Positions 1 to 64,000 of a stretch of DNA of 64,000 nt are shown in pieces. Below the pieces are notes generated by a model, which saw only the letters and a program-made list of their open reading frames with translations, had not been told where the DNA came from and searched no databases. Source of the stretch: Crossiella cryophila (GTDB taxonomy: Bacteria > Actinomycetota > Actinomycetes > Mycobacteriales > Pseudonocardiaceae); contig NZ_JACHMH010000001.1 of the NCBI RefSeq assembly GCF_014204915.1, forward strand, positions 4,117,501 to 4,181,500, written 5' to 3'. The position numbers and the translations under genes are program-made. Numbering within the stretch: the stretch's first letter is position 1; each line of letters starts with the position of its first letter.

Positions 1-1179
1 GGCAGGCTGCGCCTGGACGGCTTCCAGGACAGCCGCGGTTTCCGTGAGGACGCCACGTTCTGCCAGGTCTCCGGGCTGGCCGACCCCAACGCGGTGTCGT
101 TGCGCTCCTTCCAGTTCGGCAACGCCTTCCTGCGGCACGCAGGCGGTCAGGTCTACCTGGCGGACAACGACAACAGCCCGCTGTTCCGGGCCGACGCGAC
201 CTTCCGGACCAGCTCGCCGCTGATCTCCGGGGTCTTCTACAACTCGCTGCTGGACCGCGGCGCCGACCCGACCATGGTGCGGCACAACAACGTCTACTAC
301 CTGTTGCAGGGCGACCAGTACAACGGCAACGACCTGGTGATCCGCAAGTCCGGCTCGGTGGAGGGCCTGCGCGACGCGCCGCCGATCATCCTGTGGCGGC
401 ACCCGCAGTGCCCGGCCATCGCCTGCACCGAGGTGTGGGCGCCGGAACTGCAGCGGATCCGCAACCAGTGGTGGATTTTCTTCACCGGCGCCTCGGACAA
501 CGGCAACGGCCGCAGCCATCGGATGTTCGCGCTGCGTGGCCGTACCGACGATCCTTCGGGCCCATACGACTATCTGGGTGAACAGCGGCTGCCGGACGGG
601 CAGTGGGCCATTGACGGCGTGTGGTTCGAAAAGGACGGTCAGGGCTACTACGCGTGGTCCGGCTGGGACCGGGACTACGGCAACGCCAACGAGGTCCAGC
701 ACCTGTACGTGGCCAGGATGCACGATCCGATGACCCCGGCCGGGCCCAGGGTCAAGATCTCCTCGCCGACCCAGCGCTGGGAGACCCGGCCCAACCACGC
801 GAACGTGCTGCTCAACGAAGGCCCGCAGCCGATCATGGGGCCGCAGAACCAGCTCTTCATGACCTTCTCGGCCAACGCGAGCTGGACCGACGACTACTGC
901 ATCGGCCTGCTCACCCTCAACGGCTCGCCGACCGAACCGAGTGCCTGGTCCAAGTCCGGCGACTGCGTCTTTGCCGGGCAGGACAGCACCATCGCGCCAG
1001 GCCACAATGGATTCATCCAGGTCAACGGCCGCTGGTGGATCACCTACCACGCCAGGCAGCACCCGGGCACCGGCTGGATGGGCCGCAGTGTCCGGCTGCA
1101 ACCGCTGTCCTTCAACGGCGCCGGACAGCCGATCTTCGGCACCGCGGTCAGCGCGCACCAGCCGGTGCCGTTGCCGTGA
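1..1179 (+). CDS. GH43 arabinofuranosidase/arabinanase-like enzyme with CBM42 (AbfB) domain, 5' partial
   Basis: The reading frame is open from base 1, so the true start, and probably a signal peptide, lie upstream. The first about 75 visible residues look like an AbfB/CBM42 arabinose-binding beta-trefoil (SLRS, FLRH, LFRADATF motifs). The rest is a five-bladed GH43 domain. ADPTMV supplies a candidate catalytic base Asp, the Asp of IDGVWF a pKa modulator and the Glu of NEGPQ a candidate proton donor. GH43+CBM42 proteins are usually secreted and remove arabinose from arabinan or arabinoxylan. The stop overlaps the GTG of the next gene. Family assignment is firm; exo or endo activity cannot be told from sequence. 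Confidence 0.85.
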   Translation, partial: GRLRLDGFQDSRGFREDATFCQVSGLADPNAVSLRSFQFGNAFLRHAGGQVYLADNDNSPLFRADATFRTSSPLISGVFYNSLLDRGADPTMVRHNNVYYLLQGDQYNGNDLVIRKSGSVEGLRDAPPIILWRHPQCPAIACTEVWAPELQRIRNQWWIFFTGASDNGNGRSHRMFALRGRTDDPSGPYDYLGEQRLPDGQWAIDGVWFEKDGQGYYAWSGWDRDYGNANEVQHLYVARMHDPMTPAGPRVKISSPTQRWETRPNHANVLLNEGPQPIMGPQNQLFMTFSANASWTDDYCIGLLTLNGSPTEPSAWSKSGDCVFAGQDSTIAPGHNGFIQVNGRWWITYHARQHPGTGWMGRSVRLQPLSFNGAGQPIFGTAVSAHQPVPLP

Positions 1180-2243
1180 GGCTGTTGCTGGGCAAGACCG
1201 TGTCCGTGCACTACGGACAGATGTACCTGCTGAACCGGGACAGCCCGTTCGACGGCGACCTGAGCGCGAGCTTCCGGGGCCAGTCGAACGGGCTGCTCGG
1301 CGCGGCCCGCCCCGAGCTGTTGTTCCTGATCACCGGCAGGCACACCGGCGAGGTGGGCCTGGACATCGAGCTGCACGACCGGGAACCGCCGCCCGCCGCG
1401 GACTGGCCGGACGTCGTCGAGGCGTCCTGCCGGTTGACCGGCGATGATCCGGTGCTCAGCGAGTGGGGCGAACGCTGGTACGAGCTGGATCTCCCGCCGG
1501 GTGACTACCGGATCCGGTACTGCGCCCAGGGCATGGACGCGGCCAACGACGCGGTCACCGCCGACGGCGTGCTGGACCGCTACCTGCTCCAGCTCTGGCC
1601 GGCCGAGCCCGCCCCGGACGCGGTACTCAGCCAGACCAGCCGGTCCGCCGCCTACTGGCACACCGAGGCGCGCAAGCTCCCGCCACCGGCCACCCCGGCC
1701 GAACTCGCCACCGAGGCGGCCCGCCGTGACGCGGAGGAGTCGGTGCGGGCCGCGCTGCGGGAACGCCAGGAGGACATCCGCCGCTGGGGCGGCGAACCGC
1801 CCAGCCCCGCGCTCCGGCAGCTCAAGGGCAACGCCCGCAAGATGATCCGCGAGCACCGGGACCTTGCTGAGGCCCTGGCCGCCGCGGACCCGGCCACCCA
1901 GCGCGCCCTGGCCGCCGCGCTGGCCAGGCAGGCATGCGCCGCCGCCCGCCTGACCGCCCTGGACTGGATCACCGGCGCGCTGGCCGCGGTGGACCGCGGT
2001 GAGCAGCCCTTCAGCGACTGGCGGGCGGCTGGACAGTTGCTGCTCACCGACCCCGCCGTGCCCAGCACGGTGGCCGTGCCCGGTGGACCGCGGCAGCAGA
2101 CCTCGGCCTTCGCCGCCCTGCGCGTGGCCCTGCTGCCGGACCCCCTGACAGCGGCCCTGGAGACCCTGGCCGCCACCCTCGGCACGCTGAGTCCCACCGA
2201 CCGGGACGTCCTGCTCGGTGACCTTCGCCGAACCCTGTCCTGA
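1176..2243 (+). CDS. Conserved hypothetical protein, 355 aa
   Basis: The GTG start overlaps the upstream stop (GTGA), which suggests translational coupling to the GH43 gene. The first about 130 residues look like a compact beta-rich domain (HYGQMYL, YRIRYCA, DRYLLQLWPAE). The remaining 220 residues are helical and rich in Ala, Arg and Leu, with no signal peptide or membrane segment, so the protein is probably cytoplasmic. I do not recognise a characterised family. An unrelated function from the secreted glycosidase is possible despite the overlap. Confidence 0.75.
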   Translation: MRLLLGKTVSVHYGQMYLLNRDSPFDGDLSASFRGQSNGLLGAARPELLFLITGRHTGEVGLDIELHDREPPPAADWPDVVEASCRLTGDDPVLSEWGERWYELDLPPGDYRIRYCAQGMDAANDAVTADGVLDRYLLQLWPAEPAPDAVLSQTSRSAAYWHTEARKLPPPATPAELATEAARRDAEESVRAALRERQEDIRRWGGEPPSPALRQLKGNARKMIREHRDLAEALAAADPATQRALAAALARQACAAARLTALDWITGALAAVDRGEQPFSDWRAAGQLLLTDPAVPSTVAVPGGPRQQTSAFAALRVALLPDPLTAALETLAATLGTLSPTDRDVLLGDLRRTLS

Positions 2244-2350
2244 CCCCCGCGTCAACCCCGCCGGCCCGGAATTCACCTGACGGAGTTCAGGCCCCGGACC
2301 TGCGACGACGTCACCGGCAGCCCCGCTAGAGCGAGCGCGGGGGCGTGGCC

Positions 2351-2363
2351 TATGTTTCTGCCC
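2351..2363 (+). promoter_or_regulatory. Leaderless-type -10 element
   Basis: TATGTT (2351-2356) fits the actinobacterial -10 pattern TANNNT and is followed by 7 nt and then ATG at 2364. This decides the start of the next gene over the in-frame ATG at 2352, which lies inside the -10 box. Confidence 0.5.
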
Positions 2364-2669
2364 ATGAGCACCGAGACCGCGCCGCGGTACATCCGGCTGA
2401 ACGTCGAGCTGATCGTGGAGCTGACCGATGAGGGTGAGCTGAAGGCCGCTGCGCTGGAGCAGCTGAAGGCCGACACCGAGGTGTCGGATGAAGCGCGCGA
2501 GGAGGCCATCGCCGCGCTGGAGGCCGACCCGGCCGACGCCCTGTCCTACTTCATCGACCCCTTCGCCGTGGTCAACGAGGCCCCCGGCGTCGAGCTGGTC
2601 GAGGTCGGCTGGGACGGCGAGGTCACCGAGTACGACCCCGACGCCGAGGAAGAAGCGGACGAGGCCTGA
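2364..2669 (+). CDS. Small acidic hypothetical protein, 101 aa
   Basis: A soluble, strongly acidic protein (TDEGEL and EVSDEAREEA stretches, C-terminus DPDAEEEADEA). It has no recognised domain. The start at 2364 is chosen because a TANNNT box sits 7 nt upstream and no Shine-Dalgarno sequence is visible. Codon use is typical of the window and the residues look like a real gene. It stands alone between the 355-aa hypothetical and the EI24 membrane protein. Confidence 0.7.
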   Translation: MSTETAPRYIRLNVELIVELTDEGELKAAALEQLKADTEVSDEAREEAIAALEADPADALSYFIDPFAVVNEAPGVELVEVGWDGEVTEYDPDAEEEADEA

Positions 2670-2680
2670 TTCGCCCTCCT

Positions 2681-2726
2681 GGCTGGATGTGACACCCCTA
2701 CGATGATCGGTATGTCACATCCAGCC
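2681..2726. repeat. Perfect 14-bp inverted repeat spanning a start codon
   Basis: GGCTGGATGTGACA (2681-2694) is repeated as its exact reverse complement at 2713-2726, with an 18-nt spacer. A TACGAT box (2699-2704) lies in the spacer and the ATG at 2712 touches the right arm. It could be a repressor site around a leaderless promoter, or an RNA hairpin that covers the initiation codon. Confidence 0.6.
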
Positions 2727-3488
2727 CAGGTCCCCACCCCTGGCAAACCCGGCGTCCTCACCGGCCTCGGCTTCCTGGGCCGCGCGGTCGGCATCGCCTT
2801 CCGCAGCCCGAAACTGCTGCTCCTGGGCGCCATCCCGGCGGTGCTGACCACGCTGCTGATGCTCGGCGGCCTGATCACCCTCGCCTACTGGGTGGGTGAC
2901 CTGGCCACCTGGCTGACCCCGTTCGCCGACACCTGGTCGGACTGGCTGCGCCAGGCCACCCGGTTCGTCGCAGGCCTGGCCGTGGTGCTGGGCGCGGTCG
3001 CGGTCAGCGTGGTCGCCTTCACCGCCATCACCCTGGTCGTGGGCAGCCCGTTCTACGAGCACATCTCCGAAACCGTCGAGGACGGCCTCGGCGGGGTGCC
3101 GGACGCGGAGAAGGCGTCCTGGGGCCGGATGCTGTGGCTGGGCATCCGGGACTCGATCGTGCTGGTCGCGGTCAGCATCCTGATCAACCTGCCGCTGCTG
3201 TTCGCCGGGTTCATCCCGGTGGTCGGGCAGACCGTGATCCCGGTGCTGGTGGCCTGCGTGGGCGGCTGGATCCTGGCCCTGGAGTTCTCCGCGGTCCCGT
3301 TCACCCGCCGCGGCCTGACCCTCAAGCAGCGCCACCACATCCTGCGCCGGCACCGCGGCATGGTGCTGGGCCTCGGCGTGCCCGCCTACCTGCTGTGCGC
3401 CATCCCGTTCGTCTCCATCCTGGCCATGCCGATCGTGTTCATCGCCGCCACGCTGATGGCCCGCGAGGCGCTGTCCCGCCGCCCCTGA
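2712..3488 (+). CDS. EI24/CysZ-like integral membrane protein, 258 aa
   Basis: A multi-pass membrane protein with the EI24 domain pattern: an N-terminal amphipathic entry (GFLGRAVGIAFRSPKLLLLGAIP), about five to six hydrophobic segments, and a soluble loop containing FYEHISETVEDGLGG. E. coli CysZ of this family is a sulfate uptake protein, but most actinobacterial members are untested. The start at 2712 is preferred over ATG 2703 because a TACGAT box stands 7 nt upstream of it. The gene begins inside the 14-bp inverted repeat described separately, so initiation may be controlled. Confidence 0.8.
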   Translation: MSHPAQVPTPGKPGVLTGLGFLGRAVGIAFRSPKLLLLGAIPAVLTTLLMLGGLITLAYWVGDLATWLTPFADTWSDWLRQATRFVAGLAVVLGAVAVSVVAFTAITLVVGSPFYEHISETVEDGLGGVPDAEKASWGRMLWLGIRDSIVLVAVSILINLPLLFAGFIPVVGQTVIPVLVACVGGWILALEFSAVPFTRRGLTLKQRHHILRRHRGMVLGLGVPAYLLCAIPFVSILAMPIVFIAATLMAREALSRRP

Positions 3489-3578
3489 GCACAACACCGC
3501 CCCTGACGAAAGTCTGCGACTCCGCTGACTAGCGGCTGGTCTCGCCGCCGAGTGCCCCGGAGGCCGGGTGCGGAGCCG

Positions 3579-3590
3579 TACGGTCTGGGC
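3579..3590 (+). promoter_or_regulatory. Leaderless-type -10 element
   Basis: TACGGT (3579-3584) is followed by 6 nt and ATG at 3591. It supports that start for the next gene; no Shine-Dalgarno sequence precedes the ATG. Confidence 0.45.
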
Positions 3591-4112
3591 ATGCGCAGTG
3601 AAGACGCGGCCACCAGGGCGATCACCAGAACCTGGCCCGAGGCCGTGGTGGTGGCCGACTTCGGCAAGCGGCCGGACTACGCGGTCCGCGACTACCCGCC
3701 CAGGGCTCCCGGCGCGCCGTGGCAGCTGCACCTGGTCTGGCTGGTGCCCGTGGTGGTGCTGATCGCGGTCGCCGGGTTCGCCTCGTTCCTGGCCCCCGGC
3801 GGCTGGGATCGCAGTGACCGCAAGCCGAAGGTGCGTGGGGCGGGGCCGGACGCGCTGGCGGTCGGCCTGGGCGAGGCGTCCCGGACGGTGCGCCTCGGCG
3901 GGGTCGACCGGGAGCCGTGGCTGGCCGCGGGCGGCAACCGGGTGACGGTGTTCGTCACCGCCAAGGGCGAGGTGCGGACGCTGTGGGAAGGCCGGTACGA
4001 GTCGATGCGGGTGTACGGCTCGCGGCGGCGACCGTTGCTGCGCCTGACCTTCGCCGATTCCTCCTCGATCGAGCTGCCGCTGAGCCGGGTGCAGGGGGCG
4101 CGGGCGCGTTAG
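3591..4112 (+). CDS. Single-pass membrane hypothetical protein, 173 aa
   Basis: One clear transmembrane segment (about residues 46-65, LVWLVPVVVLIAVAGFASFL) is preceded by a basic and aromatic N-terminus and followed by a soluble domain of about 100 residues with beta-strand character (VTVFVTAKGEVRTLWEGRYES, LRLTFADSSSIELPL). The soluble part resembles small PH-like membrane-associated domains, but I cannot assign a family. The stop overlaps by 4 bp the stop of the convergent mutase gene. Confidence 0.7.
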   Translation: MRSEDAATRAITRTWPEAVVVADFGKRPDYAVRDYPPRAPGAPWQLHLVWLVPVVVLIAVAGFASFLAPGGWDRSDRKPKVRGAGPDALAVGLGEASRTVRLGGVDREPWLAAGGNRVTVFVTAKGEVRTLWEGRYESMRVYGSRRRPLLRLTFADSSSIELPLSRVQGARAR

Positions 4113-5635
4113 AAGGCGGTGGTGGGGGTCCAGCGGCCGTGGACCTCCCGCAACCGGTCCACGATCTCGCCGACGGTGGCGTATGCCTCCACCGCGACCA
4201 CGCAGGCCGGCACGATGTTCCCGCCCGCCTTGGCCACCGCGCTCAGCTCGTCCAGGGCGTGTTCGACCGCGGCCGCGTCCCGTTCCGCGCGCACCCGCCG
4301 CACGGCCGCGACCTGTTCGGCCTCCGCGCCCGGGTCGACGGAGAAGACCTCGAGGGGTTCGGCGCCGGAGGGGAACAGGTTGACCCCGACTACGGGCCGT
4401 TCGCCGCTTTCCACCTCCACCGCGTACCGGTAGGCGGCGTCGGAGAGTTCGCGCTGGAACCAGCCGGAGCCGATGCAGGCCAGTGCGCCGCCACGGTCCT
4501 CGATCTCGCCCAACAGACCCCAGATCCGCGCTTCCAGCTCGTCGGTGAGCGATTCCACCGCGTAGGAACCGGCCAGCGGGTCGACCGTCTCGGTCAGCCC
4601 GGTCTCGAAGGCGACCACCTGCTGGGTGCGCAGGGCCAGGGTGGCGGCGGCCTCGGTGGGCACGCCGAGGGCTTCGTCGTAGGCGCACACGTGCAGGGTC
4701 TGCACCCCGGCCAGTGCCGCGGCGGTGGCCTCGACGGTGGTGCGGGCGACGTTGTTCAGCGGTTGCTGCGCGGTGAGTGAGGATCCGGCGGTGAAGGCGA
4801 AGATCCGCAGCTGGTGCGAGCGCGGGTCGAGGGCGCCGTAGTGGTCGCGGGTCAGCCGGGCCCAGACCCGCCGGGCGGCCCGGAACTTGGCGACCTCGCG
4901 GAGCAGGTCGATGTTGCTGGAGAGGAAGGTGAACAGGGTCGGCGCGACGTCGTCCACGCTCATCCCGCGGCGCACGCACTCGTCCAGGTAGGCGCGGGCG
5001 TTGGCGAAGGTGAAGGCGATCTCCTGCACGGCGTCCGCCCCGGCCTCCCGGATGTGGTAGCCGCTCATGGCCAGGGGTACCCAGCGGGAGGCGTGCGCGG
5101 AGACGTGTTCCATGACGTCCACGGCGAGCTGGAGGGAGGCTTCCGGCGGGAAGATCTGGGTGCCGCGGGCGATGAACTCCTTGAGCACGTCGTTCTGGAT
5201 GAACAGCCCGAACGAATTCGGGTCGACGCCGCGGCGTTTGGCCAGGGCCAGGAACATCGCGGCCCAGATGTAGCCGATGGAGTTGGCGGTGGTGCGCACC
5301 TGGCTGATGCGTTCCAGCGGGATGCCGTCCATCAGGATCTCGACGTCGGCGAGTGAGTCGATGGCCACCCCGACCCGGCCGACCTCGCCAGCGGCCAGGG
5401 GGTGGTCGGAGTCCAGGCCGAGCTGGGTGGGCAGGTCGAGCGCGACGCTGAACCCGGTCACCCCGGCCGCGAGCAGTTTCTGGAACCGCAGGTTGCTGGA
5501 CGCAGGGGTGCCGAACCCCGCGTACTGACCCATGATCCACGGCTTCGGCTCGGCCGAAACCCCACGCGTGTAAGGGAATTCCCCGGGGTGCTCCGCCCCG
5601 TCGGGCGCGTAGTCCGCGCGCAGCCGCTCCACCAC
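4109..5635 (-). CDS. Acyl-CoA mutase large subunit (methylmalonyl-CoA mutase family, no B12 domain), 508 aa
   Basis: TIM-barrel subunit of the adenosylcobalamin-dependent acyl-CoA mutase family. Conserved landmarks are YTRGV (22-26), QYAGFG (37-42), DLPTQLG, IQNDVLKE (Gln147) with Arg157, and SGYHIREAG (His194), equivalent to Q197, R207 and H244 of methylmalonyl-CoA mutase. There is no cobalamin-binding domain, and no small subunit is encoded in this window. Between YTRGV and PW the usual MYRGR-type acyl/CoA-contacting loop is shortened and replaced. The gene is the last of a tight minus-strand run (monooxygenase, ADP-forming synthetase, AMP ligase, mutase), 3 nt after the ligase stop, so its substrate is probably an intermediate of the aromatic pathway. 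The substrate itself is unknown. Confidence 0.85.
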   Translation of the reverse strand: MVERLRADYAPDGAEHPGEFPYTRGVSAEPKPWIMGQYAGFGTPASSNLRFQKLLAAGVTGFSVALDLPTQLGLDSDHPLAAGEVGRVGVAIDSLADVEILMDGIPLERISQVRTTANSIGYIWAAMFLALAKRRGVDPNSFGLFIQNDVLKEFIARGTQIFPPEASLQLAVDVMEHVSAHASRWVPLAMSGYHIREAGADAVQEIAFTFANARAYLDECVRRGMSVDDVAPTLFTFLSSNIDLLREVAKFRAARRVWARLTRDHYGALDPRSHQLRIFAFTAGSSLTAQQPLNNVARTTVEATAAALAGVQTLHVCAYDEALGVPTEAAATLALRTQQVVAFETGLTETVDPLAGSYAVESLTDELEARIWGLLGEIEDRGGALACIGSGWFQRELSDAAYRYAVEVESGERPVVGVNLFPSGAEPLEVFSVDPGAEAEQVAAVRRVRAERDAAAVEHALDELSAVAKAGGNIVPACVVAVEAYATVGEIVDRLREVHGRWTPTTAF

Positions 5636-5638
5636 GAC

Positions 5639-7180
5639 TCAGTCCTTCCGCTCGCCGAGCGTCTGCCGCAGCACCTGTTTGGCGATCTTCCCGGTGGAGT
5701 TCAACGGAAAACCGCTCACCCGGTGCAGCTCCTTGGGTTTCTTGTAGGCGGCAAGCCGTTCCCGGCAGTGCGCCAGCAACACGTCCTCGTCCACGGATGC
5801 TCCACTGTGGACGGAGTAGGCGGCGACCACCCGCTGTCCCCAGTCCGGATCGGCGATGCCCACCACCGCGACCTCGTGCACCCCGGGCACCTCGGCGAGT
5901 ACGTCCTCCACCTCGCGCGGGTAGATGTTGTAGCCACCGGAGATGATCATGTCGCCCTTGCGGTCCACCAGCCACAGCCGCTCGGCCTCGTCCAGCCGCC
6001 CCAGGTCACCGGTGTGCAACCAGCCCTCCCGCACGCTCTTGCCCAGATCGGTGCGCCGCCCGGACTGCCAGTAGCCACGCATCACATGCTCGCCCCGGGT
6101 GATCACCTCCCCGATCCCACCCGCCGCGACGTCCACTCCGTCCTCGTCCACCACCCGCACCTCGACCCCGAACGCGGGCCGTCCGGCCGAGGTCAGCAGC
6201 TCCGGCTGTTTCCCGAGTCCGGCGGCGTGATCGGCCGCGTCCAGCACGGTCACCGGCGGAATGGCCTCGACCAGTCCGTAGTACTGCACCAGGTTGGGCG
6301 TGATCCGCTCGAAGGCCTGCCGGATCTGCTCCGGCGGCATCGGCGCGCCCGCGTAACCGAGCATCTTCAAGCCCCGCATGGTCTTCCGGTCGCACTCCGG
6401 CATGGCCAGCAGTCGCGCGATCATCGTCGGCACCAGTGCGGTGTGCGTGACCCCACGCCGCGAGACCGCGTCCAGCACGGCCCCCGGATCCCACTGCGGC
6501 AGAATGAGTTGCGCGGCGCCGGCCACCAGGAACGGCAGCACGAACAGTCCGCTGGTGTGCGTGATCGGCCCCGCGTGCAGGTAGGTGTCCGCGCTGCCCG
6601 GGATCACCCCGAGCACATCGGAGGTCATGTTGACCACACTGGCCAGCCGATTCCGGTGCGTCCGCTGCGCGCCCTTGGGTCGCCCGGTGGTCCCGGAGGA
6701 ATAGTTCAACGACACCAACGCGTCCGCGTCCAGCACACCGGAGGGCCATCCCGTAGCCGCGTCACTGATCAGGCGCTCGTACCGGATCCCCGGCCCGTCC
6801 CCGATGACCACCACCCGCCCGGCCAGCCCACTGCGCAACGCCTCGGTCGACTCCGCGAACCGCGCGTCGTAGATCAGCGCGGTGGCCCCGCAGTCCTCCG
6901 CGATGTGCTCCCAGTCCCGAGGATGCAACCGGTAGTTCAACGCCACTCGCACCAGCCCGGCCGCGGCCAGCGCCAGATCAGTCTCCACATAGGTGTTCTG
7001 ATTGGTCTGCAGATCCAGAACCCGATCCCCGGCGGCGAGTCCCAGGCCCCGCAACCCGTTGGCCAGCCGAGCCACCCGATCCCCGAGCTGCCCGAAACTC
7101 TGCCGCCCCTGCGGCCCGTCCAGGGCGGTCCGCGCCGCGAACCGCCGTGTCGCCCTGGCGATGACCCGTCCGACATCCAC
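5639..7180 (-). CDS. AMP-forming acyl-CoA synthetase, 513 aa
   Basis: ANL-superfamily ligase with the P-loop YSSGTTGRPKG (160-170), the YYGLVE core, GWLHTGDLG and the C-terminal catalytic lysine region NSTGKIAKQVL. The GTG start at 7180 lies 1 nt beyond the preceding stop, with GGGAG upstream; a longer frame would run into the upstream gene. It is co-transcribed with the monooxygenase-reductase upstream and the mutase downstream, and resembles generic fatty or aryl acyl-CoA synthetases. Because a dedicated 2-aminobenzoate-CoA ligase lies at 13404-15041, this enzyme may re-activate a ring-opened acid or serve another aromatic acid. The substrate is inferred only from context. Confidence 0.85.
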   Translation of the reverse strand: MDVGRVIARATRRFAARTALDGPQGRQSFGQLGDRVARLANGLRGLGLAAGDRVLDLQTNQNTYVETDLALAAAGLVRVALNYRLHPRDWEHIAEDCGATALIYDARFAESTEALRSGLAGRVVVIGDGPGIRYERLISDAATGWPSGVLDADALVSLNYSSGTTGRPKGAQRTHRNRLASVVNMTSDVLGVIPGSADTYLHAGPITHTSGLFVLPFLVAGAAQLILPQWDPGAVLDAVSRRGVTHTALVPTMIARLLAMPECDRKTMRGLKMLGYAGAPMPPEQIRQAFERITPNLVQYYGLVEAIPPVTVLDAADHAAGLGKQPELLTSAGRPAFGVEVRVVDEDGVDVAAGGIGEVITRGEHVMRGYWQSGRRTDLGKSVREGWLHTGDLGRLDEAERLWLVDRKGDMIISGGYNIYPREVEDVLAEVPGVHEVAVVGIADPDWGQRVVAAYSVHSGASVDEDVLLAHCRERLAAYKKPKELHRVSGFPLNSTGKIAKQVLRQTLGERKD

Positions 7181-7181
7181 C

Positions 7182-9224
7182 TCAGTCAGCTCCCTCGGCC
7201 AGGTACACCGCGTCCAGCACCCGAACCCCGCGCGGCAGCACCGCCACCGGATTGAGATCCACCTGCCCACCCCACCCCGAAACCAGCGAACTCACCCGAA
7301 CCACAAGGTCAACCAGGGCATCCACATCCACCGCGGCCCGCCCCCGAACCCCGTACAGCAAGGCGGATCCCCGCAACTCCCCGACCATCCGCCGCACCTC
7401 GCCGACATCCACCGGCAACGGCGCCAGCACCACGTCATCCAGCACCTCGGCGAGAATCCCGCCCAGTCCCAACGCCAGCATCGGCCCACAGGGCCCAGGA
7501 GCCACCCCGACCAGCACCTCCACCGCGCCAGTCACGAACTCCTCGACCAGCACCGCCCCACCAAGGCCGGCCAGCCGTTCGTAAACCCCAGCCGCGGCAA
7601 CAGGATCGACATCCAGCTCAACCCCACCGGCCTCGGTCTTGTGCACCAACCCGGGCACCACGGCCTTGAACACGGCTCGCCCGCCCACTTCGCCGACTGC
7701 CGCGACGGCGTCCTCAGCCGAGTCGACCACCCGCCCGACCGGCACCGGAATCCCGTTCTCGCGCAGCAATTCCTTGAAGTCAGCCTCGCTGATCCCACGG
7801 GCAGGGGCCGCAATCCCACCTGCCGTGCCTGCCGTGCCCGGCACCGCCGCCACCCGAGCCCCGGCCCGCACCGCGGCCGCCGCCACCAGCACCGCCCGTC
7901 CGGGCGTCGAATACACCGGCACCCCACCGGCCCGCAAAACCGCCCCCGCCCCCGGCGCCAAATGCTCCGCCCCGGTCCGCGCGACCAGCACCGCCTTCCC
8001 CGACTCCCGCCGCACCCGTGCCAACGCCTCCGCGATCCCGGCCACATCCGACCCGGTCAGCACGCAGAAACAGGCCAGCACCACATCCACCGCCGGATCC
8101 GCCGCCACCACGTCCAGGCACCGCCGGAACAACTCCGGCCGCGCCATCACCGCCGCCGTGACATCCACCGGATTCTCCACCGACCCGTACGCCGGCACGA
8201 CCTCCGCCAGCGCCGCCCGCGTCCCCGCCGCCAACTCCGCCAACCGCAAACCGTGCTGCGCCAACGCATCCGCGGCCAGAATCCCGGACCCACCCGAGGT
8301 GGTCACCACCGCGACCCGGTCCCCACCCGGCCGCGTCCCGGCCGCGAACGCCGCACCGACATCGAGGAGTTCGTCCACATCGGACACTCGCACGATCCCG
8401 TACCGCCGCAGCACCGCGTCGGTCACCCGGTCGTCGGTGGCCAGCGCCCCGGTGTGCGAGGCGACCGCCCGCGCGCCCGCCGCCGACCGCCCGGCCTTGA
8501 CCAGCGCCACCGGTTTGCCCGCCGCGGCCAACCGCCGCAACGACTGGACATCGGCCAGCGACTCCACGTACCCCAGCAACCCGGTGCATCCGGGCTCCTC
8601 GGCCAGCGTCGCCAGCACCTCCAGTGCCGTCACCTCGGCTTCGTTGCCGGTGCTCACCGCCCAGCCCAGGCCCAGCCCGCGCTCGAACGCCAGGCTCACC
8701 GCCCCGAACCCCAGCGCCCCGCTCTGACTCACCAGCGCCAGCGACCCCGGCACCAGCCGGGTCGAGGCCGCCTCGAACAGCGGGCTGAACGAGGTCACCT
8801 GCCCGCTCGCCACCCCCACCGACCCGATGCAGTTGGGCCCCAGCACCCGCAGTCCGCCCGCTTTCGCCTGGGCCACCAGGGCTTCCTGCCGCAGTGCGCC
8901 CTCGGCGCCGGTCTCGGCGAACCCGGAGGAGCACACGATCGCCGCCCGCACCCCGGCCGCCACGCAGTCCTCGATCGCCGCGGGCACCCGGTCCGCCGCC
9001 ACCATGATCATCGCCAGGTCCACCGGCCCGGGACACGCCGCCACCGTCGGATAGGCGGGCAGCCCGAACACCTTCTCGTTCTTGGGATGCACCGGCAGGA
9101 CGCGCCCCTGGTACCCGTACCGCAGCAGGAACTCCACCGGCCGCCCGCCGAGCGCGCCGGGCCGTTCGGTCGCGCCGATCACGGCCACCGATCGAGCCGA
9201 CCACAACGCGGCCAGGGCGCGCAT
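7182..9224 (-). CDS. ADP-forming acyl-CoA synthetase (acetate-CoA ligase family), 680 aa
   Basis: Fused-type NDP-forming acyl-CoA synthetase. It has an N-terminal CoA-binding Rossmann domain (SVAVIGATERPGALGG), two succinyl-CoA-ligase-like flavodoxin domains (SQSGALGFGAVS; SHTGALATDD, which holds the candidate phospho-His) and a C-terminal ATP-grasp domain (DFKELLRENGIPVP to LNPVAVLPRG). Such enzymes interconvert acyl-CoA plus ADP/Pi and acid plus ATP. The ATG overlaps the monooxygenase stop (TGATG) and the next ligase starts 1 nt after this stop, so the genes are translationally coupled. It could conserve energy from, or load CoA onto, a dicarboxylic product of ring cleavage; that role is inference. 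Confidence 0.85.
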   Translation of the reverse strand: MRALAALWSARSVAVIGATERPGALGGRPVEFLLRYGYQGRVLPVHPKNEKVFGLPAYPTVAACPGPVDLAMIMVAADRVPAAIEDCVAAGVRAAIVCSSGFAETGAEGALRQEALVAQAKAGGLRVLGPNCIGSVGVASGQVTSFSPLFEAASTRLVPGSLALVSQSGALGFGAVSLAFERGLGLGWAVSTGNEAEVTALEVLATLAEEPGCTGLLGYVESLADVQSLRRLAAAGKPVALVKAGRSAAGARAVASHTGALATDDRVTDAVLRRYGIVRVSDVDELLDVGAAFAAGTRPGGDRVAVVTTSGGSGILAADALAQHGLRLAELAAGTRAALAEVVPAYGSVENPVDVTAAVMARPELFRRCLDVVAADPAVDVVLACFCVLTGSDVAGIAEALARVRRESGKAVLVARTGAEHLAPGAGAVLRAGGVPVYSTPGRAVLVAAAAVRAGARVAAVPGTAGTAGGIAAPARGISEADFKELLRENGIPVPVGRVVDSAEDAVAAVGEVGGRAVFKAVVPGLVHKTEAGGVELDVDPVAAAGVYERLAGLGGAVLVEEFVTGAVEVLVGVAPGPCGPMLALGLGGILAEVLDDVVLAPLPVDVGEVRRMVGELRGSALLYGVRGRAAVDVDALVDLVVRVSSLVSGWGGQVDLNPVAVLPRGVRVLDAVYLAEGAD

Positions 9225-11578
9225 CAGGTGCCGTCCGGAGTCCAGCGCGCGTGCCGGGTGGCCACTTCGCCCTCCCGGACCAGGTCCAGCCGTGGTCGTG
9301 GCCCGTCGGTGCGCCCGGTCTGCGGCCGCCGCCGCCCGGCCCGGAACTGTGCCGGCCAGTCCGCGGCAGGGCCTGCGTAATCCTGTTCCGCTGCCGCGTG
9401 CAGTGTCCATTGTGGATCGTAGAGGTGGGTGCGGCCCAGTGCGCACAGGTCGGCCCGGCCGGCCAGCAGGATCGAGTTGACGTCGTCGGCGGAGGAGATG
9501 GCCCCGACCGCGATCACCGCGATGCCGTGCCTGCGCCCGACCTCGTTGCGGATCCGGTCGGCGAAGGGGGTCTGGAAGCTGCGTCCGTACGCGGGTTGTT
9601 CGGTGGAGACGACCTGCCCGGTGGACACGTCGATCCCGGCCGCGCCGTGCCGGGCGAAGGCGTCCGCGATGGCCAGTGCCTCCTCGATGTCCACCCCGCC
9701 GTCGGCCCAGTCGGTGGCCGAGATGCGCACCGTCATCGGCCGCTCCACCGGCCAGGCCGCGCGCACCGCGTCGAAGACCTCCAGTGGGTAGCGCAACCGG
9801 TTCGTCAGGCTGCCGCCGTAGGAGTCGGTGCGCTGGTTGGTCAGCGGCGAGAGGAAGGAGGACAGCAGGTAGCCGTGCGCGCAGTGCAGTTCCAGCACGT
9901 CGAACCCGGCCCGCGCGGCCGAGCGGGCGGCGTCGGCGAACTGCTCCCTGATCAGCATCATTTCTGCCCGGTCCAGCTCCCTGGGCACCTGGCTGTCCGG
10001 GGTGTAGCGCAGTGGCGAGGGCCCGCACACCGGCCAGTTCCCGGCGGGCAGCGGCTGGTCCATGCCGTCCCACATCAACCGGGTCGACCCCTTGCGCCCC
10101 GAGTGTCCGATTTGGACACCGATCCGGGCAGAGGTGTTGCCGTGCACGAAGTCCACCACCCGCCGCCATCCGTCCTCGTGCTCGGGCCGGTACAGCCCGG
10201 CACAGCCGGGGGTGATCCGCCCGGAGGCGGACACGCAGACCATCTCGGTCATCACCAGTCCGGCCCCGCCGAGTGCCTTGCCGCCCAGGTGCACCAGGTG
10301 GAAGTCGTCCGGGGTGCCGTCGGTGGCGGAGTAGGTGTCCATGGGGGAGACCACGATCCGGTTCTTCAGCTCCAGCTCGCCGAGCCGATAGGGCTGGAAC
10401 ATCGGCGGCCGGACCTCGCCGTCGCCGGCGAACCAGGAGTCGATCCCGGCCACGAACTCCGGATCGCGCAGCCGCAGGTTGTCGTAGGTGACCCGGCGGC
10501 TGCGGGTGAGGATGTTGAAGGCGAACTGCTCGGGCGCCTGATGGGCGTAACCGCCCAGGTTCTCGAACCACTCCAGGCTGGCCTGCGCCGCGCGCTGGGT
10601 GGACAGCACGACCGGCCGCCGCTCGGTCTCGTAGGCGGCCAGTGCGGCGTCCACTGTGGACTCCTCGTGCAGGCAGGCGGCCAGCGCGAGGGCGTCCTCC
10701 ATGGCGAGTTTGGTGCCGGAGCCGATGGAGAAGTGCGCGGTGTGCGCGGCGTCGCCGAGCAGCACGATGTTGCCGTGCCGCCAGGTCTGGTTGCGCACGG
10801 TGCCGAAGGTGACCCAGCGCGAGTTGTTCGCGTACAGCTCATGCCCGTCGAGGACCTCGGGGAACAGCTCGCGCAGCATCGCGATCGAGCCCTCGTCGCT
10901 CTCACCCGGCGCGAGGTCGTCCCGGTGGTGCCGGGCGAACCCGGCCCGCTGCCACACGTCCTCGTGCATCTCCACGATGAACGTGCTGCCCTTGGCGTCG
11001 TAGGGATAGCCGTGGATCTGCATCACGCCGTGCGGGGTGTCCTTGATGTGGAACAGGAACGCGGGGAACACCAGGTCGGTGCCCAGCCACATGTACCGGC
11101 ACCGCCGAGATTCCACGCTCGGCCGGAACACCTCGGCGTACCGGGCGCGCACCGCGGAGTTGACCCCGTCCGCGGCCACCACCAGATCGTGCGTGGCGGC
11201 CAGTTCGGCGACATCCGGCGCGGGCGTGGACAGTCGCACCCGCACCCCGACCTCGGCGCAGCGTTCGTGCAGCACCTGCAACAGCCGGCGGCGGCTCATC
11301 GCGGCGAACCCGTGCCCGCCGGAGGTGATCACCCGGCCGCGGTAGTGCACGTCGATGTCGTCCCAGCGCGCGAACTCCCGCTGCATGGCCTGGTGGATCA
11401 CCGGATCGGCGTGCTCGATGCCACCGAGGGTCTCATCGGAGAACACCACGCCGAAGCCGAAGGTGTCATCGGCCGCGTTGCGCTCCCACACGGTGATCTC
11501 GTGTCCGGGACCGAGCTGACGCGCCAGCGCGGCGAAGTAGAGCCCGCCTGGCCCGCCACCGACAACCGCGATTCGCAC
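9224..11578 (-). CDS. Anthraniloyl-CoA monooxygenase/reductase-type fusion flavoprotein, 784 aa
   Basis: Two flavoenzyme domains in one chain. Residues 1 to about 380 form a class A FAD monooxygenase (dinucleotide motif VVGGGPGGLY at 5-14; second FAD motif LLGDAAHTAHFSIGSG). From about residue 390 on there is an old-yellow-enzyme TIM barrel (MFQPYRLGELELKNRIVVSPM, HSGRKGS, HCAHGYLLSSFLSP). This architecture is that of 2-aminobenzoyl-CoA monooxygenase/reductase of Azoarcus evansii, which hydroxylates and then reduces the CoA-bound ring. Stand-alone salicylyl-CoA 5-hydroxylases lack the reductase half. The GTG start at 11578 is set by a TACCCT -10 box 6 nt upstream; the in-frame TTG at 11614 lies in the operator. 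It is the first gene of a four-gene minus-strand operon. Confidence 0.88.
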   Translation of the reverse strand: MRIAVVGGGPGGLYFAALARQLGPGHEITVWERNAADDTFGFGVVFSDETLGGIEHADPVIHQAMQREFARWDDIDVHYRGRVITSGGHGFAAMSRRRLLQVLHERCAEVGVRVRLSTPAPDVAELAATHDLVVAADGVNSAVRARYAEVFRPSVESRRCRYMWLGTDLVFPAFLFHIKDTPHGVMQIHGYPYDAKGSTFIVEMHEDVWQRAGFARHHRDDLAPGESDEGSIAMLRELFPEVLDGHELYANNSRWVTFGTVRNQTWRHGNIVLLGDAAHTAHFSIGSGTKLAMEDALALAACLHEESTVDAALAAYETERRPVVLSTQRAAQASLEWFENLGGYAHQAPEQFAFNILTRSRRVTYDNLRLRDPEFVAGIDSWFAGDGEVRPPMFQPYRLGELELKNRIVVSPMDTYSATDGTPDDFHLVHLGGKALGGAGLVMTEMVCVSASGRITPGCAGLYRPEHEDGWRRVVDFVHGNTSARIGVQIGHSGRKGSTRLMWDGMDQPLPAGNWPVCGPSPLRYTPDSQVPRELDRAEMMLIREQFADAARSAARAGFDVLELHCAHGYLLSSFLSPLTNQRTDSYGGSLTNRLRYPLEVFDAVRAAWPVERPMTVRISATDWADGGVDIEEALAIADAFARHGAAGIDVSTGQVVSTEQPAYGRSFQTPFADRIRNEVGRRHGIAVIAVGAISSADDVNSILLAGRADLCALGRTHLYDPQWTLHAAAEQDYAGPAADWPAQFRAGRRRPQTGRTDGPRPRLDLVREGEVATRHARWTPDGT

Positions 11579-11584
11579 CCCGTC

Positions 11585-11614
11585 AGGGTATGCTGCAATC
11601 CTGACGACCGTCAA
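11585..11614 (-). promoter_or_regulatory. Promoter and operator of the monooxygenase operon
   Basis: On the minus strand, -35 TTGACG (11614-11609), an 18-nt spacer, -10 TACCCT (11590-11585) and 6 nt lead to the GTG at 11578. The dyad TGACGACCGTCA (11602-11613 on the plus strand) covers the -35 box. The same dyad occurs at 15091 and 18245, so it is probably the binding site of a shared regulator that would block the -35. Confidence 0.7.
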
Positions 11615-11643
11615 CAGAACGAAATGCCAGACCGGAGGTCGGG

Positions 11644-12405
11644 ATGCGCTTCGAGGGTCGCACCGCAGTGGTCACCGGCGGCACCGGCGGCCTGGGCCGC
11701 GCGGTCTGCGCGGGCTTCGCCGCCGAGGGCGCCGCGGTAGCGGTACTGGACGTCGCGGGCGCCGAGGCCTTCGCCGAGACCCTGACCACCGCGGGCGCGG
11801 TCGCCGCGGGCTACACCGTCGACGTACGCGACCCAGCCCAGGTCACCGAAGTGATGTCCACCATCCACCGCGACCTGGGCGGCCCCCACATCCTGGTAGC
11901 CCTGGCCGGCGGCTCCCTGGGAACCCCAAAAGACCTCCCCGACATCGAACCGGAACACCTGGACCTGGTAGTGGACGTGAACCTCAAAGGCACCTTCTAC
12001 TGCTGCCAGGCAGCCCTGCCGTACCTGTCCGCCGCGGGCGAGGGCGCCATCGTCACCACATCGTCGATCGGCGGCCGCCAACCCTCCCCGGTCACCGGCG
12101 TGCCCTACGCGGCGAGCAAGGCGGCCCTGGTCGGCCTGACCAAGCGACTGGCGAAGGAGGTCGGCCCGGACGGCGTGCGCGTCAACGCGATCGCCCCGGG
12201 GCTGTTCCTCACCGATCGATTGCAGGGCATGTTCGACGGCCTGAGCCAGACCGAGCGCGACGAGGTCCTCAACGCGATCCCACTGCGCCGCATGCCGGAG
12301 CTGAGGGAGGCGGTCGACCCGATCCTGTTCCTGTGCTCGGCGGAGGCGTCGTACATCACCGGGGTGGTCCTGGACGTCAACGGCGGCCGCTTCATGCCCC
12401 TCTGA
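11644..12405 (+). CDS. SDR-family oxidoreductase, 253 aa
   Basis: Classical short-chain dehydrogenase with the NAD(P) motif TGGTGGLG (about 10-17), the NAG-equivalent region around VALAGGS, a catalytic Ser in TSSIGG and YAASK. GGAGG precedes the ATG by 5 nt. It diverges from the anthraniloyl-CoA monooxygenase operon and shares its intergenic operator. In this pathway it could oxidise or reduce the ring hydroxyl/oxo group or a hydroxyacyl-CoA; which one cannot be told from sequence. Confidence 0.85.
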   Translation: MRFEGRTAVVTGGTGGLGRAVCAGFAAEGAAVAVLDVAGAEAFAETLTTAGAVAAGYTVDVRDPAQVTEVMSTIHRDLGGPHILVALAGGSLGTPKDLPDIEPEHLDLVVDVNLKGTFYCCQAALPYLSAAGEGAIVTTSSIGGRQPSPVTGVPYAASKAALVGLTKRLAKEVGPDGVRVNAIAPGLFLTDRLQGMFDGLSQTERDEVLNAIPLRRMPELREAVDPILFLCSAEASYITGVVLDVNGGRFMPL

Positions 12406-13005
12406 CGCCCCACTCCGTCGGGGAGGCTCGCGTCCCCGCCCGACTCGCGTCCCCGCCCGACACACGGCCCCGTCGGACACGCGGCTTCGCCCGACTCGCG
12501 CTCCTGCCCGACACGCGGTCTCGCCCGACTCGCGCTCCCGCCCGGCACGCGGCCTCGCCTGCCTCGGGCCTCGCCCGATGCGTCCCGCCCGGCTTCTGCG
12601 GCCCTCGCCCGGTTGCCGCTCTCGCCCGGCTTCTGCCGCCCTCGCCCGATTCCCGCCCTGTTTGGCTTCCGCTGCCACCCTTGCGTCGGGTTGGTGCCCT
12701 CGCCCCGGGTCTCGCCTCCCTGCCCGGCTCGCAGCCCCGGACGTTTCCCGGAACCCCCGCCTGGCTCGCTGCCTCGGCCGTTTCCCGGAACCCCCGCCTG
12801 GCTCGCTGCCTCGGCCGTTTCCCGGAACCCCCGCCTGGCTCGCTGCCTCGGCCGTTTCCCGGAACCCTCGCTCGGCTCGCAACCCCGTCGGGCTCCTGCG
12901 TCCCCGCAGGGCTTCCGTGGCCCCGCCCGGCGCCCGCCGCCCTGCTGCGGATCGGTGTCCCCGGGATGGCAATGCCCCCGAACAACTCGTGCCCCCGGGA
13001 CTACC
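12406..13005. other. Gene-free 600-bp stretch with pyrimidine-rich degenerate repeats
   Basis: No credible gene. The first part (about 12415-12660) is a drifted array of short units around CCCGACTCGCG; the second part holds a regular 37-bp tandem array. The plus strand is extremely C-rich. The open frames crossing it on either strand encode only Arg/Gly/Pro-rich repeats and are judged non-coding. Confidence 0.6.
12724..12871. repeat. 37-bp tandem repeat, about four copies
   Basis: Units begin at 12724 (degenerate), 12761, 12798 and 12835. The core reads CTGGCTCGCTGCCTCGGCCG followed by TTTCCCGGAACCCCCGC. Copies 2 and 3 are identical and the outer copies have diverged, which points to recent slippage or unequal exchange. 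Each unit contains the short dyad TTCCCGGAA. Confidence 0.85.
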
Positions 13006-13407
13006 TCACCTCTCGGCGGGGGCCGCCGTCCTCGGGTGGGTGCGCGCGATCGGCCAGCGGTGCAGTGCCGCGGGCAGCTCGAAGCCGTGCGGCTGCTCGG
13101 GGAAGTCGTGCACGGCGATCACCGCGGACACCGGGATCGTGCCGTAGACGTGCGGGAACCACGGCGCGGACGGGTTGCCCGGATCGCTGGAGGCTCGCTC
13201 CCACACCAGTTCCGCGTCCAGCAGGTCCGGGTCGATGACCAGCAGCACCAGGTCGTCCCGGCCGCGGAAGAGGCGGTTCGCCGGGAGGTGGACCAGGCCG
13301 AAGTCGCTGCAGTGCACGAAGCCCTCGGCGGCATAGCCAGCGGGTTCGTGCCGTCCGGACTCCTGGGCCGCGGCCCAGTCCGCGTGCGAGCAGATGTGCA
13401 GGATCAC
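13006..13407 (-). CDS. DUF952 domain protein, 133 aa
   Basis: A small soluble protein with the DUF952 pattern: ILHICSHADWAAA at the N-terminus, EGFVHCSDF, and VWERA/APWFPHVYG towards the C-terminus. Its GTG overlaps the stop of the 2-aminobenzoate-CoA ligase (GTGA), so it is translationally coupled to it. No biochemical role is established for the family. Its coupling to the ligase may be incidental. Confidence 0.8.
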   Translation of the reverse strand: MILHICSHADWAAAQESGRHEPAGYAAEGFVHCSDFGLVHLPANRLFRGRDDLVLLVIDPDLLDAELVWERASSDPGNPSAPWFPHVYGTIPVSAVIAVHDFPEQPHGFELPAALHRWPIARTHPRTAAPAER

Positions 13408-15041
13408 CCGCCGATGGTCCCAGACTCCGTCGCGGCGCGTTCGCGCAGTCGGAATCGTTGCAGTTTGCCGGTGGTGGTGCGGGGCAGCTCGGGCAGGAAC
13501 TCGATCACCCGCGGGTACTTGTACGGCGCGATCACGCTCTTCACGAAGTCCTGCAGTTCGGTCACCTTGGCCGCGTCGCCGGTGACGCCAGGGGTGAGCA
13601 CTACGTAGGCGTGCACCACCATGCCGCGCTGCTCGTCCGGCGCGCCGACCACCCCGCATTCGACCACCTCGGCGTGGCTGAGCAGGGCGTTCTCCACTTC
13701 CGGGCCTGCGATGTTGTAGCCGGAGGAGATGATCATGTCGTCGGTGCGGGCCTGGTACCAGAAGTAGCCGTCGGCATCGCGCAGGTAGGCGTCGCCGGTC
13801 AGGTTCCAGCCGTCCTGGACGTAGCTGAGCTGCCGCTCGTCGTCCAGGTAGCGGCAGCCGGTCGGGCCGCGCACCGCGAGTCGGCCGACCACGCCGTCCG
13901 GCGCGGGTTTCCCGTGCTCGTCCAGGATTTCCGCCCGGAACCCGGGGATCGGACGGCCGGTGGCGCCGGGACGGATGTCGTCATCGGCGGCGGAGATGAA
14001 GATGTGCAGCAACTCGGTCGCACCGATGCCCTCGATGATCCGCAACCCGGTCGTCCGCTCGGCCTCGTGCCACACCGTGCTCGGCAACGCCTCCCCGGCC
14101 GACACCGCCCGCCGCAACCCGCGTAATCGATCAGCCAGCCCGGCCGCCAGCATCGCCCGGTACGCCGTCGGCGCGGTGAACAGCACGGTCACCCCGTGCT
14201 CCCGCACCGCGTCGGCCAGCTCGGCCGGCGTGGCCCGCTCCAGCAACAGCGTCGCCGCGCCCACGTGCAGCGGGAACACCACCAGCCCGCCGAGGCCGAA
14301 GGTGAAGCCCAGCGGGGGAGTGCCGGTGAAGATGTCCCGCGCATCCGGCCGCAGCACGTGCCGGGCGAAGGTGTCGGAGTTGGCCAGCACATCCCGGTGG
14401 AAGTGCAGGGTCGCCTTGGGGCGCCCGGTGGTGCCGGAGGTGAACGCCAGCAACGCCACGTCGTCGGCCGCGGTGTCCACCGGCGCGAACTCGGCCGGTT
14501 TCGCCGCCGCGCGCACCGTCAGGTCCGCCGGGTCGGCACCGCCGTAGCCGATCACCGGCAGATCCACGGCCGCCAGTTCGGCCAGGAACCGGTTGTCGCA
14601 CAGCGCGATCACCGGTTTCGCGATCTCGGTCAGCGTGCACAGTTCACCCGAGCGCAGCAACGGCATGGTGGTGACCGCGACCCCGCCCGCCCGCAGCACG
14701 CCGAACCAGCAGGCCACCAGCCACGGGTTGTTCGGCCCGCGCAGCAGCACCCGGTTGCCCGGCACCAGCCCGCAGTCCTCCACCAGCACCCGCGCGACCT
14801 GGTTCGCCCGGTCCCGCAGCTGCCCGTAGGTCCAGGCCGGACCGGTGGGGCTGAGCAGGCACGGCCGGTCCGCGCCGTGCCGGGCGATGGTGTCCTCCAG
14901 CAGGGTGACCGCGCAGTTCAGCCGGTCCGGGTAGATCAGTTCGGGCAGGCTGAACTCCAGTTCCGGCCACTGCTCGCGCGGCGGCAGGTGGTCCCGGCAG
15001 AACGTGTCGACGTGTGCTGAGCGGGACAGATCCACGAGCAC
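13404..15041 (-). CDS. 2-aminobenzoate-CoA ligase-like AMP-forming ligase, 545 aa
   Basis: ANL-family ligase with P-loop FTSGTTGRPKATLHF, the signature GIGATELLHIF, DGWNLTGDAY, the RTDDMIISSGYNIAG hinge and TTTGKLQRFRL with the catalytic Lys. The N-terminal AHVDTFCRDHLPP and YPDRLNC segments are characteristic of the 2-aminobenzoate-CoA ligase/benzoate-CoA ligase group. Predicted reaction: anthranilate + ATP + CoA to anthraniloyl-CoA, feeding the fused monooxygenase-reductase. The gene diverges from the PaaX regulator and shares its operator region. Salicylate or benzoate as substrate cannot be excluded by sequence, but kynureninase nearby favours anthranilate. Confidence 0.82.
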   Translation of the reverse strand: MLVDLSRSAHVDTFCRDHLPPREQWPELEFSLPELIYPDRLNCAVTLLEDTIARHGADRPCLLSPTGPAWTYGQLRDRANQVARVLVEDCGLVPGNRVLLRGPNNPWLVACWFGVLRAGGVAVTTMPLLRSGELCTLTEIAKPVIALCDNRFLAELAAVDLPVIGYGGADPADLTVRAAAKPAEFAPVDTAADDVALLAFTSGTTGRPKATLHFHRDVLANSDTFARHVLRPDARDIFTGTPPLGFTFGLGGLVVFPLHVGAATLLLERATPAELADAVREHGVTVLFTAPTAYRAMLAAGLADRLRGLRRAVSAGEALPSTVWHEAERTTGLRIIEGIGATELLHIFISAADDDIRPGATGRPIPGFRAEILDEHGKPAPDGVVGRLAVRGPTGCRYLDDERQLSYVQDGWNLTGDAYLRDADGYFWYQARTDDMIISSGYNIAGPEVENALLSHAEVVECGVVGAPDEQRGMVVHAYVVLTPGVTGDAAKVTELQDFVKSVIAPYKYPRVIEFLPELPRTTTGKLQRFRLRERAATESGTIGG

Positions 15042-15073
15042 GCACCTCGTCTCGGCGTCGGTGAGCTGCCCGG

Positions 15074-15140
15074 CCAGTATTCACCGTTCATGACGACAGT
15101 CAATAGGCCGACATACGCATCGACGCGATATCGTTTGCCG
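15074..15140. promoter_or_regulatory. Divergent promoters and operator between ligase and paaX-like gene
   Basis: The element TGACGACAGTCA (15091-15102) matches the dyads at 11602 and 18245 at 11 of 12 positions. Reading left, TTGACT (15103-15098) is followed 18 nt later by TACTGG, or 16 nt later by AATACT, as the ligase promoter. Reading right, TATCGT (15129-15134) stands 6 nt before the GTG of the PaaX gene, giving a leaderless transcript. Confidence 0.6.
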
Positions 15141-16001
15141 GTGACCACCCTGGTTGACCTGTCCGAAGTGGACGGGGGAGCGGCGGACGCCCAGTCCGCG
15201 CAACCCCGCCAGCTCATCGTCACCGTCTACGGCCTCTACGCCCGCGAGGTCGGCGGCTGGCTGTCGGTGGCCGCCCTGATCCGCCTGCTGGGCGAACTGG
15301 GCGTGGACGAACCGGCGGTCCGGTCCTCCATCTCCCGGCTCAAGCGCCGCGGCATCCTGGACGCCTCCCGGGTGGGCGGCGCGGCCGGGTACGCCCTGTC
15401 CGAGCAGGCCAGACTCATCCTGCGCGAGGGCGATCACCGCATCTTCGAGCGCCCGAGGGCCACCGTGGCCGACGGTTGGGTGCTGGCGGTCTTCTCCGTC
15501 CCCGAGTCCGAGCGCCAGAAGCGGCACACCCTGCGCTCCCAGCTCACCAGACTCGGCTTCGGCAACACCGCCCCCGGCGTGTGGATCGCCCCGGCACACC
15601 TGCGCGCCGAGACCGCCGAGGTCCTGTCCCGCCTGGACCTGTCCGCCTACGTCGACCTGTTCCGCGCCGACCACCTGGGCTTCGCCGAGCTGACCGACAA
15701 GGTCGCCACCTGGTGGGACCTGGCCGCCCTGCGCGCGCTGTACACGGAGTTCCTCACCGCGCACCGCCCACTGCTGGCCCGCTGGCGTCGCCGCCGCACG
15801 GTGCAGCCCGCCGAGGCATTCGCCGACTACGTCCGTCTGCTCACGGCCTGGCGCCGCCTGCCCTACCTGGACCCGGGTCTGCCCGCCGAACTGCTGCCGG
15901 TGGACTGGCCCGGCGCCGAAGCCGCCGAGTTGTTCACCGCCCTGCAGGACAAGCTCGCCCCGGCCGCGCACGACCACGCCGAGTCCCGCATCACCTCCTG
16001 A
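15141..16001 (+). CDS. PaaX-family transcriptional regulator, 286 aa
   Basis: PaaX-type protein: an N-terminal winged helix (RQLIVTVYGLYAREVGGWLSVAALIRLLGELGVDEPAVRSSISRLKRRGIL region), a middle domain (GDHRIFERP, WVLAVFSVPESERQKRHTLRSQL) and the PaaX C-terminal domain. PaaX of E. coli represses phenylacetate genes and is released by phenylacetyl-CoA. By analogy this member would sense an aryl-CoA such as anthraniloyl-CoA. GTG 15141 is chosen over ATG 15090, which would put the operator inside the coding sequence. It is the best candidate to bind the three shared dyads, including one at its own promoter. Confidence 0.88.
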   Translation: MTTLVDLSEVDGGAADAQSAQPRQLIVTVYGLYAREVGGWLSVAALIRLLGELGVDEPAVRSSISRLKRRGILDASRVGGAAGYALSEQARLILREGDHRIFERPRATVADGWVLAVFSVPESERQKRHTLRSQLTRLGFGNTAPGVWIAPAHLRAETAEVLSRLDLSAYVDLFRADHLGFAELTDKVATWWDLAALRALYTEFLTAHRPLLARWRRRRTVQPAEAFADYVRLLTAWRRLPYLDPGLPAELLPVDWPGAEAAELFTALQDKLAPAAHDHAESRITS

Positions 16002-16287
16002 CTCCGTAGACCTGGTTGAGATCCAGTACGTGGTGACCCAGCACCGCGCCCGCGGGCACGTCCAGCACCACCACGAGAAACACGTTCCGCGGACCGGGGA
16101 ACAAGACGTGCCGGAAACCCGGCTCCGGCATGTCCCGCACCGCCTCGGGCGTGGTCGCGAATCCACGCCGTTCGGCGCGCGGGACCGACTTCAGGTACGC
16201 CCGGATCACCGCGGGCACCTCGGCGGCGACCAGCACCGGGCGGGCCTGGATGGTCGCGCGGAACTCCGCCTCGGTGAGCCGCCGCAT
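15991..16287 (-). CDS. Hypothetical protein, 98 aa
   Basis: A small soluble protein (RLTEAEFRA, PAVIRAYLKSVPRAERRGF, HHVLDLNQVYG). I recognise no family. Its start overlaps the stop of the DinB gene by one base (TGATG), so the two are probably translated together. Its 3' end overlaps the end of the convergent PaaX gene by 11 bp. Confidence 0.65.
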   Translation of the reverse strand: MRRLTEAEFRATIQARPVLVAAEVPAVIRAYLKSVPRAERRGFATTPEAVRDMPEPGFRHVLFPGPRNVFLVVVLDVPAGAVLGHHVLDLNQVYGVRR

Positions 16288-16829
16288 CAGTGGCCGGTGA
16301 CCCCGTCGGTCCGCTCACGTAAGAGATCCGCGTGCCCGCAGTGCCGCGCGTACTCCGCGATCATGTGCACCAGCACCCGGCGTAAGGCCAGCGGCCGCCC
16401 GGTGGCCAGGTGGACCCCGGTGTCCTCCAGTGCGTGCGCCGCCAGGATCTCCTGAGATTTCGCCACCTCGGCCCGCCACACCGCGAACGCCTCGTCGACG
16501 TCCCCGTCCAGGCTGTCGAAATCCTGGCTGGGGTCCTCGTCGGAGTAGTACAGGTGCGGCACGTCCCGCTGGGCGAACTGCATCTGGAACCACCACCGCT
16601 CCGCCCCGGACAGGTGCCGCAGGATCCCGTGCAGGGTCAGGCTCGACGGTGGAATCTGGGCGTGGGACAGGGCTTCCGGGCGAACGCCCCGGCATTTCAG
16701 TTCGAAGGTGGTCCGGTGCCAGTCCAGGTAGGAGGTCAGGATCTCGCGTTCGGAGCCGTCCAGGGGCAAGGGCTGCCGGGTGTCCGCCGGCCATTTCTCC
16801 GCAAGGTGTGCGGGCTGGGTGAGTGCCAT
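16287..16829 (-). CDS. DinB/DUF664-family protein, 180 aa
   Basis: Four-helix DinB-like fold of the DUF664 group: LDWHRTTFELKCRGV, LTLHGILRHLSGAERWWF and VLVHMIAEYARHCGHADLLRE provide the three histidines expected to bind a metal. Many actinobacterial relatives are mycothiol-dependent transferases or uncharacterised. It is coupled with the 98-aa protein downstream. No link to the aromatic pathway is visible. Confidence 0.8.
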   Translation of the reverse strand: MALTQPAHLAEKWPADTRQPLPLDGSEREILTSYLDWHRTTFELKCRGVRPEALSHAQIPPSSLTLHGILRHLSGAERWWFQMQFAQRDVPHLYYSDEDPSQDFDSLDGDVDEAFAVWRAEVAKSQEILAAHALEDTGVHLATGRPLALRRVLVHMIAEYARHCGHADLLRERTDGVTGH

Positions 16830-17070
16830 GCGAGGAGCGTTCCACGGCCCACCGACACCGGTCGCCTGGCGAACTTTCTTTCGCTACGCGAACACGTTGC
16901 GGAGGTGTGCGCAGACTGGCACGGCAGGTTCGCCACCGACCACCTCGACCGTCTGGAGAAGCCCGGCCATGCAGCTCACCCTACCCGCCGCCACCCGCCC
17001 GATCCCTTATCGCGCAAGGGAAGGGTCCGCGCGCACGGCAGCGCGACGCCCGCTGTGCGTTCGCCTGTCC

Positions 17071-17469
17071 TCAGTCCAGCACCGCGGTTCCCTGAACCTC
17101 CACCAGCGCCTCGATGTCCCACAGCCGGGCGATCCCGATCGCGGCCATCGCCGGGTAGGACTCGCCGGCCAGCTCGCGCCAGACCTTGCCGATCTCCTTG
17201 CCGCGCGCCTTGTAGTCCTCGACGTCGGTCAGGTAGATGGTCAGCGTGGCGAGCTGATCCGCGCGCCCGCCCGAGGCCCGCAACGCGGTCAGCAGATTGC
17301 CCAGCGCCTGGCGGAACTGCGCCACCACATCCGCGCCCACGATGTGGCCGTCCGCGTCCAGCGCGGTCTGCCCGGCCAGGTACACCGTCCGCCCCGCCCC
17401 GGCGACCACGGCGTGGCTGAAGCCCGAGGGCCTGGCCAGCTCCGGTGGATTGACCCGTTCCAGACTCAC
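17071..17469 (-). CDS. RidA-family enamine/imine deaminase, 132 aa
   Basis: RidA/YjgF/UK114 fold: AVVAGAGRTVYLAGQTALDADGHIVG, QFRQALGNLLTAL, TIYLTDV, and ARLWDIEALVEVQGTAV, whose pattern resembles the usual RidA C-terminal signature. RidA proteins hydrolyse reactive enamines/imines to ketones. The GTG overlaps the SDR stop (GTGA), so the gene is coupled to the SDR and driven from the shared operator at 18245. The fused monooxygenase-reductase should yield a 2-amino-cyclohexene-carboxyl-CoA, which is an enamine. A pathway-specific RidA that removes this nitrogen is therefore an attractive inference. The nominal active-site Arg common in RidA is not placed with certainty. Confidence 0.82.
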   Translation of the reverse strand: MSLERVNPPELARPSGFSHAVVAGAGRTVYLAGQTALDADGHIVGADVVAQFRQALGNLLTALRASGGRADQLATLTIYLTDVEDYKARGKEIGKVWRELAGESYPAMAAIGIARLWDIEALVEVQGTAVLD

Positions 17470-18221
17470 GACTGCACCGTCCCGCCGTCGATGTTCAACC
17501 CCTGTCCGGTGAACGCCGGACTCGCCACGCAGAAGGAGACCGCGTCCGCGACCTCCTCCACCGAGATCATCCGCCCGATGGGTTGTTTCGCGGCCAGCAT
17601 GGCCCGGATCTCCGCCCGGGGCCTGCCGGTGCGCTCGGCGACCGCGTCCACGGTCCGCTCGGTCATCGGCGTGTCCACGAACGCCGGGCAGATCGCGTTC
17701 GCGGTCACCCCGGTCCGCGCCAGCTCGGCCGCTGCCGCCCGGACCAGGCCCAGCACCCCGTGCTTGGCCGCGGTGTACGCGGCGATGTGCGCCTCGCCCT
17801 GCTTCGCCGCGGTGCTCGCGACCACGATCAGCCGTCCCCAGCCCGCCGCGCGCATGGCCGGGATGGCCCGGCGCAGGCACTGGAACGGCGCGGTGAGGTT
17901 GAGGGCAAGAGCGGCCGACCACTCCTCGTCGGTGATCCGGTGCAGTGGGGTGGCGGTGCCCGAGCCCGCGTTGGCGACCAGGATCTCCACCGGCGACCAG
18001 GCGGCCTCCACCGCGTCGAACAGGCCGGCCACCGCGCCCGGTTCGGTGAGATCGGCCGGCAGCACCAGGGACTCCCCGGGCAGGGTGGCCGCGACCGCCC
18101 GCAGTTCGGCCTCGTTACGCGCGGTGAGCGCCACCCGGTGGCCCTCGGTGGACAACCGGCGGGCCACGGCCGCGCCGATTCCCCGGCCTGCGCCGGTGAC
18201 CAGGCTGGTGCGTGCCATCAC
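17466..18221 (-). CDS. SDR-family oxidoreductase, 251 aa
   Basis: Short-chain dehydrogenase with TGAGRGIG (cofactor), VANAGSG, the catalytic Ser in VASTAAK and YTAAKHG. The GTG at 18221 fits a leaderless transcript (-10 CAAGCT, 6 nt upstream); ATG 18218 follows directly and is a possible alternative. The gene is the first of a two-gene operon with RidA and diverges from thiolase. A 3-hydroxyacyl-CoA or ring-alcohol dehydrogenase role in anthraniloyl-CoA breakdown is inferred from position. Confidence 0.85.
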   Translation of the reverse strand: MMARTSLVTGAGRGIGAAVARRLSTEGHRVALTARNEAELRAVAATLPGESLVLPADLTEPGAVAGLFDAVEAAWSPVEILVANAGSGTATPLHRITDEEWSAALALNLTAPFQCLRRAIPAMRAAGWGRLIVVASTAAKQGEAHIAAYTAAKHGVLGLVRAAAAELARTGVTANAICPAFVDTPMTERTVDAVAERTGRPRAEIRAMLAAKQPIGRMISVEEVADAVSFCVASPAFTGQGLNIDGGTVQS

Positions 18222-18268
18222 CTGCGAAGCTTGTCAAACGTTGGTGACGACCGTCAAGATGACGACAT
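18222..18268. promoter_or_regulatory. Divergent promoters and operator between SDR and thiolase
   Basis: Dyad TGACGACCGTCA at 18245-18256, identical to that at 11602. Leftward promoter: -35 TTGACG (18257-18252), 18-nt spacer, -10 CAAGCT (18233-18228), 6 nt to GTG 18221. Rightward: TTGTCA (18231-18236), 18-nt spacer, CAAGAT (18255-18260), 8 nt to ATG 18269. The leftward arrangement copies that of the monooxygenase promoter. Confidence 0.65.
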
Positions 18269-19447
18269 ATGGACGCCTATCTGCTCGATGCCGTGCGCAC
18301 CCCGTTCGGCCGCCATCGTGGCGGGCTGGCCGGGATCCGGGTGGACGACCTGGCCGCCCTGCCGATCACCGAGCTGACCCGCCGCAACCCCGGCCTCGAC
18401 CCGGCCCTGGTGGACGAGGTCATCTACGGCAACACCAATGGCGCTGGGGAGGAGAACCGCAATATCGGCCGGATGGCGGCGCTGCTCGCCGGGCTGCCGG
18501 TGACCGTGCCCGGGGTGACCGTCAACCGGCTGTGCGCCTCCGGTGGCGAGGCGGTCATCCAGGCCGCCCGGATGCTCGCGGTGGGGGCGGGACGGATCGC
18601 CATCGCCGGTGGCGTGGAGGGCATGTCCCGCGCGCCGTTCGTGGTGCCGCGCCCGGACGAGGTGCTGCCGCAGCGGATGGAGATGGTCTCCACCGCGCTC
18701 GGCTGGCGGCTGGTCAACCCGAAGTTCCCGGCCGAGTGGACCGCGAGCCTGGGCGCCTGCGCCGAACAGGTCGCCGCGGGCCTGGGCATCGGCCGGGCGG
18801 CCCAGGACGAGTGGGCGCTGCGCTCGCACCGGCTGGCGAGCGCGGCCTGGGACAACGGCTCGCACGACTGGGTCATGCCGGTCGAGCAGGTCGGCAGGGA
18901 CGAGTCGCTGCGCCCGGACACCTCGGCTGCCGCGTTGGCCCGCCTGCGCCCGGCGTTCAGCCCGGACGGGACCGTCACCGCGGGGAACTCCTCCCCGCTC
19001 TCCGACGGCGCACTGGCCGCACTGCTGAGCACCAGGGCGGCAGCTGCCGAGCTGGGCCTGGAACCGTTGGCGCGCATCAGGGACAGCACGACCGCGGCCA
19101 CCGACCCGCACCGCTTCGCGGTCGCCCCGGTGCCCGCGATCCTCACCCTGCTGCACCGCAACGGCCTCTCCCACCGGGACATCGCCCGCTGGGAGATCAA
19201 CGAGGCCTTCGCCGCGATGGTGCTGTCCACCCTGGACCAGCTCACCGCCGAGGGCTGCAAGCTGGACACCGACCTGGTCAACCCGGATGGTGGCGCCATC
19301 GCCCTCGGGCACCCCCTGGGCGCCTCCATGCCCAGGGCGATCGTGGACTGCGCCCGCGGACTGCGGCGGCGCGGTGGCGGGCTGGGTGTGGTCGCGGCGT
19401 GCATCGGGGTCGGGCAGGGCATGGCCGTGCTCGTCCAGACCGACTGA
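18269..19447 (+). CDS. Acetyl-CoA acyltransferase (3-oxoadipyl-CoA thiolase-like), 392 aa
   Basis: Thiolase with the nucleophile Cys89 (NRLCASGG), NEAFA and the final Cys in ACIGVGQG. The GEENRNIGRMAALLAGLPVTVPG stretch is close to PcaF/PaaJ-type 3-oxoadipyl-CoA thiolases. The usual GHPLGASGAR segment reads GHPLGASMPR, a change next to the catalytic His loop. Predicted to be the final cleavage giving acetyl-CoA plus a shorter acyl-CoA. It leads a two-gene plus-strand operon with the crotonase, under the shared operator. Confidence 0.85.
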   Translation: MDAYLLDAVRTPFGRHRGGLAGIRVDDLAALPITELTRRNPGLDPALVDEVIYGNTNGAGEENRNIGRMAALLAGLPVTVPGVTVNRLCASGGEAVIQAARMLAVGAGRIAIAGGVEGMSRAPFVVPRPDEVLPQRMEMVSTALGWRLVNPKFPAEWTASLGACAEQVAAGLGIGRAAQDEWALRSHRLASAAWDNGSHDWVMPVEQVGRDESLRPDTSAAALARLRPAFSPDGTVTAGNSSPLSDGALAALLSTRAAAAELGLEPLARIRDSTTAATDPHRFAVAPVPAILTLLHRNGLSHRDIARWEINEAFAAMVLSTLDQLTAEGCKLDTDLVNPDGGAIALGHPLGASMPRAIVDCARGLRRRGGGLGVVAACIGVGQGMAVLVQTD

Positions 19448-19463
19448 GAGGACGAGGAGAACC

Positions 19464-20261
19464 GTGCGGATCGAGGACTTCACCGACATCGGCTACACCG
19501 TCGAGGACGACAACCACGCGGTGATCACCATCAACCGGCCGGAGCGGATGAACTCCTTCCGCGGCCGCACCGTGGATGAGCTGATCGCGGCGTTCAAACA
19601 CGCCTGGGCGGACAAACGGGTGGCCGCGATCATCCTCACCGGCGCCGGTGAGCGGGCCTTCTGCGCCGGCGGCGACGTCAAGGAGCGGGCCGAGACCGGT
19701 GGCTACGGCGAGACCGAATGGGGCACTTTCGAGATCGAACGGCTGCACCGGCTCATCCGGGACGTGCCCAAGCCGGTGATCGCCGCGGTCAACGGCGTCG
19801 CGGTGGGCGGCGGTCATGTGCTGCACGTGCTGTGCGACCTGACCGTGGCCGCCGAGCACGCCCGCTTCGGCCAGTCCGGCCCCAGGGTCGGCTCCTTCGA
19901 CGCCGGGTTCGGCTCCGCCTACCTGGCCCGGGTGGTGGGGGAGAAGCGGGCACGGCAGATCTGGTTCCTGCTCGACCTGTTCGACGCGCACACCGCCGAA
20001 CGCTGGAACCTGGTCAACCAGGTCGTCCCGGCCGAGGAACTGCTCGACACCGCCCGCGCCTGGGCACGCAAGATCGGCTCCTACTCGCCGACCGCGCTGC
20101 GCTTCCTCAAACACTCCTTCAACGCCGACACCGACCACATCGGCGGGATCTCGCACCTGGCCTTCGACGGCCTGGAGCTGTTCACCGAGACGCCGGAGGG
20201 GAAGGAGGGCGCGGCCGCGTTCGCCGAGAAGCGGGATCCGGACTTCCGCCAGTACCGCTAG
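19464..20261 (+). CDS. Crotonase of the BadI/MenB type, probable ring-opening hydrolase, 265 aa
   Basis: Enoyl-CoA hydratase fold: oxyanion-hole motifs AFCAGGDV and NGVAVGGGHVL, then GPRVGSFDAGFGSAYLARVVGEK. The last block, INRPERMNSFRG near the start and the tail EKRDPDFRQY are typical of 1,4-dihydroxy-2-naphthoyl-CoA synthase (MenB) and of 2-ketocyclohexanecarboxyl-CoA hydrolase (BadI), not of ordinary hydratases. No menaquinone genes surround it. In this operon a BadI-like hydrolytic C-C cleavage of an alicyclic beta-keto acyl-CoA is the best fit. GTG 19464 has GAGGAGA upstream. Confidence 0.82.
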   Translation: MRIEDFTDIGYTVEDDNHAVITINRPERMNSFRGRTVDELIAAFKHAWADKRVAAIILTGAGERAFCAGGDVKERAETGGYGETEWGTFEIERLHRLIRDVPKPVIAAVNGVAVGGGHVLHVLCDLTVAAEHARFGQSGPRVGSFDAGFGSAYLARVVGEKRARQIWFLLDLFDAHTAERWNLVNQVVPAEELLDTARAWARKIGSYSPTALRFLKHSFNADTDHIGGISHLAFDGLELFTETPEGKEGAAAFAEKRDPDFRQYR

Positions 20262-20291
20262 GGCGACAGCCGCGGGGTCATCTCGGCTCCG

Positions 20292-21221
20292 CTAGGCGGA
20301 GGAGGTCTTGGCCAGCTTCGCGGCCAGCCCGTCCAGGAGCACTTCCACGCCCAGCTCGAACAGCGCCTCGCCGGTCAGGTCCCGGTAGGCGGGCGCCACC
20401 CGCCGCAGGTGCGGGAAGTCCGCGGGCAGGCCGGTCGGGCCCGCAGTGGAGGCGGCCAGGCCCGCGGGCGGGCCGGTCGGCTCTGCGGCTGGGCCGGTGG
20501 GGCCCGCGGGTGAGGCGTTCCGCTCCGCGGGAGCGGCGGTCGGGTCGGCGGGCGGGCCGCTCGGTTCTGCGGCTGGGCCGGTGGAGTCCGCGGGTGAGGC
20601 GCTCTGTTCCGCGGACGCGGTGGGCGGGTCGGCGGGGGCGGTGGGCGGGTCTGCGGGTGAGCCGCTCTGCCCCGCGTGTGTGGCGGTCGGGTTGGCGGGC
20701 GGGCCGGTTGGTTCCGTGGCTGGGCCGGTGAGGCCCGTGGGGGAGCCGATCAGCTCCGCCCGTGGGGCCGCGCCGGCTCGACGGTCGTCCTCGGCGGCGG
20801 AGGCGAGCACGTGGTCGGCCAGTAGCACCGAGATCGCCGCGGTGTCCGTGGGGGTGAAGCCCGCGGTCAGCAGGATCCGGGTGGTGGTCTCGATGTGGCC
20901 CAGGCGGTGTGGGCCGCGCGGTGGGCGTAGCCGCAGCAACTGCGCGGCGTCCCGGTGGGTGCGCAGCAGGGTGCGGAACTGGCGTAGGCCGGTGGCCAGT
21001 TGGTCGCGCCAGGGCAGGGTGTCGTCGATGTCGAAGGCCTCGGCGCAGATCGCCTCGGCGACCAGGTCCAGTAGTTCGTCCTTGTCGCGGACGTGCCAGT
21101 ACAGGGTCGCGGAGCGCACGCCCAGTTCGGCGGCCAGTTTGCGCGTGCTCAGCGCGGCCAGGCCGTGTTCGTCCAGCAGCCGTACCGCGGCCGCGGTGAT
21201 CCGAGGGAGGTCGAGCGCCAC
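20292..21221 (-). CDS. TetR-class repressor with expanded Pro/Ala-rich insert, 309 aa
   Basis: The N-terminal HTH (STRKLAAELGVRSATLYWHVRDKDELLDLVAEA) and the following helices match the true TetR (tetracycline repressor) class rather than generic AcrR types. The protein is about 90-100 residues longer than usual. Roughly residues 155-265 are a low-complexity Gly/Pro/Ala/Thr insert built on a 28-residue (84-bp) repeat (TGPAAEPSGPPADPTAAP core). The normal C-terminal helix (FPHLRRVAPAYRDLTGEALFELGVEVLLDGLAAKL) resumes after it. GTG 21221 follows TAGAGT by 7 nt. It diverges from a membrane protein, with two tetO-like sites between them, so autorepression and repression of the neighbour are likely. 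Confidence 0.85.
   Translation of the reverse strand: MALDLPRITAAAVRLLDEHGLAALSTRKLAAELGVRSATLYWHVRDKDELLDLVAEAICAEAFDIDDTLPWRDQLATGLRQFRTLLRTHRDAAQLLRLRPPRGPHRLGHIETTTRILLTAGFTPTDTAAISVLLADHVLASAAEDDRRAGAAPRAELIGSPTGLTGPATEPTGPPANPTATHAGQSGSPADPPTAPADPPTASAEQSASPADSTGPAAEPSGPPADPTAAPAERNASPAGPTGPAAEPTGPPAGLAASTAGPTGLPADFPHLRRVAPAYRDLTGEALFELGVEVLLDGLAAKLAKTSSA
20444..20745. repeat. 84-bp coding tandem repeat inside the tetR-like gene
   Basis: Units share TCTGCGGCTGGGCCGGTGG (copies begin at 20482 and 20566), with a degenerate third unit to the right. In-frame expansion gives the Pro/Ala-rich insert of the TetR-class protein. Confidence 0.75.
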
Positions 21222-21231
21222 AATCGAGACT

Positions 21232-21265
21232 CTATCAGTGATAGATTTTTCCCTATCACTGATAG
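21232..21265. promoter_or_regulatory. Two tetO-like operators
   Basis: CTATCAGTGATAG (21232-21244) and CTATCACTGATAG (21253-21265) are 13-bp dyads 21 bp apart, matching the core of the classical tet operator. The first overlaps the TAGAGT -10 box of the tetR-like gene; the second abuts the ribosome binding site of the divergent membrane protein gene. Confidence 0.85.
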
Positions 21266-21277
21266 AGGGGGTTCGTG

Positions 21278-21973
21278 ATGGAGAGAACGGCACTGCGGGT
21301 GGCCGCCTGCTGCGCGGTCATCGGCTCGGTGGCCTACCTGGTGCTCACCCTGGTGCACGGGTTCCTGCCCGGCACCGCGCACGAGCTGGCCCGGCACGTG
21401 CTCGCGCGGGACTGGCGGGCCATCCACCTGGGCACGATCCTGGCCCTGCTGCTGTGGGTGTTCGCCTTCACCGCGGTGGGCTCGGTGATCGTCACCGGGC
21501 CTGGCGCGCTGCTGGTCCGGCTGGCCCGGCCGCTGCTGGTGATCGGCTTCACCGTGTTCGCCATCGACTTCGCACTGGACGGGTTCGGCTTCGCCCAGCT
21601 CGCCGAGGCGGGGGCGCACGCCGAGCTGGACCTGATGTTCCGGGCCGTGGTCGGCTCCACGACCATGCTGGTCCAGGTGCTGTTCGGGCTGGCCTTCGCG
21701 GTGTGGGCGCTGGTGCTGCTGCGGTCCCGCCGCGCGCCGACGTGGCTGTGCGTGCTGGGGCTGGTCGCGGCGACCGGGTGGTTTGTCGGCGGCTGCCTGA
21801 TGTTCCTGCGGGTTCCCGGCATCGGGTTCCCGGTGGTGGCGCCGCTGGCCGGGGTGGTGCAGCTCTGGGTGCTGGGGCTGGGGATCTCGTGGTGGCGTCA
21901 GTCCGTGGGTTCGGTCACCGGGCGCCAGTCCACCGGGGTGGACAGGACCATCGCGCTGGAGGTCTCACCGTAG
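21278..21973 (+). CDS. Six-helix membrane protein under TetR-class control, 231 aa
   Basis: Six or so hydrophobic segments (for example VAACCAVIGSVAYLVLTLVHGF, TILALLLWVFAFTAVGSVIV, LLVIGFTVFAIDFALDGFG, WLCVLGLVAATGWFVGGCL, VAPLAGVVQLWVLGLGISWW). It is not a 12/14-helix tetracycline efflux pump and I recognise no family. ATG 21278 is preferred (GAGGGGG 7 nt upstream) over GTG 21275. The last 76 bp overlap the 3' end of the convergent Lrp/AsnC gene. The tetO-like sites suggest induction by a small molecule. Confidence 0.75.
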   Translation: MERTALRVAACCAVIGSVAYLVLTLVHGFLPGTAHELARHVLARDWRAIHLGTILALLLWVFAFTAVGSVIVTGPGALLVRLARPLLVIGFTVFAIDFALDGFGFAQLAEAGAHAELDLMFRAVVGSTTMLVQVLFGLAFAVWALVLLRSRRAPTWLCVLGLVAATGWFVGGCLMFLRVPGIGFPVVAPLAGVVQLWVLGLGISWWRQSVGSVTGRQSTGVDRTIALEVSP

Positions 21974-22353
21974 GTCGCCAACCGTTCCAGTAGGCGTTCC
22001 AGGGCGCGGATGGAACTGGCCGCGACCTTGACCACCGAGCAGATGTCGCCGGTCAGCCGGACCACTTCGAGCACCTCGGGGCAGTCGTCGAGCAGTTCGG
22101 GGTGCACGGTGATGCAGCGCGCGCCGTAACACTTCATGCGCACCAACGCGATCACCGGCCGGCCGGCGATGGTCGGGTCCACCCTGGCGTGGTACCCGGC
22201 GATCACGCCGATCTGCTCCAGCCGCCGCACCCGCTGGGCCACGGTGGGTGGTGAGACGTGCACCCGGCGCGACAACTCGTTGTAGGACAGCCGCGCGTCG
22301 GCCTGCAACGCCTCCAGCAGCGCCCAGTCGACCTTGTCTAGCTCCGAGTTCAC
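21898..22353 (-). CDS. Lrp/AsnC-family regulator, KynR-like by context, 151 aa
   Basis: N-terminal winged HTH (LDKVDWALLEALQADARLSYNELSRRVHVSPPTVAQRVRRLEQIGVI) and a C-terminal RAM effector domain (VIALVRMKCYG, VLEVVRLTGDICSVVKV). It diverges from the tryptophan 2,3-dioxygenase and kynureninase genes. KynR of Pseudomonas is an Lrp/AsnC protein that activates kyn genes in response to kynurenine, so the same job is likely here. GTG 22353 is preceded at 7 nt by TAGGCT, a leaderless arrangement. Confidence 0.85.
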   Translation of the reverse strand: MNSELDKVDWALLEALQADARLSYNELSRRVHVSPPTVAQRVRRLEQIGVIAGYHARVDPTIAGRPVIALVRMKCYGARCITVHPELLDDCPEVLEVVRLTGDICSVVKVAASSIRALERLLERLATYGETSSAMVLSTPVDWRPVTEPTD

Positions 22354-22375
22354 GAACGTGAGCCTAGGCGGCCCA

Positions 22376-22431
22376 ACCGGATTCGAACGCAAGGCGCGAC
22401 CACCGGATTCGCCGTCACCGCCCATTCCGGT
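22376..22431. promoter_or_regulatory. Candidate Lrp-type sites upstream of the dioxygenase gene
   Basis: ACCGGATTCG occurs at 22376-22385 and 22402-22411 (26 bp apart, about 2.5 helical turns). A related inverted copy, CCATTCCGGT, is at 22422-22431. The core CCATTCCGG recurs at 24528, upstream of the methyltransferase. Multiple phased sites are typical for Lrp-family proteins. Confidence 0.4.
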
Positions 22432-22478
22432 TTGGCCGGGACAGCGATGGAATTGAGGCCCACCACGAAGGGAGGACC

Positions 22479-23318
22479 ATGACCGACACCGGCGGCTGTC
22501 CGATCATGGCGGAGCCGAAGCTGGACTTCGGCGGCACCACGCCCTATGAGGACTACGTGCACGCCTCGGTGCTGCATTCCTTGCAGCAGCGCTGGTCCAG
22601 CGACCCCGGCGAGATGTCCTTCCTGGTCATCACCCAGATCATGGAACTCTACTTCGGACTGTTGTGCTTCGAGTGGCGGCAGGCGCAGACCGAGATGCGC
22701 GCCGACGACCTGGACTCCGCGGTCCGCACCCTGCACCGCAGCGTGCTGCACGTGCAGGGGCTCAACGCGGCCTGGCGCTCGATCGCCCGGATGACCCCCG
22801 AGGAGTTCAACGCCTTCCGCGCCAACCTCGGCGAGGGCTCCGGCTTCCAGTCCGGTATGTACCGGCATGTCGAGTTCCTGCTCGGCGAGAAATCGGCCTC
22901 ACTGCTCGTGCCGCACCGGGCGGTGCCCGCGATGCACGCCGAACTGGAGGAGGCGCTGGCCCGGCCCAGCCTGTACGACGACGCGCTCGGCCTGCTGCGC
23001 CGCCGTGGCTACGACGTGCCGGACTCGGCCTCGGACCGCGACTACACCCAGCCCTACCAACCGGATCCGCGGGTGGAACAGGTCTGGACGCTGATCTACT
23101 CCGACCGCACCAAGCACCACGACGAGCAGCGGCTCGGCGAGGTGCTCACCGACATCGCCGAGGAGTTCGCGCGCTGGCGCTACGACCACCTGCTGGCCAC
23201 CCGCCGCGCGATGGGCGCCAAGGTCGGCACCGGCGGGTCGGCCGGGGTGGCCTGGCTGGAGAAACGGGTGCAGCGCACCGTTTTCCCCGAGCTGTGGACC
23301 GCACGCAGCTACGTCTGA
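22479..23318 (+). CDS. kynA: Tryptophan 2,3-dioxygenase family heme protein, 279 aa
   Basis: All-helical TDO fold. FRANLGEGSGFQSGMYRHVEFLLG holds the substrate-binding Arg region, RYDHLLATRRAMGAKVGTGGSAG carries the proximal heme His and the TGGS loop, and VFPELWTAR closes the chain. In the family HQxxELW motif the distal His is absent: this protein reads TQIMELY (Thr52). IDO enzymes have Ser at the equivalent place and remain dioxygenases, so activity is still plausible. GGAGG lies before ATG 22479. It is followed by kynureninase, which supports L-Trp to N-formylkynurenine as the reaction. Confidence 0.85.
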   Translation: MTDTGGCPIMAEPKLDFGGTTPYEDYVHASVLHSLQQRWSSDPGEMSFLVITQIMELYFGLLCFEWRQAQTEMRADDLDSAVRTLHRSVLHVQGLNAAWRSIARMTPEEFNAFRANLGEGSGFQSGMYRHVEFLLGEKSASLLVPHRAVPAMHAELEEALARPSLYDDALGLLRRRGYDVPDSASDRDYTQPYQPDPRVEQVWTLIYSDRTKHHDEQRLGEVLTDIAEEFARWRYDHLLATRRAMGAKVGTGGSAGVAWLEKRVQRTVFPELWTARSYV

Positions 23319-23353
23319 GGACCGCCCGGCTGCCACTGAGGATGGAGGTCACG

Positions 23354-24523
23354 ATGAGTTTGGCTGACACAGCGAGGAAACTGGACGCGCTCGACCCGAT
23401 CGCGCACTGCCGGGACGAGTTCGATCTCGACCCGGATGTGGTCTACCTCAACGGGAACTCCCTCGGCGCGTTGCCGCGTGCGGTCGCGCCGCGACTGGCC
23501 GAGGTGGTGGGACAGCAGTGGGGGCGCCGGCTGATCCGGGGCTGGGGTGAGGGCTGGTGGGGGGCGCCGGAACGCCTCGGCGACCGGCTCGCGCCGCTGG
23601 TCGGCAGTGCGCCGGGACAGGTCGTGGTGGGGGACTCCACCAGCGTCAACCTGTTCAAGGCCCTGGTCGCCGCGATCCGGCTCAACCCGGGGCGGCCGGA
23701 ACTACTCGTGGACGCGGCGACCTTCCCCACCGACGGCTACATCGCCGCCTCGGTGGCCCGGCTCACCGGGGTCCGGGTCCGGCCGGTGCCCATGCCCGAG
23801 GCCGCCGCCGAGGTCAACGAGCACACCGCGGTGCTGCTGGCCAACCACGTCGACTTCCGCTCCGGCGTGCTGCACGACATGGGCGCGATCACCGAGGCCG
23901 CGCACCGGGCGGGTGCGCTGGTGGTCTGGGACCTGTGCCACAGCGTCGGCGCGCTGCCGGTGGAACTGGACGCGCACCAGGTCGACCTGGCGGTCGGCTG
24001 CACCTACAAATTCCTCAACGGCGGACCCGGCGCGCCCGCGTTCCTCTATGTGCCGCAACGCTTCCAGGACGCCTTCGACCAGCCGCTGTCCGGCTGGTGC
24101 GGGCACGCCGAACCGTTCGCGATGACCCCCGAGTACACCCCCGGCGCCGGCGTGACCAGGGGGCGCACCGGGACCCCGGACATCCTCTCGATGCTCGCCC
24201 TGGACGCCGCCCTGGACGTGTGGGACAAGACCAGCATCGCCGAGGTCAGGGCCAAGGGCCTGCGGCTGACCGACTTCTTCCTGTCCTGTGTGGACGAACT
24301 GCTCGGCGACCGGGTCACCGTGCGCACCCCGCGGGACACCGGCCGCGGCAACCACGTCGCGCTGTCCGTGCCGGATGCCGGACAGGTGATGAAGGAACTC
24401 ATCGCGCGCGAGGTCATCGGCGACTACCGGCCGCCGGACGTGCTGCGCTTCGGGTTCGCCCCGCTGTACGTGCGCTACGCCGACGCGCTGACCGCGGTCG
24501 AGGTGATCGCGGGCGTCATCTGA
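23354..24523 (+). CDS. kynU: Kynureninase, 389 aa
   Basis: Fold-type I PLP enzyme: YLNGNSLGALPRA at the N-terminus, VVWDLCHSVGALPVELD (cofactor Asp), and AVGCTYKFLNGGPGAPAF with the Schiff-base Lys219. The C-terminus matches kynureninase (NHVALSVPDAGQVMKELIAREVIGDYRPPDVLRFGF region). It converts kynurenine to anthranilate plus alanine. ATG 23354 has GGAGG 5-6 nt upstream; ATG 23342 is in frame but is followed by that site. It is 35 bp downstream of the dioxygenase gene, so one operon. Confidence 0.92.
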   Translation: MSLADTARKLDALDPIAHCRDEFDLDPDVVYLNGNSLGALPRAVAPRLAEVVGQQWGRRLIRGWGEGWWGAPERLGDRLAPLVGSAPGQVVVGDSTSVNLFKALVAAIRLNPGRPELLVDAATFPTDGYIAASVARLTGVRVRPVPMPEAAAEVNEHTAVLLANHVDFRSGVLHDMGAITEAAHRAGALVVWDLCHSVGALPVELDAHQVDLAVGCTYKFLNGGPGAPAFLYVPQRFQDAFDQPLSGWCGHAEPFAMTPEYTPGAGVTRGRTGTPDILSMLALDAALDVWDKTSIAEVRAKGLRLTDFFLSCVDELLGDRVTVRTPRDTGRGNHVALSVPDAGQVMKELIAREVIGDYRPPDVLRFGFAPLYVRYADALTAVEVIAGVI

Positions 24524-24524
24524 T

Positions 24525-24581
24525 TTGCCATTCCGGCAAGGAACATTGTCAGCGGGGCCGGTACCGGCGCACGGTGTCCCC
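24525..24581 (+). promoter_or_regulatory. Palindrome and leaderless promoter before the methyltransferase
   Basis: TTGCCATTCCGGCAA (24525-24539) is a 15-bp inverted repeat, the size of an Lrp-type site, starting right after the kynU stop. It is followed by -35 TTGTCA (24546-24551), an 18-nt spacer, -10 CACGGT (24570-24575) and 6 nt to ATG 24582. Confidence 0.55.
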
Positions 24582-25193
24582 ATGGACGAGACCTACTGGG
24601 ACACCCTGTACCGGACCCGCGACCAGGTGTGGAGCGGCGCGCCCAACGGCGTGCTGGTCGTCGAGATCACCGGCCTCCCGCCGGGCCGGGCCCTGGAAGT
24701 CGGCTGCGGTGAGGGCGCCGATGCGATCTGGCTGGCCGAACAGGGCTGGCGGGTGACCGCCGCCGACATCTCCCAGGAAGCGCTGACCAGGGCGGACGCC
24801 GAGGCCAAGGCACGCGAGGTGACGCTGACCCTGCTGCACTCCGACATCCCGGCCACCCCGCCGCCGGTGGCCGCCTTCGACCTGGTCGCGCTGAGCTACT
24901 TCCCGCTGCACCGGTCCCTGGGACCGGCCAGTCTGCGCGCGCTGGCCGAGGCGGTGGCGCCCGGCGGGACGCTGCTGGTGGTCAGCCACGACCTGACCGA
25001 GGGGCACGACCACCGGGGGCACGACGGCACGGAGTTCAGGATGGCCGACTTCTACGCGCCGACCGACTTCGCCGATCAGCTCGGCGCGGGCTGGACCACG
25101 CTGGTCGACGAGACCCGGCCGCGGGTGAGTCCGGCGCCGCCGGGCACACCGCACACCCACGACACGGTCTTCCGCGCCCAACGGCACGGCTGA
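24582..25193 (+). CDS. Class I SAM-dependent methyltransferase, 203 aa
   Basis: Motif I ALEVGCGEGADAIWLAEQGW, acidic loop TAADIS, motif post-I and FDLVALSYFPLHR. This is a small single-domain enzyme of the TehB/thiopurine-methyltransferase-like group, often with small or thiol/metalloid substrates. It follows kynU by 58 bp but has its own promoter and palindrome. Whether it acts on a kynurenine intermediate is unknown. Confidence 0.8.
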   Translation: MDETYWDTLYRTRDQVWSGAPNGVLVVEITGLPPGRALEVGCGEGADAIWLAEQGWRVTAADISQEALTRADAEAKAREVTLTLLHSDIPATPPPVAAFDLVALSYFPLHRSLGPASLRALAEAVAPGGTLLVVSHDLTEGHDHRGHDGTEFRMADFYAPTDFADQLGAGWTTLVDETRPRVSPAPPGTPHTHDTVFRAQRHG

Positions 25194-25215
25194 GGCGACC
25201 GGGGAGGCGCGGGGG

Positions 25216-25374
25216 CGCTGACGCTCGGGCCGATGAGCGGTGCTGATGGGCCCGGGTTGGTGAGTGGGTGCTGACGCTCGGGCCGGCGAGTGGTGCTGGC
25301 CGGCCCGGGTTGGCGGGTGGGCGCTGACACTCGGGCCCGCGCGCGGGAGCTGCTCGGCTTGGGCTGGTGGACGG
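25216..25374. repeat. 53-bp tandem repeat, three copies
   Basis: Units start at 25216, 25269 and 25322 with CGCTGACGCTCGGG or a near copy; the second and third are progressively diverged. The repeat lies between the methyltransferase and hydrolase stops, in a gene-free stretch of 231 bp, and may have arisen by slippage. Confidence 0.8.
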
Positions 25375-25424
25375 GCGGGCGGAGGTCGGCTCTGGCTGGC
25401 GAGCGGCGCGGGCTGCTCGGCCGG

Positions 25425-26234
25425 TCAGGCCATCAGGTCGGCCAGCGCGCGCAGCACCTCGGGCCAGGCCGCCGAGTCCGGGTCGATCACGCCGTAGTGG
25501 CCCTCGCCGGGGAGTTCGCGCAGTTCGGTGGGGTCGCCTGCGGCCACCGCCGCGGCCGCGTAGGAGCGGCTGACCTCCGGTGGCACCCACGGGTCGGCCA
25601 GGCCCTGCAGCAGGATGCCGCGGACGCCGGTCGGGACCAGGCGGGTGGGGTCGGCGGCGGCGTAGTGCTCCCAGTGTGAGTCCGGGTGGCCGCCGAGCAG
25701 GCCGGCCACCGCGCCGTCGCCGAGCTGCTCCTCGTTGGCCAGCACCAGGTCCAGCACCCCGGCCAGGGACAGCACGCCGCGCAGGGTGGGGCGCCGTGGG
25801 AGGTGCCAGGGGTTGTGTGCTGGGAGGCGGTGGCGGCTGGCCGACCACATGGCGAGCTGGCCGCCCGCGGAATGGCCGAGCAGAACCACCCGATCGGGAT
25901 CGGCCGACGCGCCGAGCAGGCCGGGCAGGGCGTCCAGCGCGGCCGCCACATCGTCCAGGGTGCCGGGCCAGCCGCCCTCGGGCTGGCCGACCCGGTGGTA
26001 CTCGATGGTGGCCACCAGATAGCCCTCGTCGGCCAGGGCCGCGCACATCGGGCCGGTGTGCGTGCGGTCGTACTCGGCGCGCCAGAAACCGCCGTGCACC
26101 ACCACGATCACCGGGTGCGGGCCCTCGGCGACCGGGTATCTGACATCGATCACCCGGTCCGGTCCTTCGCCGTACCGCAGCACGCGGTCAGGGGCGGGTG
26201 CCGGGCGGGTCAGCACGTCACGCGAGTCGGCCAC
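25425..26234 (-). CDS. Alpha/beta hydrolase, probable kynurenine formamidase, 269 aa
   Basis: Alpha/beta hydrolase with the oxyanion motif HGGFW (47-51), nucleophile Ser122 in GHSAGG, and GEGHYGVIDP with the catalytic His. HGG[F/Y]W is the hallmark of eukaryotic-type kynurenine formamidases (arylformamidase), which turn N-formylkynurenine into kynurenine. That is precisely the step missing between the dioxygenase and kynureninase here, and no KynB-type metal-dependent formamidase is present in the window. The GTG start fits a leaderless promoter (TAGCGT, 6 nt upstream). Another carboxylesterase/acyl hydrolase activity is possible. Confidence 0.75.
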   Translation of the reverse strand: MADSRDVLTRPAPAPDRVLRYGEGPDRVIDVRYPVAEGPHPVIVVVHGGFWRAEYDRTHTGPMCAALADEGYLVATIEYHRVGQPEGGWPGTLDDVAAALDALPGLLGASADPDRVVLLGHSAGGQLAMWSASRHRLPAHNPWHLPRRPTLRGVLSLAGVLDLVLANEEQLGDGAVAGLLGGHPDSHWEHYAAADPTRLVPTGVRGILLQGLADPWVPPEVSRSYAAAAVAAGDPTELRELPGEGHYGVIDPDSAAWPEVLRALADLMA

Positions 26235-26240
26235 GCGGCG

Positions 26241-26296
26241 ACGCTAACACCGCCGGACGGGGCAGTATGGGAGGCTGGCTTGCCCGAATTCGGGCA
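26241..26296 (-). promoter_or_regulatory. Hydrolase promoter with 16-bp palindrome
   Basis: Minus-strand -10 TAGCGT (26246-26241) lies 6 nt before GTG 26234. The perfect palindrome TGCCCGAATTCGGGCA (26281-26296) lies about 47-62 bp upstream of the predicted start point, an activator-like place. Its TGCC/GGCA ends resemble the dyad at 24525. Confidence 0.5.
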
Positions 26297-26349
26297 GGAA
26301 AGTTGCTCAGCCGGACCGCGGCGGGGCAGGCTCTGGGCTGGAGGTACCT

Positions 26350-26622
26350 GTGGGCGCGCCGCCGTTGCCGGACGATCTCGTACGGCACGTGGTCGCGAGC
26401 ACGGGGCTGCCACCCGCGGTCGCGGCGCGGGTGGTCAGCGATGTCATGGGCTACTTCGCCGAACCGGTCGAGGACTACGTCCGGCGGCGGCACCGGGAAC
26501 TGAAACGGCGCAACCGGCGCAACGACGACATCTGGGCGATCGTGGCGGCGGAACTGGCCGGACGGCCGGTGGCCGCGCCCGCGCTGTCCGCGCGGCAGCT
26601 GCGCCGGATCGTCTACGGCTAG
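26350..26622 (+). CDS. Small basic hypothetical protein, 90 aa
   Basis: Helical, basic protein (VRRRHRELKRRNRRNDDIWAIV) with no known domain. GGAGG stands 5 nt before GTG 26350. It ends 33 bp before glmS and may be co-transcribed with it. The composition and the presence of a good ribosome binding site argue for a real gene. Confidence 0.65.
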   Translation: MGAPPLPDDLVRHVVASTGLPPAVAARVVSDVMGYFAEPVEDYVRRRHRELKRRNRRNDDIWAIVAAELAGRPVAAPALSARQLRRIVYG

Positions 26623-26655
26623 CCGGATCATCCACTGAGCAGGGAGAAACAGCGT

Positions 26656-28473
26656 ATGTGCGGACTTGTCGGTTATGTCGGACACCGGGACGCGGCCGAG
26701 GTGCTCCTGGAGGGCCTGCACCGGCTGGAGTACCGCGGCTACGACTCGACCGGGCTGGCCGTGCTGAGCAAGGGCAGGCTCAAGACCGTCAAGGCCGCCG
26801 TGCGCGTGGCCGAACTGCGTGAACTGGTGCCGGACAAGCTGGTCGGCGGGATCGGCATCGCGCACACCCGCTGGGCCACCCACGGTGAGCCCACCGACGC
26901 CAACGCGCACCCGCACCTGGACCCCACCGGCCGGATCTCCCTGGTGCACAACGGGATCATCGAGAACGCCGAGGTGCTGCGGGCCAAGCTGAGCGCCGAG
27001 GGCGCCGAGTTCACCTCCGAGACCGACACCGAGGTGCTGGCCCACCTGGTCGCGCGCAGCTCGGCGCAGCGCCTGGAGGACGCCGTGCGCGAGGCCCTCT
27101 CCGAGGTCGAGGGCACCTACGGGATCGTGGTGCTGGACACCCGGTTCCCGCAGGAACTGGTGGTCGCGCGGCAGGGCAGCCCGGTGGTGCTGGGCATCGG
27201 CAACGACGAGATGTTCATCGCCTCCGACGTCGCCGCGCTGGTCCGCTACACCCAGCAGGTGGTCTACCTCGACGACGGCGAACTCGCCACCGTGCGCGCC
27301 GGGGAGTACGTGACCAGCAGGCTGGACCGCTCCGCGGTGGCCAAGACGCCGACCACCCTCGCGATGAGCGTGGAGGACTACGACCGCGGCGGGCACGAGA
27401 CCTTCCTGCACAAGGAGATCCACGAGCAGCCGGCCGCACTCGACCGCGCCCTGCGCGGCCGCCTCGACGAGCGCTTCAGCACCGCCCGCCTCGGCGGGGT
27501 CGGCCTGGACGCGCGCGAGGTGCGCTCGATCCGCCGGGTGAAGTTCCTGGGCAGCGGATCCTCCTACTACGCGGGCCAGATCGGCGCGACCCTGGTCGAG
27601 GAACTCGCCCGGATCCCCGCCGACGCCGAACCGTCCTCGGAGTTCCGCTACCGCAACCCGGTGATCGACCCCGACACCCTCTACATCGCGGTCAGCCAGT
27701 CCGGCGAGACCGCCGACACCCTGGCCGCGGTGGCCGAACTCAAGCGCAAGGGCGGTCGCCTGCTCGGCGTGGTCAACGTGGTCGGCAGCGCCATCGCCAG
27801 GGAATGCGGCAGCGGGCTGTTCCTGCACGCCGGACCCGAGGTCTCGGTGGCCGCGACCAAGTCCTTCACCAACATGGCCGCCTCCTTCGCCCTGCTCGCC
27901 CTGCACCTGGGCCGGGTCCGCGACCTCAGCCTGGCCGACGGCCGCCGCCTGGTCGACGGGCTGCGCAGGCTGCCGGACCAGCTCGGCGAGATCCTCGCCG
28001 CCGAGGAGGCGATCCGCGCGGTCGCGCACAAGTACGCCGACGCCCGGCACATGTTCTTCGTCGGCCGGGTGCGCGGCTACCCGGTGGCCCGCGAGGGCGC
28101 GCAGAAGCTCAAGGAGATCTCCTACATCCACGCCGAGGCATACCAGTCGGCCGAGCTGAAGCACGGACCCCTGGCGCTGATCAACCCGGAGATGCCCTCG
28201 GTGGTGGTCATCCCGGCGGATGAGACCTTCGGCAAGAACCTGGCCACCATCGAGGAGATCAAGGCCCGCGGCGGCCCCGTCATCGCGGTGACCAACACCG
28301 AACTGCCCGCCGGACTGGCCGACGACGTGCTGTTCGTGCCGCGCAACGAGGTCCAGCTCGACCCGGTGCTGCTCGGCATCCCGCTGCAGCTCTTCGCCCA
28401 CCACATCGCGGAGAAGCTCGGCAGGGACATCGACCGCCCGCGCAACCTGGCCAAGAGCCTCACCGTGGAGTGA
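26656..28473 (+). CDS. glmS: Glutamine-fructose-6-phosphate aminotransferase (isomerizing), 605 aa
   Basis: The N-terminal glutaminase (MCGLVGYVG with Cys1-type nucleophile after Met removal; HTRWATHGEP) and two SIS isomerase domains (SGSSYYAGQI, SQSGETADT, AREGAQKLKEISYIHAEAY) end in the classic PRNLAKSLTVE. It makes glucosamine-6-phosphate for peptidoglycan and mycothiol. GGGAG precedes ATG. Full length. Confidence 0.97.
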   Translation: MCGLVGYVGHRDAAEVLLEGLHRLEYRGYDSTGLAVLSKGRLKTVKAAVRVAELRELVPDKLVGGIGIAHTRWATHGEPTDANAHPHLDPTGRISLVHNGIIENAEVLRAKLSAEGAEFTSETDTEVLAHLVARSSAQRLEDAVREALSEVEGTYGIVVLDTRFPQELVVARQGSPVVLGIGNDEMFIASDVAALVRYTQQVVYLDDGELATVRAGEYVTSRLDRSAVAKTPTTLAMSVEDYDRGGHETFLHKEIHEQPAALDRALRGRLDERFSTARLGGVGLDAREVRSIRRVKFLGSGSSYYAGQIGATLVEELARIPADAEPSSEFRYRNPVIDPDTLYIAVSQSGETADTLAAVAELKRKGGRLLGVVNVVGSAIARECGSGLFLHAGPEVSVAATKSFTNMAASFALLALHLGRVRDLSLADGRRLVDGLRRLPDQLGEILAAEEAIRAVAHKYADARHMFFVGRVRGYPVAREGAQKLKEISYIHAEAYQSAELKHGPLALINPEMPSVVVIPADETFGKNLATIEEIKARGGPVIAVTNTELPAGLADDVLFVPRNEVQLDPVLLGIPLQLFAHHIAEKLGRDIDRPRNLAKSLTVE

Positions 28474-28487
28474 GCCCGCCGCGGTAC

Positions 28488-28516
28488 CGGGCGGTGTCGA
28501 TCACCGACACCGCCCG
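28488..28516. terminator. Hairpin between convergent genes
   Basis: A perfect 12-bp stem CGGGCGGTGTCG / CGACACCGCCCG with a 5-nt loop, 14 bp after the glmS stop and 12 bp before the end of the convergent gene. There is no U-tract; it can serve both directions. Confidence 0.75.
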
Positions 28517-28527
28517 CCCTCGGTCGT

Positions 28528-28926
28528 TCAGCCGGGGACGCCCGCGGCGGCAGGCTCCGGGACCGGCGCGGGCGCCGGGGCCTCGGGGCGGGCGCCGAAG
28601 CGGTCCACCGTCCACCGGATCACGTTGTCCTTCAGCTCCACCCGCAGCACCACCGGCTCCGCGGACTCGCCCAGCCGGGCCAGCTGCTGCACCAGGTGCC
28701 TGCGCAGTTCGTCGACCACGGCGAAGGGCAGCGCGGCGGTCAGGGTGCGGGTCAGGCTGGAGCCGTCCGGGGCGGTGGCGGCCAGATCGGCGCGGAGGGT
28801 GACTTCGCCGGGCGCGTCCTTGCCGACCGGGTAGCCGCCGAGGGCGTACACGCTCAGGCCGACCACCTGAGCGGCCCTGACCAGGTTGCCGTCGACATCG
28901 GCCAGCCACAGGTTCTGCTGCGTCAT
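28528..28926 (-). CDS. Hypothetical protein, 132 aa
   Basis: Soluble protein with alternating charged and hydrophobic stretches (LWLADVDGNLVRAAQVVGLSVYALGGYPVG; VVLRVELKDNVIRWTVDRFGA) and a Pro/Ala-rich tail. No family recognised. It converges on glmS across a hairpin. ATG 28926 is the only good start. Confidence 0.65.
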   Translation of the reverse strand: MTQQNLWLADVDGNLVRAAQVVGLSVYALGGYPVGKDAPGEVTLRADLAATAPDGSSLTRTLTAALPFAVVDELRRHLVQQLARLGESAEPVVLRVELKDNVIRWTVDRFGARPEAPAPAPVPEPAAAGVPG

Positions 28927-29062
28927 ACCCCGATCATGCCCGCTGGCGGCCCGATTCGGTGCCTCGGACCCTCCCGATATGTTTTGTCAGGGGTGTGCGG
29001 CAAGCTTTCTTCCGCTGACCAAGATCATCAAGATCACGCCCCTGCAAGGAGAAGAGTTGTCG

Positions 29063-29776
29063 ATGCCCCAGGTGTTGTCGGAGCAGGATCTGGACCATGT
29101 CCGCGGTGAACTCACCGAGGGTCGCCTCCCGATCGTGTGGTTCACCTCCTCGGCGGTTGGCGTCGAGGAAGGTCGTTCCGGCAAGGTGCTGGCCCTGGGT
29201 GATGAGTCGGAGGGCGACTTCATCCAGGTCCGGCCGACCGGGTCGATGGACGTGCTGTCCTTCTCACCGAGCGAAGTCACCATCACGAAGCCGTCCCGCA
29301 AACGGACGGTGACCCCAACCGAGGAGGTTCCCGTGACCACGGCAGAGGCCGAGTCCCCCAACGAGGCGCCGGCGTCCCCAGCGCCCTCGCCCGCGGCCGA
29401 GTCGTCGGCTCCGGCCGCCCCCGCGGCCGAGTCCGCCCCGTCCGTCCCCGCCGAGAAGCCCGCGGAGAAGCCGAAGCCGGCCAAGCCCGCGGCCAAGAAG
29501 GCCCCGGCCGCCGGGGCCGCTGAGCTGACGGTCACCCTCACCGCCACCGCCGACGGCGAGTGGACCGTCGAGGTCGTCAGCGGCAAGAAGAAGGTCAAGC
29601 CCGCACCGGTGGCCGCGGCCAACGTGGCGAACCTGGCCGCCGAGCTGCCGGAGGAGGCGGCCGAGGCCGTCCAGTCCGTCATCGACGCCGCCAGGGAACG
29701 GCACCGTCAGCGCGTCGAGCAGCTGCAGGCCGAGCTGGCCGCCGCCCAGCAGGCACTGGAGGAGCTGGCCGGCTGA
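29063..29776 (+). CDS. Hypothetical protein with Ala/Pro-rich linker and C-terminal coiled coil, 237 aa
   Basis: Residues 1-80 form a compact conserved-looking domain (LSEQDLDHVRGELTEGRLPIVWFTSSAVGVEEGRSGKVLALG). Residues about 95-150 are an Ala/Pro/Glu/Lys-rich linker. A basic segment (SGKKKVKP) and a C-terminal coiled coil (RERHRQRVEQLQAELAAAQQALEEL) follow. ATG 29063 is used; TTG 29057, two codons earlier, is closer to the AAGGAG site and may be the real start. Function unknown. Confidence 0.7.
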   Translation: MPQVLSEQDLDHVRGELTEGRLPIVWFTSSAVGVEEGRSGKVLALGDESEGDFIQVRPTGSMDVLSFSPSEVTITKPSRKRTVTPTEEVPVTTAEAESPNEAPASPAPSPAAESSAPAAPAAESAPSVPAEKPAEKPKPAKPAAKKAPAAGAAELTVTLTATADGEWTVEVVSGKKKVKPAPVAAANVANLAAELPEEAAEAVQSVIDAARERHRQRVEQLQAELAAAQQALEELAG

Positions 29777-29794
29777 GGCCGCTCAACCGTTCGT

Positions 29795-29829
29795 CGACGG
29801 AGCCGCGCGCCCAGCGTGCGGCTCCGTCG
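29795..29829 (+). terminator. Hairpin after the coiled-coil gene
   Basis: Perfect 12-bp stem CGACGGAGCCGC / GCGGCTCCGTCG with an 11-nt loop, 18 bp after the stop. GC-rich terminator-like structure without a U-tract. Confidence 0.7.
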
Positions 29830-30091
29830 CCGTTGGACCAGACGGCCCTCAAAGGGCGCGCACCGCTCTGACCTGTTACTTCTTGTTTCGGGCCGGAAAC
29901 TTCCGGTCGATAGAACATCAAGGCTTTAGCCGGGACGAAGTCTTGGTTGCCCTTCACCGACGCCGTGGCGCCGGTCACCGCTACCCACCGGGAATCAGGC
30001 CTAAACCTGTCGCGTGCACCACATCATTGGTTCATCGCCGCTAACGCTCAACCGCGGCGAGCCGAACTACCTGATGGAGGTGCCGCCCACC
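29830..30091. other. Intergenic region with a CCGGAA-AC-TTCCGG dyad
   Basis: No gene seen. CCGGAAACTTCCGG (29893-29906) is followed by TAGAAC; the run CGGAAACTTCCGGT recurs exactly at 37627 before the glycine riboswitch. It is probably a promoter region for the small gene at 30092 or for the block that follows. Confidence 0.4.
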
Positions 30092-30319
30092 ATGAGCGCA
30101 CAGACGGTCTTCGCGACCATCGACACCCCGGCGAGTACGACCCGCCTGTCCAGCCTGCCCACCGCGCCGTGCAGCGTGGTGTGGAGCGGTGGACACGCGT
30201 TCGTCCTGGAGCAGGGCTTCGGCCGCTCCCGCTGGGCCGGCGTCGATGACCGCGGCCGTGCGCAGTTGCTGACGAATGCGGATCTGCAGCGTCAGGGGTG
30301 GAGCACCCGCCGCGACTGA
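30092..30319 (+). CDS. Small hypothetical protein, 75 aa
   Basis: A short soluble protein (CSVVWSGGHAFVLEQGFGRSRWAGVDDRGRAQLLTNADLQRQGW) with normal codon bias. GGAGG lies 11 nt before ATG 30092, somewhat far; ATG 30074 is an alternative. No family recognised. Confidence 0.5.
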   Translation: MSAQTVFATIDTPASTTRLSSLPTAPCSVVWSGGHAFVLEQGFGRSRWAGVDDRGRAQLLTNADLQRQGWSTRRD

Positions 30320-30430
30320 GTCGCGGCGCCCTCGCCACCCGTCTGATCCCCTCGGGCCACCCCACATCGACCCCGAACCGGTGTGGCACCCTGAGCAGCG
30401 CGGATCAGACGGGTGGCTGGAGGGGAACGA

Positions 30431-31057
30431 GTGAGCAGCACCAGGCAGGAACCGGCACAGGCCGAGCTGCCGGACCGGGTGTGGACCGTTCCGAACATCC
30501 TGAGCTTCCTCCGGCTCGCCGGAGTCCCGCTGTTCCTGTGGCTGTTGCTGGGCCCGAAAGCGGACATCCTCGCGCTGATCGTGCTGGTCGTCGCCGGTCT
30601 CAGTGACTGGCTGGACGGCAAGCTGGCCCGCTGGCTCAACCAGTCCAGCCGCCTCGGCGCCCTGCTCGACCCGGCGGCCGACCGGCTCTACATCCTGGCC
30701 ACCCTGATCGCCTTCCTGCTCCGCGACATCGTGCCGTGGTGGGTGGTCGCGGTGCTGGTCGGCCGGGAGATCGTGCTCGGCATCGCGGTGCTGGTGCTGC
30801 GCCGCCTCGGCTACGGGCCGTTCGAGGTGCACTACGTCGGCAAGGCCGCGACCTTCTGCCTGATGTACGCCTTCCCGCTGCTGCTGCTCACCGACGGCAC
30901 CTACACCGGCGCCGAGTGGTTCCGGCCGCTGGCCTACGCCTTCACCATCTGGGGCAGCGCGATGTACGTCTGGGCCGCGGTGCTCTACCTGATCCAGCTC
31001 GGCGGCGCGCTGCGTGCGGGCGCCCCGCCCCGGCTCGCGCAGGCCGCCGGTGGCTGA
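30431..31057 (+). CDS. CDP-alcohol phosphatidyltransferase (PgsA-like), 208 aa
   Basis: Integral membrane phospholipid synthase. The family motif D-x2-DG-x2-AR-x8-G-x3-D-x3-D is intact in SDWLDGKLARWL followed by SRLGALLDPAADR. About five to six helices. GGAGGGG stands 5 nt before GTG 30431. The position matches M. tuberculosis Rv1822 (pgsA2). Phosphatidylglycerophosphate or cardiolipin synthesis is expected; the acceptor alcohol is not certain. The stop overlaps the next gene by 8 nt. Confidence 0.88.
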   Translation: MSSTRQEPAQAELPDRVWTVPNILSFLRLAGVPLFLWLLLGPKADILALIVLVVAGLSDWLDGKLARWLNQSSRLGALLDPAADRLYILATLIAFLLRDIVPWWVVAVLVGREIVLGIAVLVLRRLGYGPFEVHYVGKAATFCLMYAFPLLLLTDGTYTGAEWFRPLAYAFTIWGSAMYVWAAVLYLIQLGGALRAGAPPRLAQAAGG

Positions 31058-31940
31058 CCCGAAACCCGCTGAGCTGGGGATCCTCGGTCAGCTGCTCGGC
31101 GACCACCTCGACGCGGGCTACGACGAGGCGCACCAGCGGCGTGGCGGCGAACCGCCGAAACGACGCAGCCACAAGGCATGGCTGGTCGGCGGCGCGCTGC
31201 TGGCCGGGCTGCTGATGGGCGTGGCCGCCTCCGACGCCGGTCAGCGCGCCCCGGACGCCGACCAGGCCCGGCGCAGCCTGGCCGATGACGTGCAGGCAGC
31301 CAGGGCCAACACCGAGGAGCTGAGCCGCCGCGCCGCCGAACTCGCCCAGTCCCTCGACCAGGCCCGCGGCCGCGCCCTCGACGGCGACGAGGCGGGCCGG
31401 GCCGAACTGGACCGGCTCACCGCGCTCAACCAGGCCGCCGGCGCGGTCGCGGTGCGCGGACCCGGCCTGCTGATCACCGTCCGGGACCCGATCGAGGCCC
31501 GCGGCGCGCAGAACCACCAGAACATCCTGGACCGGGACCTGCAGGTGCTGGTCAACGCGCTGTGGTCGAGTGGGGCCGAGGCGGTCGCGGTGGGCGGTGT
31601 CCGGCTGCAGCCACGGGCCACCATCCGGCAGGCCGGCGGCGCGATGCTGGTGGACAACCGCCCGATCACCCAGCCCTACGTGCTGGAGGCGATCGGCTCG
31701 CCAGCCGAGATGCGCGACGCGCTCTCCCTCACCGAGGCCAGCCGCCGCTTCCTCGGTTTCGCCGCCGACTACGGCACCGTGTTCACCGTCGAGACCCGCG
31801 ACGAGCTGCGCCTGGCCGCCGCGGGCATCACCGAGGGCAGACTGGCCGCCACCGTCACCAAACCGCCGGTCTCCTCGACCACCCAGCCGCCGCCGCGTTC
31901 GACCACCCCGCCCACCAGCACCACTGGAGGAAAACGGTGA
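31050..31940 (+). CDS. DUF881 membrane-anchored protein, 296 aa
   Basis: A cytoplasmic N-terminus, one transmembrane helix (KAWLVGGALLAGLLMGVAAS), a coiled-coil stretch (ARRSLADDVQAARANTEELSRRAAELAQSL region) and the extracytoplasmic DUF881 domain (VRGPGLLITVRD, LDRDLQVLVNALWSSGAEAVAVGG). The Pro/Thr-rich tail is probably exposed at the wall. It corresponds to one of the paired DUF881 genes of the mycobacterial Rv1822-Rv1832 block. Linked by context to cell envelope or division; no activity known. Confidence 0.88.
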   Translation: MADPKPAELGILGQLLGDHLDAGYDEAHQRRGGEPPKRRSHKAWLVGGALLAGLLMGVAASDAGQRAPDADQARRSLADDVQAARANTEELSRRAAELAQSLDQARGRALDGDEAGRAELDRLTALNQAAGAVAVRGPGLLITVRDPIEARGAQNHQNILDRDLQVLVNALWSSGAEAVAVGGVRLQPRATIRQAGGAMLVDNRPITQPYVLEAIGSPAEMRDALSLTEASRRFLGFAADYGTVFTVETRDELRLAAAGITEGRLAATVTKPPVSSTTQPPPRSTTPPTSTTGGKR

Positions 31941-32269
31941 TCGCCCTGTTCGCCCTGGCCGTGGGCGTCCTGCTCGGCCTGTGGCTGGACCCCACGGTGC
32001 CCGAATGGGCTCAGCCCTACCTGCCGATCGCGGTGGTCGCCGCGCTGGACGCGCTCTTCGGCGGCATCCGGGCCCGGCTGGACGGCAAGTTCGACGCCAA
32101 GGTCTTCGTGGTCTCCTTCGTCTCCAACGTCGTCATCGCCGCGCTGATCGTGTGGCTGGGTGACGAGCTGGGCGTGGGCGCGCAACTGTCCACCGCGGTC
32201 GTGGTGGTCTTCGGCATCCGGATCTTCGGCAACGCCGCGGCGATCCGGCGACACCTGTTCAAGGCCTGA
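31937..32269 (+). CDS. Small basic protein (DUF1290), 110 aa
   Basis: Three predicted membrane helices (VIALFALAVGVLLGLWL, PYLPIAVVAALDALFGG, FVVSFVSNVVIAALIVWLGD). The GIRAR and basic C-terminus fit the DUF1290 Sbp family, found between the two DUF881 genes in many Gram-positives. GTG overlaps the preceding stop (GTGA), with GGAGG 6 nt upstream. Confidence 0.9.
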   Translation: MIALFALAVGVLLGLWLDPTVPEWAQPYLPIAVVAALDALFGGIRARLDGKFDAKVFVVSFVSNVVIAALIVWLGDELGVGAQLSTAVVVVFGIRIFGNAAAIRRHLFKA

Positions 32270-32270
32270 G

Positions 32271-33008
32271 ATGGCCGAACCGGAATCGCCGAAACGCGTC
32301 GGCGCCAAACATCGCCTGGTCCGGATCAGGGACAACCGCTGGGTCACCGGATCCACCATGGTGCTGCTCTGCCTGGTGCTGGGGGTGGCCCTGGTCGCCC
32401 AGGTCCGGCGCACCCAGACCGGCGAGGGCCTGGCCGAGGCCCGGCCGCAGGACCTGATCGTGCTGCTGGACGGCCTGCAGACCAAGGAGGCCGCGCTGCG
32501 CAAGGAGATCGCCGAGTCCGAGGCCACCCTGCGCAGGCTGCAGGAGGGCGGCACCGCCTCGGCCGCGGCCCTGGACGAGGCCCGCCGCCGGGTCACCGCG
32601 CTGGCCGTGCTCACCGGCACGGTGCCGGTGGCCGGACCCGGACTGCGGGTGGAGATCAACGACGGCACCGGCAAACTCGGGCCGGAGGTGCTGCTGGACG
32701 TCATCCAGGAACTGCGCAACGCCGGCGCCGAGGCCCTGCAGGCCGGACCGGTCCGGGTGGGCGTGGACACCGCGCTGACCGGCGCGGACGGGTTGATCCG
32801 GATCGACGGGACCACCCTGACCCTGCCCTACGTGATCACGGCCATCGGCGATCCCCCTACTCTTGCCGCGGCACTGAACATCCCCGGTGGGGTGGTGGAC
32901 ACAGTGGAACGCAAGGGCGGCTCGACACGCATCCAGCAACAGGAGCGCGTGGAGATCACCGCGTTGCGAGCGGAACGCAAGCAGAAATACGCTCGACCAG
33001 CCGGTTGA
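32271..33008 (+). CDS. DUF881 membrane-anchored protein, 245 aa
   Basis: One transmembrane helix (TMVLLCLVLGVALVAQV), a short coiled coil (TKEAALRKEIAESEATLRRLQ) and a DUF881 domain (VAGPGLRVEINDGTG, LLDVIQELRNAGAEALQ). Starts 1 nt after the Sbp stop. Paralogue of the protein at 31050-31940; the two probably work together with Sbp at the membrane. Confidence 0.88.
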   Translation: MAEPESPKRVGAKHRLVRIRDNRWVTGSTMVLLCLVLGVALVAQVRRTQTGEGLAEARPQDLIVLLDGLQTKEAALRKEIAESEATLRRLQEGGTASAAALDEARRRVTALAVLTGTVPVAGPGLRVEINDGTGKLGPEVLLDVIQELRNAGAEALQAGPVRVGVDTALTGADGLIRIDGTTLTLPYVITAIGDPPTLAAALNIPGGVVDTVERKGGSTRIQQQERVEITALRAERKQKYARPAG

Positions 33009-33054
33009 CACAAGTTGGTCGGCGCGTCGCACCGGCACGGGAGGAGAACACTCG

Positions 33055-33441
33055 GTGAATGTGCCCGAGCAGTTGAAGTACACGGACGACCACGAGTGGG
33101 TGCAGGTCACCAGCGAGGGCGTGGTGCGCATCGGCATCACCGACTACGCGCAGGACGCGCTGGGTGACGTGGTGTTCGTGCAGCCGCCCGCCCTCGGCGA
33201 CACGGTCAAGCCCGGCGACTCCGTCGGCGAGGTCGAGTCGACCAAGAGCGTCTCCGACATCTACGCGCCGCTGGCCGGTGAGGTCACCGCGGTCAACGAG
33301 GTCGTGGTCACCGCGCCGGAGACCATCAACACCGATCCCTACGGCGAGGGCTGGCTCTTCGAGCTGCGGCTGGACGACGCCGCGGCGCTGGAGCAGCTGC
33401 TCGACGCCGCCGCCTATGCCGAGAAGATCAGCGAAGCGTGA
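33055..33441 (+). CDS. gcvH: Glycine cleavage system H protein, 128 aa
   Basis: Lipoyl-carrier protein with DDHEWV, ITDYAQDALGDVVFV and the lipoylation motif VGEVESTKSVSDI (Lys). Carries the methylamine group between P, T and L proteins. GGAGGAG precedes GTG 33055. gcvP lies 4.5 kb downstream; gcvT and lpd are not in the window. Confidence 0.95.
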   Translation: MNVPEQLKYTDDHEWVQVTSEGVVRIGITDYAQDALGDVVFVQPPALGDTVKPGDSVGEVESTKSVSDIYAPLAGEVTAVNEVVVTAPETINTDPYGEGWLFELRLDDAAALEQLLDAAAYAEKISEA

Positions 33442-33557
33442 TCTCGATCTTTCGCCGGCTCTTCGGCAAGCGCAGGAGCCGCTCAGGGAACGACGAGACC
33501 AACACGGTACGTTGGCAGGACACTTCGCATGATCCATCCGGCACGAGGAGCACTCAG

Positions 33558-34013
33558 GTGAGCACGCACGACGGGCCCGGCGTTCCGCCGGAGCGTCCCG
33601 CAGAGTCCACTTCGATCTTCCGCGCCGACTTCCTCTCCGAGGTCGAAGGCACCGAGACCGCGGCTCCCGAGCCCGCGATCTCCGGCGTCGACGCGCTGCC
33701 GTCGGGTTCGGCCCTGCTGGTGGTCAAGCGTGGCCCGAACGCGGGTTCGCGCTTCCTGCTCGACCGGGACACCACCAGCTCCGGCCGGCACCCCGACAGC
33801 GACATCTTCCTCGACGACGTCACGGTCTCCCGGCGGCACGCCGAGTTCCGCCGTGAGGGCGGGGAGTTCGTCGTGGTCGACGTCGGCAGCCTCAACGGCA
33901 CCTACGTCAACCGGGCGCCGGTGGACACCGCGGTGCTGGCCAACGGGGACGAGGTCCAGATCGGCAAGTTCCGACTGGTCTTCCTGACCGGCCCCGGCGC
34001 ACCGGCTCAGTGA
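33558..34013 (+). CDS. garA: GarA/OdhI-like FHA-domain regulator, 151 aa
   Basis: C-terminal FHA domain (TTSSGRHPDSD, SRRHAEFR, GSLNGTYVN) and an N-terminal phospho-switch ESTSIFRADFLSEVE. In M. tuberculosis GarA the switch reads ETTS, with Thr21 and Thr22 phosphorylated by PknG and PknB; here the first Thr is Ser. Unphosphorylated GarA binds 2-oxoglutarate dehydrogenase and glutamate enzymes. GTG 33558 has GAGGAG 7 nt upstream. An in-frame upstream GTG at 33438 would add a basic segment but is less likely. Confidence 0.92.
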   Translation: MSTHDGPGVPPERPAESTSIFRADFLSEVEGTETAAPEPAISGVDALPSGSALLVVKRGPNAGSRFLLDRDTTSSGRHPDSDIFLDDVTVSRRHAEFRREGGEFVVVDVGSLNGTYVNRAPVDTAVLANGDEVQIGKFRLVFLTGPGAPAQ

Positions 34014-34738
34014 CGGCGGCCGGGCGGCCCCAGCGTGGTGGCCTCAGCATCGGCACGGTGCTCTCGCAGCTCCGGGCCGAGTTCCCCGAGGTGACCATCT
34101 CCAAGATCCGGTTCCTGGAATCGGAAGGCTTGGTCCGCCCGGCGCGTACCCCCTCGGGGTACCGCCAGTTCTCCCCGATCGACGTCGAACGCCTCCGCTT
34201 CGTGCTCGCCGCCCAGCGGGATCACTACCTGCCGCTGAAGGTGATCAAGGAGCAGCTGGAGGCGATCGACGACGGCGAGCTGCCCTCCGGTCCCGCCCCG
34301 CGCCCGCCGCGGACGCTGGTCGCGGTGGACGGCCTGCCCACCGCCACCGCCTTCGAGCGCGGTGGCGAGATCCGGCTGACCCGCGAGGAACTGCTGGAGA
34401 GCACCGGCATCGACGCGGCCACCCTGATCGAGCTGGAGCGCTACGGGCTGGTGCGGGCGGGCGCCGCCGGGTTCTACGACTCCGACACCGCCGCGCTGGT
34501 CCGCACCGTGCGCGCGATGACCGAGTTCGGCATCGAACCCCGGCACCTGCGCGCGTTTCGTTCCTCCGCCGACCGGGAAGTAGGGCTGGTGGAGCAAATC
34601 GCCGCACCGCTGGCCCGGCAACGCGACCGGGACGCGCGGGCGAGGGCGGATGAGGTGGTCAGGGAGCTGGCCGCGCTGTCCGTGACGCTGCACACGTTGC
34701 TGGTCAAGATCGGACTGCGGGGCGTGACCGGCGGGTGA
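34010..34738 (+). CDS. ftsR: MerR-family regulator of the FtsR type, 242 aa
   Basis: Winged-helix MerR N-terminus (LSIGTVLSQLRAEFPEVTISKIRFLESEGLV, then GYRQFSPIDVERLRFV) and a long helical C-terminus. Orthologous by sequence and position to mycobacterial Rv1828 and to corynebacterial FtsR, which regulates ftsZ. GTG overlaps the garA stop (GTGA). Confidence 0.88.
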   Translation: MTAAGRPQRGGLSIGTVLSQLRAEFPEVTISKIRFLESEGLVRPARTPSGYRQFSPIDVERLRFVLAAQRDHYLPLKVIKEQLEAIDDGELPSGPAPRPPRTLVAVDGLPTATAFERGGEIRLTREELLESTGIDAATLIELERYGLVRAGAAGFYDSDTAALVRTVRAMTEFGIEPRHLRAFRSSADREVGLVEQIAAPLARQRDRDARARADEVVRELAALSVTLHTLLVKIGLRGVTGG

Positions 34739-34900
34739 CTCCCGCGCAGGTCGCGGCCGAAACGTGATATTCGTGCCCGCGATGACATGGACTGGAGCGG
34801 GCAACCGTGTCCTGCGGCGGGTAGCGTCGGGGGAGTCGGTACGCGATCCTCGTCATGGTGGGGATGTTGCGGTCCAACGCACTGGAGGAGGCGAGTTCCG

Positions 34901-35374
34901 ATGAGCGAGATGCGCGTCGTCGGTGTGCGGGTGGAGCTGCCCGCGAACCAGCCGATCCTGCTGCTGCGTGAAACCGAAGGTGACCGCTATCTGCCGATCT
35001 GGATCGGCTCGGTGGAGGCGACCGCGATCGCACTGGAGCAGCAGGGGGTGCGACCGTCCCGGCCGCTGACCCACGACCTGCTCAAGGACGTGATCGGGGC
35101 ACTGGGGCGGCAGCTCGAACAGGTCCGGATCACCGATCTGCAGGAGGGCACCTTCTTCGCGGAGCTGGTCTTCGACGGGGATGTGCGGGTCTCGGCCCGG
35201 CCGAGTGACTCGGTGGCCCTCGCGCTGCGGGTCGGGGTGCCCATCCACGCCGAGGAGTCCGTGCTCGCCGAGGCGGGCCTGGTCATCCCGGACGAGCAGG
35301 AGGACGAGGTGGAGAAGTTCCGCGAGTTCCTCGACTCCGTCTCACCGGAGGACTTCCGCGGGGCGGACACCTAG
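34901..35374 (+). CDS. DUF151 bifunctional nuclease family protein, 157 aa
   Basis: Complete DUF151 domain (LPIWIGSVEATAIALEQQG, PSRPLTHDLLKDVI, ISDLQEGTFFAELVF-type strand, SARPSDSVALALR). Matches Rv1829 by position. Plant homologues have DNase/RNase activity; the bacterial role is unclear. GGAGGAG precedes ATG 34901. Confidence 0.9.
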   Translation: MSEMRVVGVRVELPANQPILLLRETEGDRYLPIWIGSVEATAIALEQQGVRPSRPLTHDLLKDVIGALGRQLEQVRITDLQEGTFFAELVFDGDVRVSARPSDSVALALRVGVPIHAEESVLAEAGLVIPDEQEDEVEKFREFLDSVSPEDFRGADT

Positions 35375-35396
35375 AGACAACGCTGACTTTTGCCAG

Positions 35397-35432
35397 GGCC
35401 CGGCGACACCGCGTGAGCGGAGTCGCCGGGCC
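35397..35432 (+). terminator. Terminator hairpin
   Basis: Perfect 11-bp stem GGCCCGGCGAC / GTCGCCGGGCC, 14-nt loop, 22 bp downstream of the DUF151 stop, followed by TTACTCATT. It separates the DUF151 gene from the next MerR gene. Confidence 0.75.
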
Positions 35433-35780
35433 TTACTCATTCAGTGATCACCAACCTTCGTCCCGCACACGATCGTGCGGTCAAGCTGTGATCTTGTGGC
35501 GGTTGTGCTGGGATGCGTGGCCGCTCGTCACCGTCCGACCAGGTGACAAGGCGCGGATCGGTTCAGAAGAGTGAACCGGGCCCGAGGTCTGGGCGGGACG
35601 CGGGAGCCTTCCCCGCGCGTCGCGTTGACCCGGGGGATGGGCCGTCTTACCGTCGGTGGCGAGTCAATCGCGCCGGGGCTGATCCACTTCCCGGCCGCCT
35701 GCTCAGGACCGGCACGCCAGTCTTCGCACGGGCGTGCGGTCGCCGTTGCCGACCGGAAGGTCGGCCGAGGGGAGGCACGC
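35433..35780. other. 348-bp leader upstream of the second MerR gene
   Basis: No separate gene is seen. The MerR frame stays open upstream to 35571 but without conserved-looking sequence. The stretch probably holds the promoter and an untranslated leader; I cannot define a -10 with confidence. Confidence 0.4.
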
Positions 35781-36347
35781 GTGGTCGAGGAAGCGCCCAG
35801 CGATCGAGGCGCGCCCGAGCAGGGTGCCTTGTTCCCGGACCTGTCGTTGCCGGACGAACTGGTCGGCTACCGGGGGCCCGCCGCCTGTCAGATCGCCGGG
35901 ATCACCTACCGGCAGCTCGACTACTGGGCCCGCACCGGACTGGTCTCGCCGACCATAAGGAGTGCCCACGGCTCCGGGAGCCAGCGCCTCTACTCCTTCA
36001 AGGACATCCTGGTCCTGAAGGTGGTCAAACGTCTGCTCGACACCGGTGTCTCACTGCAGAACATCCGGGTCGCGGTGGATCACCTGCGCCGCCGCGGCGT
36101 GCGCGACCTGGCCCGGATCACGCTGTTCAGCGACGGCACCACGGTGTACGAGTGCACCTCCCCCGAGGAGGTGGTGGATCTGCTGCAGGGCGGGCAGGGC
36201 GTGTTCGGGATCGCCGTCAGCGGGGCGATGCGCGAGATCAGCGGCACCATCCACGAGTTCCCGGCCGAACGCGCCGACGGCGTGGAGCTGCTGCCCGGCG
36301 AGGACGACGAACTCTCCCGCAAGCGCCGGGACCGGCAGACCGGCTGA
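35781..36347 (+). CDS. MerR-family regulator (Rv1830-like), 188 aa
   Basis: MerR domain with YRGPAACQIAGITYRQLDYWARTGLV, GSGSQRLYSFKDILVLKVVKRLLDTGVSLQNIRVAVDHLR and ITLFSDGTTVYECTSPEEVVDLLQGGQGVFGIAV. Closely matches the second MerR of the mycobacterial garA region in motif and position. GGGGAGG is about 5 nt before GTG 35781, which decides this start. Confidence 0.88.
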   Translation: MVEEAPSDRGAPEQGALFPDLSLPDELVGYRGPAACQIAGITYRQLDYWARTGLVSPTIRSAHGSGSQRLYSFKDILVLKVVKRLLDTGVSLQNIRVAVDHLRRRGVRDLARITLFSDGTTVYECTSPEEVVDLLQGGQGVFGIAVSGAMREISGTIHEFPAERADGVELLPGEDDELSRKRRDRQTG

Positions 36348-36478
36348 ACCCCGCCCCTGCTCCGAACGGGTCGACCGCCGGGGCAGGAAACCGCGCTCGC
36401 CCTTCTGCCGGCGCACCCGGTGCCCAACACTGACCGCGGGCCGCCGCAGGGCGGCCGTGATCAGGGGGTTCACCAGCC

Positions 36479-37210
36479 ATGATTCGACGTGTTGTGTTGC
36501 TGCTGCTCGCGGTGCTGGCCGCGGCCTTCGGCCTGGCCGCGACCGCGGCGGCCGGTCCGGAGGGCGCCACCAGACCGATGACCCTGCGATTCGAGCAGGC
36601 GGGTTTCGTCGCCCAGGTCACCAGGGTCTGCGATCCCCGGTGTACCGACACGGTGCGCGGGGTGTTCGTCACCGCGGGCGCCCCGGAGGAGTGCTACCGC
36701 CTGGAAAGCTCGATGCGCGGGCTGTGGTTGCCGTTCACCGAACCCCAGTGCGGCCTGGACAAGAGCCGGGTCACCCAGTCCTGGCACACCTTCCCGCCCG
36801 GCTTCTACCGGATCTGCCGCGGTGTCTGGCCGGACTGCGGCCCCGAGGTGCGCACCCCGGTCTGGGACATCCACGGCAGCCCCGCCACCGCCGCCGCGCC
36901 GCTGGGTTCGATCAGCGTCAGCCACCCCGACGGCCGGGCCCAGCTCTCCGCCTCGGCGCAGACCGTGTGCAACCCGGCGTGCGTCACCACCGTCTCCGGC
37001 GTCTTCGACACCAGGGCGCCCAGGCTGAGCTGCTACTGGGCGGAGGCATTCGCCGGCACGAACTGGACCGACATCTCCCAGACCCAGTGCGGCGCCTCCC
37101 GGGAACAGGTGCGCGAGGCGTTCCGGTTCAGCACCCCCACCGCCTACCGGGTCTGCCGCCAGGGCGCACTCGGCCAGCCCGCCGACTGCGGCCCGCCAAG
37201 CAGCGGCTGA
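36479..37210 (+). CDS. Secreted protein with duplicated cysteine-rich domain, 243 aa
   Basis: The signal peptide IRRVVLLLLAVLAAAFGLAATAAA is followed by two tandem copies of an about 90-residue domain. Each has CxxxC at its start (VCDPRC and VCNPAC), T-V-GVF, a central Cys-Tyr/Tyr-Trp pair, QCG, and a final YR[I/V]CR...DCG. Six to seven cysteines per copy suggest disulfides outside the cell. No family recognised; the duplication is clear. Confidence 0.8.
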   Translation: MIRRVVLLLLAVLAAAFGLAATAAAGPEGATRPMTLRFEQAGFVAQVTRVCDPRCTDTVRGVFVTAGAPEECYRLESSMRGLWLPFTEPQCGLDKSRVTQSWHTFPPGFYRICRGVWPDCGPEVRTPVWDIHGSPATAAAPLGSISVSHPDGRAQLSASAQTVCNPACVTTVSGVFDTRAPRLSCYWAEAFAGTNWTDISQTQCGASREQVREAFRFSTPTAYRVCRQGALGQPADCGPPSSG

Positions 37211-37329
37211 CCAGCGGCGCTCCAGGTATCCGCGATCGTTACCGCCGATGACCTGAACGACCTAGTCCCCCGATCCGGAACCGGACGCATCCTCGCTGGT
37301 GCGCAAGGTATCCGGATTGGGGGAGGGCC

Positions 37330-37593
37330 ATGGCCTTCGAACGTTCCGCCGCGGTCATCGGGGCCGTCGGCGCGGTGGTGGCGGCGGTGGTCGGGGTGTT
37401 CCTGACCAGAGCGGTGATCGAACCCGGCGGCAGCTCGCCGAGTCCGACCAGGGTGGTCAGCCAGGAACCCCTCACCACCGCCCGCACCACCGCTCGCACC
37501 AGCATCATCCGGCCGACCACCAGCACCGGCCGGCGCACCACCAGCACGACCACCCGGCGTACCACCACGACCACTACCTGTATCTGTCCATGA
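37330..37593 (+). CDS. Small membrane protein with Thr/Arg-rich tail, 87 aa
   Basis: One N-terminal helix (AAVIGAVGAVVAAVVGVFLTRAVI) and an unusual low-complexity tail of Thr/Arg ending in CICP. GGGGGAGG precedes ATG. No family recognised; may be an envelope-exposed linker peptide or a marginal gene. Confidence 0.55.
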   Translation: MAFERSAAVIGAVGAVVAAVVGVFLTRAVIEPGGSSPSPTRVVSQEPLTTARTTARTSIIRPTTSTGRRTTSTTTRRTTTTTTCICP

Positions 37594-37626
37594 CCACCGT
37601 TGGTGACCTGGTGTTCTTGGGCACGT

Positions 37627-37660
37627 CGGAAACTTCCGGTTAACTCGGGCGGGGTAACAT
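37627..37660 (+). promoter_or_regulatory. Candidate gcvP promoter with CGGAAACTTCCGGT element
   Basis: CGGAAACTTCCGGT (37627-37640), identical to 29894-29907, lies 14 nt upstream of TAACAT (37655-37660), a good TANNNT -10 for a transcript that would start just before the riboswitch. Confidence 0.45.
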
Positions 37661-37683
37661 TCGCGCGTAGTCGTGATCCCCAC

Positions 37684-37890
37684 GCGGGAGAGCCCGGACC
37701 GGAGCCATCGGTCCGGCGCCGAAGGAGCAACTCCTCCCCGGAACCTCTCAGGCCAAGCGGACCGTGTGGGCAGACGCCTCTGGAAAGCGGTCCTCGCCGT
37801 GCGCGCGGACCCGCCGACGGTGCAAGTCCGGTCCGCCGTGGCCGGGTGAAGCTCTCAGGCGCCCGGACACCGGGTACGGACAGAGGGGGA
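37684..37890 (+). ncRNA. Tandem glycine riboswitch upstream of gcvP
   Basis: Two aptamers in series. The first runs from about 37684 to 37790 with the conserved GGGAGAG, GCGCCGAAGGAGCAA, CTCTCAGGC and CTCTGGAAAG blocks. The second (about 37791-37890) ends with the hallmark GCTCTCAGGC and GGACAGAGGGGGA. A short hairpin (GGGCA/TGCCC, 37891-37908) and the GGAGG of gcvP (37922-37926) follow, suggesting control at or near translation initiation. Glycine binding should raise gcvP expression. Confidence 0.9.
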
Positions 37891-37933
37891 GGGCAGTTCC
37901 GCATGCCCACCCCTAGGCGCCGGAGGCGAGAGC

Positions 37934-40816
<2,883 letters not shown>

Positions 40817-40829
40817 CAAGGGACTGAGC

Positions 40830-40873
40830 AAAGCGAAGCGCCCCGGGCCGACAGGCCCGGGGCGCTTCGCTTT
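40830..40873 (+). terminator. Strong terminator hairpin after gcvP
   Basis: Perfect 20-bp stem (left arm 40830-40849, right arm 40854-40873), 4-nt loop GACA, starting 14 bp after the gcvP stop. The stem begins AAAGCGAAGC and ends GCTTCGCTTT, so it can work in both directions. Confidence 0.9.
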
Positions 40874-40939
40874 GAGACTGGGGAGAGGCGGGCGAAGCCC
40901 GAACAGGCGGCCGGGGTGGCTTTTCAACACTCTCCGAGC

Positions 40940-41088
40940 GGTTCCCCCATCCCCGTCAGCCTGGAGAGGACACACCGCATCCCGGGCAAGCGGCCTGCAA
41001 CCTGCCGCCGCCCTAGCCTCTCAACCGCAACGGGCCGCTTGCCCGGGATGTGGTTTGGTATCGGAGGGCTGACGGGGATGGGGGAACC
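40940..41088. repeat. Nested inverted repeat, 149 bp
   Basis: Outer arms of 22 bp match exactly (40940-40961 with 41067-41088, GGTTCCCCCATCCCCGTCAG...). Inner arms of 18 bp match exactly (40978-40995 with 41033-41050, CATCCCGGGCAAGCGGCC). The centre carries the shared core element. Confidence 0.9.
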
Positions 41089-41167
41089 GTACGAGCACTG
41101 CTCTTTGCCCTTGTTCTTGTCTTTGACTTTCCCCCCCATCCTTTGATTTCTGCCCGTCCGGCGAGGA

Positions 41168-41235
41168 CGCTCTTGATCTTGACTGTCGCTCGGGTACCTC
41201 AGCAACAGAGGCCAACAACGCAAAGATCAAGAGCG
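41168..41235. repeat. 13-bp inverted repeat
   Basis: CGCTCTTGATCTT (41168-41180) and its exact complement AAGATCAAGAGCG (41223-41235); a third partial copy, AGATCAAGAGC, appears near 41284. Confidence 0.8.
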
Positions 41236-41351
41236 GAAAAGATGGCCTCGCCGGCCGGGCAGACCACCGGAGGGGGGAGGGCAGATCAAGAGCCGGGTAA
41301 GCAGGTTGCGGGGCGGGGTTTGTGCTGCCGACTCGAGAACCAGCGTGGCTC

Positions 41352-41516
41352 CGAGGGCTCGCGTGTTCTCCGTACGGCCTTCCGCAAGCCAACCACACCT
41401 CCCCGAGCGGCCCCCGTCACGTTTGTGAGGCTAGGGCGGCGGCAGGTTGCAGGGGCCACTCGGCGAGGCGCGGTCAGCAAGCTCCAGGCCGTACGGAGAA
41501 CACGCGAGAACCCTCG
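41352..41516. repeat. Nested inverted repeat, 165 bp
   Basis: Exact 22-bp arms (41358-41379 with 41487-41508, CTCGCGTGTTCTCCGTACGG...), extended by CGAGGG/CCCTCG across a 2-nt bulge. Imperfect inner pairing surrounds the core shared, inverted, with 40940-41088. Confidence 0.9.
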
Positions 41517-41561
41517 TCGTGGGTTTTCACCCCCAACCGTCCACAAAGGACCCCCGCCACC

Positions 41562-41792
41562 TCAGTCCTCCCCGCCGCCAAGCCCTTCCCGCCCACGAGC
41601 ATCCAACTCATCCACCACACCCAGAAACCCCGCGAACGCCCCCCGGGAGAACAAAAGCCCAGCCCCCTCCGGATTCTTCGAGTCCCGCACCGCCACCCCG
41701 TCCGGGAACCCGGCCACCTCCACGCAGTTCTCCCCGTTGCCGCTGCTGTAGCTGCTCTTGCGCCATCGCGGCGCGGGGCGGTCTGCTGCCAT
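41562..41792 (-). CDS. DUF397 protein, 76 aa
   Basis: Textbook DUF397: WRKSSYSSGNGENCVEVAGF, GVAVRDSKNPEGAGLLFSRGAFAGFL. GGAG 7 nt before ATG 41792; ATG 41804 is an alternative. DUF397 genes usually sit beside an XRE-family regulator in actinomycetes; none is present here, and the gene's 3' end borders the inverted-repeat island. Confidence 0.85.
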   Translation of the reverse strand: MAADRPAPRWRKSSYSSGNGENCVEVAGFPDGVAVRDSKNPEGAGLLFSRGAFAGFLGVVDELDARGREGLGGGED

Positions 41793-41873
41793 TACCCACT
41801 CCATTCGTGCCCGGGTGCGGCATGTGCGTCCCGGCCACCGTCACGTCGACAGGTCCTCGGCGGAGGAACGAGG

Positions 41874-43661
41874 TCAGCCGGCGGAGAGCAACTGCGCCAG
41901 CGCGGGGTCGATCGCCGCGCCGTCCGCGGCGACGGACACCGAGCCGCCCGTGGACTGGGCGATCTTGGTGAGCGGGGCGCGTTCCGGGTCGGGGCCGATC
42001 GTGATGAAGCTGATCGAGATCTTCTTGTTCGGGTTACGCACCTTGTCCAGCTCGGCCTGCAACTGCTGCAGGTTCAGACCGCCGTCGTTGGGGCCGTCGG
42101 TGAGCACCACGATCCGGTTCGTCCGCCCTTGCTCGTAATTCTCCACCGCCGAGCGGTACACCACAGCCAGGCTTGAGTACAGCTGCGTCGCGCTCACCGG
42201 CTTGAGGCCCTCGATCGCACCGCGCAGGGCGTTGCGCTGCTGCTCAATCCCCTTGGTCGGCACCAGCTGGCGGTACGGCTTCTTGCCATCCAGGGACCGG
42301 GAGAACTCCCACATACCCATAGAACCCGACACCGACCGGTCCACCTGACCGCGCAACGCGGCCTTGAGCCAGTCCATCCGGGATTTGTCCTGGCCGCCGT
42401 CGGCGTGCATCGACCCGGACACGTCCACCAGCATGGTCACCGTCTGGCCGTTGTCGGCCGAACTCGCCCAGGACGCGGCCAGCTGCTGCGAGGTGTTCTC
42501 ATCCGCTGGCGCCAGCAGGTCGTCGTTGGCGATCCAGGTGATCCCCGGCGAGGTCAGCGGGCGTTCGTTGGTGCTGCGCACGCGCACCCCGGCCTGCTGG
42601 GCCAGGACCTTCTCCTGCGCGGGCTCGCGCAGGAAGTCGCCGAACTTCTGCGCCGCGCGCACCTGGGCGTCCTTGATCCAGTCGCCGGACAGGGGCAGCA
42701 GTGGGAAGTCCGCCGCCGGGGCCGGGCCGGCCGCGGGGATGCCGTAGAGCGGCTTGTCCGGTTTCGGTTTGCCGTCCACGCCCAGGTTCCGGCGGAACAA
42801 ATCGATCTCCAGCACCGGCACGCCGTCGTAGGGCGAGGTGGCCAGGTCGGGGTTCTTGCTCAGCTCCACCAGGGCGTCCTGGGTGGTCGGCGGCACGCCC
42901 GCGACCTTGGCCTTGGCCACCTGGTTCAGCGCGGTGCGCACCGCGGGCAGGGTCAGCATGTCCATGGTCACCGGGCCGCGTTCCTTCTTCCCGGCCCAGG
43001 CCAGCGCGCACTGCACGGCCAGCGCGCTGGCCGGGTTGCGCACCAGGTCCGGCACACCCATGGTGAACCGGCCCCAGTCGTCCATGCCGAAGCGCTTCCA
43101 GCCATCCGGCGCGGCCAGCAGACCGGGGATCTCACTCCACCGGAACCCCTGCCCGGACCGCAGTGGCTGCGCGGCGGGCTCGGGCACCGCGAGCACCACC
43201 GGCGAGTTGCCGATGGACTCCGCGGGCGCGCCCAGCAGCGACTTGTTCTGCGCGCGCAACTGGTTGACCCACAGGGACGACTCCGGCAGCCAGGCCGAGG
43301 GCGGCTGGCCGAGTTTGCCGGTGTCCCAGCCCTGGGTGAGCGCGGTGAGCACGGTGGGGGAGTCCAGCGCCTGGATCTCCACCCGCAGGCAGTAGTCGTC
43401 GATCACCGGGCGCTGGCCGTTCCAGGCGATCGCGGCGCTCTGCAGTGGATCGGCCACGCTCGGCGTGACCGCCATCCGCAGCACCAGTTCGCCCTGCCTG
43501 CACTCCGCGGCCTGCGCGGCGGCCCTGCGGTCCAGGATGCCGCCCAGCCAGGTCCAGCTCAGGTAGCCGAGCACGAACAGCGCGACGACGCCGACGATGA
43601 CAAAGGGCCATCGAGCCATCCCGCGCCGGGTGCCCTCCCCAGCCGCGCGGTGTCGAGCCAT
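41874..43661 (-). CDS. Membrane-anchored solute-binding/VWA protein, 595 aa
   Basis: N-terminal transmembrane helix (WPFVIVGVVALFVLGYLSWTWL), then a periplasmic-binding-like domain (about residues 55-380; MAVTPSVADPLQSAAIAWNG) as in ABC-type extracellular proteins. The C-terminal von Willebrand A domain has the MIDAS motif DVSGSM (about 411) and VLTDGPNDGG. A -35/-10 pair, TTGACG-N16-TAGCGT, is visible upstream. Role unknown; surface ligand or substrate binding is likely. Confidence 0.85.
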   Translation of the reverse strand: MARHRAAGEGTRRGMARWPFVIVGVVALFVLGYLSWTWLGGILDRRAAAQAAECRQGELVLRMAVTPSVADPLQSAAIAWNGQRPVIDDYCLRVEIQALDSPTVLTALTQGWDTGKLGQPPSAWLPESSLWVNQLRAQNKSLLGAPAESIGNSPVVLAVPEPAAQPLRSGQGFRWSEIPGLLAAPDGWKRFGMDDWGRFTMGVPDLVRNPASALAVQCALAWAGKKERGPVTMDMLTLPAVRTALNQVAKAKVAGVPPTTQDALVELSKNPDLATSPYDGVPVLEIDLFRRNLGVDGKPKPDKPLYGIPAAGPAPAADFPLLPLSGDWIKDAQVRAAQKFGDFLREPAQEKVLAQQAGVRVRSTNERPLTSPGITWIANDDLLAPADENTSQQLAASWASSADNGQTVTMLVDVSGSMHADGGQDKSRMDWLKAALRGQVDRSVSGSMGMWEFSRSLDGKKPYRQLVPTKGIEQQRNALRGAIEGLKPVSATQLYSSLAVVYRSAVENYEQGRTNRIVVLTDGPNDGGLNLQQLQAELDKVRNPNKKISISFITIGPDPERAPLTKIAQSTGGSVSVAADGAAIDPALAQLLSAG

Positions 43662-43792
43662 CCGACATCCCCTTCAGCCCCGCGTGACCATCCGGCATTT
43701 CCCACCGGGATCACCATCAAACCGTTGGTAATCAACAGCCATCAGCCGTTGACGTGTCACGCTAACAGGTGACACAAGAGCGTCAAGATATG

Positions 43793-44758
43793 TCACGGAG
43801 AGTGGATGGAAGCCGAGGTTTGCGGAAACGTCTCGTGATCGTCACGATCCGCCTCCGCGATGCCCGGCCCGGACCATCGGAGCAGCGTGCGGCACAGGTC
43901 GACCAGTGCGGCACGCAGCGGCTCGGCCCGCCGGGAAAATGCACTTTGCATTTTGACGTACTCGGCGCGGCCTTCCACTGTTTCGATCCGGACCGGTGGA
44001 TAACCCAGTGCGGCGAGATCATACGGGCTGGCCCGCATGTCCAGTTCGCGCACATCCAGGGCCAACTCGAAACAGTCCGCGATCAGTGTGGAAGGCGGGT
44101 ACGGGGCGAGTTTGTAGGCCCACCGGAACAGGTCCATGGTCGCGTGCAGGCAGCCCGGCTGCTCCATCGCGACCTGGCTCTCCCTGGTCGGCTGCAACGT
44201 GTTGCGCGGCCGGGCGGGCTCGGTGAAGAACCGGAAGGCGTCAAAGTGCGAACAGCGGATCTGACTGTTCTCGACCAGTGCGTCGGTGCCGGCGTGCCCG
44301 AGCCGCAGCGGCCAGCCGACGTGCCGGACCTGCTCCGGATCGGTCCGGTAGACCATCGCCCACTCATGCAGGCCGAAGCAGCCCAGCCGGGGCGGCCTGC
44401 TCGCGGTCGCGCTCAGCAGCGCCGCGACGAACTCGGCGGTGCGCCGCCGGGCGGGCGGGAACGCGGCCGGGTCCAGGGTGACGCCGTCGGGCGTGCGGGC
44501 GTAGGCGGGCTTGTTCAGGTACTCCGTCGCCGAGTCCCCGGCCAGGGTCACGCCGGGTCCCGGATGCCACCGTTCCAGCTGCGCGGGCTTGAAGCTGTAG
44601 TAGGTGAACATGAAGTCGAGCACCGGGTGCTTCTCGCCGGCCGCCTTGCGCGCGCGATGCCCGTCGGTCCACGGCCGGATGCGCTCCAGGTAGGTCGCGC
44701 GCTGTGCATGCCAGGCCGCCTCGCCCAGGACGAGGTGCTCTGCTGACAGCGCGGCCAC
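43793..44758 (-). CDS. Uncharacterised protein often labelled 3-methyladenine DNA glycosylase, 321 aa
   Basis: Actinobacterial conserved protein (EHPVLDFMFTYYSFKP-type start, RLGCFGLHEWAMVYR, LQPTRESQVAMEQPGCLHATMDLFRWAYKL). Databases often carry the glycosylase name, but I see no glycosylase motif (no HhH-GPD or AAG fold), so I do not endorse it. GTG 44758 is preceded at 6 nt by TAGAAT on the minus strand, a leaderless promoter. Confidence 0.75.
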   Translation of the reverse strand: MAALSAEHLVLGEAAWHAQRATYLERIRPWTDGHRARKAAGEKHPVLDFMFTYYSFKPAQLERWHPGPGVTLAGDSATEYLNKPAYARTPDGVTLDPAAFPPARRRTAEFVAALLSATASRPPRLGCFGLHEWAMVYRTDPEQVRHVGWPLRLGHAGTDALVENSQIRCSHFDAFRFFTEPARPRNTLQPTRESQVAMEQPGCLHATMDLFRWAYKLAPYPPSTLIADCFELALDVRELDMRASPYDLAALGYPPVRIETVEGRAEYVKMQSAFSRRAEPLRAALVDLCRTLLRWSGPGIAEADRDDHETFPQTSASIHSP

Positions 44759-44764
44759 CAGCCG

Positions 44765-44770
44765 ATTCTA
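44765..44770 (-). promoter_or_regulatory. Leaderless-type -10 element
   Basis: TAGAAT (44770-44765, minus strand), 6 nt before GTG 44758. It fits the start chosen for the 321-aa gene. Confidence 0.5.
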
Positions 44771-44772
44771 GG

Positions 44773-45474
44773 TCACCGCAGGTGCAGCACGGCCCAGGCG
44801 ACCTTGCCGCCCGCGGTCGGCGCCTGCCCGTGCGCGAGCGCGAGCTGGGCGACCGCGGGCAGGACCTGGGCCACCGCCACCGGGGTCCGGTCCCGCACCG
44901 ACACGGTCAGCCGGGGCCCGCGCGAGTGCACCCGCACCCACAGCTCGGCCCCGCCCGCGGCGACCGCGGCGGCCACCAGTTCGGCCACCACCAGCAGCGC
45001 GTCACCGAGGGCCGCCTGCACACCCCAGTCCAGGCAGACCTCGGTGACGAACAGCCGGGCGCGCAGCTCGCTGATGTCCCGGCACGGCAGGTGCAGCTGG
45101 CGCTGCCGGATCGGCGGCGAGCGGCAGACCCGCACCGCCTCGCTCAGTGACGGGCACACCGGCAGCAGCCGGTCCCTCGGACTCCGGATGAGCGCGGCCA
45201 GCAGGCCCGGTTCCTCGGCGACCAGGGCCATCGGGATGCCGGGCCACTCGTGCACCTGCCGCCGCACCCGGTGGAAGACGCCGAGTGCGGGCGGCGTGCC
45301 CAGCTCCAGCTTGCCCAGGTGCACCACCAGCGCGGCGGGTTCGGCCGCGGCGATCTTGAGCAGGCCGTCCAGCAACCGTTGCCGGGTGGACAGGTCCAGC
45401 CTGCCCACCGGCTGGACCACCGCGAGCTGGTTCCGGTGCCAGGCGATCAGCCGGAGCGGACTGGGTTGGGTCAC
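44773..45474 (-). CDS. STAS plus ATPase-like regulatory protein, 233 aa
   Basis: The first about 110 residues resemble an anti-anti-sigma STAS domain (LAVVQPVGRLDLSTRQRLLDGLL, ALVVHLGKLELGTPPALGVF). The rest resembles a degenerate HATPase of the RsbW/anti-sigma type (VTEVCLDWGVQAALGDALLVVAELVAAAVAAGGAELWV, in which VxELVxNA is changed). GTG overlaps the sigma factor stop (GTGA), so both are translationally coupled. A partner-switching role on the sigma factor is inferred. Confidence 0.7.
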   Translation of the reverse strand: MTQPSPLRLIAWHRNQLAVVQPVGRLDLSTRQRLLDGLLKIAAAEPAALVVHLGKLELGTPPALGVFHRVRRQVHEWPGIPMALVAEEPGLLAALIRSPRDRLLPVCPSLSEAVRVCRSPPIRQRQLHLPCRDISELRARLFVTEVCLDWGVQAALGDALLVVAELVAAAVAAGGAELWVRVHSRGPRLTVSVRDRTPVAVAQVLPAVAQLALAHGQAPTAGGKVAWAVLHLR

Positions 45475-45995
45475 CGTTCGGCCGGTTCCACCTGCCCGAT
45501 CTTGCGGCGTATCCGGCGGCGTCCGGCGCGGGCGGCCTGCTCGACCGCCAGTTCGCTGATCCGCAGCCGTTCGCCGACCTCCCGGTAGGAGCGGCCGTCG
45601 GCGAGCAGCATCAGCACCTTCCGGTCGGCCTCGGCCAGCAGGTCGGGCTGATCGAGCATCCAGTGCGCGTGCATCCGGTCGGTGACCGCCTCGGCCACAC
45701 CCGCGCCGGTCACCGGGGCCAGCATCGGGTGGTCGAAGATCCGGTTGGCCACCGACTGGCGGCGCAGGTGGTCCACGCACAGCCGTTTGACCACGGTCAT
45801 CAGGAAGGGGCGCAACCGGCTGCGATCCAGGTCCGGGTGCGCGGCGGTGCGGATGAAGGCCTCGTGCACGAGGTCCTCGGCATCGTCCCCCGCGCCACGG
45901 CGGGTGGCGAGGCGGACGAGTTCGGGGCGCAGTCTGACGCACTGGCCCCAGTCGGCGGCGGAGAAGGACATGGCGGGCGGCGACGCGTTCCGCAT
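45471..45995 (-). CDS. RNA polymerase sigma factor, ECF type, 174 aa
   Basis: Region 2 (DAEDLVHEAFIRTAAHPDLDRSRLRPFLMTVVKRLCVDHLRRQ) and region 4 (RKVLMLLADGRSYREVGERLRISELAVEQAARAGRRRIRR) are both present. ATG 45995 has GGGGA 7 nt upstream; ATG 45971 is in frame. It is coupled to the STAS/ATPase-like gene. No zinc anti-sigma factor lies nearby. Confidence 0.85.
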   Translation of the reverse strand: MRNASPPAMSFSAADWGQCVRLRPELVRLATRRGAGDDAEDLVHEAFIRTAAHPDLDRSRLRPFLMTVVKRLCVDHLRRQSVANRIFDHPMLAPVTGAGVAEAVTDRMHAHWMLDQPDLLAEADRKVLMLLADGRSYREVGERLRISELAVEQAARAGRRRIRRKIGQVEPAER

Positions 45996-46514
45996 GGGGT
46001 GTCCCCACTGGCGAGGAGGATTACAGTCCGTGATTGTCTCGCCATTCTGTGTACAGGCGCGTCGTCCACGGGCGTGTGAGTCAGCTCACAGTTCAGGACT
46101 GTGACTCCCGTTCGTACCCATACGGGGGCAACGCCAAGGGTCGTCAGCGGGACGGTGCGGTCGGAGCAGGGCCGACCGCGTCGCCTCCGTCGCTGGCAAC
46201 CACCAGGGCGGGAGAACGCGACTCGAGCGGGCGGATGTCACGATTTGCCCCGAGCGCGGAGCATCCCGCGCAACGGGGCCGGCACCTGGCATGTGGGTGC
46301 TGGCCCCGTTGTCTTTGGCGCGCTCCGCGCCGCTGGATTTTTCGCCTCTAAGTCGCCTCGCCGTGCCCTCGCCGCACGCGAAGCAAGCTTCGGATGCGTC
46401 GAGGACACGGCAAGGCAACGCGAAAAATCGGTACCGCGCTGCTGGTCAAGAGCCCGCCGTGTCGCTGCGCGCCACGCCTCTTTCGCAACAAGTGGGCTCC
46501 TGGCTCCGCCCTGG
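45996..46514. other. 519-bp intergenic region with dyads
   Basis: No gene seen. Near the sigma gene there is CACAGT-N5-ACTGTG (about 46086-46102). Further right lie the hairpin at 46271-46311 and a large imperfect inverted repeat (about 46336-46433) whose outer arms are TTTTTCGC and GCGAAAAA. The sigma promoter must lie at the left end, but I cannot define it. Confidence 0.45.
46271..46311 (-). terminator. Terminator-like hairpin
   Basis: A 16-bp stem with one G:U pair (CAACGGGGCC... at 46271 with ...GGCCCCGTTG ending 46311) and an 8-nt loop. It lies downstream of the CNNM operon and is followed in plus orientation by TCTTT. Confidence 0.65.
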
Positions 46515-47558
46515 CTAGCTGGGCACGTGCGTGGCGTCCCGCACCGTGCCTACGTATTCCTCTACCAGGTCCTCTAGTGCGACCACGCCCAGCACCGCGC
46601 CGTCTGGGGCTACTGCGCCGGCCAGGTGGCTTTGGGCTCTTCTTAGTGCCGCGACCGCCTCGTCCAGGCGGGCGTCCGCCGGGAGTTCGGGCAGGCCGCG
46701 GATCCGGTTCAGCGGGACCGGGGTGGCCGGGTCGGCGCTTGCCAGGTCGAGGACGTCCTTGACGTGCAGGTAGCCGCGGACCGAGCCGGTGGCGGTGCGC
46801 ACCGGGAACCGGGAGTAGCCGGTGCTGACCACCGCCTGCTGCACGTCGCCGACCGTGGGGCGTTCCGGCACCGTGGTCAGCTTGTCCAGTGGCACCAGCA
46901 CATCGGCCACGGTGCGCTGGGCCGAGGACAGGGTCTGGGTCAGGCGGCGGTGCTCGGAGTCGTCCAGCAGGCCCTCGCGCCGGGATTCGGCGATCAGCTC
47001 GGACAGCTCGGTGGGGGTGTAGGCGGTGTCGATCTCGTCCTTCGGCTCCACCTTGAGCAGCCGCAGCACGCCGTTGGCCAGCCAGTTCAGCACCGTGATC
47101 ACCGGGCGGACCAGGCGAACGAAGAACACCAGCGCGGGCACCATGCGCAGCGAGGTGCGCTCGGGGCCGGCGATGGCGATGTTCTTGGGCACCATCTCGC
47201 CGAGCACGATGTGCAGCATCACCACGATGAGCACCGCGGCGATGAAGGCCAGCACGTCGGCCACCGCCTCGGGCACGCCCAGCGGCAGCAGCAGCGGACT
47301 CAGGTGCGCGGCCACCGCCGGTTTGGCGATGGCGCCCAGCGCGATCGAGCACAGCGTGATGCCCAGCTGCGCGCCCGCCAGCATCAGCGAGATCTGCTCG
47401 CTGGCCCTGATCACCGTCCGCGCCCCGGTCGAACCGGCGTCGGCGAGCGCCTCCAGGCGGTCCCGGCGGGCGCTGATCAGGGCGAACTCGGCGCCGACGA
47501 AGAAGGCGTTGAGGCCGAGCAACACCAGCGAGACGATCAGTGCGATTCCGCCGCTCAT
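46515..47558 (-). CDS. CNNM/CorC-type hemolysin-family membrane protein, 347 aa
   Basis: N-terminal CNNM (DUF21) domain with three or four helices (ALIVSLVLLGLNAFFVGAEFALISARRDRLEAL; ITLCSIALGAIAKPAV) and paired CBS domains (VADVLVPLDKLTTV; GYLHVKDVLDL). It lacks the usual C-terminal CorC_HlyC domain. Relatives are implicated in magnesium/cobalt export or resistance. ATG overlaps the stop of its paralogue (ATGA). Confidence 0.88.
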   Translation of the reverse strand: MSGGIALIVSLVLLGLNAFFVGAEFALISARRDRLEALADAGSTGARTVIRASEQISLMLAGAQLGITLCSIALGAIAKPAVAAHLSPLLLPLGVPEAVADVLAFIAAVLIVVMLHIVLGEMVPKNIAIAGPERTSLRMVPALVFFVRLVRPVITVLNWLANGVLRLLKVEPKDEIDTAYTPTELSELIAESRREGLLDDSEHRRLTQTLSSAQRTVADVLVPLDKLTTVPERPTVGDVQQAVVSTGYSRFPVRTATGSVRGYLHVKDVLDLASADPATPVPLNRIRGLPELPADARLDEAVAALRRAQSHLAGAVAPDGAVLGVVALEDLVEEYVGTVRDATHVPS

Positions 47559-48913
47559 GCCGGCACCTCCTCGGGGACGACCGCGGACCCGGCCGGCACT
47601 GCCTCGGGCACGCGGGTGACGCGCAGGTCGGCGATCCGGTTGCGGTCCATCCGCATCACGGTGAGCCGCCAGCCGTCGTGCCGGACCTCGTCGCCGACCT
47701 GGGGGATCCGGCCGAGCCGGTAGAGCACGTAGCCGGCGATGGTCTCGTAGTCGCCCTCCGGCAGGTCGAAGCCGGTGGCCTCGGCCACCTCGTCGCCGCG
47801 CAGCAGCCCGGAGACCATCCAGCTCTGCTTGCCCAGCGGGCGGACCGGGTTGACCTCGCCGCGGTCGTGCTCATCGCGCACGTCGCCGACGATCTCCTCG
47901 ACCAGGTCCTCCAGGGTGACCAGCCCGGCGGTGCCGCCGTACTCGTCGACCACCAGGGCGACCTGGAGCCCGGAGGCGCGCAGCCGGTCCAGCAGCGCGT
48001 CGCCCTCCAGGGTGTCCGGCACCGTCGGCACCGGCCTGGCCAGCGAGGCGACCCTGGTGCTGTCGCGCTGGTCCACCGGCACGCCGAAGGCCTGCTTGAC
48101 GTGCACCACGCCGATCACGTCGTCCAGATCGCCGCCGTGCACCGGGAACCGGGAGAACCCGGTGCGCAGGCTCAGCTCGATCAGGTCGGGCACGGTGGCC
48201 TCCGAGCGCAACGCCTGCACGTGCACCCTCGGCGTCATCAGCTCGTCGGCGAGCCGGTCGCCGAAACGCAGTGACCGGTCCAGCAGGGTCGCGGTGCCCT
48301 TGTCCAGGGAGCCGCGGGCCGCGCTGGTGCGCACCAGGGAGCCGAGTTCGTGCGGGGACCGCGCCGAGCGCAGCTCCTCCACCGGCTCGACGCCGAAACC
48401 GCGCACGATCCAGTTGGCCGCGCCGTTGAGCCCGGTGATCACCCACCGGAACACGCCGGAGAACCCGGCCTGCAGACCCGCGGTGGCGCGGGCGGTGGGC
48501 AGCGGCCGGGCGATGGCCAGGTTCTTGGGCACGAGTTCGCCGAAGACCATGGAGAGCACGTTGGCCAGCAGCACCGCCAAGGCCACCGCCAGCACCAGTG
48601 CCACCGACTGGGGCAGGCCCAGCCAGGTCAGCAGTGGTCCGGTGAGCCGGGCCAGGGCCGGTTCGGCCAGGTAGCCGGTGACCAGGGTGGTGATGCTGAT
48701 GCCGAGCTGGGCGCCGGAGAGCTGGAAGGACAGGGTCCGGTGCGCGTGCTGGACCTGCTTGGCCCTGCGGTCGCCGACGGCACGGGCGTGCGCGTCCACG
48801 GTGCTGCGCTCCAGCGCGGACAGGGAGAACTCGGCGGCCACGAAAAGGCCGGTACCCAGGGTCAGTACCAACAGGCCGACCAGGCTGAGCACGATGGATA
48901 GCGTTCCGGTCAC
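47555..48913 (-). CDS. CNNM/CorC-type hemolysin-family membrane protein, 452 aa
   Basis: Full three-part architecture: DUF21 membrane domain (IVLSLVGLLVLTLGTGLFVAAEFSLSALERS), two CBS domains (ADELMTPRVHVQAL; DVIGVVHVKQAF; ALVVDEYGGTAGLVTLEDLVEEIVGDV) and a C-terminal transporter-associated domain (WMVSGLLRGDEVAEATGFDLPEGDYETIAGYVLYRLG). GTG 48913 has GGAGG 8 nt upstream. First gene of a two-gene operon; probably a heteromeric or divalent-cation transporter pair. Confidence 0.9.
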   Translation of the reverse strand: MTGTLSIVLSLVGLLVLTLGTGLFVAAEFSLSALERSTVDAHARAVGDRRAKQVQHAHRTLSFQLSGAQLGISITTLVTGYLAEPALARLTGPLLTWLGLPQSVALVLAVALAVLLANVLSMVFGELVPKNLAIARPLPTARATAGLQAGFSGVFRWVITGLNGAANWIVRGFGVEPVEELRSARSPHELGSLVRTSAARGSLDKGTATLLDRSLRFGDRLADELMTPRVHVQALRSEATVPDLIELSLRTGFSRFPVHGGDLDDVIGVVHVKQAFGVPVDQRDSTRVASLARPVPTVPDTLEGDALLDRLRASGLQVALVVDEYGGTAGLVTLEDLVEEIVGDVRDEHDRGEVNPVRPLGKQSWMVSGLLRGDEVAEATGFDLPEGDYETIAGYVLYRLGRIPQVGDEVRHDGWRLTVMRMDRNRIADLRVTRVPEAVPAGSAVVPEEVPA

Positions 48914-49037
48914 CGCTGGCCTCCGGGGAGGCTGGTGTCCGGGCCGCTATGACAGCCGGGGCTTTCCCCCGGCTCGCTACTGTTTCCGGGGGACCGCGCG
49001 TCTGGCACGGGGTGCTTCACTCCTCAAACAGGATGGA

Positions 49038-49115
49038 TCACAGAATCGGACCCGCGTGCGCGGATCCTACCCAGTGTAAGCGCTGGACAAACGCGGTCCG
49101 GCCGCGATTCTGTGA
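49038..49115. terminator. Long inverted repeat between LacI and CNNM operons
   Basis: TCACAGAATCG (49038-49048) pairs exactly with CGATTCTGTGA (49105-49115), and GGACCCGCG/CGCGGTCC extend it inside. It lies just downstream of the lacI-type stop and could terminate that transcript. The other reading is a regulatory site for the CNNM promoter. Confidence 0.5.
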
Positions 49116-49162
49116 CCCATGTCCCCTCTAAGTGGGAATGTCGCGCGTGTCTGACAGTGCTC

Positions 49163-50191
49163 TCAGCGCGGCGGCGCCGTCGAATCGCGCAGCACGACCT
49201 CGCCGTTGATCCGGATCGAGCGGGTCTGCGGTGGCGGCTGCTCGTCCAGCGCGAGCCGGGCCGCGCGCTCACCCATCTCCTCCAGCGGCAGCCGGACCGT
49301 GGTCAGCGAGGGCACCAGGTCGGACAGGGTGGGGATGTCGTCGAACCCGGCCACCGAGATGTCCTTGGGCACGGTCAGCCCGGCCTGCCGGAAGGCGGCC
49401 ATCGCGCCCAGCGCCATCACGTCGTTGACGGCGAACACGCAGGTGGCGCCGTCGCGGCTGGTCAGCAGCTGCTGGGCGGCCTGGTAGCCGCCGTCCCTGG
49501 TGAAGCCGCCGTGCAGCACCGCCTCGGCGGAGAGTTCGATGCCGGATTCGGCCAGTCCGGCGCGGAACCCGGCCAGCCGGTCCCTGGCACTGACCAGCTC
49601 GGCCGGTCCGGCCAGCACGGCGAAGCGCCGGTGACCCTGCTCGACCAGGGCGCGGGCCAGCTTGGTGGCGCCCAGCTTGTTGGCCGGGATCACCGTGTCC
49701 GCGGGCAGCCTGGCCTGGGACACACAGGCCAGCCTGCCGCCCTGGGCGGTGAACGCCTGCACCTCGGCGGCCAGTTGCGCGGTGGTGTTGCGGTCGGTGG
49801 TGCGGGTACCGGCCAGCACGATCGCCCTGGCCCGGTGCGCGCGCAGGGTGGACAGCAGCGCCAGTTCCCGCCCTGGATCCCGGTTGGTGGTGCCGAGCAC
49901 CACGATCAGCCCGTTCTCCTCGGCCACCCTGGTCACCCCGGCGGCGATGGAGGAGAAGTACGGGTCGGCGATGTCATGCACCACCAGGCCGACCAGCACG
50001 CTGGAGTTGCGCGCCAGGGCCTGCGCCGAAGCGTTCGGGAGATAGCCGAGGGAACGCGCCGTGGAGAGCACCCGGTCCCGCAGTTCGGTGCTCACCTGCC
50101 GCGTGCTGCCGTTCAGCACGCGGGACGCGGTCGCCAAGGACACGCTCGCCTGTCTGGCCACCTCGGCCAGCGTGACCTGCCGTTGCGTCAA
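49163..50191 (-). CDS. LacI-family transcriptional regulator, 342 aa
   Basis: LacI HTH and hinge (VTLAEVARQASVSLATASRVLNGSTRQVSTELRDRVLSTARSLGYLPNASAQALA) and a sugar-binding effector domain (VLVGLVVHDIADPYFSSIAAGV; VFAVNDVMALGAMAAF). The TTG start at 50191 is placed by GGAGG 7 nt upstream; the longer frame upstream lacks a site. It diverges from a sugar oxidoreductase operon with a perfect LacI-type operator between. Confidence 0.9.
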   Translation of the reverse strand: MTQRQVTLAEVARQASVSLATASRVLNGSTRQVSTELRDRVLSTARSLGYLPNASAQALARNSSVLVGLVVHDIADPYFSSIAAGVTRVAEENGLIVVLGTTNRDPGRELALLSTLRAHRARAIVLAGTRTTDRNTTAQLAAEVQAFTAQGGRLACVSQARLPADTVIPANKLGATKLARALVEQGHRRFAVLAGPAELVSARDRLAGFRAGLAESGIELSAEAVLHGGFTRDGGYQAAQQLLTSRDGATCVFAVNDVMALGAMAAFRQAGLTVPKDISVAGFDDIPTLSDLVPSLTTVRLPLEEMGERAARLALDEQPPPQTRSIRINGEVVLRDSTAPPR

Positions 50192-50269
50192 CGGTCCACC
50201 TCCATACTCGCGGTACGCAGAGTAGCTGGCCCGCGCCTTGACGGTGGTGAGCCCGTGACCGTAGCGTGT

Positions 50270-50285
50270 TGGAAAGCGCTTTCCA
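50270..50285. promoter_or_regulatory. LacI-family operator
   Basis: Perfect 16-bp palindrome TGGAAAGCGCTTTCCA with the central CG typical of LacI/GalR sites, 31 bp upstream of the Gfo/Idh start and 79 bp from the lacI-type start. Confidence 0.85.
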
Positions 50286-50315
50286 GACTGCCGCCGGAGT
50301 TCACGGGAGGTCGAC

Positions 50316-51473
50316 ATGTCGGTGCGCCCCATCGGGATCGCACTCAACGGAGTCACCGGACGCATGGGCTACCGGCAACATCTGGTGCGCTCGCTGCTGG
50401 CGATCCGGGACGAGGGCGGCGTCCGACTGCCGAATGGGGACACCTTGTTACCGGAACTGGTCCTGGTGGGCCGGGATCCGGCCAAGCTCAAGGACATCGC
50501 CGACCGGCACGACCTGCCGCGCTGGAGCACCGATGTGGACGGTGTGCTGGCCGACCCAGGGGTGCAGGTCTACTTCGACGCCCAGGTGACCAGCGCCAGG
50601 GTCGCCTCGGTGCACCGGGCCATCGCCGCGGGCAAGCACGTCTACGCGGAGAAACCCATCGCCCCGGACGTGGCCGCCGCCCTCGAACTGGCCGGGGCGG
50701 CCGAGGCCGCCGGGATCCGGCACGGCGTGGTCGCGGACAAGCTCTACCTGCCCGGCATCAAGAAGCTGCGGCGACTCCTGGACGGCGGGTTCTTCGGCCG
50801 GGTGCTCAGCGTGCGCGGCGAGTTCGGCTACTGGGTGTTCGAGGGCGACTGGCAACCGGCGCAACGACCCAGTTGGAACTATCGCGCGCAGGACGGTGGC
50901 GGCATCGTGCTGGACATGTTCTGCCACTGGAGCTACCTCCTGGAGGGCCTGTTCGGCCCGATCACCGCGGTCACCGCGCGCGCGGTCACCCATGTCCCGC
51001 AACGGTGGGACGAACAGGGCCAGGCATACGAGGCCACCGCGGACGACGCCGCCTACGCCATCTTCGAGCTGGGCGAGGGCGTGATCGCGCAGGTCAACTC
51101 CTCCTGGTGCACCCGGGTCCGCCGGGACGAGCTGGTCGAGTTCCAGGTGGACGGTGTGCAGGGCAGCGCGGTGGCCGGACTGCGCGAGTGCGTGGCCCAG
51201 CACCGCGCGCACACGCCGAAACCGGTGTGGAACCCGGACCTGCCGGTGGAGGTGGACTTCCGCTCGCAGTGGCATCCGGTGCCGGACAACGCCAGTCACG
51301 ACAACGGCTTCAAGGAGCAGTGGACCGAGTTCCTCCGGCACCTGGCCGACCCGGAACCCGCGCAGGCCTACCCGCACAACTTCCACACCGCCGCCCGCGG
51401 CGTGCAACTCGCCGAGCTGGGCCTGCGCTCCTCGGCGCAGGGCAGGCGGCTGAGCGTGCCGGAGCTGACGTGA
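50316..51473 (+). CDS. Gfo/Idh/MocA-family oxidoreductase, 385 aa
   Basis: N-terminal Rossmann domain (GIALNGVTGRMGYRQHLV) with the family EKP motif (HVYAEKPIAPD) and a C-terminal Gfo/Idh substrate domain with the DMFCHWSYLLEGLFG helix (catalytic-type His). Expected to oxidise a sugar or cyclitol with NAD(P). GGGAGG precedes ATG 50316. First gene of a LacI-controlled three-gene operon. Confidence 0.9.
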   Translation: MSVRPIGIALNGVTGRMGYRQHLVRSLLAIRDEGGVRLPNGDTLLPELVLVGRDPAKLKDIADRHDLPRWSTDVDGVLADPGVQVYFDAQVTSARVASVHRAIAAGKHVYAEKPIAPDVAAALELAGAAEAAGIRHGVVADKLYLPGIKKLRRLLDGGFFGRVLSVRGEFGYWVFEGDWQPAQRPSWNYRAQDGGGIVLDMFCHWSYLLEGLFGPITAVTARAVTHVPQRWDEQGQAYEATADDAAYAIFELGEGVIAQVNSSWCTRVRRDELVEFQVDGVQGSAVAGLRECVAQHRAHTPKPVWNPDLPVEVDFRSQWHPVPDNASHDNGFKEQWTEFLRHLADPEPAQAYPHNFHTAARGVQLAELGLRSSAQGRRLSVPELT

Positions 51474-52630
51474 CCGAGGTCCTGCTGCCCAAGCCCGGCG
51501 GCGCCCTGCACCGGCACACCCTGGACACCCGCGGCTGGCGCTGGCCACCACCGGCCAGGCCCGCGACCTCCCGGCAGGTCCTGGCCGCCGCGCACGTGGT
51601 CGCCTGCCCCTTCGCCGACAACACCCCCGGTGCCCCGCCCGAACTGGACTGGGACAGCACCCTGGCCTACCGGCACCACCTGTGGCGGCACGGCCTGGGG
51701 GTGGCCGAGGCGATGGACACCGCGCAACGCGGCATGGGCCTGGACTGGCCGAGGGCCGCCGAGCTGATCCGGCGCAGCGCCAAGGAGGCCCGCGCCTGCG
51801 GCGGCCGGATCGCCGCCGGCATCGGCACCGACCACCTGACCGGCCCGGCCACCCTGGACCAGGTCGCGCAGGCATACCTGACACAGCTGGAGGTGGCCGC
51901 CGAGGCCGAGGTCCAGCCGATCCTGATGTGCAGCCGCGCCCTGGCCGCCACCGCCCGCGGCCCCGAGGACTACCACCGGGTCTACGACCGGGTGCTCTCC
52001 GCCGCCGACCGCCCGGTCATCCTGCACTGGCTCGGCCCGGCCTTCGACCCAGCGCTCACCGGCTACTGGGGCAGCGAGGATGTCGCCGAGGCCACCGGGC
52101 ACTTCCTGGACCTGATCCACGCGCACGCGTCCACAGTGGACGGAATCAAGGTCTCCCTGCTCGACGCCGGGCATGAGATCGACCTGCGCCGCCGGCTCCC
52201 GGACGGCGTGCGCTGCTACACCGGCGACGACTACCACTACCCGGAGCTGATCGCCGGCGACGAACACGGCCACAGCGACGCCCTGCTGGGCATCCTGGAC
52301 GGCATCGCCCCGATCGCCGCCGCGGCACTGTCCCAGTTGGACACCGGGGACACCGCGGGCTTCCGCGCCCAGCTGGCCACCACGGTCCCGCTGTCCAGTC
52401 ACCTCTTCGCCACCCCGACCTACCACTACAAGACCGGCCTGACCTTCCTCGCCTGGCTGACCGGCCACCAGTCCGCCTTCGCCATGGTCAACGGCGCCCA
52501 GTCGGCCCGCTCCCTGGCCCACCTGGCCGAGGTCCTGCGCCTGGCCGACCAGACCGGGTTGCTACCCGACCCGGACCTGGCCGCCCACCGCTGGCGCCTG
52601 CTCCTCGCCACCGCGGGAGTCGAGTCGTGA
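51470..52630 (+). CDS. DUF993, dihydrodipicolinate synthase-like TIM-barrel protein, 386 aa
   Basis: A DapA-superfamily barrel of the DUF993 group (YRHHLWRHGLGVAEAMDTAQRGMGLDW, IGTDHL, MCSRALAAT, KVSLLDAGHEIDLR, SLL and CYTGDDYHYPEL). The Lys in GIKVSLLD is a candidate Schiff-base residue, which would make it an aldolase or hydro-lyase acting on a keto-sugar. GTG overlaps the upstream stop. The substrate is unknown. Confidence 0.85.
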   Translation: MTEVLLPKPGGALHRHTLDTRGWRWPPPARPATSRQVLAAAHVVACPFADNTPGAPPELDWDSTLAYRHHLWRHGLGVAEAMDTAQRGMGLDWPRAAELIRRSAKEARACGGRIAAGIGTDHLTGPATLDQVAQAYLTQLEVAAEAEVQPILMCSRALAATARGPEDYHRVYDRVLSAADRPVILHWLGPAFDPALTGYWGSEDVAEATGHFLDLIHAHASTVDGIKVSLLDAGHEIDLRRRLPDGVRCYTGDDYHYPELIAGDEHGHSDALLGILDGIAPIAAAALSQLDTGDTAGFRAQLATTVPLSSHLFATPTYHYKTGLTFLAWLTGHQSAFAMVNGAQSARSLAHLAEVLRLADQTGLLPDPDLAAHRWRLLLATAGVES

Positions 52631-53457
52631 ACCGCCTGTCCATGAACCAGATGACCGTCCGCAGCCTCACCGTCCCCCAACTCCTGGACGCCTGCCAGCG
52701 CCACGGAGTCCCCGCCGTGGGCCTGTGGCGCGACCCGGTCCAGACCAACGGCGTCACCAAAACCGCCCACCAGGTAAGGGAATCCGGCCTCCAGGTCACC
52801 TCCCTCTGCCGGGGCGGTTTCCTCACCAACCCCGCCAACCAGCCCGAAGCCCTCGCCGACAACCGCCGCGCCATCGACGAGGCCGCCGAACTAGGCGCCC
52901 AGTCCCTGGTCCTGGTCGTCGGCGGCCTGTTCGACCGCGACCTGCCAGCCGCTCGAACCCGGGTAGCCGACGCCGTCGCCCAACTCGCCCCCTACGCCGC
53001 CGAACGCGACGTCATCCTGGCCCTGGAACCGATGCACCCGGTCTTCTGCGCCGACCGCGGTGTGCTGTCCACGCTGAAACAGGCCCTGGACATGGTCGAG
53101 GCGATCGGCAGCCCGGCGGTGCGGGTGGTGGTGGACACCGTGCACGTGTGGTGGGACCCGGAGGTGGAGGTCCAGATCGCGCGGGCGGGGGAGCGGATCG
53201 CGCTGTACCAGGTGTGCGACTGGATCACCCCGTTGCCGGCGGATGTGCTTGCGGGGCGGGGGATTCCGGGGCAGGGGCACATCGACTTCGGGGTGCTGGG
53301 GGAGTGTGTGGCGGCTGCGGGGTACTCGGGGTTCGCCGAGGTGGAGGTTTTCCACGAGGAGGTGTGGGCGGCTGATCCGGAGGAGGTGTTCGCGCGGGTG
53401 ATCCGGGCGCATCGGGAACTGGTGCTGCCGGGGTTGGAGCGTCACCTCTCCGGGTGA
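52627..53457 (+). CDS. Sugar phosphate isomerase/epimerase family protein, 276 aa
   Basis: Xylose-isomerase-like TIM barrel (SLTVPQLLDACQRHGVPAVGLWRDP; LEPMHPVFCADRG; VVVDTVHVWWDPEVE; GQGHIDFGVLGECVAAAGYSGFAEVEVF), with Glu, Asp, His and Glu metal ligands in the usual places. GTG overlaps the DUF993 stop (GTGA). It probably interconverts keto-sugars in the same pathway as the two upstream enzymes. Confidence 0.88.
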   Translation: MNRLSMNQMTVRSLTVPQLLDACQRHGVPAVGLWRDPVQTNGVTKTAHQVRESGLQVTSLCRGGFLTNPANQPEALADNRRAIDEAAELGAQSLVLVVGGLFDRDLPAARTRVADAVAQLAPYAAERDVILALEPMHPVFCADRGVLSTLKQALDMVEAIGSPAVRVVVDTVHVWWDPEVEVQIARAGERIALYQVCDWITPLPADVLAGRGIPGQGHIDFGVLGECVAAAGYSGFAEVEVFHEEVWAADPEEVFARVIRAHRELVLPGLERHLSG

Positions 53458-53470
53458 TGGCGTTCGACGG

Positions 53471-56152
53471 ATGATCCGCTTGCCTGGAGGCATGCGGATC
53501 TGGATCGCGATCGGCTCGGCGATGGGGCGGACAGCGCTGGCCGCCGCACTGGCCTGGCTGGGTTCGTCCCTGGCCGGTGTCCAAGCGCCCTGGTTGTCCC
53601 TGCCCGGCCTGCTGCTGGCCACCGGTCTCGCGGGCGTGCTGGCCATCCTGGCCCGGCCCTGGACTCCCGCGGAAGTGGTCGTGTTCGGCGAGGCCCAGGA
53701 CGGCAAGCTGGCGGCCCAGGTCGAGATCGTGATCAGTGCGCTGATCCAGGCCGTGCTGGTGTACCTGCTGCTGATCCCGGTCGGCGCCGGGCTGGCGGTG
53801 CCCGTTCCGGGCGTGGGTGTGCTCGTGGTGCTGGCCTGCCTGACCGGGCTGCTCGCGCCGTGGCTGCTGCCCCGCCGCGTCATCGAGGGGTCCGCCGGGA
53901 GCGAAGTGGACCACCACACCAGGCAGGCCATCGTCGACCGCACCGAACTGGTCATCGCCCGGCTGCTCGACCGGCCCGAAGTGCTGGCGCACACCGGCGG
54001 TGTCACCGAGCTGCGCCGCGAGTTCGAGGCCGACGCCCGGCATGACCTCGCCGCCTCCGACCTGAGCTGGGCCGTTCACGGACTGCGAGTGCAGGCTGAG
54101 CTGACCCGCCAGGCCGTGCTGCGCGCGGTTCCGGCGAGTCGGCCGGTGCGCCTGGCCCGCGACCCGCTGTTCCCACCGCTGTGCTGGGTGGTGCTCGGAT
54201 CAGCCGTCGCCTCCGCGGGCCTGCTGGTCCTGTCCTCCCTCTCCGCACTGGTGCTCGCGGTCGCGGTCCTGCTGGCACTCACCGCGGCCTTCGCGGGCGC
54301 CCGGGTGATCCGGCGGATGCGATGGGCAGCGGGGTTCCCCGGTTACCTGCTCGGACTGATGACCGCGGCGCTGATCATGGTGGCCGGGCCCGGCCAGCCA
54401 GCCACGCTGGCCACCGTGCTCTTCCCAGTCGCCGCGGTGCTGGGGCTGCTCATGCTGCTGCAACGGCTGCGCAGCCTGCCCTACGGCGAACTGCTGAGCG
54501 CCCTCACCAAGACCCCCACCCTCGATTGGGACCGCGTCCCCGGGGCGCCGTTGACCCTGGTCCACCAGGCCAGGACGGCCGAACTGGAGTTCCTCGACCA
54601 CCTGGTCAACCGGCTGCTGCCCGCGCCGGAGACCGCCCCGCCCCGCCGGTACGGCCTGCTGCTGCCCGACCTCAACCTCCGCTCCCTCGGCGAACTCTCC
54701 CGCCCCGAAGGCTTCGTCCGCAGCGACACCAGCGACCGCATCGAATGGCTGGTCGACACCCTCGCCCAGAGCAGCATCGGCGTCAGCGGCCCCCGCGGCG
54801 TCGGCAAGAGCACCCTCCTACGCCGCCTCTGCGGCCGCGACCTCGCCGACCACCTCACCGTCTTCGTCCCCGCCCCCACCAGCTACGACCGCCGCGAGTT
54901 CCTGGTCCACCTCTTCCAGACCGTCTGCGAGCAGGTCGTGCGCGCCTCACCCGGCGGGCTGGCCGAACCCGGTGCGACACCCTCCGGCCGCCGGTTGCTG
55001 GGCACCGGGCTGGTCGCGCTCGGTGCCCTCATCGCGGTGCTGGGCTTTGGCTGGGAACTGGTCAGCGCCGGACGCGGGTGGGTGACCGGTAATCCCGAAG
55101 TCGCCATTGGCATCGGCGGACTCGTGCTGGCACTGGCCGGGGTGTTCGTCGCCGAGGCGGACGCGCGGGCGGAACGGCGGCGCGGGCGGGAAGCCAGTTC
55201 GGTGGTGACCCTGGCCAGGCAGAACCTGCGGGCACTGCGATTCCAGCGCAAGGACACCGCGAATCGGACCGGCGGGATGAAACTCGCCGCCGGGCTGGAA
55301 TTCAGTGCCGGACGTGGCCGGGAACACACCGAACTCGTCCGCGGCTATCCGGAGCTTGTCGGTGACCTGCGGGAATTCCTCGAGTTACTCGGCCAGGACG
55401 GAAAGGTCGTCATCGGGATCGACGAGCTGGACAAGATCGACACCGCCGAGGACGCGGAACGATTCCTCAACGACCTCAAGTCGCTGTTCGGGGTCCGCGG
55501 CTGCCACTTCCTGGTCTCGGTCTCCGAGGACGCCCTGGCCGCCTTCGACCTGCGGGCGCTGACCGTGCGCAGCACCTTCGACAGCGCCTTCGACGAGGTG
55601 GTCGCGGTGTCCCGGCTCGACCTCGCCCGCGCCCGCCAACTGCTCGCCGGACGAGCCCTCGTGCTGCCCGAACCCTTCCTCTGGCTCTGCCACAGCCTGG
55701 CCGGCGGACTGCCCCGCGACCTGCTGCGCGCCGTGCTGAACCTGGTGCACGCCAAGGAGAAAACCGGCTCCGCCGAGTTCACCGTCCTTTCCGGACACCT
55801 CATCGCCGCCGACCTGCGCTCCGTTGTGGACGGACAGCTCCGCCGTGCCGCCGCCCTGACCGACCCCACCGCCGCCAACCTGACCGGCTGGCTGGCCAGG
55901 GCCACCGACCCCGCGCGACTCGGTCAGCTGCTGGCCGATCCGCCCACGCTGACCGGCGACGCGGTCGTGCTGGGCAGGCAGTCCGCGGCCTATGCCGGCT
56001 ATGTCGCGATCATGGCCGGGCACGCCGCCGAACCGGGGGAGTGGCGCGAACTCGGTGATGAAAAGCTGGACCTGCTGGCCCGCGCCAGGGCCGCGCTGGC
56101 GGTCGATCCGGATCTGGCAGTTGTGCTGACCAAGCGTTTTAGCAGTGAATGA
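53471..56152 (+). CDS. Membrane P-loop NTPase, KAP/STAND-like, 893 aa
   Basis: Two clusters of membrane helices come first (about residues 20-135 and 235-325). A P-loop NTPase domain follows: Walker A GPRGVGKST (about 440-448) and Walker B VVIGIDELDKI (about 646-656). A further pair of helices (about 510-560) interrupts the ATPase domain between Walker A and Walker B. That helix insertion is characteristic of KAP-type NTPases. No nuclease or other effector domain is visible. The start is uncertain: ATG 53471 has no clear ribosome site, and ATG 53492 follows GGAGG too closely. Function unknown. Confidence 0.75.
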   Translation: MIRLPGGMRIWIAIGSAMGRTALAAALAWLGSSLAGVQAPWLSLPGLLLATGLAGVLAILARPWTPAEVVVFGEAQDGKLAAQVEIVISALIQAVLVYLLLIPVGAGLAVPVPGVGVLVVLACLTGLLAPWLLPRRVIEGSAGSEVDHHTRQAIVDRTELVIARLLDRPEVLAHTGGVTELRREFEADARHDLAASDLSWAVHGLRVQAELTRQAVLRAVPASRPVRLARDPLFPPLCWVVLGSAVASAGLLVLSSLSALVLAVAVLLALTAAFAGARVIRRMRWAAGFPGYLLGLMTAALIMVAGPGQPATLATVLFPVAAVLGLLMLLQRLRSLPYGELLSALTKTPTLDWDRVPGAPLTLVHQARTAELEFLDHLVNRLLPAPETAPPRRYGLLLPDLNLRSLGELSRPEGFVRSDTSDRIEWLVDTLAQSSIGVSGPRGVGKSTLLRRLCGRDLADHLTVFVPAPTSYDRREFLVHLFQTVCEQVVRASPGGLAEPGATPSGRRLLGTGLVALGALIAVLGFGWELVSAGRGWVTGNPEVAIGIGGLVLALAGVFVAEADARAERRRGREASSVVTLARQNLRALRFQRKDTANRTGGMKLAAGLEFSAGRGREHTELVRGYPELVGDLREFLELLGQDGKVVIGIDELDKIDTAEDAERFLNDLKSLFGVRGCHFLVSVSEDALAAFDLRALTVRSTFDSAFDEVVAVSRLDLARARQLLAGRALVLPEPFLWLCHSLAGGLPRDLLRAVLNLVHAKEKTGSAEFTVLSGHLIAADLRSVVDGQLRRAAALTDPTAANLTGWLARATDPARLGQLLADPPTLTGDAVVLGRQSAAYAGYVAIMAGHAAEPGEWRELGDEKLDLLARARAALAVDPDLAVVLTKRFSSE

Positions 56153-56292
56153 GACCTGGGTCACCAGGTCCTTTCGTAGCACTTAATTCGGTGAAAGACG
56201 GGCCGTTGTCGAGCCAAATCGGACGCGCGTACTCTTCCGCCCTTGACAGGTCCGGTTAACCCGGGCGGTGTGACATCAGGAGGGACCTCACC

Positions 56293-57762
56293 GTGAGCGC
56301 GACCGTCAACGAAGCGGCGCCGCAACGCGGCTTCTTCGGCCAGCCAAAAGGGCTGTCCAGCCTCTTCTTCACCGAGATGTGGGAGCGGTTCTCCTATTAC
56401 GGGATGAAGGCGCTGCTGGTCATCTACCTCTACAAGGCCGTGAGTGAGGGCGGTCTGGGCATCCCCAAGGAGACCGCGATCGCGGTCGGCTCGGTGTACG
56501 CCGCCGCGGTGTACATGGGCTCCCTGCCCGGCGGCTGGCTGGCCGACCGCCTGCTCGGCGCGCAGAAGGCGCTGCTCTACGGCGGCATCCTGATCATGTT
56601 CGGGCACATCAGCATGGCCATCCCGGCCGGTGCCTCGACCACCTACCTCGGCCTGATCCTGATCGTGCTGGGCACCAGCCTGCTCAAGCCGAACATCTCC
56701 AGCATCGTCGGCCGCCTCTACCGCGAGGACGACCCGCGCCGGGACGCCGGTTTCACCATCTTCTACATGTCGATCAACATCGGTGGCGGCGTCGCACCGC
56801 TGCTGTGCGGCTTCCTGGCCGCCCAGTGGGGCTACCACGTCGGCTTCGGCGTCGCCGCGATCGGCATGTTCTTCGGCCTGGTCCAGTACGTGCTGACCCG
56901 CAAGAACCTCGGCGAGGCCGGGCTGCACCCGACCAACCCGCTGCCGGCGGACCAGCGCGCCAAGATCGTCGGCCGGCTGGTCGGCATCGTGCTCGCCGTG
57001 GTCGCCGCGGTGGTGGCCGCGATCATGCTCGGCGTGCTCGAGGTCGGCGGCGTGGTGCTGCTGATCAGCGCCCTGTCCATCCTGCTGCCCGCCGGCTACT
57101 TCATGTTCATGCTGCGCAGCGACAAGACCACCCCGGTGGAACGGGACCGGGTCAAGGCCTACATCCCGCTGTTCATCGGCGCCACCCTGTTCTGGATGAT
57201 CTTCGAGCAGGCCGGCACGGTGCTCAACATCTACGCCGAGGAGCGGGTCGACCGCGACATCTTCGGCTGGGAGTTCCCCGCCCCCTGGTTCCAGTCGGTG
57301 AACCCGGCCTTCATCGTGCTGCTGGCCCCGCTGGTCGCCGCGCTCTGGCTGCGCCTTGGCACCCGGCAGCCGTCCACCCCGCGCAAGTTCGCCGTCGCGC
57401 TGGTGCTGATCGGCCTGTCCTTCGGCATCCTCGCGGTGGCCGGGCTCAGCGGCGAGAAGGTCGCCGCGCTGTGGCTGCTGCTGGTCTTCGCGGTGCAGAC
57501 GGTCGGCGAGCTGTGCCTGTCCCCGGTGGGCCTGTCCGCCACCACGAAGCTGGCCCCGGCCGCCTTCTCCTCGCAGATGATGGGCCTGTGGTTCCTGGCC
57601 ACCGCGGCGGGCAACGGCATCGCCGGGCAGATCGCGCCGCTGTCCACCACCATGTCCGAGCTGGCCTACTTCGGCCTGCTCGGCGGCGCCGCGATCCTGC
57701 TGGCGGTGTTCCTGTGGATCGGCGCCAACCGGGTCAAGCGGCTGATGCACGGCGTCAACTGA
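56293..57762 (+). CDS. POT-family proton-coupled peptide transporter, 489 aa
   Basis: PTR2/POT MFS transporter with the signature FFTEMWERFSYYGMKALLVIYL (ExxERFxYYG), the second motif GGWLADRLLGAQKALLYGG, FTIFYMSINIGG and about 12-14 helices. It imports di- and tripeptides using protons. AGGAGGG stands 8 nt before GTG 56293. Confidence 0.94.
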   Translation: MSATVNEAAPQRGFFGQPKGLSSLFFTEMWERFSYYGMKALLVIYLYKAVSEGGLGIPKETAIAVGSVYAAAVYMGSLPGGWLADRLLGAQKALLYGGILIMFGHISMAIPAGASTTYLGLILIVLGTSLLKPNISSIVGRLYREDDPRRDAGFTIFYMSINIGGGVAPLLCGFLAAQWGYHVGFGVAAIGMFFGLVQYVLTRKNLGEAGLHPTNPLPADQRAKIVGRLVGIVLAVVAAVVAAIMLGVLEVGGVVLLISALSILLPAGYFMFMLRSDKTTPVERDRVKAYIPLFIGATLFWMIFEQAGTVLNIYAEERVDRDIFGWEFPAPWFQSVNPAFIVLLAPLVAALWLRLGTRQPSTPRKFAVALVLIGLSFGILAVAGLSGEKVAALWLLLVFAVQTVGELCLSPVGLSATTKLAPAAFSSQMMGLWFLATAAGNGIAGQIAPLSTTMSELAYFGLLGGAAILLAVFLWIGANRVKRLMHGVN

Positions 57763-57791
57763 TCAGCTGAGATCCCACTGCCCGCGCCGGG

Positions 57792-59075
57792 TCAGGCCGC
57801 CGAACTGGCCGCCCGGCGCGGGCAGTGCACGGGCAGGCTGGTCAGCATCGGCAGGGTCCGCCCGTCACCGCGTTCGGGCGCCCCGGCCAGTTCCAGCCGG
57901 GGGTGCCGCTGGAACAGCGCGCGCAACGCGATCCCGGCCTCCAGCCGGGCCAGCGCCGCGCCGACGCAGAAGTGGATCCCGCCGGAGAAGGCCAGGTGTT
58001 CCCTGGCGTTGGGGCGGGTCGGGTCGAACTGGTCCGGGTGGTCGAACACCGCCGGATCCCGGTTGGCCCCGGCGAGGGAGAGCACGATCTGGTCTCCCCG
58101 CCGGAACCGGAACCCGGCCACCTCGGCGTCCTCCCTGGCGAAACGCGCGGTCAGGTGCACCGGCGGGTCGTAGCGCAGGGTCTCCTCCACCACCGCCGCG
58201 GCCAGCCCGGGGTCGCGGCGCAGGTGGCCAAGCGCGTCCGGGTGGGTGAGCAGGCCCAGCGCGCCCTTGCCGATCAGGTTCACCGTGGTGCCGAAGCCCG
58301 CCAGCAGCAGCAACCCGCTGGTCGCGAGAAGGTCCTTGGTGTTCAGCGATTCCCCGTCGACCTTGGCGTGCACCAGGCCGCTGAGGATGTCCTCGGCCGG
58401 GTGCCTGCGGCGGAAGGCGATCAGCTCGGTGAAGAACTCCTGCAGCTCGAGCATCACCTGCCGCAGCCGCTCGAACTCCCCGACCGAGTTGACCCCGTCG
58501 AAGGCGGGCGCGATCCGGTTCGCCCAGCCCCGGAAACGCTCGTGCTCCGGCGCGGGCACACCCAGCAGATCGCAGATCACCTGCACCGGCACCCGGTTGG
58601 CGAACAACGGGACCAGGTCCACCTCGCCCGCGCCCTCGAACTCGTCCAGGCAGTCGGCCACGATCCGCTCGATCTCCTCGGCGCGCCGGGCCACCGTGCG
58701 CGAGGTGAACCAGGGCGCGACCAGCCTGCGCAGGCGGGTGTGATCGGGCGGGTCCATCATCAGGAACGAGTCCTCGATCGGGTGCACCGGTTCGGTGGCC
58801 GCCCGTAACGGGAACACCCCGTGCGGGCCCGGCATGCCGAAGCGGTCGTCCCGCAGCAGCCGCGCGGACAGCGCGTGCCCGGCGCCGACGTAGAAGCCCA
58901 GCCTGCTGCGCACCAGTGGCGCGGTGGCCCGGATCTCGTCGTAGAGCGGGTACGGGTCGGCGGTGCCCCGACGCACCAGCCGCGCGCCGGGATCGCCCAG
59001 CGCGGACGCGCCCCACAGCACGCTCCGGTGGGTCAGGAAGGCCAGTTGCGACCTCAGGTGTCCCAGCACGGTCAT
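57792..59075 (-). CDS. Cytochrome P450, 427 aa
   Basis: P450 with ExxR (EETLRYDPP), the heme-binding loop FSGGIHFCVGAALARLE and the I-helix LLLLAGFGTTVNLI. In the I-helix the usual acidic residue of AG-x-[D/E]-T-T is Gly, so the acid-alcohol pair is incomplete. ATG 59075 overlaps the TetR stop (ATGA), so the P450 is coupled to its regulator. No ferredoxin is adjacent. Substrate unknown. Confidence 0.93.
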   Translation of the reverse strand: MTVLGHLRSQLAFLTHRSVLWGASALGDPGARLVRRGTADPYPLYDEIRATAPLVRSRLGFYVGAGHALSARLLRDDRFGMPGPHGVFPLRAATEPVHPIEDSFLMMDPPDHTRLRRLVAPWFTSRTVARRAEEIERIVADCLDEFEGAGEVDLVPLFANRVPVQVICDLLGVPAPEHERFRGWANRIAPAFDGVNSVGEFERLRQVMLELQEFFTELIAFRRRHPAEDILSGLVHAKVDGESLNTKDLLATSGLLLLAGFGTTVNLIGKGALGLLTHPDALGHLRRDPGLAAAVVEETLRYDPPVHLTARFAREDAEVAGFRFRRGDQIVLSLAGANRDPAVFDHPDQFDPTRPNAREHLAFSGGIHFCVGAALARLEAGIALRALFQRHPRLELAGAPERGDGRTLPMLTSLPVHCPRRAASSAA

Positions 59076-59638
59076 CGGGCGACCCCTCTCAACACGGTCT
59101 CGACCACCAGCTCCGGCGCCGCCTTCGGGGCCAGTTCGCCGTTGTCCACGGCCTCCCAGGCCGCGCACAGCACCGCCACGAACACCTGCACCACCCAGTG
59201 CGGCGCCAGGTGCGGGGCGAAGCGGCCCTCGGCCTGTTCCCGTTCCACCAGTTCCCGCAGCGGCCGGGCGACCCGCTCGAAGGCGGCCAGCACCTCGCGG
59301 TCGGCGGTCAGCGACCGCTCGTTGGCCAGCCAGGACACCCTGGGCCCCAGCGGCAGCAACGCGGTGGCCAGCGCGAGCAGCGCGGACTCCGGCGGCTCGG
59401 TGGCCATCGGGACCTCGCCGACACCCTCCGCGATGGCGGCCAGGGCGTCGAATGCCAAGGCCTGCAACAGGTCGTCCCTGGTCGGGAAGTGCCGGTGCAC
59501 GGTGGTGCGGCCGATCCCGGCGGCCGCGGCGATCTCACCGAGGCTCGCGCCAGGGTCCTTGGCCAGCAGCCGGGCGGCGGCGTCCAGGACCCGGTGCCGG
59601 GTGCGCGCCCCGCGGGGCAGGTGCGGTGTACTGGGCAT
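59072..59638 (-). CDS. TetR/AcrR-family regulator, 188 aa
   Basis: HTH RVLDAAARLLAKDPGASLGEIAAAAGIGRTTVHRHFPTRDDLLQAL and a variable effector domain. ATG 59638 has GGAG 7 nt upstream; the longer open frame runs through the operator. It leads an operon with the P450 and has a perfect palindrome in its promoter, so autorepression is likely. Confidence 0.9.
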   Translation of the reverse strand: MPSTPHLPRGARTRHRVLDAAARLLAKDPGASLGEIAAAAGIGRTTVHRHFPTRDDLLQALAFDALAAIAEGVGEVPMATEPPESALLALATALLPLGPRVSWLANERSLTADREVLAAFERVARPLRELVEREQAEGRFAPHLAPHWVVQVFVAVLCAAWEAVDNGELAPKAAPELVVETVLRGVAR

Positions 59639-59650
59639 GTCCTGCTCCAA

Positions 59651-59672
59651 GTGGAACAACTTTGTTCCACTC
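59651..59672. promoter_or_regulatory. TetR-type operator
   Basis: Perfect 10-bp arms AGTGGAACAA and TTGTTCCACT around a CT centre, 12 bp upstream of the TetR start. It stands out as AT-rich in a GC-rich region. Confidence 0.85.
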
Positions 59673-59809
59673 TCCCCCTCACCCAGTGCCACGGACAAGG
59701 GGCCGGACGGCGCCAGCACCTTGACCCGTTCGGTTGGCCGCCGGTGCGCTTGACGAGAACTCAGCGTCACGAAAGAATCTCACGCACTGAGAGAACCAGG
59801 GGGACAGTC

Positions 59810-60322
59810 ATGGCCGTCGAGGACCATCGTCCGGTGCTGCGGATCACCGATCAGGAGCGGGAGGTCGCGGTCGCCCGGCTCAACACCGCGGTCGCCGACG
59901 GCAGGCTGACCTGGCCCGAGCACAACGAGCGACTGGCCAGGGCCTACGCCGCGCGCACCTCGGCCGAGCTGCTGCCGGTGCTGGCCGACCTCGGCGCGCC
60001 CGAGGTGCCGGCGCAGCGGGTGGTCGCGGTGGGTAGCAAGATCCAGCGCGCGATGGAGCCGGGGCGGGTGGAGGTCAAGGCGGTCTTCGGCGCGGTGATC
60101 CTGGACCTGTCCGGGCTCTCCGGGGACACCGAGGTCGAGGTGGTGGCCACCGCCTTCTGCGGCAAGGTGATCATCACGGTGCCGCACAACGCGACCGTGC
60201 TGGACGAGGGCAGCGCGGTGCTGGGCAAGCGGGCGCTGCCGGGTGCGATCCAGGCGCCGGGTCCGCGGGTGCGGATCACCGGGCGCAGCACGCTGAGCAA
60301 GCTCGCGGTGCTGCGCGGCTAG
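59810..60322 (+). CDS. DUF1707 protein with LiaF-like C-terminus, 170 aa
   Basis: An N-terminal DUF1707 segment (LRITDQEREVAVARLNTAVADGRLTWPEHNERLARAYAARTSAELLPVLADL) and a C-terminal beta-helix-like domain (VKAVFGAVILDLSGLSGDTEVEVVATAFCGKVIITVPHNATV) of the cell-wall-active-antibiotic response type. No membrane segment. The stop overlaps by 4 bp the end of the convergent P-type ATPase gene. Confidence 0.9.
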   Translation: MAVEDHRPVLRITDQEREVAVARLNTAVADGRLTWPEHNERLARAYAARTSAELLPVLADLGAPEVPAQRVVAVGSKIQRAMEPGRVEVKAVFGAVILDLSGLSGDTEVEVVATAFCGKVIITVPHNATVLDEGSAVLGKRALPGAIQAPGPRVRITGRSTLSKLAVLRG

Positions 60323-62280
60323 GTCCTGGCCGAGCGGTCGCGGTAGGCCAGCAGGCGCAGTGCGTTGGCCACCACGATGAGGGTGGAGCCCTCGTGCACG
60401 GCCACCGCGACGCCGATGCCCAGACCCAGGACGGTGGCCGGGATCAGCACCGCGACCACGCCGAGGCTGGCGAACAGGTTCTGCCGGATGATCCGGCCCG
60501 CCCGGCGGCTCAGGCCGACGGCGAAGGGCAGGGTGTCCAGGTCGTCGGCCATCAGGGCGACGTCGGCGGTTTCCAGTGCCACGTCGGAGCCAGCGGCGCC
60601 CATGGCGATGCCGACCGTGGCGGTGGCCATGGCCGGGGCGTCGTTCACCCCGTCGCCGACCATGGCCACCCGGCCCTCACGCCCGCGCAGCCGGGTCACC
60701 TGGGCGACCTTGTGCTCGGGCAGCAGATCGCCGTGCGCCTCGGTGACCCCGACCTCGGCGGCGACGGCGGTGGCCACCCGCTGGTTGTCCCCAGAAAGCA
60801 TGATCGTGCGCCGGATGCCGAGCCGGTGCAGGCGGCTGATCACCGCGGCCGCCCGGGGCCGCGGCAGGTCCATCAGGCCGAGCACACCCAGCCAGCGCCC
60901 GCCCGCGCGGAGGAGCATCGTGGTGCGGCCCTCGGCTTCCAGGCGGGTCAGGGCGTCGTCGAGTTCGCGCGGCGGCGTCAGGTCCAGTTCGGTGAACAGC
61001 TCGCGCTTGCCGAGCCAGACCTCGGTGCCCGCGACGGTGGCCAGCACACCGCGACCGGTGACCGAGCGGACCCCGGTCGCCGTCGGTGTGGCGAGGTCGC
61101 CGAGGCGGGCGCGGCCGTCCCGGACCACGGCCCTGGCCAGGGGGTGCTCGCTCTGGCTCTCCACGGCCACGGCGACGGCGAGCAGCTCCTCCGCGCTGAC
61201 TCCGGCGGCGGTCACCACGTCGGCCAGGCGCGGGCTGCCCTGGGTCAGGGTGCCGGTCTTGTCGAAGGCGATCGCCCGCAGCCTGCCCAGTTCCTCCAGG
61301 GGCGCGCCGCCCTTGACCAGCACGCCGGTCCGCGCCGCGCGGGCCAGGGCGGAGAGCACCGCGCTCGGGGTGGCGATGGCCAGCGCGCACGGGCTGGCGG
61401 CGACCAGCACGGCCAGGGCCCGGTAGAGGGTGGCGCCGAAGGGTTCGTCGATGACCAGGCCGGCGAAGAGCAGCAGCACCACCCCGGCGAGCACCACCGG
61501 GACGAAGATCCGCTGGAACCGGTCGGTGAACCGCTGGGTCGGCGAGGTCTTGTCCTGGGCCTCGGTGACCAGCCGGACCACCCTGGCCAGGGTGCTGTCC
61601 GCCGCGAGCCGGGTGACCCGCACCTCGAGCGCGCCCGCGCCGTTGATCGTGCCCGCGAACACCCGGGACCGCGCCGGGACCAGGTCCGGGTCGGCCGCGG
61701 CGGCCTCGGCGTCGGGCACCGGGCTCTTGTCCGCGGGCACGCTCTCCCCGGTCACCGGGGCCTGGTCGACGCTGCTCAGACCGGCGAGCACGAACCCGTC
61801 GGCGGGCAGTCGCAGGTTCGGCCGGACCAGGACCACCTCGCCGATCCGCAGCTCGTCGATCGCCACCTCGGTGAGGTCACCCCCGCGCCGGACCAGCGCG
61901 GTCTTCGGGGCCAGGTCGGCCAGGGCCTCGATCGAGCGCCGGGCCCTGGTCAGCGCGTAGCCCTCCAGGGCGTGGCCGAGGCCGAACAGGAACAGCAGCA
62001 GCGCGCCCTCGGCAACCGAGCCGAGGGCCGCCGCGCCCGCCGCGGCCACCAGCATCAGGAAGTCGATCTCGAACCGCCTGGCCCGGATCTTCTGGTACGC
62101 CTCGGGCACGGTGTGGAAGGCGCCGAAGGCGAACGCGAGCACGTTGACGCCCAGGAACACCTCCGGCGCCGCGCCCAGCGCGTCCAGTGCCGCGCCCGCA
62201 CCCAGCAGGGCACCGGCGAGCAGCGCGAACACCAGCTCGCCGCGTCCGCCGAACAGCCCGCCGTCCTCGGTACTCGCCAT
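60319..62280 (-). CDS. P1B-4-type heavy-metal ATPase (Co/Zn/Fe exporter class), 653 aa
   Basis: P-type ATPase with TGES actuator (APVTGESVP), the phosphorylation site DKTGTLT, SEHPLARA and GDGVNDAP. The membrane motif is SPC (AASPCALAIATP), not CPC, and HEGST occurs in the last helices (AVAVHEGSTLIVVANALRLL). SPC plus HEG[G/S]T defines the P1B-4 group, which exports Co, Zn or Fe. There is no N-terminal metal-binding domain. ATG 62280 is used; the frame upstream runs through an operator-like dyad. Confidence 0.92.
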   Translation of the reverse strand: MASTEDGGLFGGRGELVFALLAGALLGAGAALDALGAAPEVFLGVNVLAFAFGAFHTVPEAYQKIRARRFEIDFLMLVAAAGAAALGSVAEGALLLFLFGLGHALEGYALTRARRSIEALADLAPKTALVRRGGDLTEVAIDELRIGEVVLVRPNLRLPADGFVLAGLSSVDQAPVTGESVPADKSPVPDAEAAAADPDLVPARSRVFAGTINGAGALEVRVTRLAADSTLARVVRLVTEAQDKTSPTQRFTDRFQRIFVPVVLAGVVLLLFAGLVIDEPFGATLYRALAVLVAASPCALAIATPSAVLSALARAARTGVLVKGGAPLEELGRLRAIAFDKTGTLTQGSPRLADVVTAAGVSAEELLAVAVAVESQSEHPLARAVVRDGRARLGDLATPTATGVRSVTGRGVLATVAGTEVWLGKRELFTELDLTPPRELDDALTRLEAEGRTTMLLRAGGRWLGVLGLMDLPRPRAAAVISRLHRLGIRRTIMLSGDNQRVATAVAAEVGVTEAHGDLLPEHKVAQVTRLRGREGRVAMVGDGVNDAPAMATATVGIAMGAAGSDVALETADVALMADDLDTLPFAVGLSRRAGRIIRQNLFASLGVVAVLIPATVLGLGIGVAVAVHEGSTLIVVANALRLLAYRDRSART

Positions 62281-62316
62281 CGGGTCCCACCTGCCTCCCG
62301 CGAATAACTCATGCAT

Positions 62317-62328
62317 ACATTGCAATGT
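62317..62328. promoter_or_regulatory. Dyad in the divergent metal-ATPase promoter region
   Basis: Perfect 12-bp palindrome ACATTGCAATGT in an AT-rich patch (62300-62345) between the metal ATPase and the small membrane protein gene. TATGAT (62334-62339) may be the -10 for the rightward gene. ArsR/SmtB-type sensors bind such sites, but none is encoded in the window. Confidence 0.55.
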
Positions 62329-62376
62329 GACTATATGATTAGATGGAAGGAACGGCAACAGCGAAGGAGACGTGAG

Positions 62377-62628
62377 ATGGCTCAGCTGAACAAGTACGTC
62401 GAATCCGCCAGGGCGGCGGCGGGCTCCGACACGGCCAGAGGTGTCCGCAGGCTTGTGTTCCGGTTGCTGCTGGTGGCCGCGCTGGTGGCGGTGGTGCTGG
62501 TGATCGGGGCCGTCGCGCTCGGGGTGTGGCTGCTCGTCAACGCCGACTCGGCACTGGCCTGGCTCAACGGCATCCTCAACCAGTTCGAGCCGATCGTGAC
62601 CTTCTTCAGCCGGTTCACCGGCGGCTGA
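62377..62628 (+). CDS. Small membrane protein, 83 aa
   Basis: One strong helix (LLLVAALVAVVLVIGAVALGVWLLV) with amphipathic ends. AAGGAGA 8 nt before ATG 62377. It diverges from the metal ATPase and shares its operator region, so it may be part of the same metal response. No family recognised. Confidence 0.7.
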   Translation: MAQLNKYVESARAAAGSDTARGVRRLVFRLLLVAALVAVVLVIGAVALGVWLLVNADSALAWLNGILNQFEPIVTFFSRFTGG

Positions 62629-62629
62629 G

Positions 62630-63421
62630 CTAGTCCGACTTGGCCCGGAGCATGCGATAGGCGGTGAAGGCCAGCAGCGCGGCGAAGAGCACCACCGAGA
62701 GCCGCGGCGGCAGCAGCAGCGCGAGCAGCACGCCGCCGTAGGCCGAGACCACCCCGGCCAGGCCGAGGATCGTGGCCGAGCGCAGATCGGTGTTGCCGCG
62801 CTTGAGGTTCTGCACGGTGGCGATGATCCCGGTCGGGATCACCACCAGCAGCGAGGTGCCCTTGGCGACCACATCGCTGATGCCGAAGAGCAGGATCATG
62901 GCCGGCACCATGATGATCCCGCCGCCCACGCCGAACATCCCGGACAGCGTGCCCACCAGCAGGCCCAGCGCGAGCATCAGCGCCGCCCCGCCCACGCCGA
63001 GTTCGACCTCGCCGAGTCGTTGCGGGGTCTCGAAACCGAGCCGGATCGCGGTGAACAGCAGCACCGCGGCGAAGCCGTAACGCAGCCAGCGCACCGGCAG
63101 CACGTGCAGCAGCCAGGTGCCCAGCACCGCGCCGGCCATGGAACCGGCCGCCAGCAACGCGGCCACCATCCAGTTCACCGAGCCGTCCACCGCGTAGCCG
63201 ATGGCGCCGGTGATCGAGATCGGCACCACCGCGGCCAGTGAGGTGCCGTGCGCGAGCTTCTGGCCGAAACCCGCCAACAGCACCAGGGCCGGAACGATCA
63301 GGACCCCGCCGCCGACACCGAACAATCCGGAGAGCAGACCGCTGGTCAGCCCGATGGCGAGCAGGGCGGTCGGCGCCTGCCGGACGGGGGAGTGCTGGAC
63401 CTGGTCGAGCTGGTCGGGCAT
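62630..63421 (-). CDS. TauE/SafE-family permease, 263 aa
   Basis: Eight-helix permease with the duplicated family motif: GLLSGLFGVGGGVLIVPALVLLAG and GTLSGMFGVGGGIIMVPAMILLFG. Members export sulfite, sulfoacetate, taurine and related anions. ATG 63421 is placed by GAGG 6 nt upstream; ATG 63427 is two codons earlier. It diverges from a GntR regulator. Confidence 0.9.
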   Translation of the reverse strand: MPDQLDQVQHSPVRQAPTALLAIGLTSGLLSGLFGVGGGVLIVPALVLLAGFGQKLAHGTSLAAVVPISITGAIGYAVDGSVNWMVAALLAAGSMAGAVLGTWLLHVLPVRWLRYGFAAVLLFTAIRLGFETPQRLGEVELGVGGAALMLALGLLVGTLSGMFGVGGGIIMVPAMILLFGISDVVAKGTSLLVVIPTGIIATVQNLKRGNTDLRSATILGLAGVVSAYGGVLLALLLPPRLSVVLFAALLAFTAYRMLRAKSD

Positions 63422-63475
63422 GCGCATCCTCGGTTTGGCGGCGGACGGAAATGGCTACAGTATTTGCAGCAGATT

Positions 63476-63489
63476 GTTGATATGGCAAC
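63476..63489. promoter_or_regulatory. Candidate GntR operator
   Basis: GTTG-N6-CAAC (63476-63489), 12 bp upstream of the GntR start and between it and the divergent permease gene. FadR-subfamily sites have this size, but the match is short. Confidence 0.4.
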
Positions 63490-63501
63490 TAGGAGGCGCT
63501 C

Positions 63502-64000
63502 GTGCCCAGGCCGCGCAATGACACGCCGACGGCCAAGGTAACCGAGCTGCCCGGACTCAGCGCGCCGACCCCGTTGGGCAATCAGCTGTATCGCCTGCTG
63601 GAGGAGGCGATCCTGGACGGCACCCTGGCCCCGGGACAGCGCCTGGACCCGGAGGAACTGGCCGCCCATTTCGGGGTGAGTCGTATCCCGATCCGTGAGA
63701 CGCTGCGCGCGCTGGACGCCGCGGGCTGGATCGAACTGCGGCCGCGCGACGGCGCCTTCGTGCGCACCTGGTCCACCCAGGAGGTGGTGGACTTGTTCGA
63801 GGCGCGCACCGTGCTGGAGGGCGAGATCTCGGCCAAGGCCGCGCTGCGCCGCACCGAACCGCAGCTGGCCCGGCTGACCGAACTGGTCGAACTCGGCCGG
63901 GAGGCCCTGGACTGCGAGGAACCCGAGCGGCTGCCCACCATCAACGAGCACTTCCACGCCGCGATCGCGGCCTGCGCGCACAACGAGGTCCTCGCCGGCA
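63502..64000 (+). CDS. GntR-family regulator (FadR/FCD type), 3' partial
   Basis: Open to the window edge (166 codons). Winged helix LGNQLYRLLEEAILDGTLAPGQRLDPEELAAHFGVSRIPIRETLRALDAAGWIELRPRDGAFV, then the start of an FCD domain (EVVDLFEARTVLEGEISAKAA; NEHFHAAIAA with a metal-type His). GTG 63502 has AGGAGG 6 nt upstream. Probably controls the adjacent TauE/SafE permease. Confidence 0.88.
   Translation, partial: MPRPRNDTPTAKVTELPGLSAPTPLGNQLYRLLEEAILDGTLAPGQRLDPEELAAHFGVSRIPIRETLRALDAAGWIELRPRDGAFVRTWSTQEVVDLFEARTVLEGEISAKAALRRTEPQLARLTELVELGREALDCEEPERLPTINEHFHAAIAACAHNEVLAG

Follow-up and report, generated by a model that had tools for sequence, protein, structure and literature searches.

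The closest described counterpart of the locus analysed here is the MeqR2 regulon of Arthrobacter sp. Rue61a. MeqR2 is reportedly a PaaX-type repressor with anthraniloyl-CoA as its effector, and its operator is said to be TGACGNNCGTcA. It reportedly binds this operator cooperatively as a dimer, has a site at its own promoter and holds the lower (anthranilate) pathway under its control. In plasmid pAL1, the placement of the operator relative to the promoter reportedly differs from one promoter to another. In the accessible parts of the sources, a literature search returned no account of MeqR2 beyond PMC3534580. For PaaX of Escherichia coli, the operator given in the accessible part of PMC9493321 is TGATTC(N27)GAATCA, which differs from the motif found here, as the original prediction had it. 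The paaZ/paaA and paaK/paaX gaps of E. coli contain no TGACGNNCGTCA with two mismatches or fewer.

The window (the whole 64,000-nucleotide stretch analysed) contains a cluster of the 2-aminobenzoyl(anthraniloyl)-CoA pathway in which the motif TTGAC[G/T]GTCGTCA occurs at 11602, 15091 and 18245, each time in a divergent gap (Table 1). Its palindrome, TGACGNNCGTCA, is what we take to be the MeqR2 operator. A pattern search of the window confirmed that this MeqR2-type operator, TGACGNNCGTcA, is present at the putative target promoters (exact at 11602 and 18245, with one change at 15091), and the gene calls around each site confirmed that the flanking genes diverge in all three gaps. The sites adjoin genes of the anthraniloyl-CoA ligase and 2-aminobenzoyl-CoA monooxygenase/reductase types. 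With at most one mismatch, TGACGACCGTCA was found in the window in these three copies and no others (shuffle mean 0.66; three were reached in 4 of 100 shuffles). In the whole genome (10,058,141 bases), TTGACNGTCGTCA had three exact matches, which are the three cluster sites, for a chance expectation of 0.36 genome-wide and 0.0002 per 6.7 kb under a base-composition model. The few matches anticipated outside the locus thus came to zero for the exact 13-mer. The relaxed forms were not enriched: seven matches to TGACGACCGTCA in the window at up to two mismatches (4.1 expected), 20 to TTGACNGTCGTCA genome-wide at up to one mismatch (reversed control, 27) and 201 places for TGACGNNCGTCA at up to one mismatch (control, 440). 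The signal therefore lies in the exact 13-mer and its positions. The bare palindrome TGACGNNCGTCA has six exact places in the genome where 8.7 are expected by chance, and the four outside the cluster were rejected as further regulon members. One of these (L165) falls within a gene with a PAPS-reductase domain; the single neighbour scanned belonged to no family at L167 and to a zinc-peptidase family at L169.

Table 1. Promoters, operator sites and genes of the cluster (positions in the window).
Feature	Position	Strand	Description
ADP-forming acyl-CoA synthetase-like gene	7182-9221	-	Downstream of the monooxygenase gene; predicted start
Bifunctional monooxygenase/reductase gene	9224-11578	-	NF006101; 2-aminobenzoyl-CoA monooxygenase/reductase type
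Monooxygenase/reductase GTG start	11578	-	Leaderless mRNA predicted
Monooxygenase/reductase promoter	11585-11614	-	-35 TTGACG (11614-11609), N18, -10 TACCCT (11590-11585), N6, GTG
Operator 1	11602-11613		TGACGACCGTCA, exact TGACGNNCGTCA; between monooxygenase/reductase gene (-) and SDR1 (+)
SDR1, short-chain dehydrogenase	11644-12405	+	
Aryl-CoA ligase gene	13404-15041	-	Domain matches and pAL1 homology
Ligase promoter	15074-15103	-	-35 TTGACT (15103-15098), N18, -10 TACTGG (15079-15074)
Operator 2	15091-15102		TGACGACAGTCA, one half-site with altered inner base; between CoA-ligase gene (-) and paaX (+)
Predicted paaX -10 and GTG start	15129-15134; 15141-15143	+	-10 TATCGT; leaderless, predicted from the sequence
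paaX, proposed repressor gene	15141-16001	+	PaaX, PaaX_M and PaaX_C domains
RidA-type (Ribonuc_L-PSP) gene	17071-17454	-	Downstream of SDR2
SDR2, short-chain dehydrogenase	17466-18221	-	
SDR2 promoter	18228-18257	-	-35 TTGACG (18257-18252), N18, weak -10 CAAGCT (18233-18228), N6, GTG
Possible thiolase promoter	18231-18260	+	Putative TTGTCA-N18-CAAGAT; spacer holds most of the operator; similar in orthologues
Operator 3	18245-18256		TGACGACCGTCA, exact; between SDR2 (-) and thiolase (+)
Thiolase, 3-oxoadipyl-CoA thiolase-like	18269-19447	+	
Enoyl-CoA hydratase family gene, MenB/BadI-like	19467-20261	+	Predicted start
TetR-family gene	20292-21293		

Reading of the sequence bore out the identical leftward geometry claimed at 11.6 and 18.2 kb (TTGACG, 18 nt, -10, 6 nt, GTG). 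The ligase promoter at 15.1 kb, overlooked at that stage, has its -35 and -10 arranged likewise. Between operator 2 and the predicted paaX -10 there are 26 nt. Across the compared loci, TTGAC-N18-TA was found in 31 of the 33 ligase promoters whose site is preceded by T and in 13 of the 15 monooxygenase promoters having a site with at most one mismatch; nine TTGAC-to-TA spacings (14-22) were tried, and those other than N18 gave one single further occurrence. Of 13 distinct SDR2 promoters bearing the site, 11 had the form CANNNT at the N18 spacing. Comparative genomics backs the placement of the operator over the -35 of pathway promoters, which suits repression. Since this overlap, with a -10 at 18 nt, recurs by PaaX orthologues in other actinobacterial families, the operator site is very probably functional.

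Locus counts were based on 98 loci and the window, leaving out L025 (a duplicate of the L103 record), the distant homologues L051, L054 and L055, and two runs of short loci (L057-L065 and L083-L097). Counts of upstream sites skipped genes whose best match was below 50% identity or left the first 60 residues unreached, or which had fewer than 200 bases upstream, and duplicates between the two genome collections may remain in the counts. In four other Crossiella genomes, the exact copies inside the cluster were 2 of 2, 3 of 3, 3 of 3 and 3 of 4. In 65 loci (816,840 bases) from genera of the family other than Crossiella, TGACGNNCGTCA occurred exactly 19 times (once for the reversed control) and ranked first of 60 permuted palindromes, the runner-up scoring 18. 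A site with at most one mismatch was located within 250 bp upstream of 35 of 64 ligase genes (best of 59 control palindromes, 5) and upstream of 15 of 81 monooxygenase genes, where the best control palindrome also scored 15. When 200 genomes were scanned by the pattern alone, without anchoring on paaX, 15 of the 18 TTGACTGTCGTCA copies listed had a PaaX orthologue no more than 100 bp away. The motif expected before orthologous clusters is kept in the Crossiella relatives, but in 54 of the 99 loci (window included) the 250 bp preceding paaX and the pathway genes contain no site with at most one mismatch. Recognition helices look alike in these 54 loci. In ten of them, from one genus, the site ahead of the monooxygenase gene survives with two mismatches, as it does in L098, L101, L103 and L105; 11 Streptomyces loci have in common a form with two mismatches preceding the ligase gene, and in the rest of the 54 no form of the site was recognised. 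The full ligase promoter was found in this genome alone among 396 scanned across the phylum. The full monooxygenase promoter was found in 12 of 397 genomes of the order, this one included; around the other 11 loci, neither this PaaX nor any pathway gene was found in the nearest 1.5 kb, and they are either other uses of the palindrome (two adjoin TetR genes) or chance matches.

In the protein encoded at 15141, the N-terminal, central Cas2-like and C-terminal domains all exceeded the cut-offs of their three Pfam models. The equivalog model of the phenylacetate regulator PaaX (TIGR02277) gave 178.3 bits for a cut-off of 264.55, and the genes around this paaX are of the aminobenzoyl-CoA type. Helix VRSSISRLKRRG, taken to be the recognition helix, is nearly the same as VRSSVSRLKKRG of the pAL1 PaaX proteins and is unlike both VRTALFRLNKEG of E. 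coli PaaX and VRTAVSRTVRQG of a 41% identical paralogue in the same genome. This paralogue (at 152,093) was rejected as the reader of the sites: in loci L061-L065, which cover it and its four counterparts in the genus, no site with at most one mismatch was found within 1.5 kb of any of them.

In the 40 kb of pAL1 covered, exact TGACGNNCGTCA sites precede one paaX gene and each of the two quinaldine gene sets, and four one-mismatch copies are present, one of them in the lower-pathway gap; 0.1 exact copies and 1.4 within one mismatch are expected by chance. The PaaX protein of the window aligns with the pAL1 regulator encoded downstream of the monooxygenase gene at 50% identity (267 columns), and is equally identical (50%) to the second pAL1 PaaX regulator; the monooxygenase/reductase is 67% identical to its pAL1 homologue. 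Plasmid pAL1 and comparative genomics thus argue for the PaaX-family gene at 15141 as the repressor candidate, as originally proposed. The new specificity and new regulon type claimed with it are not supported, since the motif is reportedly the MeqR2 operator and is found before the quinaldine/anthranilate genes of pAL1. The site and its reader would both be of the kind worked out in a quinaldine-degrading Arthrobacter, very probably so for the protein.

We consider it highly probable that this gene encodes a MeqR2-type repressor and that the three sites are its operators. What was observed comprises the sites, the fact that they are nearly unique in the genome, the layout of the promoters and the conservation of that layout beside this paaX lineage; binding by this PaaX protein and repression are inferred. 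Anthraniloyl-CoA is the likely inducer by analogy, inducer and binding mode both being taken from MeqR2. Without substrate, TGACGNNCGTCA would be occupied by a repressor dimer. In the promoters of SDR2, the ligase and the monooxygenase/reductase, the dimer would mask the -35 hexamer together with the first bases of the spacer. In the thiolase promoter it would lie within the spacer, and in the paaX promoter either on the -35 region or immediately before it. RNA polymerase would be excluded from the catabolic units and, perhaps more weakly, from paaX. Basal ligase would then produce anthraniloyl(2-aminobenzoyl)-CoA, which would bind the repressor, release it from DNA and open the pathway.

The half-sites were compared using the site nearest the gene start (in L132 this masked a ligase-type TGACGACAGTCA at 5921). 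The inner base was altered, mostly to TTGACT, in 32 of 35 ligase sites, 0 of 15 monooxygenase sites and 1 of 16 SDR2 sites, these counts being without correction for kinship; the monooxygenase and SDR2 promoters retain TTGACG. The altered half-site persists where the ligase gene follows paaX head-to-tail with the site before the ligase (L104, L106, L107, L113 and L116). It is possible, though less likely than not, that selection made the operator uneven between promoters, a weaker ligase site keeping basal sensing on and giving ordered, graded induction. If so, the inducer would be made first and consumed later, and the ligase half-site would be a clean test of operator strength setting the order of induction.

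The sites could instead be read by the product of the TetR-family gene in the same region, PaaX regulating something else or nothing here. In two genomes of the same order but a different family, the gap separating a TetR gene from its divergent neighbour indeed contains two adjacent copies of the palindrome (L183 and L184), so that the motif is not exclusive to PaaX and by itself is no proof of PaaX. However, among the 98 other loci, only three, each from Crossiella, have a relative of the TetR gene of the window (E <= 1e-15), whereas the sites endure beside paaX in other genera, in loci that mostly span 6-8 kb on each side of paaX. The site nearest to the TetR gene with at most one mismatch is the one at 18245. 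With its relatives confined to Crossiella loci, the TetR product was rejected as reader, and we hold this explanation to be very unlikely. Also very unlikely is that the conserved element is merely a strong sigma-70-type promoter with an incidental palindrome: TTGAC, the 18-nt spacer and a TA-type -10 are conserved, but so is GTCGTCA reaching far into the spacer, which no -35/-10 pair needs. The near-uniqueness of the exact 13-mer and the seemingly different placement of the site at the thiolase promoter, and reportedly in pAL1 as well, also speak against it.

A PaaX-type protein could also read the sites with another acyl-CoA as effector, for instance salicyloyl-CoA or a later intermediate. 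The hydroxylase/reductase bears the NCBIfam name salicylyl-CoA 5-hydroxylase/oxidoreductase, and the pathway yields several CoA thioesters according to the accessible part of PMC3534580. Against this, the ligase of the window shares 60% identity with the pAL1 ligase adjoining the monooxygenase gene; by gene order, that pAL1 enzyme is the one whose anthranilate-CoA ligase activity was measured according to that part of PMC3534580. The RidA-type gene would fit an amino-substituted intermediate. The MeqR2 effector, moreover, is reportedly anthraniloyl-CoA, and a different effector seems unlikely to us. Anthraniloyl-CoA acting on a MeqR2-type repressor is thus the reading retained; it would give a PaaX-type lineage present in many actinobacteria an operator that can be put to the test, making anthranilate (2-aminobenzoyl-CoA) regulons predictable from sequence.

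The locus shares with the MeqR2 regulon (pAL1/pARUE113) a PaaX-type regulator and the operator, and the pAL1 sites lie at their reported places. Unlike that regulon, the cluster shows no quinaldine upper-pathway genes and includes genes of the ring-cleavage and beta-oxidation types; its sites are spread over three gaps between divergent genes, a single asymmetric site being common to ligase and paaX. This suggests that the MeqR2 type is a wider arrangement and not a speciality of the quinaldine plasmid. With the phenylacetyl-CoA-responsive PaaX of the paa genes in E. coli K-12, the proposed regulator would share its family, promoter repression, an aryl-CoA effector and autoregulation (accessible part of PMC9493321), whereas operator sequence and recognition helix differ. 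The 2-aminobenzoyl-CoA pathway of Azoarcus evansii, as described in the accessible part of PMC3534580, is similar in the type of its key enzyme and in its CoA-thioester chemistry.

The original prediction placed one operator motif in three divergent intergenic regions, and all three copies were recovered. No other copy with ≤1 mismatch was found elsewhere in the window. The own genome (10.06 Mb, one contig) was then scanned with the 13-mer TTGACNGTCGTCA. Few hits had been expected outside the locus, and the three exact copies obtained were all at the three cluster places (0.36 expected per genome from base composition). Looser forms were not enriched genome-wide: the palindrome TGACGNNCGTCA had 6 exact places (8.7 expected) and 201 places with ≤1 mismatch (440 for the control), and the 13-mer had 20 one-mismatch copies (27 for the reversed control). 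The observation therefore draws its strength from the exactness of the copies and from where they lie.

Of 200 family genomes surveyed for conservation, among them members of the own genus, 69 had a PaaX orthologue (E ≤ 1e-60). Of the 18 TTGACTGTCGTCA matches listed, 15 lay ≤100 bp from such an orthologue, and none of the listed matches whose free base is C or A lay within 10 kb of one. In 65 family loci outside the genus, the exact palindrome occurred 19 times and the reversed control once; it ranked first of 60 permuted half-sites, the runner-up palindrome reaching 18. Upstream regions were counted gene by gene (see table). For the monooxygenase genes, the one-mismatch count was not above the best control, so the signal there comes from the exact sites and from sense-oriented TTGACNGTCGT (19/81, reversed control 0).

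Features and positions (window numbering unless prefixed), with the number of genes having a palindrome in the 250-bp upstream region; best control palindrome in brackets
Feature	Position	Detail	≤1 mismatch	Exact
Operator	11602, 18245	TGACGACCGTCA		
Operator	15091	TGACGACAGTCA		
Bifunctional monooxygenase/reductase	leftward from 11.6 kb	NF006101, 1226.8 bits (cut-off 1078)	15/81 (15)	5/81 (0)
ADP-forming CoA-synthetase type gene	next leftward			
AMP-forming ligase, then methylmalonyl-CoA mutase type gene	further leftward	with preceding gene, 4109-9221		
SDR1 (short-chain dehydrogenase)	rightward from 11.6 kb		10/11 (1)	4/11 (0)
Aryl-CoA ligase	leftward, 15.1 kb		35/64 (5)	0/64 (1)
paaX	rightward, 15.1 kb		34/98 (13)	2/98 (1)
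SDR2 (short-chain dehydrogenase)	leftward from 18.2 kb		16/33 (8)	9/33 (4)
RidA-type gene	leftward from 18.2 kb			
Thiolase	rightward from 18.2 kb		7/7 (1)	4/7 (0)
MenB/BadI-like hydratase	rightward from 18.2 kb		2/9 (5)	2/9 (0)
Glycine cleavage P-protein gene	37934-40816			
Second PaaX-family gene (L063, L166)	C1:152093-152872	own genome		
pAL1 (L082), exact	9727	ahead of leftward molybdenum-hydroxylase genes		
pAL1, exact	10133	ahead of rightward monooxygenase-meqE-hydrolase genes		
pAL1, exact	30318	ahead of leftward paaX (29264-30130), in gap to divergent gene		
pAL1, one mismatch	22608	lower-pathway gap		
pAL1, one mismatch	3319, 18311, 19755	no explanation assigned		
Two back-to-back TGACGNNCGTCA	L183:1518-1542, L184:1518-1542	between TetR gene and divergent gene (EcsC family; DUF4396)		

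The motif had also been predicted at orthologous clusters. Named loci with sites include records from Nocardioidaceae, Sporichthyaceae, Ornithinimicrobium, Terrabacter, Rugosimonospora, Longispora and Pseudonocardia. Counting against the prediction, 54 of the 99 loci compared (window included) had no site with ≤1 mismatch in the region upstream of either paaX or a pathway gene. Recognition helices look alike in these 54 loci. In genus g16, a two-mismatch form (TGACGGTCGTAC or near) preceded the monooxygenase gene in 10/10 loci. In all 11 Streptomyces loci, a common variant (CGACGGTCGTGA in 8, CGACGATCGTGA in 3) lay some 2.4-2.6 kb ahead of the ligase gene (about 2.5 kb in locus L039). This strongly conserved element (core TTTTCGACGGTCGTGAAAA or GATCGT), upstream of ligase-monooxygenase-paaX genes, resembles the operator after sequence drift; it presumably precedes the operon that has paaX as its last gene. 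No site was recognised in the remaining site-less loci.

The window aryl-CoA ligase is 60% identical to the ligase of pAL1, the quinaldine-degradation plasmid of Arthrobacter sp. Rue61a, so the cluster is assigned by sequence to the anthraniloyl-CoA pathway. Gene order suggests that the pAL1 ligase is ARUE_113p00220, for which anthranilate-CoA ligase activity has been measured (PMC3534580). The nearest paaX copies, in Crossiella sp. S99.2 (99%) and SN42 (92%), place the genome in Crossiella. The three genes closely behind the monooxygenase gene may be co-transcribed with it. The second PaaX-family gene, 41% identical, adjoins an enoyl-CoA hydratase gene; no operator copy was found within 1.5 kb of it. 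No connection with the operator finding was seen for the glycine cleavage gene.

The leftward promoter geometry was as described at 11.6 kb (TTGACG, 18 nt, TACCCT, 6 nt, GTG) and at 18.2 kb (TTGACG, 18 nt, CAAGCT, 6 nt, GTG). The ligase promoter at 15.1 kb reads TTGACT, 18 nt, TACTGG, and the paaX start region TATCGT, 6 nt, GTG. Among orthologues having a site, a −10 TA lay exactly 18 nt away in 31/33 ligase and 13/15 monooxygenase sites. SDR2 promoters with a site had no TA at this position; of 13 distinct ones, 11 had CANNNT at 18 nt. Several cluster genes are predicted to give leaderless mRNAs. In the promoters of the ligase, monooxygenase and SDR2 genes the repressor would occlude the −35; in that of the thiolase gene the spacer would hold the site. 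Basal ligase would yield anthraniloyl-CoA, leading to derepression.

The one-base deviation of the ligase site seems to be more than noise, since the inner position was changed in 32/35 ligase sites vs 0/15 monooxygenase and 1/16 SDR2 sites (Fisher p 6e-14, uncorrected for relatedness). The changed base was retained where the ligase lies head-to-tail after paaX. Its role may be to tune the ligase promoter, or just to suit the ligase −35. The palindrome was also found beside TetR genes in two genomes from another family of the same order (L183, L184), with no relation to the anthraniloyl-CoA pathway; a group of TetR proteins and the PaaX group may share this palindrome.

The specificity proposed as new for PaaX has a precedent in MeqR2, the PaaX-type repressor of strain Rue61a. 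In a 2013 J. Bacteriol. study, MeqR2 reportedly binds TGACGNNCGTcA at four promoters and is said to respond specifically to anthraniloyl-CoA. The first 40 kb of pAL1 contained three exact palindromes, two before quinaldine genes and one before a paaX gene, and four one-mismatch copies; 0.1 exact and 1.4 with ≤1 mismatch would be expected. The copy at 19755, which has a superoxide dismutase gene on one side and the first PaaX gene on the other, falls outside the four reported MeqR2 promoters. Two PaaX-related plasmid regulators take part in the control of quinaldine degradation (PMC3534580). Both are 50% identical to the window PaaX protein and have its recognition helix save conservative changes. 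E. coli PaaX differs in both helix and operator. We therefore judge the cluster to be a MeqR2-type regulon, in which binding by this PaaX protein and the effector are inferred.
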